Shown here one piece after another: positions 1 to 35,612 of a stretch of DNA of 35,612 bases (within the stretch, counting starts at the first letter, position 1; the number at the start of each line of letters is the position of its first letter). The position numbers and the translations under genes were made by a program. Source of the DNA: Leucogyrophana mollusca (lineage: Eukaryota; Basidiomycota; Agaricomycetes; Boletales). The stretch covers positions 1 to 35,612 of the forward strand of contig MU266596.1 of NCBI GenBank assembly GCA_021014945.1, written 5' to 3'. The notes under the pieces were generated by a model. It searched no databases, had not been told where the DNA came from, and saw only the letters and a list, made by a program, of their open reading frames with translations.

Positions 1-739
1 AAAACGGACCTATGGGCCCAAAAAAGTGGGCGGACGGATGTGCCGAAATATGGACATTTTGGATACAACCTCTAAAGGGATATGCAGGGGTCCTGCAGCG
101 GCTGGTGGGGTGCTTTCAACTCCTCACATCCAACATCTGACGGTGGACTGTCGCCGAGCCCGTCTTGGCGGTCTTTCGGGGCATTTATCGAGCATATGCC
201 AATACTTAGATGCACAGCGAGCCACCGTCGGGCAGCAGCCTTTGCGTGCTTGCTTTATTTTGATTCGGCGGCCATACGCTCCCTCGACGCACTCCCAGAG
301 TATCTCGAGCATCTGAAGGAATATGAAAAGCTGGGGATCGCCGATGGCCTCCCGGAGTTCCAGAGCAAGGATCAGTTGGATAGTGGGGGCCGTCCCCAGC
401 ACCTGTCTCTCAACATGTTACACAATTTCCGGTCTCCCACTCTATTCGTCTTGGCATGTGGTCGACATCACTGCACGTATGTTGTCGTCTCTAGTTTCCA
501 CTGTCGTTCTTCGCGAGTCATAGGACTTCTACTAGTTTTGATTCTGCTCTGGGAGGTTCGAGTATAAGCGACGACTGTTCTCTTCCTTGGATATTCTCGG
601 AGATTCAGCAGTGACTCGGAGGTTCCGTACAGGATCCCATGGTCATAGGAAAGAGTGAGTAGGGAGTCTCCGGAACGGGACGATCTGAAGTGCAGGCGAC
701 ACGGTCAGCAATTGACGGGAGGACCAACAACTTAAAAGC
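1..739. other. No supportable gene; left edge of window
   Basis: Open frames exist on both strands but none shows a recognisable domain, start context or intron pattern. The segment near 640-705 resembles 5180-5250: both contain the block GATCTGAAGTGCAGG followed by a GACAC-type run. It is therefore probably duplicated non-coding sequence of the locus. Confidence 0.4.
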
Positions 740-1985
740 ATGAACCCCGATCAGCCCAATAAGGCAAACAGCCACTCAACAGCAACAGGTTGTATAAGAG
801 CCACAACCACAACACCACCGGCTGCGAGTCGCGACGCCCTTTGCTCTCTATATAACAGCCAATCATTCCATTCCTTGTAAAATATAATCTTGAATCAGAG
901 CTGTAGCAATGTCTTCACCGAACTCCAAATTAGCCGCGCCATTGTCGCCGTCGTTGTCCATCCGGGTACGGCGCTGAAGGAGGTAGCGCTGCGCAACCTT
1001 TACCAATCAAGAAATCGCACTCGAGAAATACGTCTGCGTCATCATCGTGGTTCGCATCCTCCTCCTACCTTGCAAACGACCTCGCGGACAAACAGCGCGC
1101 CATGTCCGACCCCAACCCCCCCAGCGACAAGGGCATGTCGCCGCTCTCAGTCGGCGTCGGAACCGAGGAGCGCGAGTGCGCGCAGAGGCGCGGGAGTGGG
1201 CTTCTCAGGAGGGCGTGAAAGACGTCCACGCGAAAGATGAAGACGCGGAAGAAAAAGATAGAGAAGCGAAGGCACAGGAGAAAGGCAAGGGCAAAGAACG
1301 CGCCAGCGACAGCTGGCTCTCGCCCCGGCGCGCGTCGTGGACGAACGTGGCCAGAATCGGGAGTAATAACGGAGGTGCAGGTGCAGGTGGTGATGCAATT
1401 GCAGGTGCGGGTGCGGGTGCGGGTGCGGTTGGCCTAGTCGAGGAGAAGCAGAGTGAAGAGCTCGAGCGGGCTAGATTGGTGAGTGCGGTTCCTCACTCAC
1501 CTCCTACATTATGTCAACCTCACTCCCCCCCGTATCCCTGCAATCCTCACCTCATATCCCGGTATGCTCACCTCTCCGTGTCTTCGTATGCTCACCACCA
1601 ACCCTCGCTAACTCCATTCCTCCCTCACAGCACGTCGCCCTCGCGGTGAACTCCATCCTCTCACCCGCGGTGCTCTCGGCGATACACGTCGGGAAGGGGG
1701 TGGGGCATACAGGTGCGTTCATTGGACCCCCCTTGCACGCGGGTTGGATTTTTGCTGACTTTGTTTTTTTCCCCTCCTCAGCGATTTGTGTCCTGGTGCT
1801 TTGCTTATCTTGGTCTCCTTTTGCTTACCTGGTTTCCCCCTTTTCCACTCACCTCGGTCCCCTCATCCCTCCCGCCCACTTCGATCTTCCCATATCTGTC
1901 TCTACCCTCCCTCCACCCGCCCAACAGCCTCCCACGCCGTCCTCCCCGTCGCGAAAAAAGCCCTCGTCCTCAGGACGGAGGTGAC
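740..1985 (+). pseudogene. Truncated, inverted copy of the 5' part of the four-helix/kinase gene
   Basis: Read on the plus strand, this matches the complement of the right-hand kinase gene (26246-32827). The match starts in its promoter (CAACAGCAACAGG, then TATATAACAGCCAATCA), covers the start codon (ATG at 909, MSSPNSK) and continues through exon 1, intron 1, exon 2, intron 2 and part of exon 3. A stop follows about 22 codons after the ATG. Several hundred bases of exon 1 are deleted, and frameshifts separate the later blocks (KKSHSRNTSASSS, DKQRAMSDPN, SWLS.RRASWTN, HVALAVNSILSP, VAKKALVL). Homology ends near 1985, inside the four-helix-bundle exon, so the kinase domain is absent. This is a dead fragment, not a short isoform. 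It shows that a kinase-linked segment was duplicated in inverted orientation about 31 kb away. Confidence 0.85.
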
Positions 1986-2043
1986 CGAGATAGCTGCCGA
2001 ACAGGGAACCGAGGGCGAGACGAAAGACTTGGAATTCCATGCA

Positions 2044-2400
2044 TCCTTTCACGCGCCATGTATGTCATTTCCCCACTATCCCTCCCTCGGTGGGGGGTCC
2101 CTGCCAGTTTTGGCTGGGTTCTGATGAGGGGAGGGAGCGGATAGAGCTAGAAGACATCCTTCCGCCTAGCCGTCTGCATGGAACCACAATAGGACCCCCG
2201 CGTATTACTTATGACCATATATCCAAGCTTCCTTTCACGACCCACACACGCCATATTTCCACTATCCCTCCCTCGGTGAAGGGTTTCTGCCAGTTTCGGC
2301 TGGGTTCTGATGAGGGTAGGGGAGCGGATAGAGCTAGAAGACATGCCTCTGCCTAACCAGCTGCATGGAACCACGAGAGGACCCCCGCGTATTACTCATG
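2044..2400 (+). repeat. Two tandem direct repeats of about 180 bp
   Basis: The blocks at about 2044-2224 and 2231-2400 are imperfect direct copies. Each starts CCTTTCACG and shares CTATCCCTCCCTCGGTG, GGCTGGGTTCTGATGAGG, GCGGATAGAGCTAGAAGACAT, CTGCATGGAACCAC and GGACCCCCGCGTATTACT in the same order. No coding function is visible. They lie between the kinase relic and the promoter of the first precursor gene. Confidence 0.85.
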
Positions 2401-2563
2401 AGCAAAATGCGTATGAAATTTGCTCAGACTCCCCGTTTTTGACCCTAGACCCATACGCCAAGGGGATATGAGCTGCAAAGAACCACACCAGTCTGCAATC
2501 GAGGCTAGCGATTTTCGATATATGCTCACAAGCAATACACGGAGTCCTTCGAAACAGAAAGCG

Positions 2564-2570
2564 TATAAAA
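2564..2570 (+). promoter_or_regulatory. TATA box of precursor gene A
   Basis: TATAAAA lies 63 bases before the ATG at 2633. The surrounding promoter (GTATAAAAGGAGCCCAAAC, then CCAGCCAAATCAT and ATCGATATCGCCCTA-type blocks) is nearly identical upstream of the precursors at 14583 and 18903. The three genes therefore share one core promoter. Confidence 0.75.
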
Positions 2571-2632
2571 GGAGCCCAAACTACCAGCCAAATCATTATT
2601 CCTTCACATCGATATCGCCCTACCTTATAACA

Positions 2633-4509
2633 ATGCAGCTCGCTTTCACTTCAATCGTGGCTCTTGCCGTTACTGTTGCATGCGTCCAAGCTTTGCCCGC
2701 ACAGGAAAAACGTGAGCTGAACATGGTTGTTGATCTCTGGCACCACTGACGATGACGAGCTTCAGGCGAGCCCGTCGATTTGGTCAGTCACTTTGTATTG
2801 CACTTTACCTTTGTGTGGCTTTGGACTGATTCTCCGCGGTGTCTCATACAGTTGGACTCCACCCCCGAGAAGCGTAAGTCGAGCACCCCTACCAGCCCCT
2901 GCCATCTGCTAACAATGGTGACCTCAGGTGCACCGATATTCGTCAGTCGGTTTTTCAAATGCCCGAGTATTGTCTTGTGCTGAACAGGTTTCCGGCGCTT
3001 CCCGAATACAGGGCGTTGTGCGTAACATCCTAACTTCCTCGCGTTTTTCTTTTTCAGCGAACCGATTTTCGGCGTTTCGTAATGTAGCCTTTTGTGAGTC
3101 ACTCGAGCATACTTTAAATCGTTTTGTGTGGCATGACTCATTTGCCGCCTCACGTTGTAGTACACCATCGCCGAGGACGAATCTGAGAACGCGGAAGCCA
3201 CCACCGTCGAGAAGCGTAAGTTGAGCGTTTTCATCAGTCCCTGTTACCCCGCTAACAATGGTGACCTCAGGTGCGCCGATCTTCGTTAGTCGGTTTTTCA
3301 AATACCCGAGTATTATCTTGTGCTAAAGACAGGTTTCCGACGCTTCCCACAATACAGGGCGTTGTGCGTAACATCCTAACTTCCTCGCGTTTTTCTTTTT
3401 CAGCGAACTGATTTTCGGTGTTTCGTAATATAGCCTTTTGTGAGTCACTCGAGCATACCCTAAGTAGTTTGTGTGGCAGACTCATTTTCCGCCTCGCGTT
3501 GTAGTACACCATCGCCGAGGACGAATCTGAGAACGTGGAAGCCACCAGCGTCGAGAAGCGTAAGTTGAGCGTCTTCACCAGTCTCTACTACCCCACTAAC
3601 AATGGTGACCTCAGGTGCGCCGATATTCGTCAGTCGGTTTTTCAAATACCCGACTATTGTCTTGTGCTAAACAGGTTTCCGGCGCTTCCCACAATACAGG
3701 GCGTTGTGCGTAACATCCTAGCTCCCTCGCGTTATTCTACTGATTTTCGGTGTTTCATAATATAGCCTTTTGTGAGTCACTTGAGAATACCCTAAATCGT
3801 TTGTGTGGCATGACTCATTTGCCGCCTCGCGTTGTAGTACACCATCGCCGAGGACGAATCTGAGAACGCGGAAGCCACCAGCGTCGAGAAGCGTAAGTTG
3901 AGCACCTTTATCAGTTTCTGCTACCCCGCTAACAATGGTGACCTCAGGTGCGCCGATCTTCGTCAGTCGGTTTTTCAAATACCCGAGTATTATCTTGTGC
4001 TAAAAACAGGCTTCCGACGCTTCCCACAATACAGGGCGTTGTGCGTAATATCCTAGCTCTCTTGCGTTTTTCTTTTTCAGCGAACTGATTTTCGGTGTTT
4101 CGAAATATAGCCTTTTGTGAGTCACTCGAGCATACCCTAAATCGTTTGTGTGGCAGACTCATTTGCCGCCTCGCATTGTAGTACACCATTGCTGAGGACG
4201 AGTCTGAGAACGCGGAAGGCACCACCGTCGAGAAGCGTAAGTTGAGCGTTTTCATCACTCTCTGCTACCCCGTTAACAATGGTGACCCTCAGGTGCCCCG
4301 ACCTTAGTCAGTCGATTTTTCAAGTACCTGGGTATTGTCTTGTGCTAAAAACAGGTTTCCGACGCTTCCCACAATACAGGGCCTGGTGCGTAGCATCATA
4401 GCTACCTCGCGTTATTCTTCTGCAGAGAACTGATTCTCGGTGTTTCATAATGTAGTACCACGTGACTGGGGGCGAGTCTGAGAATACGGAAGCCACCCCC
4501 AAGGTGTGA
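2633..4509 (+). CDS. Precursor A: secreted Kex2-repeat RiPP precursor with YTI cores
   Basis: Modelled as 22 exons that splice to 171 residues. Exon 1 (2633-2711) encodes a signal peptide ending ALPAQEK; the Arg of the KR site is split by the first intron. Exons 2766-2782 and 2852-2873 give a tyrosine-less first segment (EPVDL, LDSTPEKR). Four near-identical 81-nt units follow, each made of four exons (14, 6, 6 and 55 nt) reading APIF, GV, PF and YTIAEDESEN...VEKR. A fifth, shortened unit reads APTL, GL and YHVTGGESEN, ending in a stop at 4507. Every KR codon pair is interrupted by a phase-1 intron; introns inside units are phase 0 and 60-73 nt. The frame closes over all exons, which supports the model. 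By analogy with dikaritins, Kex2 would release tyrosine-containing cores for UstYa-type oxidation, but a linear secreted peptide is also possible. Use of the 6-nt exons is inferred. Confidence 0.8.
2928..4236 (+). repeat. Four tandem ~340-bp exon-intron units of precursor A
   Basis: Exons per unit: unit 1 at 2928-2941, 3012-3017, 3088-3093 and 3161-3215; unit 2 at 3271-3284, 3358-3363, 3434-3439 and 3505-3559; unit 3 at 3615-3628, 3700-3705, 3766-3771 and 3838-3892; unit 4 at 3948-3961, 4035-4040, 4111-4116 and 4182-4236. The Y exons start 344, 333 and 344 bases apart. Introns are as similar between units as exons, pointing to recent amplification or gene conversion. A degenerate fifth unit uses 4293-4306, 4380-4385 and 4456-4509. 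Confidence 0.85.
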
Positions 4510-4900
4510 TTGAGGTGAGCGTTATTATGATCAAGCAGCTGGTCCCGGGCCGTCCCTCACTTAGCTCCTTCCCCAGTCTGCGCTCGAGCCCAAGTCCGTG
4601 CTCGTGGCGAGCTTGACTATCTGGGTATTTAAGACATTTGTGCTCTGCATGGTTTGTTGTGGGAGCGGTCGAGAATGTAATCTTTGTGTTTGTACGAACG
4701 CTTATGTTCACGAATAGAGACGAATAGTAGGAGTGTCGGAGGCGGCACGACCTTGAGTACAAGTGACGCACTTGACATGTGGTATGAGTTCCCCTACCGC
4801 GCCGTCGCAAGAGACTCGGAAGTCCCTCCACTGTGTGAGGATACGAACAAGCCGACGCCACACGAGACTAGATAAGACAGCCGCAGTGTGAACTGTATTC
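4510..4900 (+). repeat. 3' flank shared by the precursor genes
   Basis: This downstream sequence recurs after the precursors at 15337 and 19994, and in reverse complement at 35390-35612. Shared blocks include CTCGAGCCCAAGT, CATTTGTGCTC, GTAATCTTTGTG, GAACGCTTATG and TTGACATGTGGTATGAGTT. It is probably the 3' UTR and terminator of the precursor family. No coding function is seen. Confidence 0.7.
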
Positions 4901-5019
4901 TTAATCAGACGTACTACGCCCTATTTTGTTGAACGGCTGTAATGATCGTGAAGCCTGGGTGACTTCCAGAGTTGACGCTGAGGGCAAAAATCCACCAGCT
5001 GGATATTGAAGTTTTGACG

Positions 5020-5190
5020 GGCGACATACCCGATGTCGGGTCTAACAGTGACATGATCTGTTATTGCAATCAGAACACACGACCGGAGGGCAATCGACTA
5101 TCGCACCGCAACCACACCCAAATTGCGGCGTGGTAATTTGAGCTCCATCCCGTTGCGAGGCTCTGCATAAGATCTCACGGCCGTGGAGGA
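5020..5190 (-). pseudogene. Decayed fragment of the But2-like gene, exon 3
   Basis: The plus strand here retains GACATGATCTGTT, AATCGACTATCGCACCGC, GGTAATTTGAGCTCCATCCC and AAGATCTC in the order found in exon 3 of the intact gene next door (5575-5968), but with many substitutions and gaps. The interval 4901-5493 otherwise holds duplicated 3'-flank sequence (GTGAAGCCTGGGTGACTTCC and similar), with no gene seen. Confidence 0.5.
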
Positions 5191-5493
5191 GTGAATAGGG
5201 AGATTCTCGAGGGCGGGGCGATCTGAAGTGCAGGTGACACGTTCAGCGCTCAACCAACGGGGAGACCTACAAAGGACGACATGTATATATTCTCATATTC
5301 AGGGCGCGACTCGCCGACTTGAATAACTTCGATGAACGTGAAACCTGGCGGGGGACTTCGGGAGTTGACGCTGAGGAAACATAAGGACGGGATGGTAGGA
5401 CAAGGGACTACGAGTACACGACGGGCAAGAAATATACCATGTGTGAGCTAGCAAAGATACCAAGGACACTCGAGATCAAAAGGCTCGTATCCG

Positions 5494-6475
5494 TTAACCA
5501 AGAACCGCCACATCGAACGCTGTTTGAACCAAAATTCATTATCTGGATATTCAAAGGCTCGAGAGGCGACTTACCCAACGCAGGGTCCGACATGATCTGT
5601 TCGAAACTCAGCTTGCAGTCACTGCACGTGACCTCAAAGGCGATCCGACTGTCGCCGCCACAATCAAACAGTGGCGTCGGTGGTCTGAGCTCCATCCCGT
5701 CACGTTCGTCTTCGGGGTTATAGATCTCGGGAGGAGGGGCGAAGTTCACAGTCCCCATGAGCGACTGGCGTGGCGGTCGGGTGTTCCAACTCAACGCCGC
5801 TGGTAGCGCCCAATACGATATGTTCCAAATCTCGATGGCGCTCACATCTCCCTCTGAAACATAACTCTTATTGCTGGACTGTAGCTTTGCTGGAGTGGGC
5901 ACGGGTGCGAAGACATAGCAGGTGCTGTTCGCGGGGTTCTTCATGCGGAAGCGGTAGAACATGGAGTCCTGAAAGAAGATATCAATACGAGATCAACATT
6001 AGATTGGTTGATCACGTACCGATGGACTGAGGGTCACTGTGTTCGAAGTGGTGTACATTCGATCTGGGTCGGCAGCATTGGCGCGCACGATGTAAGGAGG
6101 GAACCAGACCATAGGCGCTGTCTGGGGCGTTAATCCTGCTCGGTCGATGAAAATGTTGGTGCACTCACCAGATTTGAGCTTTCCAGCGTCAGCAAGATGG
6201 TCCAGGTTAGGGTACGGCGTCACTTTCCGCAGGGAAGCGACGAAGTGTGGATTAGACACGTCAACTAAGGACAGCTCGGAAGTGCTGTTGAAGTGCAACA
6301 ACACAGCGACCAATATCGAGATAAGGGATATCATGCTGGTCAACCAGATAATCAAATGGGGCGATTGTTTTTCTGGGGGCTGTCCCTCAAAGAAATGTTC
6401 TGGCGAGGTGCCCTCGTCATCAGGTTTCCCCAGAAGAGGCAGATAAGAATATCGACTTCTTCGCATTGAAGTCAT
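5494..6475 (-). CDS. Membrane-anchored protein with But2-like C-terminal region (copy A)
   Basis: Four exons (6475-6169, 6117-6020, 5968-5575, 5519-5494) splice in frame to 274 residues. The first ~45 residues are basic and proline-containing (RYSYLPLLGKPDDEG). A single membrane segment follows (HLIIWLTSMISLISILVAVL), suggesting a type II membrane or signal-anchored protein. The C-terminal half contains NSTCYVFAPVPTPA, LSWNTRPPRQSLMGTVNFAP and a cysteine cluster (LFDCGG, FEVTCSDCKLSF). It resembles the But2 C-terminal domain family of fungal secreted or membrane proteins; that assignment rests on recognition only. The start at 6475 is chosen because it aligns with copy B; an in-frame ATG at 6502 is possible. 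It converges on precursor A, the same pairing as copy B with precursor D, so a role with the peptide (maturation, export, binding) is plausible but unproven. Confidence 0.8.
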
Positions 6476-6995
6476 GGCAGGGTGTTGAGGAGCAACAACC
6501 AAGCCTCAGTCAAAGTACATTTCGGGATGAGCCTCGGAAGCGAGCAAAGTCTTCGCAGCCTTGTGCACTGATCCGGTAACAGCATCGAACCCCAGCGTTT
6601 GCCCCAACGGGTTCCTAAATGCGAGGAGAACGGCAAAACCGCTCAAGTCAAGTTCAAGTTGCGAAGTGGGTTATGCAGTAACTTAGTGTAGTGTCCGCCA
6701 AGTGGTCGCAGACCGGGGACGACCTACTCGGAGCCGCGGTGGTTGTCGCCCAAAAGGAAAATGAACACAGGACTTATGATTGACGCGTCACACACACAAG
6801 CGCTTGCCCATTGCACCCGATGCTGGGGGAAATCATAGCCTTTGCCACATATTGGACCTCTTACTCTCCCCACTAACTTCACGAGGTCCAAGTCCGAGCT
6901 GAAACACGCGTAAGTCTTGCATCTCGTCATTTGCTGCGCAGTCACACATTGGTATCGCATCTCCAGCTGCAGGACTATTGCTTGGTCGACTCAGA
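6476..6995. other. Divergent intergenic region
   Basis: 520 bases between the starts of the But2-like gene (minus) and the thioesterase-like gene (plus). It probably holds both promoters. No clear TATA box or RNA gene was recognised. Confidence 0.5.
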
Positions 6996-8515
6996 ATGTC
7001 TTCGTCTCGAGCTCAAGCCCGAGATCATCTGCGGGCGCTCACGAAGATACCCCCAATACCAGCACACATCGTCAATAAACTCAATTCTATCCCATCTCTA
7101 TCACGCACCCTTCAAACGGCTGGAAAATACTTATTATACCTCCTCGTCCTAGTCAATGTGCGCTCTTTTCCATTTGCATGGCATAGTGCGTCGCCCTTCC
7201 CCACAACCGATGTCCGTTCCGTCGTACTAAACCGAAGACGAGTCCAGTCCGCGTCTTTCTCCCGGTTATTACCCTCAGAATCAAGTACTACCTCTTCCGC
7301 TTGTCGCTCTTGTTTACTCCCAAAGCGGTGCGGACGAAGTTGATTACAGAGTGGGCGGAAGCTCTGTGCCCAGTTGGTACCAACCCATTCGAGATGACGA
7401 TCGTGCATAAGAGCTGGGCAGGCGAGTCCTCGTATTAAATAATATCGAACGCTACAATGACACTGATCAATACCATGTAGGGATTGATGATTCGGACTAT
7501 AACGGCCACCTAAGTAACTCGAGCTATGCAAAGGTGCGCCCATTCGCGTCATCTGTACCAGTGTCCTAAATCAACACTGCGTGATGTAGACTCTCGATGC
7601 CGCGCGTTGCAAAATTGTGTTGAAATCATTCCCGGCGTTCACGAGGAGCAAGGGATGGTTGGCTCTGGGATGTGAGTAAGGTCTGATACCTTCTCCACCC
7701 TTCAAAGCCGCTTACCTCCCACTCAACATAGCCACTCACTACCATTTTATCCGCGAGATACCCATGTTTGCTAACTACGAGGTCAGGTTGACCATTGGCG
7801 CCTGGGATCACAAATGGGTTGGCATTTTTCATATACCCTATACATGGTTGAGTTAACAGGGCTGTGAGTGTAGATGTACATTATCAGCCGCTTCGTCACA
7901 ACTTCAAGGAAGACCCAACGCAACTATTCCAAGTCCACGAAACCGTCGACATCGTCAACACCCTCCGAACCAGGCGCCCCCAGACTATCGTTGCGCACCC
8001 CCGCGGACGACTTAGCTACGCCGGCTAACGGGGCCCTCACGCCTTCCGAGCCCGCTGGGACGCAGGCAGAACAGACCGCGCGAGCGATGCGAGCGCTCGC
8101 ACGCACCGAGGAGCCTGATGGCGCTACACTGCACTGTATCGCTATCTCCCACATGTGCTTCAAGCACGGCCGGATCACTGTCCCTCCTGCAGTTGCGCTT
8201 GCCTGCGAAGGATTCTCGAAACCGCCGAGTCTCGAGGGTGTGGACGAGTCCTCGTCTCCGAGTCCTAAACTCGCGCCGGCGTACTCCCCATCGAACCCTC
8301 CGCCATCCTGGATACGTGCTCAGGACATCCGTGTTGCGCTGAATGGGAGCATGAAGTCGTACGTCGAGTTCGTGAGAGGCGGGTGGAGAGATGGAGAAGG
8401 AGAGCGTTGGTGGGAGGAAGCGCTGGGGGGCGTCATCGAGGAGCGCCGGAAGGCGAATCTGGCGGTTTTAGAGTCGGTGAGGATTGGGATGGAGGGCAGT
8501 AGGGACATTCGTTGA
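6996..8515 (+). CDS. THEM6-like hotdog-fold thioesterase family protein
   Basis: Six exons (6996-7185, 7248-7421, 7481-7533, 7590-7671, 7732-7817, 7874-8515) give 408 residues in one frame. An N-terminal membrane segment (KYLLYLLVLVNVRSFPF) is followed by WHIRVF and the hotdog-family block NPFEMTIVHKSWAGIDDSDY with NGHLSNSSYAK. Later come LALGSTHYHFIREIPMF and EVRLTIGAWDHKWMY, as in the 4HBT_2/THEM6-like fungal proteins. The C-terminal third has a low-complexity Thr/Ser/Pro insert and ends with the family-like GGWRDGEGERWWEEALGG. The second intron needs a GC donor (CAG|GCGAGT); GT alternatives nearby give stops. Likely an acyl-thioester hydrolase of the endomembrane system and ordinary cell metabolism. 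Its position between two precursor genes may be accidental. Confidence 0.85.
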
Positions 8516-8996
8516 TATCCCGCTAATCGTGGAGTAACTACAGCTTTAGAAGTCGGTATTTATTCTCGCGGTCCCTAAGGACGCACTCAACTTAGAATTG
8601 TTCTAAGTTCCTTACCGCCATACTCGTCTTCGGGGTCACAGACGTCAGGGGAGGCATGAAGCTGATGGTGTCCAAGAGTGGTTGAGATCTTGTCCAAACC
8701 GGGACAGTGCCGACGACTGAGTCGAGAAAAAGACATAAAATTTCATTGAAATAAACCTCTACACAACCGCACGCAATTACTGAGTAGAACTTCAGTAGTT
8801 CAGTATGGAGTCCATTCAAAGCTATTGAAGCCAGCCATGCGCATAACTATCAACATTTCAATCTCAGGAAAACAACGGATCTTGCGAGCATCTACATTTC
8901 CGACCCCTGTCTGCGTGCGTTTCCTCAACGTGCTGGACCTGGACATGTAAGCGATTTGAGGACAACTACAGCCGCACAACCGTCATTTTACCTACC
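8516..8996. other. Convergent intergenic region with a possible But2-like relic
   Basis: This lies between the 3' ends of the thioesterase-like gene (plus) and precursor B (minus). The stretch about 8617-8690 weakly resembles the complement of But2-like exon 3 (CGTCTTCGGGGT, then GGAGG, GAAG and TCC blocks in matching order). No open gene is supported. The rest is probably 3' UTR of both neighbours. Confidence 0.35.
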
Positions 8997-10900
8997 TCAA
9001 TCCAAGTCCCCGCCAGTGATGTCGTACGCTTTCTATGGGGGTAGCGATATTAGTTTGGCACTGAAACAGCTTGGGGCGCCAGGAGCGTCACTAACCCGGT
9101 CAGGCTCGCCTGACGACTCTACTCGTCAGCGAAATCTCAGATCAAAAAGGACAATGGGCTCACGAGTCTCGATGTCCCCGCCAGTTATGTCATAACCTTT
9201 CTGTTGAAGGGGAAAGAGGTCAGCCGGATGCTCAGGGCAACCCTTGAAGTGCCGGAAAACAACTAACGCGGTCACCTGAAGGTCTCAATCATTAGCGAGG
9301 GAGACAAATCATTAAGATAACTGAGCTTACGGGTTTCGATATCCCCTCCGGTGATGTCATAACCTTTCTATTAGAGTAGGAAGAAATCAGTCAGACGCGC
9401 AAGCCAGCCCTTGAAGTGTTGGAAAGCAACTAACACGATCACCTGCAGATCTCAATCATCAGCGAAGTGGACAAATAAACTAAGATGGCTGTGCTTACGG
9501 GTCTGGATATCTCCGCCAGTTATGTCGTAACCTTTCTGTTGGAGAGGCGAGAAATCAGCCAGATGCCCAGCAGTGCAAGAAAGCAACCAACGCGGTCACC
9601 TGAAGACCTCAACCGTCAGCGAAGCGGATGGATCAACCAAGATGACTTTGCTTACGGGTTTCGATATCCCCGCCAGTAATGTCATAACCTTTCTATTGAA
9701 GAGGCAATAGATCAGCAAGATGCGCGAGTTACCCTCGAGGTGCCAGAAAGCAACTAACGCGGTCACCTGAAGATCTTTATCATCAGCGAAGTGAACAAAT
9801 AAACTAAGATAACTGAGCTTACGGGCCTCGATATCCCCGCCAGTGATGTCATAACCTTTCTATTGTGGAGGCAAGAAATCAGCCAGATGCGCAAGCTAAC
9901 CCCCGGAGCACTAGGAAATAACTAACGCGATCACCTGAACATCTCAATCGTTAGCGAGGTGGACAGATCAACCAAGATAACTGAGCTTACGGGTCTCAAT
10001 GTCCCCTCCGGTGATGTCATAACCTTTCTATTGGCGAGGCAAGGAATCAGCCAGGTGCCAGAGCCAAGCTGAAGTACTAGAAAGCAACTAACGCGATCGC
10101 CTGAAGATCTCAGTCGTGAGCGAATTGATCGTATAAACTATGATGACTGCGCTTACGGGCCTCGATATCCCCGCCAGTGATGTCATAGCCTTTCTATTGT
10201 GGAGGCAAGGAATCAGTCAGATGCACAAGCCAACCCTTGAGGTGCTAGAAAGCAACTGACGCGATCACCTGAAGACCTCAATCGTTAGCGAGGTGGACGA
10301 ATCAACCAAGATAACTGAGCTTACGGGTCTCAATGTCCCCTCCAGTGATGTCATATCCTTTCTATGGTGGGGAGTCAGTCCGGCGCTGACAGTAAATCCG
10401 CAGTGCCGGCGCGTCACTTACACGGTCACCTAGAGCGCGAGTGGTCAGTGAACGCACGAGATCACAGACGAAGCTAAGCTCACGCTTCTCAACGTCCCCG
10501 CCGGTGATATCGTACCCTTTCTACAGTACACAGCGCCGAAAATAAGTCGGGCACACTAGCAATTGAGGTTTCAGGGAGATGACTAACCCGGTCGGGAATG
10601 CCTGAGATCCCCCTCGTCAGCGGGCATCCAGCCAATGATACCAATCAACTTACGCTTCTCAATGTCCCCGCCTGTAATATCGTACCCTTTCTATACCGTG
10701 AAAAGGATATCAGCCTAGCATTCTGAGGTACTGGAGGTGACTGTGGAACACTGACACGATCCGGAACACCTAAATATCAGGTCAGCAACATTGAGCTGGG
10801 CAACGACGGGAATCGTACGTTTTTCCTGGGCAGGTAAAGCCTGAGCGCCGGCGATGAACACAGCGAGAGTGATGATGAAAGACTTGATAGTGAGCTGCAT
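8997..10900 (-). CDS. Precursor B: 11-repeat secreted precursor with GYDITGG cores
   Basis: Modelled as 23 exons that splice to 197 residues. Exon 1 (10900-10819) encodes a signal peptide ending QALPAQEK, with the Arg split by an intron. Then 8- or 14-nt linker exons alternate with eleven 36-37-nt core exons. Core exons are at 10690-10654, 10520-10484, 10361-10325, 10193-10157, 10027-9991, 9859-9823, 9692-9656, 9535-9499, 9367-9331, 9200-9164 and 9032-8997. Linkers of 14 nt (10769-10756, 10601-10588, 9109-9096) read VPDR, IPDR and EPDR; eight others of 8 nt read only DR. The core reads KGYDITGGD(I/V)E followed by KR in the first two copies and by TR or AR in the rest. The last reads KAYDITGGDLD and then a stop. 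The frame closes exactly. Loss of KR in later copies suggests they may be released differently or not at all. GYDI also occurs in precursor D, linking the families. Confidence 0.82.
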
Positions 10901-10954
10901 TGTAGTGAAGCCTGAAGAGATGAGCTGGAATATCGAAGTAGAGACTAGTAGACT

Positions 10955-10961
10955 TTATATA
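10955..10961 (-). promoter_or_regulatory. TATA box of precursor gene B
   Basis: On the minus strand TATATAA lies about 55 bases upstream of the ATG at 10900. It differs from the TATAAAAGGAG core promoter of precursors A, C and D. Confidence 0.55.
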
Positions 10962-11129
10962 ATTTCCATGCTACTTACAGCCTTTAAGGCCAGAAGCTCC
11001 CCGGACACTGTTGGGGACCACACTATTAACGCATGGGTTTAGGCCCGATTGCTAGTACGCAAACTGCTATATTATTCGTGGTCCCCGATGCAGAGCACTG
11101 GAGAATGGTTTCCGAATCCGAAACGATTG

Positions 11130-11789
11130 TACGTGGTTATGGCAGACTCGGAACATCGTCGCTATTGACTTGTATTCCCCTTGGTACTAGTGCTTGCATG
11201 CCTTGTGCACGACAGAAACGAACAGCCATACATGTCTAAGGCCAGTCAATCCGACGTCTGCTCGGGATAAGTACGTTCTTCAATGGAAGCTCGACTAGCT
11301 GATGTGGAAACTCACTCGTGGTGACCTCGCAGTGCATAACCAACTGGTTCAGTAATCAGTTTGCAAGTTTAGGACAATTCACCAGCTCCGGATGCAGCAC
11401 ACGTGCGGCTAATTCTTCTAATCGGGGACACCAGTGTAACCGCGCTTTGCAGGCAACGAGCAAGTATCCACATAACCCAGACACCCAAGGAAAGTCGCGC
11501 AACCAACTACAGTTGCCATTAGCACGGGTGACGGGTATGACACAGGCCGGAGCAAATGCCGTGTTTTTGGTGGACTTTAGGGTGGGGGATATTTCCTCGA
11601 CGAGAATAGGATGTGGAGTAAGAATGTGATGGATCCCACCCTGACGAGATCTCCATTCACCACCTACGCTTCCATGCTTCAAGTTGGGACCCGAGGGACA
11701 GGGACGGGCTCACCACCATGCATTCGTTCATTTATCCTGTCGGGCACTCCATGACGCCGTCGACCCTTGGAGGCCTCAACACCGACCAT
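11130..11789. other. Duplicated stretch without a supportable gene
   Basis: This sequence recurs at 15.62-16.27 kb. On the minus strand both copies can be read as HPILVEE-SPTLKST followed by a hydrophobic stretch (copy 2: VGCALSLGVWVMWIL). This may be the remnant of a small membrane-protein gene, but stops and frame differences prevent a gene call. Confidence 0.35.
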
Positions 11790-11920
11790 TTGTCACTGCC
11801 TAAACACGCTTAGCGTACACCACCTACGCACTGAGTTGGCGAACACTGAACCTCGTGTTTTCGCTGACGATAGGTACAGTACAGTGAGTGTCCTGTACAA
11901 TTTCACTGGGACTCAACGGG
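11790..11920 (+). pseudogene. UstYa-like exon 1 relic (first copy)
   Basis: Translates as CLNTLSVHHLRTELANTE followed by PRVFADDR, aligned with residues ~20-44 of the intact UstYa-like protein at 21842-22558 (CLNALTIHRLRTQLANAE, SRVFTDD). The splice-donor neighbourhood (GAGTGTCCTGTACAA) is also retained. The start codon and membrane-segment codons are not intact and the other exons do not follow. It lies on the strand opposite to the exon 3 relic nearby, so the old gene was broken and rearranged. Confidence 0.75.
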
Positions 11921-12874
11921 CCGCTGGGTTCAGGTCTAGGCTACCAAGACTATGTATGAAGCTTCAATACCTTGAACAAGCAGGTTCGCGGAACGTTGAT
12001 CAGAGACGTACCACCTAATGAAGCGCTTCGATGGATAATTGACAGAAATTCAGCACTACAATGGCAGGCAAACCGCAGTGAACGACGCACATAAAACCAC
12101 CCAATTGCCAGTGGTTACTCATCAGGTGTGCTACATCAGGAAAGCGGGGAGTCGCTGATACGACCAGGCTTTCACTGGGCAATGCGCTGTAGTACAACGC
12201 GTTTAAGTGTGGCCCAAAAGCGAGAACTTCAGGGTGAAAGATGCGGAACCTTCCCGTTTGGGCCTGACGGCCTGGCGATTCGGCAAATCCCGTTCGTTCC
12301 TCCTCGACCCCCAACCTGAGGCTCACTCAGGTTTTGCCACGATGTTCTCAGTGCAGCTCAGCCTGGATCACCGGAGCGAGGTATGTATCATGATTCGGCT
12401 TTGGAACAAGGTGAGCTTGAGGACACAGGCTCTGTAACCAGAGCTCATCGAGGTGCGAGGCTTCTCAGCGCGATTCTGGGTGGCTTCGCGAAGATCAAAA
12501 GCGAAAGTCGCCGCCGTATCCTTCCTCGCTCGACGGAGCCGTCCGCTGAGGAACTGAAGAGGTGTGTTGCAGAGCTCTAGTCAAGCATTTATCGCAGCCT
12601 CACGATTGTGTTTGATAAGTCGTTGCCTTCTTTTTGAGACGGTTTCGTCGATCATGCAAAGATATTATCGTAATTGAGCACTGAACCATCTCTATGCCGT
12701 CGCAAGCTGGTGTCGCTATAAGCTCTAAGATTCACAGAACATCAAGACCCCTGCTCTAAACCACTATTAATGAACCCAGTATAGGTCCACATTTTAAGTA
12801 TCGCGCAGCCAATCCAAGATTGTTGACACGACTCCAGGCCCGTCCTAATCATTCCAACGCAGAACGAGTAGATC
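11921..12874. other. Duplicated stretch without a supportable gene
   Basis: Recurs at about 16.40-17.46 kb with indels (shared blocks include GCCTGACGGCCTGGCGATTC and GCCTCACGATTGTGTTTGAT). Short open frames are not conserved between the copies. I see no gene. Confidence 0.4.
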
Positions 12875-13103
12875 TCCGTGCTGTTCCACGTTGCGCTTAT
12901 CTGGTTCACCCGCACGAACTTGTACTTACACTTTCACTTCCATCAGATCTAAAGTCCTATCGCTCGCCCTGAGAATTGCCTGGCGCATGAGATTGAGACA
13001 ACGGTGTGTGTGAGCGTCTGCGCTATTATTCTCGATGACGGCCTGACGGGTCATTTGCAGGCGATGCATATGGTGGAACATGCTGATGCCAAACACATAC
13101 GAC
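12875..13103 (-). pseudogene. UstYa-like exon 3 relic (first copy)
   Basis: The minus strand shows the remnant of the conserved block: MFHHMHRLQM replaces the intact FHQMHCLQM, and THRCLNLMRQ replaces THHCLNLMRQ. Cysteines of both HxxHC motifs are affected: the first is lost, and the second motif loses its final His before Cys. A two-base insertion near the old splice acceptor shifts the frame, and a stop follows in place of the C-terminal third. Clearly non-functional. Confidence 0.8.
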
Positions 13104-13195
13104 CTGGCAGTGTACTTCAGTGCACCGAGTCTCGAAGGAACGCAGCAAACATACCTTGCTTTTCGAGATCACCTAAACACTCTGTTACTAAAACG

Positions 13196-13740
13196 GTGCA
13201 GCTTACTTTCACTTCCATCGTCTCTCTCGCCGTCTTTATTACCAGCGTTCGCGCTCTGTTAGCACGGGAGAAGCGTAGACTCTCGCTTTGCCATGACCCC
13301 TGATGCGGTGCTGATTGGGACATCTACAGGCAAGCCCATGATGTCCCCGGTCGGTCACCCTTCGCTATCCTCCCAAGGCACCAATATTCGGCGGACCGAG
13401 GCCGACTCTTTTCTGCCGTGTGTCGTATATGCATGCGTATGATGTAGGGCAAGATAAGTTCTTTGACTTTATTTTCGCGCGCGGCGATGCTTTATTCTGG
13501 TGGCGGTGGGCCCACTCGCGGCATCTCATATATTCGCTGAGGACGCCTCGACTGCTGGTCGTGCGAAAAGGGATGCCCCAACTCCTAGCACGGACGCCAA
13601 CGCGGCTAGGGATTCCACCGTTGGGAAGCGTAAGCTTAACAATTAGTTAATATCTTTTTCGATCCGTGCGTGTGACACTATGCTGACGATTGAGATCCCC
13701 AGGCGAGCCCCTCGATGTCGGTCGGTTTCGACCGCCCTAC
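13196..13740 (+). pseudogene. Decayed precursor gene with lost start codon (first copy)
   Basis: A signal-peptide exon like those of precursors A-D is present (QLTFTSIVSLAVF, ending in EKR split by an intron), but the ATG is now GTG at 13196. After a short KPMM-type exon, a longer exon about 13530-13630 reads FAEDASTAGRAKR then DAPTPSTDANAARDSTVGKR, followed by an intron and EPLD. The splice acceptor before that exon is lost when compared with the TTGTAG acceptors of the intact precursors. It is a third precursor type, dead here. Confidence 0.7.
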
Positions 13741-14513
13741 TATTTGCTTTGTGCGAGAGGTAAAATTTCAGCCGAATCTCAACCTCACCGCCCTTGGCGT
13801 CTAAAACCATATCTACAAGGGCCATAGTTCCGGTAATACTTCTATGCCTTAATTCGAACCGCCTCTGTTTGACTTTTCTGATAGTTTCCAGAAATTACTA
13901 TCTCCGTAGCATTGGTCCGTGAATGATCCACCTACTTCCAGTTGATACCATGTATGGAGTCGGTCGGGATAGGCTTGGAGTTGTCTGTTCGCTCGCAAGC
14001 CGCGGGCCCCGGAGGCGCGACTCCATACGACTTTTACACAGACGATCGGTGGGTATTTGGGTTAGTAGTGATGGGCCGGTTGTGGTTGTTGGAGAGCATG
14101 TGGGTCCTCGGGTGACTCGTGAGTGATCCATGTGGACCGTTAAAACACAGTCTCCAAGCGCACTATGAACGATGGGATGATCGCATATTTGGCCGCGGGC
14201 TATGATGCATGTGAGGCCATGAGTCCCCGGTACGTCGTGTGTCCCATTCTTGCTCCTTATGTGATTGAAGGCCCATTCGAATACTGAAGCGAAATCCGAA
14301 CCTACCATGGTCAAGCGTACTGGATGTTTGGCGAATCACAAAGGGCTTTGCATATGCGACATCATCTTAGCTTTCGCCACTCACTCCACCCCACGAATGC
14401 ACACTCCCAAGCCTTCGCGCTCGCTTCTGAGTATCATCAATTCATCAATGGATCTGTAAATGTGGACTAGAACGCTCGGAGGAAATTCAATGTTGCCAGC
14501 GAAACCGAAATCG
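13741..14513. other. Duplicated stretch upstream of precursor C
   Basis: Recurs at about 18.06-18.83 kb. Both copies hold ATGGAGTCGGTCGG followed by a short open frame with TPYDFY, but the frame differs (stop after DDW in copy 2, extended in copy 1), so no gene is called. The last ~70 bases form the shared precursor promoter. Confidence 0.4.
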
Positions 14514-14520
14514 TATAAAA
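14514..14520 (+). promoter_or_regulatory. TATA box of precursor gene C
   Basis: TATAAAA lies 63 bases before the ATG at 14583, inside the GTATAAAAGGAGCCCAAAC block shared with precursors A and D. Confidence 0.75.
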
Positions 14521-14582
14521 GGAGCCCAAACCACCAGCCAAATCATCCTTCCTTCATATCGATATCGCCCTATCTCACAACA

Positions 14583-15337
14583 ATGCAGTTCACTTTCACT
14601 TCAATCATGGCTCTTGCCGTCGCTGTTGCATGCGTCCAGGCTTTGCCTGCACAGGAAAAACGTGAGCTGAACGCGGCCATAGATCTCTGGCAACACTGAC
14701 GATGATGAGCTTCAGGCGAGCCCGTCGATTTGGTCAGTCACTTTGTAATACACTTACCTGTGTGCGGCTTTGGACTGATTCTCCGCGGTGTCTCATACAG
14801 GTGGTCGGTTCTTTTTTGACACTATTAGAAATGATTTGTGCAGCAGCCTGACTTTCGTCGTGTCTCATCTAGCCCGGAGTGAGTCACTTGCCAGGACTGA
14901 TATATTTACCTAGTGCTGAAAGCTGATTTTCCATCTCGTGATATAGGATGGTAGCGGTAACGACGGATCTAGTGTTATCTCCACCGTCGGGAAGCGTAAG
15001 TTGAGCATTTTATCAGTCTCTGCTACCCCGCTAACAATGGTGACCCTCAGGTGCGCCAATCATGGTCAGTCGGTTGTCGAATACCTGGATATTGTCTCGT
15101 GCTAAACACAGGTTTCCGACGCCTCACACAATACAGCCCCCCGTGCGTAGCACCCTAGCTCTTTCGCGTGTTCCTTTTGCAGCGAACTGATTTTCTCCAT
15201 TTCACAATATAGGTCGGTGTGAGTCACTTGAGAATACCCTAATTTTTTTGCGCGACAAACTCATTTGTCACCTCGCGTTGTAGTACTTCATGGCCGAGGG
15301 CGAATCCGAGAACGCGGAAGCCACCCCCAAGATGTGA
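14583..15337 (+). CDS. Precursor C: short Kex2-repeat precursor, one YFM core
   Basis: Modelled exons 14583-14661, 14716-14732, 14801-14803, 14873-14878, 14947-14995, 15051-15064, 15137-15142, 15213-15218 and 15284-15337 give 77 residues. The signal peptide ends ALPAQEK and the Arg comes from exon 2 (EPVDL). The first unit has lost its tyrosine: after the 6-nt exon PG it reads DGSGNDGSSV... and ends GKR, where precursor D has YDI. The second unit reads APIM, PP, VG and YFMAEGESENAE and ends in PKM and a stop, with no terminal KR. The 3-nt exon (GTG) is needed to give eight residues between KR and the Tyr position, as in other units, and it splits a 140-base gap into introns of 68 and 69 nt. 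Promoter and 3' flank match precursors A and D, so the gene could still be expressed. Confidence 0.72.
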
Positions 15338-15610
15338 TTGAGGTGAGCATCATTACGGTCAGGCAGCTTGTCTTGGGCTGTTTCTCACCTTGCTTCATCC
15401 GTAGTCTTTGCTCGAGCCCAAGTTAACGCTTGTGGCACTGGGTGTTTAGGGCATTTGTGCTCTGGTGTTTGTTGTAGAGGCGGTCGAAAATGCAATTTTT
15501 ATGCTTGTGTGAACGCTTATGTTAGGGGGTACTGGAGGCTGAATGACCTTGGGTACGAGGGACGTGCTTGACATGTGGTATGAGTTCTCTCGTTACACAA
15601 GTTTCGGGCT
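15338..15610 (+). repeat. 3' flank of precursor C
   Basis: Matches the 3' flank of precursors A and D (CTCGAGCCCAAGTT, GGGCATTTGTGCTC, TTGACATGTGGTATGAGTT). It ends where the second copy of the tandem duplication begins. Confidence 0.65.
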
Positions 15611-16269
15611 TCGCCGTAAGTACGTGGTTATGGCAGACTCGGAACATCGTCGCTATTGACTTGTATGCCCCTTGGTACTAGTGCTTGCATGCCTTGTGCA
15701 CGACAGAAACCGAACAGCCATACACGTCGAAGGCCAGCCAATCCGACGTCCGCTCGGGATAAGTACGCTCTTCGATGGAAGCTCGACTAGCTGATGTGGA
15801 AACTCACTCGCGGTGACCTCGCAGTGCATAACCAATTGGTTCAGTAATCAGTTTACAAGTTTTAGGACAATTCACTGGCTCCGGATGCAGAGCACACGCG
15901 TGACTAATCCTTCTAATCGGGAACACCAGTGTATCTGCGCTACGCAGGCAACGCGCAAGTATCCACATAACCCAGACACCCAAGGAAAGCGCGCAACCAA
16001 CTACAGTTGCCATTAGCACGGGTGACGGGTAAGAACACAAACCGGAGCAAATGCCGCGCTTTCGGTGGACTTTAGGGTGGGTGACATTTCCTCGACGAGA
16101 ATGGGATGTGGAGTAAGAACGTGATGGATCCGCCCCTGGCGGGGTCTCCGTTCTTTATCTACGCCTCCGAGGGACAAAGACAGGCTCATCACCATGCATC
16201 CGTTCATTTGTCCCGTCGAGCACTCCACGACGCCGTCGACCCTTGGAGGCCTCAACATCGACCATTCGT

Positions 16270-16395
16270 CTCTGCCTGAACACACTTAGCGTACACCATC
16301 TACGCACTGAGTTTGGCGAACACTGAACCTCGTGTTTTCGCTGACGGTAGGTACAGTACAGTGAGTGTCCTGTACAATCTTACTGGGACCCAACG
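16270..16395 (+). pseudogene. UstYa-like exon 1 relic (second copy)
   Basis: The duplicate of the relic at 11790-11920. The same LRT...LANTE and RVFADD coding blocks are present, but an extra T (CTGAGTTTGGCGAACACTG) shifts the frame. The block to 17469 (about 1.07 kb) is the non-genic duplicate of 11.9-12.9 kb, in which I see no gene. Confidence 0.7.
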
Positions 16396-17469
16396 GACCA
16401 CTGGGGTCGGGTCTGGGTTACAAGGGCGAACACTATTTATTAAGTTTTAATAACGTGAACAAGTAGCTGCGCAGAACGTTGATCAGAGGCGTACCACTGA
16501 TGAAGCGCTTCTATGAATAAATTGGCAGAAATTCAGCACTACGCTGGCAGGCAGACAGCAGTGAACGACGCACGTAAATCACCCAATTGCCAGTGGTTAC
16601 TCATCGTGTGTGCTACATCAGGAAACTGGGGAGTCGCTGATATGACCAGGCTTTTGCTGAGCAATGCCTTGAGTGTGGCCCAAAGGCTGGGACTTCAAGT
16701 TGAAAGATGCAGGACTTTCCCGTTTAGGCCTGACGGCCTGGCGATTCGGCGAACCCCGCTCGTTCCTCCTCGACCCCCAACTTAGATTCACTCAGGTTCC
16801 TCCCCGATATTCTCACTAGCACGCTCACGCTCAGCTGCCCCCACCCTCTTGATGACATGCAATGCCCATTCTACAGATCTCCGCGACGGCCTCGCTAGCG
16901 AAACGAAAAGATGCCCAACGCGCGTTTTTTCTGGTATGAGCTGTCACATGGCTTGACTGGCGACCCATCGGACTGCAACTCAGCCTGGATTACCGGAGCG
17001 ATGCGTGTATCATGGTTCGGCCTTGGAACGAGGGGAGCTTGAGGACACAGGCTCTATAGCCAGAGCTCATCGAGCCGCGAGGCTTCTCAGCGTGATTCTG
17101 GGTGGCTTCGCGAAGATCAAACGCGAAAGCCGCCACCGAACACGAGTCAAGCATTTATCGCAGCCTCACGATTGTGTTTGATAAGTCGTTGCCTTCTTTT
17201 TGAGACGGTTTCGTCAATCATGCAAAGATATTATCGTAATTGAGCACTGAACCATCTCTATGCCGTCGCAAGCTGGTGTCGTTATTAGCTCAGTAGCTCT
17301 GTGATCTATAGAACATTAGGACCCCTGCTCTGAACCACTATTAATGAACCCAGTATAGGTCCACATGTTTGAATCAAGTATCGCGGAGCCAATCCACGAT
17401 TGTCGACACGACTCTAGGCCCATCCTAATCACCCCAACGCAGGACGAGTAGACCCGTGCCTCACACGCT

Positions 17470-17760
17470 CGTGCTGCTCCACGTGGCGCTCATCTGGTTC
17501 ACCCGCACAAACTCGTACTTACACTTTCTCCCAATCCCGACAAACGTGTACGACGCCAATTCCATCTGTTCATACTAATGTACCAGTATGGTCCACTTTC
17601 ATTAGATCTAAAGTCATATCGCTCGTGCAGAGAATTGCCTGGCGCATGAGATTGAGACAATGGTGCGTGTAAGCGTCTGCGCTGTTCTTCTTGATGACGG
17701 CCTTACGGATCATTTGCAGGCAATGGACCTGGTGGAACATGCTGGTGCCAAACATACGAC
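17470..17760 (-). pseudogene. UstYa-like exon 3 relic with a nonsense codon (second copy)
   Basis: The minus strand keeps the acceptor and most of exon 3: MFGTSMFHQVHCLQMIRK and YTHHCLNLMRQAILC, so both HxxHC motifs are intact. A stop at 17570-17572 (TGA where the intact gene at 21842-22558 has GGA) cuts off the C-terminal block that follows. Exons 1 and 2 are missing: the sequence upstream of the acceptor is joined to a decayed precursor instead. A younger or slower-decaying relic than the one at 12875-13103. Confidence 0.85.
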
Positions 17761-17789
17761 CTGGCAGTATACTTCAGCGGACTGAATCT

Positions 17790-18060
17790 CGAAGGAACGC
17801 AGCAGGCTTATTCGCGGCATCTTATATGTTCGCCGAGGACGACTCGGCTGCTGGTGCTGCGAAAAGGGATGCTCCGACTCCTAGCGTGGACGCCAACGTG
17901 GCTAGGGATTCCACCGTCGAGAAGCGTAAGCTTAACGATTGGTTAATGTCCCTTTCGACCTGCGCGTGTGACGTTATGCTGACGATTAAGATCCCTCGGC
18001 CAGCCCTTCGATGTCAGTCGTTTTCGAATGCCCTACTATTTGCTTTGTGCGAGAGGTAAA
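17790..18060 (+). pseudogene. Decayed precursor fragment without signal peptide (second copy)
   Basis: The exon about 17827-17925 reads FAEDDSAAGAAKR and DAPTPSVDANVARDSTVEKR, then an intron and PFDV. Relative to the copy at 13196-13740, the signal-peptide exon and upstream introns are deleted: GAAGGAACGCAGCA now runs straight into GCGGCATCTTATATG. An ATG at 17826 could open a short frame but it has no secretion signal. Probably not functional. Confidence 0.7.
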
Positions 18061-18833
18061 GTTTCCGCTGAATCTCAACTTACCGCACTCAGCATCCAAA
18101 ACCACATCTATAAGGGCCATAGTTCCAGTAATACCCTTTACGCCCCACCTCGAACCCTCTGTTTGACTTTTCTGATAGTTTCCAGAAACTACCATCCCCG
18201 TAGCATTAGTCCGTGATTGATCCACCTACTTCCAGCTGATGTCAGGGATGGAGTCGGTCGGAATAGGCCCGGAGTTGTCTGTTCGCTTGCAAGCCGCGGG
18301 CCTGCTGGAAGCCTCTGGAGTGGCGACTCCATATGACTTTTATGTAGATGATTGGTGAGTATTTGGGTTAGTAGTGATGGGCCGGTTGTGGGTTGTTGGA
18401 GGTTGTTGGAGAACATGTGGGTCCTCGGGTGACTCGCGAGTGATCCATGTGGATCGTTAAAACACGGTCTCCAAGCGCACTGTGAATGATGGGATGATCG
18501 CGTATTTGGCGCGGGCCATGATGCACGAGAGGCCATGAGTCACTGGTACGTCGTATGTACCATTCTCCATTCTTGCTCCTATGTAATTGAAGGTCTATAT
18601 TAACACCGAAGCGAAAGCCGAACCTACTATGGTCGAGCTTACTGGATGTTTGGGTTTTGCATATGCGATGTCATCTTAGCTTTCACCACTCACCCTACCC
18701 CACGCCGCCCCACGAACGCACGCTCTCCCAGGCCTTCGCGCTCGCCTCTGAGTATCATGAATTCATCAATGGATCTGTAAATGTGGACTAGAACGCTCGG
18801 AGGAACCCAATGGTGCCAGCGAAACCGAAATCG
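18061..18833. other. Duplicated stretch upstream of precursor D
   Basis: Duplicate of 13.74-14.51 kb. No gene is supported. Its 3' end carries the shared precursor promoter. Confidence 0.4.
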
Positions 18834-18840
18834 TATAAAA
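18834..18840 (+). promoter_or_regulatory. TATA box of precursor gene D
   Basis: TATAAAA lies 63 bases before the ATG at 18903, in the same promoter block as precursors A and C. Confidence 0.75.
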
Positions 18841-18902
18841 GGAGCCCAAACCACCAGCCAAATCATCCTTCCTTCATATCGATATCGCCCTATCTCACAA
18901 CA

Positions 18903-19994
18903 ATGCAGCTCGCTTTCACTTCAATCATGGCTCTTGCCGTCGCTGTTGCAAGCGTCCAGGCTTTGCCTGCACAGGAAAAACGTGAGCTGAACGTGGTTGT
19001 TGATCTCTGGTACCACTGACGATAATGAGCTTCAGGCGAGCCCATCGATTTGGTCAGTCACTTTGTAATACACTTACCTGTGTGCGGCTTTGGACTGATT
19101 CTCCGCGGTGTCTCATACAGGTGGTCAGTTCTTTTTTGACACTTTAAGAAATGTCTTGTGCAGCAGCCTGACTTTCGTCGTGTCTCATCTAGTTCGGAGT
19201 GAGTCACTTGCCAGAACTGATATATTTACCTAGCACGGAAAGCTGATTGTCCATCTTCTAATATAGTACGATATCGCCAAAGAAGAATCTAGTGTTGTGG
19301 ACACCGTCGAGAAGCGTAAGTTGAACATTCTTATCAGTCTTTGCTACCTCGCTGACAATGGTGACCTTCAGGTGCGCCAATCATGGTCAGTCAATTTCAT
19401 ACCCGGGTATTGTCTTGTGCTAAAAACAGTTTCCCGGCGCCTCACACAATACAGCCCCCCGTGCGTAGCATCATGGCTCTTTCGCGTTTTCTTTTCCAGC
19501 AAACTGATTTTCCCCATTTCCGAATATAGGTTGGTGTGAGTCACTTAAGTACCCTGAATTATTTGTGCGGCGGACTCATTCGCCGCCTCGCATTGTAGTA
19601 CTTCATAGCAAAGGACGAGTCTGAGAATGCGGAGGGCACCACCGTCGAGAAGCGTAGGTTGAGCACCTTTATCAGTTTCTGCTACCCCGCTAACAATGGT
19701 GTCCCTCAGGTGCGCCAATAATGGTCAGTCGATTGTCAGATACCGGGTAGTGTCTTGTGCTAAAAACAGTTTTCCGACGCTTCCCGCAATACAGCCCCCT
19801 GTGCGTAGCATCCTAGCTCCTCCGCGTTTTTGTTTTGCAGCGAACTAATTCTCGCCGTTTCGCGATATAGGTTGGTGTGAGTCACTTCAGCATACCTTAA
19901 ATTATTGTGCGACAGACTCATTTTCCGACTCGCATTGTAGTACTTCGTGGCCGAGGGCGATTCTGAGAACGCGGAAGCCTCCCCCAAGATGTAA
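18903..19994 (+). CDS. Precursor D: Kex2-repeat precursor with YDI, YFI and YFV cores
   Basis: Modelled exons 18903-18981, 19036-19052, 19121-19123, 19193-19198, 19267-19315, 19372-19385, 19455-19460, 19530-19535, 19599-19653, 19710-19723, 19795-19800, 19871-19876 and 19941-19994 close to 104 residues. After a signal peptide ending ALPAQEK, three units follow: EPIDLVFGYDIAKEES... to VEKR; APIMPPVGYFIAKDES... to VEKR; and APIMPPVGYFVAEGDS ending PKM and a stop at 19992. All three have eight residues between KR and Tyr if the 3- and 6-nt exons are used. All introns are 55-71 nt. It is the most complete of the short precursors and sits beside intact But2-like and UstYa-like genes, so it is the best candidate for a working precursor in this window. 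Confidence 0.8.
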
Positions 19995-20520
19995 TCGAGG
20001 TGAGCATTATTACGGTCAGGCAACTTGTCTTGGGCTGTTTCTCACCTAGCTTCATCGGTAGTCTTCGCTCGAGCCCAAGTTCATGCTTGTGGCATCTGGG
20101 TATTTAAAACATTTGTGCTCTAATGTTTGTTGTAGGAGCAGTTGAGAATGTAATCTTTGTGCTTGTATGAACGCTTATGTTAGAGGGTACTGGAGGCTGA
20201 ATGACCTTAAGTACGAGGGACGTGCTTGACATGTGGTATGAGTTCTCTCACTACACAAGTCTCGGGAGTCCCTTCGCCGTAATTGACAGGAAACACACAA
20301 CCTGACGCCACCCGAGGCACCTTGACAGCCGCAGCGTGTACTACCAGACGTACTGAATTATTGAACGACTTTAATGACCATGACACCTGGGGGATTTTCC
20401 AGATTTGACACTGAGAGTGCGTGTTGAGGCAGGACAATATGATGGGCAAGAAAATAGACTGTTTCGTGAACGGACGAAATTTTACATGGGACACCCTCGA
20501 AATTAAACGCCTCCTGTCCA
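19995..20520 (+). repeat. 3' flank of precursor D and intergenic tail
   Basis: Bases up to about 20275 match the precursor 3' flank (CTCGAGCCCAAGTTCATGCTT, GTAATCTTTGTGCTTG, TTGACATGTGGTATGAGTT; longest shared run under 20). The rest is the 3' side of the But2-like gene and matches 5.3-5.45 kb (ACCTGGGGGA, TTGACACTGAG). No gene is seen. Confidence 0.6.
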
Positions 20521-21501
20521 TTAAGCAAGGACCGCCACATCGAACGCTGTCAGAACTAAAATTCACTGCCTGGATGCCCCGAAGATAAAGAGGTGAGTTA
20601 CCTAGCGCGGGATCCGACATAATCTGCTGGAAGCTCAGCTTGCAGTCGCTACACGCGACCTCAAAGGCGATCTGACTATCGCCGCCACAATCAAACAGCG
20701 GTGTCGGTGGTCTGAGCTCCATCCCGTCGCGATAGTCTTCGGGGTTAGAGACCTCGGGAGGAGGGGCGAAGTTCACGGTCCCCATGAGCGACTGACGTGG
20801 TGGTCGGGTGTTCCAGCTCAGGGCTGCCGGTAACGCTGAATACGACACATTCCAAATCTCGATTGCGTTGACGTTTCCTTCGGCTACGTAAGTCTTGTTG
20901 CTGGACTGAAGCTTAGCAGGAGTAGGGACCGGCGCGAAGACATAGCAGGTGCTGTTCGCGGGGTTCTTCATGTGAAAGCGGTAGAACATGGAATCCTGCA
21001 AGACGTTGCCCAAGCGGATTCATCAAATATGGGGTAAATCGACGTACTGATGGGCTGAGCGTCACCGACTGCGACGTGGTGTACATGCGATCTGGGTCTG
21101 CAGCATTGGCGCGCACGATGTAAGGAGGGAACCAAGCCTTGGGTGCTGTTCGATGCGTCAGTCCAGTCTACTCGACGAAGAATATAAGCATACTCACCAG
21201 ATTTGAGCTTCCCGGCGTCGGCAAGATGGTTCAGGTTAGGGTACGGCGTCACTTTCCGCAATGACGCGACAAACTTTGGATCAGAAACGTTGAGGAAAGA
21301 GGAAAGTTCGGAAGCGCTGCTGAAGTGCAACAATACCGCCACTAGGACCGAGACAAGAGACGCCATGGACGTCAACCAAAGAATGGCAGGGGGTGATTGG
21401 TGTTTTTCCTCGATGAAACGTTCTGGCGAGATACCTTCGTCATCGGGCCCGCCAAGAAGAGGCAAGTAAGAGTGATGATGAGTCCTTTGTACTGAACTCA
21501 T
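20521..21501 (-). CDS. Membrane-anchored protein with But2-like C-terminal region (copy B)
   Basis: Four exons (21501-21198, 21145-21048, 20995-20602, 20546-20521) match copy A exon for exon and give 273 residues. The same layout is present: HSYLPLLGGPDDEG, one membrane segment (WLTSMASLVSVLVAVLLHF), then FVASLRKVTPYPNL, NSTCYVFAPVPTPA, LSWNTRPPRQSLMGTVNFAP and LFDCGG...CSDCKLSF. The intron between exons 1 and 2 is 52 nt here and 51 nt in copy A, with preserved phase. It converges on precursor D and lies about 340 bases from the UstYa-like gene on the same strand. Both copies are intact, which argues for selection. Function unknown; But2-like naming is tentative. Confidence 0.82.
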
Positions 21502-21841
21502 GGGGATGCGTTGAATTTGGTGGACGATGGAAGCGCTCGCGATAAAATTTTATAATCTTTTGCAGCGTCGGAAGAACCTGACGAACTCCAACTCGTAGTC
21601 CATTTTGAGGAGAGCGCGTAAATATGTGGTTGGCCATCAAAAAGCCCCAGATCAACTATCGGCACTGTAACTGACCCAGGCCCACACTGCAGAGCACGTG
21701 ATGTACTCACGTGCTTCGTTCACGTTGGTGCTCCAGGAGTTCAAGTCAGTACTTACTAGTACTCCTTAGCCGCGAGGTTCATTGAATACATGCAGCACAA
21801 TTACTCAATTACTGTTATCGTATTCCGGGAAGTCATGCGTC
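21502..21841. other. Intergenic region between But2-like B and the UstYa-like gene
   Basis: 340 bases upstream of But2-like copy B and downstream of the UstYa-like gene, both on the minus strand. No gene or clear motif was recognised. Confidence 0.45.
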
Positions 21842-22558
21842 TCAGGCGCTCGTACGGTTCCACACCTCGCCCATCTGATTTTCCCGCACGAAATCGTACA
21901 CTTTCTCCCAGTCCCGACAAACATGTACGACGCCGACACCATCCGTTCCTACCAATTTTCCACTATCGTCTACATTCAAAGGATCGAGTGTCGTATCACT
22001 CGCACAGAGAATAGCCTGGCGCATGAGGTTGAGACAATGGTGCGTGTGGGGATTCGCACTGTCCTTCTCGATGACGGCCTTGCGGATCATTTGTAGGCAG
22101 TGCATTTGGTGGAACATGCTGACGCCGAATGCACGACCTGAGATCCTACTTGAGCGACCCGAATTGCACAAGAGTGCACACGCACCTTGTTTTCCTAGCC
22201 TCACAAAGCCTTTAGCGCGCGGAAACAGGTCTGTGGTTCGCCACTCTGCCCAGGCCTCTGTGTTGGATATCCCGAATTTTCCAGTGTCTTCGATTTTGAG
22301 AGCAATCCGTGGCAGGTGTATTGGCAGGCTGGCTGGGTGGTCGTCGCCGATATAGCCTAGACCGATTCAACCTCAGTGGTACGTAGAGTACCAGTTAAGT
22401 TGTACAGGACACTCACTGTACTCACGATCATCAGTGAAAACACGAGACTCGGCGTTCGCCAACTGGGTGCGTAGACGATGTATGGTGAGTGCGTTTAAGC
22501 AGAGGCAAGCTAGCAGTGCTGACACGGCAAACGACAACACTGCGACTGGTCGCAACAT
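21842..22558 (-). CDS. UstYa-like (DUF3328) RiPP oxidase-type protein
   Basis: Three exons (22558-22426, 22356-22186, 22137-21842) close to 199 residues, the usual size of the family. Residues ~5-25 form one membrane segment (VAVLSFAVSALLACLCL). The YIGDDHP-type motif begins exon 2, followed by EAWAEW. Two HxxHC motifs follow, HQMHC (111-115) and HTHHC (132-136), in the contexts MFHQMHCLQMIRK and HHCLNLMRQAILC. The C-terminal block is GVGVVHVCRDWEKVYDFV. In ascomycete dikaritin pathways UstYa proteins are membrane-associated, probably metal-dependent oxidases that cyclise tyrosine-containing cores. Here it lies next to four Tyr-x-Ile precursors, which supports the same role by inference. It is the only intact copy in the window. 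Confidence 0.92.
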
Positions 22559-23529
22559 GTTAATTGACCACTGAGTTGAACGGAGCAGGTCATGAATGGC
22601 AACATAGCGATCCTATTAGTGTTTAGCCACATATCGGAATGTTTATTTCGAATTGTCTCCGCCTAACTTTTCTCAGATGCTTTCTAACGAGGACCTCCGG
22701 GGCAGTAGTCCACGTTGTTCTGCCTGCTTCTAGTTGTTGTCAAGTCATCGCAAGCACTATAGGTGACTGATGGCACAGTTGGAGACGCGACGGCGGACCG
22801 CGCCCCACATGGTCTAACACTCTATGATAATGGAGCGAACTGTTGAAGCATGTGGTCCTTGCTCGGGACGCTCGGGATCAATGTGGATCATTAACGCTAG
22901 TCCACGAGCGCCCCGTGATGGCTGTTGATGGACGCATTTGCCGCGGAACAATCGAGAGGTATGTGGTACGAACAATTTGTATTGCAGACAGCTGGTTAAA
23001 CCCTCCTCGTCACGCGTTACCCCTCAACGTCAACGCCTTATGCTACGACCCGACGATCCTCCGTCGAGCTAACTCAACAAGATCCTGTCCATCGTGGATC
23101 GGGATGCTCGTATCTCGTCTTTCCATCACCGCGAGTCTTCCAGTCCGCTCATGAGCCTCGCCGGACATGACAGCCAGCGACCAGTGTATTCGCTTTATGT
23201 ACAATGAACACCCCTCTGAGCTCTTTTGCTGAATTTCCACCCCAGGATTGTGAGACGCCGTCACGCATCATGTATATGGTGGTCGTGAATTGGCTCTGTA
23301 CGAGGTACGTATACGCGGGACAGAGTTGGGTGATTCTTTGGTACCCATCATCAGGGGTACAAGGTCGGAACCGTCGGATGCGGCAGCTGTTCCTTTGCCG
23401 CGTGTTGCGATTGACCAGGCTATACCTTAGGTCTTGAGATCGCAGCCTCTACATGCCATTCATGTGCGGTGACAAAGGGCCTCTATCCTACTGCATCCAG
23501 TTGTCCTCACCGGTAGGGCGGGACCCGCC
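22559..23529. other. Intergenic region without a recognised gene
   Basis: About 970 bases upstream of the UstYa-like gene and downstream of the DUF6533 gene. Short open frames lack support. It presumably includes the UstYa-like promoter. Confidence 0.45.
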
Positions 23530-25072
23530 TCACACATCTGGCAGATGTACACCGGTCGAAAACGTCATAGGTGGTAGAGGCGCGACCGGTGGGCCTCCCG
23601 TACGTATGTGACGATCGACTTTCCGCAGATGAAGCTGCATCCACGAGGCAAGAATCGTCTGCACAACGGCTTCATATCTGATCCGCAAATCCCCCATGAA
23701 TGAGTGGTTTGTTTGACAGGAGTGGGCTGCTTACGTGCCAAGCATGTCACTGTACTCGATCTAGTGGGCCATGATTGGGTGAATCGCTGTCGAGTGGAAC
23801 AGAGCTATGCGAACATACCGGGAGAATGAATACGACGAGGATGTTCGCAAGAGACATAGCTTGTAGGGGGGAGTGAGTTCAGGTCCCAAGGATCTTAACG
23901 TCGCGAGCGCGACTCACCAAACACAATAAGACAATATGTAACACCATCACAGACGAGACTTTGGATGAGCGCGCTCGGGGTGTCACAGAAAAATTTCCGT
24001 ACACGGTACAGCGTGAGGGAGAGGATGACTAGGCGAACAAATCAAACCGTGCTAAGATGTCGGAAATTGAAGAGACAGGTCTTACTGGCTTCAGAAACCA
24101 TGATGACAATGTAACACACGAATATATCGGAGCCCACGACCGACTTATTATAACAGCCATGTATGGGGAAAGGAGGCTCTATGACTGATGATACTCGAGT
24201 TAGTCACGAGCATTGAATGACGGCGGTAGAGCATACACTTTACCAAGGGTAGATAGCGGGCGAGGATGACGATCAGAGATGTGACACTTGCCTGCATAAG
24301 CCCAGCAAGAGCAAGTTTACTATGTGACCATAGTACACTCGAACCGAGCTTACCGCAGAGGTAAAACATGCGATTATGAGAATGACCCTATGACTGTTCC
24401 ATATTGCATAACAGCGCAATGCGAAGATGCCTGCGAGAACTTCATTAGCATGTGTCCGCCGTTTGTACCCGAAGAAGTTGAATATACATTCTGAGCTGGT
24501 GATCCCGATGAGACGCAGTGCTGGAAGTGCGGTTCAGTTGAGTTTTAGACGCAGTGTACGGGTATAGTTTACTTATACTCGCGAAAAAGAGGGGGACACA
24601 CGACTGGAAGCAAACATTTAGCGGTCAAACTCACATGATATTTTCTGGAAACTCACGTCAACGTTAACATAGGTGGATAATGCAGCTGAAGGTCAACACG
24701 CAACCAGACTGAGTGTAACGGGAAAACATTCTACCAGAAACTGCGACGCACCGGAGAGCGACAAGGGGAACATGGCCAAGGGACTATAGCGTACGAGCAC
24801 AAAGAGCACTTTGTCTAAACCCCAACGCTTTTCCTTCCACACGAGAGTGATCTGTCACACGCAATCAATGCGGCACATTCCTCCAATGAAAATACGGATG
24901 CCGGCGGGAACCCACCTCGTCTTCCAAGTTATATAGATAATCACAGACCTTGACACCATCGGACAGATCAGCATGTGATAACGTTTTGCGTCCAAAACAT
25001 ACGTACAAAGAGCGACGCCACAGAAACTGCAGGCCATACATAGCTCCCATGAGATAATGAATCTGGAGCCAT
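23530..25072 (-). CDS. DUF6533-family multi-pass membrane protein
   Basis: Thirteen exons: 25072-25007, 24948-24916, 24851-24752, 24685-24657, 24603-24579, 24520-24488, 24430-24354, 24291-24237, 24193-24086, 24028-23918, 23859-23819, 23754-23735 and 23677-23530. They sum to 846 nt and 281 residues without a stop. The first block is the DUF6533 signature (VASLFVCDYLYNLEDE, then ITLVWKEKRWGLDKVLFVLV). Further hydrophobic segments follow: SSECIFALRCYAIW, VILIIACF, SLIVILARYLPL, FVCYIVIMVSEA and SLANILVVFIL. The usual near-C-terminal motif is present as VVQTILASWMQLHLRKVD. This family is abundant in agaricomycetes and its function is not known. The ATG at 25072 is chosen because it opens the frame into the first membrane segment; an upstream ATG at 25220 cannot be joined in frame. 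Confidence 0.8.
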
Positions 25073-25514
25073 TCAGAGGAATGGCGTACCTTGAAAGTAC
25101 TATCAAATAGACCATTTCACTAACAATGAGCGGACTGCATCAGGACCGCATGATTAAATTTATAGTACTCACATTCGTCAGCAGTCGTGCAACAAGCTCT
25201 GAGTCGATCTCAGGATCCATTGCTCTTACTACGAGAATGAAGGTGAAGTCGATGCAACAGGTGGGCCGTCGCAAATAAAGGAAACGAAAGAGCCTGGCTG
25301 GTCTGTTAGCACACCAGCAAGAAGTTATACATACGATCCACAGCGCTTCCTTGGCAGTGCATGGCACAGACCCATCCGACATGATCGGTCCGTCAAAGTG
25401 CACTGCAGCTGCAAGTTATGCGGTGGTGCAAGGATAAATATACTAGCCATCACTTCAGACACGTTAATTACACGTCGGCAAGGCAGCCTTGCGCACCAAA
25501 CTGCCTTCCCTCAT
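25073..25514. other. Upstream region of the DUF6533 gene
   Basis: A minus-strand open frame here (with MDPEIDSELVARLL) looks superficially like a leader exon but does not splice in frame to the downstream gene. Treated as promoter or 5' UTR. Confidence 0.4.
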
Positions 25515-25560
25515 CAATGCACACTTGAGGCTTGATGCATCAAGCCTCAAGTGTGCATTG
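25515..25560. repeat. Perfect 46-bp palindrome
   Basis: Two 23-base arms with no spacer: each arm reads CAATGCACACTTGAGGCTTG then ATG, and the second arm is its exact complement, centred on ATGCAT. The bases just outside do not pair. It lies in non-coding sequence between the DUF6533 and kinase genes. It could extrude a hairpin or cruciform, mark an old inversion or transposon footprint, or reflect an assembly join. Confidence 0.95.
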
Positions 25561-26245
25561 GGGATCGAGCCTGTGATCTGGCATCAGTCTCGGATCTCGA
25601 TGGGAAAGAAGAGTCTGAATTGTCCAACTTTTCGGGGACAACTCACTGCGTACTGAAACGGCAAGTTGAACAACTTCGGCCGTTGCCTGCAACCTGGAGA
25701 CGACTTCAAGTTTTGGTGACACTACATAAGGACTTTTGGCACCGACCGCCTAGTAGCGATGGTACGTATGGTGGAGCTTTTTGGGGCCTATCACAAGATC
25801 GTGCGGGAAATGGTATTTCTGACAAGATGAAGAAACTCCAATCACGCCTAAAGTGTGAATGGCGCTATGCGGGCAACTTGGGCCACTCTGGCTACTGATT
25901 CACTGGCGGGCACAGGACACGCCGAAGGCCGCTAACATGGCCCCTGGCTTTTCTCAGCAGGAAAGTTCTCAAGGAATATTTATTTAGCGCTTTTTATGGT
26001 AATACTTGGTTTCTATTGTACACACCAGCTCGTCGCAGGTATCATATGAAGATGGGTAACAAATCTGGAGCAAACTCGTCCAAGAAAGATGCAAGAAATA
26101 GGGATATCGTTGATTTAATGTACAACAGCGAGATTATGGTTCGGTAAAACGAAATGGATGTCCAAGATGGTATGCGGGCGGATAAGGAGGTATAAAGAAT
26201 GAAAAACGACGAACGAAAATATGATGCAAAAGGGTTGCTCCTATC
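25561..26245. other. Intergenic region 3' of the kinase gene
   Basis: About 685 bases without a recognised gene. A plus-strand open frame at 25551-25898 starts inside the palindrome and has no domain signal. Confidence 0.4.
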
Positions 26246-29200
26246 CTACAACGAAGTTGGTTCGTCGATATCGGGTTTGAACCTCAGCCGCGCGAGGAGG
26301 AGCGTATCCCATTTGCTCGAGGATACGTTACCCCCACTGCTTTCCGAGATCTTGCTCGCAAATACGGCCTTCCCGGGAATCTCCTCGTGGTATGACGGAC
26401 CCCCCTCGTCGGACGGGAACTCCGAGTCGGTAGTGAACGTCCCCCAGGCCCGTCCGGCTTTCGAAGGCGAGTAAACATTGAAATGGGCCTGCCCATCTGG
26501 GTGGTTGTGGCTCACGAACAGCGCGTAATCGGGGGCGTCGAGCGTTCCAATCACTGATAACGATGGTAAGTCAGCGTGCGCGGAAATAGAGGGGTTTAAC
26601 ACGTACCAACAAAGATATCCTCCTTCTGGATTGGGTGCTCCGGTGCGTACTGTTGCAGGATCGCATCCACATTATGCCTAAACCACTTCTTCGCCGGGTC
26701 GAGGTTATCGACATAGCGGTACATAGTCGTCTCAGCACATATATACGCCGTCTTGTGCCCAGCGCGAAGCGGGAACGAGTAACGCCGGCTCACGCTCTCC
26801 CTATACCAAAAGAAATCAGTTGCAGACGTACGAGCGAAACGGGACCGAGCAAACGCACGAATAAGACCCATCCCCCTTGAGCTTGAATGTCAAAAACCCT
26901 GAAAGCGCGTCGAGGAACCCCCGTTGCGCAACGTTCCGTTTGTTCTGGGTCTTCTGCTTCTCGAGATTGAAGTCCCCGTACCCGCGTAACGAAGGCATGC
27001 CCTTCAGCTTGCCGCCCGACGTCTTGTATGGATCCAAAGCGTTAAAGAGCGTTATGAACTCGCCCTTGGGCTTCGAGAGGTACCCCACAGCGCCAAGAGA
27101 CACATGCGAGGGAGACCACAGGGGCAGCGTCACTATACACCATCCAAATCAGTGTCAAGTCCCGGGCAGAGGGGAGGAAGAAATACGAACGCGAATGGTG
27201 GAACTCATGCGTATGCCTCGCCAAGATCCTATACCTCCTCTCGTTCCTTCCCTCCGCCAGCCTCTCATTCGCCGGCGGCGGCGAGTCGTACCCCGCATAG
27301 TCCACCCCATGGTGGTGATGATGCAAATCTGCCCGGCTCTCGTGCGGACTGGACGTGAACAGCGACGACGCGCTGCTCCCCGTCCCGCTGCCCTCGCTCG
27401 GCATAGACGACTGGCGCGAAGGCGTGTACAGCACCGGCATCGGCATCTCCATCGGCCCCGAATCTTGCGAGTGCCCGTGTCCCGGGTGCGTGTGCCGGTG
27501 CGTTGGCACCACCGGGCGGAACGGAACAAGGCGGTGGCTCGACAAGGACGAGGACGAATCGACCACATGGTGCACGTCCTCGCCAAATTCCGCACTATCG
27601 GGCGTGATCTCCGACGCGGTCTCGTAGAACCTGTCCGAGGGAGACGACGACGTCGCGGCATCCCACTCCTCGTTTTCCTCGAGCACCTCAGTCTGGGGAG
27701 ACATCCCCGGCCCAAGCAGCAGCCCGGGACGCATATCGGGCGACGCCTGCGTCCGCGTCGCCCATTCTGGCTGCTCCCAGAGCTCGCTGAAGGGTGGGAG
27801 CGGGCTGTCTTCGATGCCTCCTGAGCCGAGGCGCTTGCGGATCTGCTTGAGAGAAGCGGCGATTTGCTTAAATGTCGGACGGGCGGAAGGCGAACGGGCC
27901 CAGCAGGACTCGATGAGTGTCGTGACAGCAGCGGTGCATCGCGTCTTAGGGAGCGAAGGGCGCTTGTCTTGGTCTGTCATGCAAGGTCAGCACGATCAAT
28001 GGCACAACACAAAAGGAAAGGAAGAGACGCACCGACGACAAGGTGCGCAACAGTCGTATCATCGAGCAACGCCCAGGGCAAATCACCCATACCCAGAATC
28101 TCAACACAGCAGATCGCAAAAGCATACACATCAACAGCTGCAGTGAGCCTATTATCGCCCTCGAGCAACTCGGGTGCCTGCCAGCGAAGTGTGCCGCCTA
28201 CAAAAGCAAGTAGAAAGCAGAAAGTCCACATCAGCACAATCCTGCTCGATTGCCAAACGGCGAGGGAGCACTCACGAGGCAAGGGCGTCCCGCTCAGCCG
28301 ATACGCCTCCGACTTCATCTCGCTCTGCCCGAAGTCGGAAAGGACACACCGCCCAGTCTCATCGACGAGCACGTTCGCAGCCTACAAACACATCTACCAT
28401 CAGCACCAAAACACCAATCACCGATCACAAACACAAAGACCACGCACCTTCAAATCCCCATGCAACACCCCCTGACCATGCAAGTACTCCATCCCCTTCG
28501 CAATCTGGTGCATGCATCTCACAAGATCGACCTCCTCCGCGCCCGCCGCAGACCCCACGCCCAGACTCCCCCCACTAATCGCCCGCCTCCTCACCTCCAC
28601 CGGAGCCCCGCCGCCACCGCCCATCCCCAACCCCCCACTGACACCGCCCATCCCAAACACACTCCGCCCCCGCTCCATCATCTCGCCCCGCCCCCCGCCC
28701 CGCTCCTTCGCGGCCTTGAGCCACCCAACGAGCGCGCCCCCAACGCAGTACCGGCTCACGAAGAACCACGGGCGCTCGCCCGCGGCGCTGCTCGCGCCAT
28801 AGAGGCGCAGGACGTTCGGGTGCCTGAGCCCGCGCCAGATCTCGACCTCGCGCGTGAATATCGACCGCGGGGTCGTCGGCGCGAGGACCTTGATAGCGAC
28901 GGCGTGTGCGCGCCAGCGCCCCAGATAGACGTCGGAAAAGAAACCGATCCCGATCTTGCGTGTGCGGTCGACTTCGTAGCTGTGCGAGGGGTGGGGTGAG
29001 TAAGGGGAAGGGGAAGGGGCGAGGTAAAGGAAACTCACCGCGTGATCGTCCAGCTGGGCAGATCCCATGGCACAGCGGCGTCCTCGTCCCCAGCAATGCT
29101 CGCCTTCCGTGCCGCGACACTACTCAGCCTCGTCATCGCATCAATCCCGCTCTCCATAAACTCGCGATCAAGCGTGTCCCTCCGCGGCACAACGACTCTT

Positions 29201-32200
29201 TCTCTCCCCTCTCCCCCTGCCACCCCAGCTCCCCCTGCAGCCCCAACTCCCCCAACCGCTAAAGTCCCACCCCCACCTCCATCCGCATCTTGTTCCCACC
29301 CTCCACCTGCCTCGAGCCCCTCAAGCACGCGGCGCAGCGTCCGCACCGCCTCCGGCATCTCCCCCCTTCCGACCTGCATCCGCCTCAACAGCTCCACGTC
29401 GCTCCCCGCCGTCAGCGCGTCCCTCAGGAGCGCCCTCAGCGCCGCCGCGTCCCGCGCCGAGTCGACCGCGTTCTGCGTCGTGTGCAGGTGCGTGAGCGTC
29501 GAGAGCGGGGAGAGGGTCTGGGTCTGTTGTTGGGAGTGGGTGGGGTTGTACACCTCCAGCGCCTGTTCGGGGTTCTGAGACTGTTGCTGCGCAGAGGACG
29601 AGGGCGCAGGCCGCACGGTTATCTGCGAGGACTCGAGGTTCGGGTGCGACGGTGTTGGCGTGAGCATGCCCGATGGGCCCTGGTTGGATGGCGTAGGCGT
29701 TATCCCCCCCGTCGGACCCTGGTCAGACGACGTAGGCGATATCCCGCCCAGCGAGTACGTCGGTGGAGGCGAGAGCGAGCCGTCCGCCAACGTTAACCCG
29801 AGCGAGTTTCCCGTCGCGGGGAAGTGGAACTGCTGGGGCTGGGGCTGGGGCTGGGGCTGTTGGACAGGGAACTGGATTTGTGATTGTTGAGGCTGAGGCT
29901 GGCCGGGGAGCTGCGTCTGCATCTGTCCAGGACTAGCAGTAAGCTGCCCCTGCGCCGGGCTCCCAGCCACCATCGTCTGGTGCGCCTGCATCTCCTCCGC
30001 CCATTTCTTCGACTCGGCGGCGGCAGCCTGGACCTGCTTCAGGATCCGAATCTGGATCGAGATCTGCAGGGTGTATGTTAGTCAGCGCTTGGCATTCGAA
30101 GGTAAAAAGCGAAAAGGGTAAAAGGCAACTCGGGTGCCGCAACGTAACCCCCACCGTAACACAGCCCCACACCGCAATCCACGAAGAAAAAGGCATGAAG
30201 AGCACGAAAGAAGAATAGCAAATGACGAAACTCGGCCCAAAAACAAAAACAGTGAAAACTCACCCCAAACATCCCCACCACGTCCCCGAGCGCGCGGTCG
30301 CACGCGGAGATCTCGCGCATGATCTCGTCCCGCCGGAGGTACCGCTTGAGGAAGGGTCGGTGCAGCTGGCGCTGCAGGAACGCGTGCACTTCGTGGAGGG
30401 CGCTGTAGGGAGGGGGGTTAGCGAGCGCACAGAAACACGGAAAAACCAAAACCCACCTAGTCAACCGCCCCACAGGCCCCACGAGCTCCTCCCCGACCTC
30501 ATCCCCCGCCTCCTCGATCTCGCAGCGCACGCTGTAGAGGAGCGTCGCGCAGCGCTCCGTAAGGCGCAGACACGCGAGGCGATTCGTCTAAGTGGGCAAA
30601 AGGGGTGGTCAGCGCGGGTTTTGAAAGTGTGAGGGCGAGATAAGGAAAGAACGGAGAGGGGGGAAACAGGGGCAGGGGCACAAGAACGGGAACGGGAATG
30701 GGGATAGATAAGATAAGTCCGGCAGGAGCGGGCAGGAGCAAGGCGGTGCGCGGACATAAAAAGACCGCTGAAACGCGAAACACGGCGCCCAAACACGCTC
30801 CTCTCCCTAACCACGCTCCTCCTCTTGACCACACTCCTCCTCTCGACCACCCCCCTGCCCTCGCCCCGCCGCCTCACATCCCATCCCCTCGCAAGACAAG
30901 GACAAAAAAAAAAGCAAGACAAGGAAAAAAGAAAAAGAAACAAAACCCACATCGACCATCTCCATCGCCTGCCATATGCCCAGCAGCGTCCGCGCGGCCT
31001 CCTCGAGGCCCGGGAGCGGCGCGAAGCGCAGGACCTCTGTCCCGAGGACGAGGGCTTCTTTCGCGACGGGGAGGGCGGCGTGCGCGGCGTGGGAGGCTGT
31101 TGGGTGAAGGGGGTAGAGACAGATATCGGAAGAGCGAGGTGAGCGAAAGGGATAAGGGACGAAGGAGGACCAAGGTGAGTGGAGATGAGTGGAGAGGGGG
31201 GAGTAAGGTAAGCAGAACAGGGGTTAAAGTAAGCAGAAGAGACAATGTAAGCAGAAGAGGACCGAGATAGGGAAAGCACCAAGATACAAATCGCCGAAAA
31301 GAGGGGGGAAGTCAGCATATATTCAACCCGCGCGCAAGGGAGACCCAAAGAACGCACCCGTATGCCCCACCTCCTTCGCGACGTTCATCGCCGAGAGCGC
31401 CGCGGGTGAAAGAATGGAGTTCACCGCGAGGGCGACGTGCTGTGGGGGAGAAATGGAATGTTAGCATGGATTGGTGGTGAGGATACGAGGATACAGGGAG
31501 GTGGGAGGATATGAGGATACGGTTGCAGGGATACGTGGAGAAGTGAATTTGACATGATGTAGGAGGTGACTAAGAAAATCGTACTCACCAATCTAGTCCG
31601 CTCGAACCCCTCCCTTTGGTCTTCCTCGACTTTACTAACCGCACCCGCACCCGCACCTGCAACTGCAACTGCACCACCACCCCCGTTATTACTTCCACTC
31701 CCGGCCGCATTCGTCCACGACGCGCGTCGGCGCGAAAGCCAGCTCTCACTAGCGCGTTCTTTGCTCTCTTCTTTCTCCTGCGCCTTGGCTTTCCCTTTCG
31801 CTTCTCTATCCTGATCCTTCGCGTGCACGTCTTTCGTGAACGCCTCCCCGCGCCTGAAAAACCCCTTCTCTCGCCTCTCTGCGCGCTCGCGCTCCTCGGT
31901 GCCGACGCCGAGTGAAAGCGCCCATATGCCCTCGTCGCCGGGGGGATTAGGGTCGGACATGGCGCGCTGTTTGTCCGCGGGGTCGTCTGCGAGGTAGGGA
32001 GAGGATGCGAACCGCGATGACGACGCAGACGTGTTTCTCGAGTGCGATTTCTTGGTCGGTATAGGCTGCGCACCGAACCCCCTCCCTTCAGCCCACCCGC
32101 GCTCCCAGTCGACGGCGACGTCCCACTCTGCGCCGTCGGCCTCCTTGTGCGACGCATCGCCCTTGTGCTCGTCGCTACCCCATCCATCGTCGCCCCAGCC

Positions 32201-32827
32201 GTCGTCCTTGGGATCAAAAGGCCTGCGACCGCCCCACCAGCGCGTGGGGGGTGCGTTGGGCGGGGTCTCGTCGCCGGCGACGTGGAAGTTGCGAAGTTGG
32301 GGGTGGCTGGGGTCATTGTAGCTGCCGGATGAGTACGTGCCGTGCTCGAGGGGCAAGCCCTGCGGGAGCGGCGGGAGGCTCGAGGAAAGGGAGCGAGACG
32401 GGGAGTGGGTGCGGGAGTGCGGGGAGGACCGGGTGAGGTCGAGGGAGGATATGCGCGGGGAGTGTCCGGGGGTGAGGTTGTTGGAGAGGGTGCGCGGGCG
32501 AGAGAGGTCGAGCGAGGAGTGGAGCGGCGAGCGGGAATGGCCGCGCACCGGGCTCGGGTTCGAATCCGTGCGTGCCCTGCCAGCGGGGTTGGGAAGGTCT
32601 ACGGAGGACTGCCCCGGTGAACTCGACGCTGATGGCGGCGGGGGGATACTCGAGAAGGACGAGAAGGAATAGGACTCGTCGCGGAGGGAAAAGGACGCCC
32701 GGCGCAGACGCTGGGCTGGCGGGCTGGGTGTCGGCGTTGGGTTTGGGTTCAGCGGGGAGGATATGCGGATGGACGGCGACGGCGACGACGACAACGGCGA
32801 GGGCGATTTGGAGTTGGGTGAAGACAT
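26246..32827 (-). CDS. Large protein: disordered N-terminus, MLKL-type four-helix domain, kinase, unique C-terminal domain
   Basis: Thirteen exons: 32827-31589, 31439-31358, 31096-30951, 30587-30457, 30402-30264, 30063-29039, 28979-28448, 28381-28276, 28197-28033, 27973-27191, 27132-26868, 26800-26607 and 26553-26246. They give 5115 nt and about 1704 residues with all phases matching. Residues 1-~410 are Ser/Pro-rich then Lys/Glu-rich. Residues ~414-580 form helices like the MLKL N-terminal/NLR adaptor bundle (HVALAVNSILSPAALSAM, LPGLEEAARTLLGIWQAMEM). A Gln/Pro-rich linker follows. The kinase starts near 921: glycine loop GIGFFSDV, VAIK lysine (951), HGDLKAAN (catalytic Asp 1096), DFG (1114-1116), WQAPELLE. 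All catalytic residues are present, so activity is expected; a Gly-rich insert precedes HGD. The C-terminal part (WSPSHVSLGAVGYLSKPKGE, SFPLRAGHKTAYICAETTMY, VIGTLDAPDYALFVS) matches no domain I can name. MLKL-like bundles with kinases suggest immune or cell-death signalling, by inference. Introns 2 and 3 are unusually long (261 and 363 nt). Confidence 0.88.
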
Positions 32828-33788
32828 TGTTGCGGTTCTGGATCAAGATTCTATTTACAAGGAACGGATTGATTGGCTGTTATATGGAGAACAAAGAGTG
32901 TCGCAATAGGTGGTGTTGTGGTCGTGGCTCTTATACAGCCTGTTGCTGTTGAGTGGCTATTTGCCTTATCGGGCTGATCGGGGTTAATGCTTCCGCGGAC
33001 TCGGACTCGGAATTATTTTATCTCACCTGCGAAAAAACACTCCGAGTCGCTTTCAGATGCTTATTTGTTTTGTTGTCACCGATGGTTAAGAGGTTGGGAG
33101 AGAGAGGATGCAATTGGCGCCGGCGGCTGGACGAATTTTAAGCGTGAGTCATTTGCGATGCTTCTGAATCTGATGCTGATGTCCATCTAACACTGGGCTT
33201 GATGTCATAACGCCACAACTGCCGCTGTTTTCTTCCCCGAGGCGACCCCTCTCTGGTGTTGCGTTTTGGCATCCACGGGGGGCACAACTCCGGACCATAG
33301 CGTCTACATAATAACATATATTCTGATCCCGTGGATTCGGATTTCCATGGCCCTTGTACTTGTTGGTATCCTGCGATCGATACCATGACTAAGTATCAGT
33401 CGACCAGCGCCTCGCCGCGCAGCCACAGCAGCGGTCAATTCCAGTGGTGAGTGGCTCATTGACATGGCACGCGGCTCGATGGCCGCACATTGTAACTGCT
33501 CGCCCGTCACCTGTCCACTGGGAGATCCTCCATCGCCACCGGCCCTCCTCGCCCTCTCCTCCCCCGAAGCACACCCTCCCACCTCTCTCCTTCCGTCGTC
33601 TCTCCATTCCCTACCTCTTGTTCCTCCATTTCTAATCCCTGGACCTCGTCTCCTGTCAACCTGACTTTTGCCCCGGCTTTGCAAAGCAACACTCGTCTAG
33701 TGCATCGATTACCAGCAACCAAACACCGCGGGAACTCGAACTCAAACTCGAATCTATCTACCCCCAAGTTCAAAGCACCAAAGGCACC
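32828..33788. other. Promoter region of the kinase gene and intergenic sequence
   Basis: The first ~170 bases are duplicated in inverted form at 740-908 (TATATAAC-type motif on the minus strand near 32880, CAACAGCAACAGG box near 32940). Beyond that, no gene is recognised. Confidence 0.5.
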
Positions 33789-33944
33789 ATGACTTCCACC
33801 CGCGGCTGGATCCCTATAAGTTTTCATTTCAACCCCGGAGGCCCGATCGATCCAAATTCGCACACGCAAGCAAGTAACGTGATCCCTGCTCACCCCACGT
33901 CCCATACTCGGACCTCAGGCTATGGACAACGAAAATTAAAATAG
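33789..33944 (+). CDS. Hypothetical small protein, 51 residues
   Basis: An ATG preceded by GGCACC opens a frame beginning MTSTRGWIPISFHFNPGG and ending in TAG at 33942. No signal peptide, membrane segment or known domain is seen. It may be the first exon of a larger gene (a GT donor occurs shortly after the Gln codons) or a chance frame. From here to 34680 no other gene is supported. Confidence 0.25.
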   Translation: MTSTRGWIPISFHFNPGGPIDPNSHTQASNVIPAHPTSHTRTSGYGQRKLK

Positions 33945-34679
33945 ATCCTAGGTAAGAGCTAAACATAAGGGTGCGTCGGACGCCACTCGTCACGTGCATT
34001 CAATACTTAGTACTGTACCCGGTACGTCTGCGTGATCGATCGTTATCCACCTAGGCCATGCGTGCACGTTTGACTCAATTCACCGGCAATCCATAACTAC
34101 GCCGCTGAGTACTCACATTGACCCGGCGTATCTGCTATGCCGACGGTATATACGCCCCATGTACAGAGGAGGACAACCTCCATCCGTCGTCTCTTCTCTC
34201 TGCGTCTCTCGTCGGGCCTCATCCATTCATCTCCGCGTACGTCGCATGCTCATTTTCTCGCAGTTTGCTCGTCTCCCATATGTCACTTACTGGTCTCCCC
34301 ACACGTCATCTGCTCATCTCTCTTGGTCGGATGGATGAAAACCTACCTGTCAACCCTCCTCGTCTCCTGAAAACCCCTCATCAGACGAAAACCAGCTATA
34401 GCCCATCGACTCCCGCACACAGTCGATCAAACGGACGCTCGTATATACACACTAACTCCATAGACCCGCGCGACGCTGCACAGCTGTAAATTCATCTCGA
34501 GCGCTGCCGTCGCCCGCCGAATTCTGAATTCGGCGCGGAGGAAGGACACGGAACCACCGAATTACTGATACCGCTCTTACTTGCCTCTTATCGGTACGCC
34601 GGATAATGCAAGCGCTCGCTGGAACGTTCCACAGGAGCAACCCCAGAAAACAACAATTGCCCTGCCATTCTCCGGCCGA

Positions 34680-35090
34680 CGACCATGGTATGGTGTCTCT
34701 TGTCTCGGTCGCAGTATCGGCGCACTTCAGCAGCTCCGAACCGTCCTCTCCCGCTGACGCCTCTGATCCAAAAATTCGTCGCGTCCTTACAGGAAGCGGC
34801 GCCGTACCCTACCTGTATTTAGTTTCCATCAATACTCACATTCACCGTCGAGCGGGCTGGATCGACGTTCAGACACGTTTACATACATATAATTTGGTTC
34901 CCTTCGTACCTCGTGCGCGCTGGCGCTGCAGACCCAGGTCGGTCGTAAGTACACCACGCCGCAGTCGGTGACGCCCAGCCCGTCGGCACGTCGGTTAACC
35001 AAAAATTCACTAGATCCCGTCGAAGCTTCAATACCCAGTTGGTGGACTTTGCTGTGGGTAGTGCGGACAGCGTTCGATGTGGCAGTTCGT
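34680..35090 (+). pseudogene. Decayed, inverted third copy of the But2-like gene
   Basis: Plus-strand blocks match the intact genes in order: a VSVAVSAHFSSSE membrane-segment remnant, then SDPK with a frameshift before GCCGTACCCTACCTG, GGACCGAGC-type exon boundary sequence, CGCGCTGGCGCTGCAGACCC with GTACACCAC, and finally the exon 4 acceptor ACAGCGTTCGATGTGGC. Most of exon 3 is missing. Orientation is opposite to the two intact copies. Confidence 0.7.
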
Positions 35091-35612
35091 GCTTACGGAT
35101 GAAGCTTTTAATCTCGCGCGTGTCCGTGGCATAACTTCCGCTAGTTCGCGCGTGTGGTTTATTGCTGGCCCGTCATATACTTATTCGTAGTCCTACCTCA
35201 ACGCACACCCTCAGCGTCGGGTCTGGAAGTCCCCCAGGCTTCACGGTCATTAATGCCGTTCAGCAAATTAGTGCGTAGTATGTCTGGTAATCAATACGGT
35301 ATACACTGCAGTTGTCTAGTTGTCTCGTGGGGCGTCAGGTTGTGCGTATCCTGTCACTTACGGTGCGCGGACTCCCGAGACTTATGTGGTAAGGGAACTC
35401 ATACCACATGCCAAGCGTGTCACTCATACTCAAGGCCATTCCGCCTCCGACAATCTCCCTACTATCCGCGAACATAGGCGTCCATACGAGCACAAAGATT
35501 ACATTCTCGACTGCTCCTACAACAAACCATACAGAGCACAGACATCTTAATACCCAGACAGTCAAGCTCGCCACGAGCATGGCCCTGGGCTCAAGCGCGG
35601 ACTGGGAATGAA
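35091..35612 (-). repeat. Inverted 3' flank of a further precursor gene, cut by the window end
   Basis: The reverse complement of about 35390-35612 matches the 3' flank of precursors A, C and D (GCTTGAGCCCAGGG, TGTGCTCTGTATGG, GTAATCTTTGTGCTCG, GGCATGTGGTATGAGTT). The sequence at 35200-35330 corresponds to the But2-like 3' side. This predicts another precursor gene on the minus strand ending just beyond base 35612. Confidence 0.65.

Follow-up and report, generated by a model that had tools for sequence, protein, structure and literature searches.

How does the wood-decay fungus Leucogyrophana mollusca (Boletales) encode the cores of a set of small genes that resemble modified-peptide precursors, when each core is seemingly joined from exons of 3 and 6 nucleotides (nt)? 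Coordinates refer to GenBank GCA_021014945.1, contig MU266596.1, positions 1 to 35,612, the whole stretch of DNA analysed (the window), and comparisons were made within this one species, between the window and paralogues on other contigs. The precursors have a hydrophobic leader, judged by eye to be a signal peptide, followed by units delimited by EKR or DKR. A UstYa (PF11807) match on the minus strand (21878..22138) marks a candidate Tyr-crosslinking enzyme gene adjoining precursor D, and a UstYa-like match with one internal stop lies at 17522..17764 on the same strand. The first of these would be the UstYa (DUF3328) gene expected in a dikaritin/KEP cluster; no UstYa match was found on the contigs of paralogues G (C58) and E (C231). 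Read jointly with cores built from micro-exons, the precursors are very probably multi-core, Kex2-type, secreted and dikaritin-like.

Precursor A (2633..4509, plus strand) has a 516-nt coding sequence (CDS) and would encode a signal peptide, an EPVDL segment (unit 0) without a micro-exon, and five KR-delimited units, four reading APIF-GV-PF-Y and one APTL-GL-Y. In unit A1, a 14-nt core exon (2928..2941) is followed by the 6-nt exons GGCGTT (Gly-Val; 3012..3017; acceptor gaatacag, donor gtgcgtaa) and CCTTTT (Pro-Phe; 3088..3093; acceptor taatgtag, donor gtgagtca). The remaining 14-nt exons lie at 3271-3284, 3615-3628, 3948-3961 and 4293-4306. GGCGTT recurs in units A2, A3 and A4 (3358..3363, 3700..3705 and 4035..4040), as does CCTTTT (3434..3439, 3766..3771 and 4111..4116), all on the plus strand. 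The hexamer of unit A5, GGCCTG (Gly-Leu; 4380..4385, plus), encodes changed residues; its second micro-exon is absent and the Tyr exon (4456-4509) comes straight after, giving APTLGL-Y with the frame kept. A Pfam search with precursor A returned a doubtful HTH_psq match, of which no stretch passes alone, and a CHX17_2nd match below the cut-off.

Precursors C (14583..15337, deposited as BV22DRAFT_1133250) and D (18903..19994, deposited as BV22DRAFT_1122900) lie on the same strand as A. Unit C0 contains the 3-nt exon GTG (Val; 14801..14803), with the weak donor GTCGGT, and the 6-nt exon CCCGGA (Pro-Gly; 14873..14878), and the following exon has Asp in place of Tyr; this unit appears partly decayed. 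Unit C1 contains CCCCCC (Pro-Pro; 15137..15142) and GTCGGT (Val-Gly; 15213..15218). In D, unit D0 contains the 3-nt exon GTG (Val; 19121..19123) and TTCGGA (Phe-Gly; 19193..19198), D1 contains CCCCCC (Pro-Pro; 19455..19460) and GTTGGT (Val-Gly; 19530..19535), and D2 contains CCCCCT (Pro-Pro; 19795..19800) and GTTGGT (Val-Gly; 19871..19876), so that the D1 and D2 hexamers are separated by one synonymous change. A recount by script gave nine 6-nt exons in A, three in C and five in D, and one 3-nt exon each in C and D; these are the totals, seventeen and two, of the preliminary description of this DNA. Each CDS of A, C and D reaches its stop in frame, the micro-exons contributing 54 of 516 nt in A, 21 of 234 in C and 33 of 315 in D, and the remaining exons measure 14-79 nt. 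The same description had proposed a 14-nt exon followed by two micro-exons, with eight residues before the Tyr in every complete unit. The first part holds for most units, the departures being A5 (no second micro-exon), unit 0 of A (none) and a 17+3+6 variant; the second holds for A1-A4, C1, D0, D1 and D2, while A5 has six residues and C0 has Asp for Tyr. Among the paralogues, F has eight, unit 2 of E and G have seven and unit 1 of E has six. The eight-residue argument is not general: 6, 7 and 8 all occur.

The predicted micro-exons have canonical GT-AG splice sites and, judging by the sequence, a coding role. In the window, the first hexamer is preceded by the acceptor AATACAG and followed by the donor GTGCGT; the second follows ATATAG or ATGTAG and precedes GTGAGT; the unit-0 hexamer has the acceptor TCATCTAG. 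Introns measure 54-73 nt in the models of A, C, D and the paralogues E and F, a range one nucleotide wider than the 55-73 nt first described. Leaving out one micro-exon yields introns of 137-149 nt, in agreement with the earlier estimate of about 140 nt, and leaving out both yields 209-220 nt (nine units having both, E and F included). With the starts of the core exon and the Tyr exon fixed and only introns of 45-90 nt allowed, 16 of 17 units yielded the micro-exon parse. We also considered whether the true exons might be larger and contain the hexamers, starting for example at an upstream CAG inside the intron. In alignment, a CAG does occur about 24-30 nt before the end of the first and second core introns of most units, and A1, C1 and D1 each admit one alternative parse. 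No alternative is common to all units, however, and the micro-exon parse is the sole one in the other 13, which makes larger exons extremely unlikely. A set of 3200 shuffles that preserved dinucleotides, made from eight of the nine two-micro-exon units (all except E2), produced no 6+6 parse; introns of 45-90 nt allowed some parse in 145 of them, and in seven there was a parse whose internal exons were all 9 nt or shorter. Together these results support reading the cores, most economically, as 14+6+6-nt (or 17+3+6-nt) exons.

Of the ten micro-exons of C and D, the deposited models include four and miss six. The C model includes PP and VG and omits V and PG, EPVDL being fused directly to the residue D; the D model includes V and FG and omits PP and VG, both later units reading APIM-Y. 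The sequence EPIDLVFG in the deposited D protein is produced by one of 103 enumerated in-frame GT-AG chains, and APIMPPVG in the deposited C protein by one of 73; in both cases this is the micro-exon chain. Since the deposited start of D lies upstream of a TATAAAA box, we take its model to be largely ab initio. Inclusion alongside omission in these models would also fit micro-exons acting as cassettes, their inclusion regulated or random, with up to four cores per unit (for D: APIM-Y, APIM-PP-Y, APIM-VG-Y and APIM-PP-VG-Y). As the preliminary description held in calling them symmetric, the 3- and 6-nt exons of the window consist of complete codons (phase 0), and every skipping combination stays in frame in parses with introns of 45-300 nt; A5 and E1, moreover, are in frame without the second micro-exon. 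Skipping would, however, require introns of 137-220 nt, against an estimated 49-91 nt for 18 introns of chaperonin genes in the same genome (16 of 18 being 61 nt or shorter), and in precursor B skipping the 8-nt exons would disrupt the frame. We consider regulated or random cassettes unlikely. A related proposal, that the hexanucleotide cassettes might serve as variable core slots, losable in frame and perhaps alternatively spliced into a small core library, is tentative, and we consider it rather unlikely.

Precursor B (8997..10900, minus strand; units (D/VP/IP/EP)RKGYDITGGD..) has three 14-nt exons and eight of 8 nt, the latter lying, also on the minus strand, at 10422-10429, 10261-10268, 10093-10100 and 9927-9934 and at 9759-9766, 9592-9599, 9435-9442 and 9268-9275. 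When all eight are left out of B the frame is broken and stops appear; a paralogue on another contig (B2, C391), whose model is open at its 3' end, is likewise broken without its nine 8-nt exons. A protein search with B gave one match, apparently to low-complexity sequence.

Since the copies in the window are related to one another, little weight can be placed on how many there are, and divergence between genes offers the strong test. Within A, the hexamers of A1-A4 show no differences (0/72), though the introns of these units differ by only 7-10%. Between genes (units A4, C1, E2 and F1 aligned), the two hexamers differ at 21/36 and 23/36 sites, or 44/72, against 194/1089 for the rest of the introns (Fisher p = 7e-15, the pairs being non-independent), and they rank first and second in diversity among 217 six-column windows. 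Hexamer differences are thus about three times those of introns. The four flanking acceptor and donor hexamers differ at 0/36, 0/36, 3/36 and 0/36 sites, and this total of 3/144 bears out the fixed splice sites noted earlier. Three alternative choices of units gave the same picture, and across all nine aligned units the counts were 102/216 and 104/216 against 1048/6391. These figures bear on the idea that the hexamers are unused, with the 14-nt exon spliced directly to the Tyr exon across an intron of about 140 or 210-220 nt and the splice-like sites left as relics. The deposited D model, with APIM-Y in two units, is what this would predict. Relics, however, would be expected to drift like the intron, whereas the hexamers diverge about threefold more between genes and far less than introns within gene G, with edges that are nearly fixed, and PP and VG are included in the deposited C model. 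We therefore judge unused hexamers very unlikely; the comparison supports the view that the hexamers have evolved as coding sequence and their edges as splice sites.

The layout of A, C and D recurs in paralogues E (contig C231) and F, which lie on other contigs and close in frame. E1 lacks the second micro-exon with the frame kept, and its hexamer TTCGGT encodes residues other than those of CTCCTT in E2; as with A5 against A1-A4, conservation of hexamers within genes is not general. The deposited model of E reads APFR-VS-Y and misses the core of unit 2, and inspection of the sequence by eye found no splice chain giving APFR-VS-Y. The 465-nt model of the distant gene G (C58) closes in frame. 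Its hexamer shows one synonymous change among six units, whose introns differ by 25-27% (pairwise, 5/90 against 439/1697; p = 2e-6, pairs non-independent), and the acceptor of unit G6 is AAG. The intron after the G micro-exon is homologous to the one following the second micro-exon in A-F (best E 3e-10); it matches the corresponding intron of C0 at E 5.6e-6, and that of D0 at only 0.018. This homology with A-F and C0 indicates that the micro-exon is older than the split between G and A-F. Whether the core introns share an origin with one another was less clear: pairwise z was low for most pairs but 6.5 for one within gene D, and profile searches between positions were weak (best E about 0.01), so that intron copying is at best hinted at as their origin. 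An assembly artefact was rejected, as five genes on three contigs agree, plus G on a fourth. Protein queries of the A type matched only L. mollusca (1 and 6 among the matches listed), and with about 8000 candidates scored for each query, neither A nor G had a deposited protein among the matches listed. The window also contains precursor-like fragments near 13573-13800 and 17830-18010. Such fragments, together with C0 lacking its Tyr and a unit of gene J (C267) that has lost its micro-exon splice sites, would accord with an A-F family of mostly decaying duplicates whose pattern was copied from one ancestral accident. The frames of A, C, D, E, F and G are nevertheless open and the G micro-exon is conserved against its introns, and we regard wholesale decay as most improbable.

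As a whole, the evidence is explained best, and with high confidence on our part, if the micro-exons are coding exons that build each core of Kex2-type precursors. Each core would be assembled from a 14- or 17-nt exon and one or two in-frame micro-exons ahead of an exon that starts with Tyr. The micro-exon residues would form the variable middle of the core, differing from gene to gene between nearly unchanged splice sites, and this variability may be driven by diversifying selection on the peptide. Splicing might proceed by intron definition, with the short introns recognised whole and excised one after another; simultaneous binding at the two ends of a 6-nt exon would then be unnecessary. 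The precursors would also be cleaved by Kex2 and crosslinked at Tyr. If the genes are expressed as modelled, the peptides could not be predicted from standard gene models, given that the deposited C and D models each lose part of the core, and genome mining for fungal ribosomal peptides would miss or misread the products of finely split cores. These genes would also provide a natural, repeated test of the smallest exon that an intron-definition spliceosome handles, a single genome offering 3-, 6- and 8-nt exons as well as losses in paralogous settings.

Several known systems offer points of comparison. In excerpts of openly licensed PubMed Central papers, dikaritin/KEP precursors (ustiloxin, phomopsin, asperipin and epichloecyclin) are described as using UstYa (DUF3328) enzymes (PMC9233826, PMC9769878, PMC9632046). 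No mention of split cores was found in these excerpts, and in an openly licensed paper on dikaritins the word 'exon' was met only in gene-prediction methods; stacked micro-exons carrying a peptide core were likewise not found in openly licensed PubMed Central papers. Like members of that class, the genes described here would encode a signal peptide and cores repeated between KR sites, with a Tyr in the core region, and a candidate UstYa gene is nearby; they differ in that each core is apparently divided, ahead of the Tyr exon, among exons of 3-17 nt. Single micro-exons are already known in fungi: examples are a 20-nt exon of Trichoderma Xlr2, overlooked by the deposited gene model (PMC11121469), a 1-nt exon in Fusarium CYP621A and an 8-nt exon in a Phanerochaete P450 gene (PMC12940212). 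These share very small internal exons and canonical introns with our genes but encode conserved motifs and are reported singly, whereas here two or three occur in a row, in a variable core, with up to five repeats per gene. The micro-exon genes of schistosomes (PMC4350168) are likewise characterised by secreted products (predicted in our case), very small symmetric exons and rapid evolution. The present genes differ from them in being fungal, in having introns of 54-73 nt, in containing micro-exons that form a minor part rather than the majority of the CDS, and in placing these micro-exons inside tandem peptide cores.

Genes on contig C270 (35,612 bases), part of the 32.3-Mb genome of a Boletales fungus, were rebuilt with explicit acceptor/exon/donor patterns. 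Precursors A (2633-4509), C (14583-15337) and D (18903-19994), all on the plus strand, yielded coding sequences of 516, 234 and 315 nt; all three lengths are divisible by three, and each sequence ends in a stop codon. The preliminary description had counted seventeen 6-nt and two 3-nt exons in these genes, and this pattern-based rebuild bears the count out. Introns in the models measure 54-73 nt; skipping one micro-exon would leave introns of 137-149 nt, and skipping both, going by segment lengths, 209-220 nt. Estimated introns in fragments of this genome's chaperonin genes span 49-91 nt, 16 of 18 being at most 61 nt (18 of 23 gaps were retained, the five with a profile gap or overlap above 12 positions being excluded).

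We regard the between-gene comparison, a sequence-level argument, as the decisive evidence on the micro-exons. Paralogues with the same layout were found on contigs C231 (E) and C391 (F), and the peptide core ahead of the Tyr reads APIFGVPF in units A1-A4, APIMPPVG in C1, D1 and D2, APLLLLI in E2 and APLGAAFL in F. When nine of the 11 units, those with both micro-exons (A5 and E1 excluded), were aligned from the 14-nt exon through the Tyr exon, all hexamers fell in identical columns. Differences between genes (A4, C1, E2, F1) affect 21/36 and 23/36 sites of the two hexamers and 194/1089 of the remaining intron; in the neighbouring splice hexamers they number 0/36, 0/36, 3/36 and 0/36, with a worst figure of 6/36 over the four unit sets tried. 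The two hexamers rank first and second in diversity among 217 six-column windows, and across all nine units they differ at 102/216 and 104/216 sites, compared with 1048/6391 for the introns; p-values serve as guides only, because the compared pairs are non-independent. Two near-saturated six-base islands with nearly fixed splice-site edges would not be expected of unused intron DNA.

Variation of the hexamers inside single genes gives a mixed picture. The hexamers of A1-A4 show no change (0/72) while their introns differ by 7-10%, and those of gene G (contig C58), with six EPIGE-FS-Y units, carry a single synonymous change (5/90), compared with 236/885 and 203/812 differences in the introns of that gene; D1 and D2 likewise differ by one synonymous change. 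Residues are altered in A5 (GGCCTG, against GGCGTT in A1-A4) and in E1 (TTCGGT, against CTCCTT in E2), so cores can diversify inside one gene too. A CAG lies about 24-30 nt upstream of the intron end in the first and second core introns of most units of A-F, and is absent from the second intron of A3.

Chance parses were assessed with 3200 dinucleotide-preserving shuffles of A1-A4, C1, D1, D2 and F1, the outer six bases being kept. Of the 3200, 145 allowed some in-frame parse whose introns measured 45-90 nt, 7 allowed one having only internal exons of at most 9 nt, and none allowed a 6+6 parse. With the starts of the core exon and the Tyr exon both fixed, the real sequence offers a micro-exon parse in 16 of 17 units and no other in 13; A1, C1 and D1 have one competing parse apiece, none of these common to all units. 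G6 lacks a micro-exon parse because its last acceptor is AAG. For D0, 17+3+6 is the only parse, and C0 has none under a strict donor rule because GTCGGT follows its 3-nt exon.

Precursor B, on the opposite strand to A, C and D, provides an internal control. It contains eight 8-nt exons, whose length is no multiple of three: the 594-nt coding sequence that includes them is open to the stop, and the version lacking them contains many stops. Its paralogue on C391, in a model lacking the 3' end, has nine 8-nt exons and the same frame behaviour. If B is functional, the fungus would have to splice 8-nt exons in most B transcripts.

Deposited annotation agrees in part with the micro-exon reading and contradicts it in part, and we take it as mild support. 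A protein search with precursor A identified BV22DRAFT_1122900 (Leucogyrophana mollusca) as precursor D; its unit 0 contains V and FG, but PP and VG are left out twice. In BV22DRAFT_1133250 (C), V and PG are absent and PP and VG present, so that the deposited C and D models include four of ten micro-exons and omit six. For each included set, the chain that uses the micro-exons is the sole in-frame GT-AG chain, among those enumerated, to give it (1/103 and 1/73). The deposited model of E (P0002) has neither of the modelled micro-exon sets. The start of the deposited D model lies 5' of a TATAAAA box, which suggests that the model was predicted and not derived from cDNA.

The intron 3' of the G micro-exon is homologous to that 3' of the second micro-exon in A-F (intron profiles, best E 3e-10), and the second micro-exon therefore predates the split between G and A-F; the same G intron is also homologous to that following the unit-0 hexamer of C (5.6e-6; 0.018 for D). 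A5 and E1 are without the second micro-exon, each with a 69-70-nt intron and an intact frame, for which deletion is the simplest cause. Related layouts occur in two further precursors. In H (C289) a 6-nt Tyr-Asp exon carries the Tyr itself; this TACGAT exon family (NRKA-YD-IVWDIIRD) is seen in stretch L048 at about 4200-4385 (C289) and on the minus strand of L049 (C193), the gene model covering C289 only. J (C267) has exons of 6 and 15 nt in a model that requires one 429-nt intron and is identical to deposited protein P0006, the pattern having been written with that protein already known. One J unit has, by eye, lost its micro-exon splice sites by mutation. On the L044 minus strand (C267), adjacent units with these sites intact in one and mutated in the other form a natural loss series.

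Short introns are probably defined as units and removed one by one, in which case exon size would matter little; PMC11121469 cites a study of intron definition in S. pombe. The product would be a secreted multi-core precursor cleaved at KR. The Tyr after the variable stretch is a likely site of UstYa chemistry by analogy with dikaritins (PMC9233826). Since micro-exons largely encode this stretch, much gene-to-gene peptide change falls on them. Division of the core into cassettes might in itself favour diversification, and skipping might yield further variants. Counted exon by exon, the genome holds 35 UstYa (PF11807) matches spread over 17 contigs, which makes for a rich stock of candidate peptide clusters in a single fungus. 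After precursors A and D lie two copies of one gene (5408-6502 and 20207-21501, minus strand), which may belong to peptide clusters; three ORFs scanned gave no Pfam match. By eye, other precursor-like fragments lie upstream of C and D (13573-13800 and 17830-18010, plus strand), apparently duplicated along with long flanking DNA, and 25516-25559 is a perfect 44-base palindrome of two 22-base arms and no loop.

Micro-exons in fungi as such are already published: there is a 20-nt micro-exon in Trichoderma Xlr2 (PMC11121469), a 1-nt micro-exon with read support in Fusarium CYP621A and an 8-nt one in a Phanerochaete P450 gene (both PMC12940212). Stacked 3-6-nt exons inside peptide cores were not found in the openly licensed PubMed Central full texts searched. 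Schistosome micro-exon genes (MEGs), to which the preliminary description had likened these precursors, bring together small symmetric exons, a secreted product and fast evolution (PMC4350168). Most of their coding sequence lies in micro-exons, a trait that A, C and D do not share (54/516, 21/234 and 33/315 nt). These precursors would work like schistosome MEGs at most in part.
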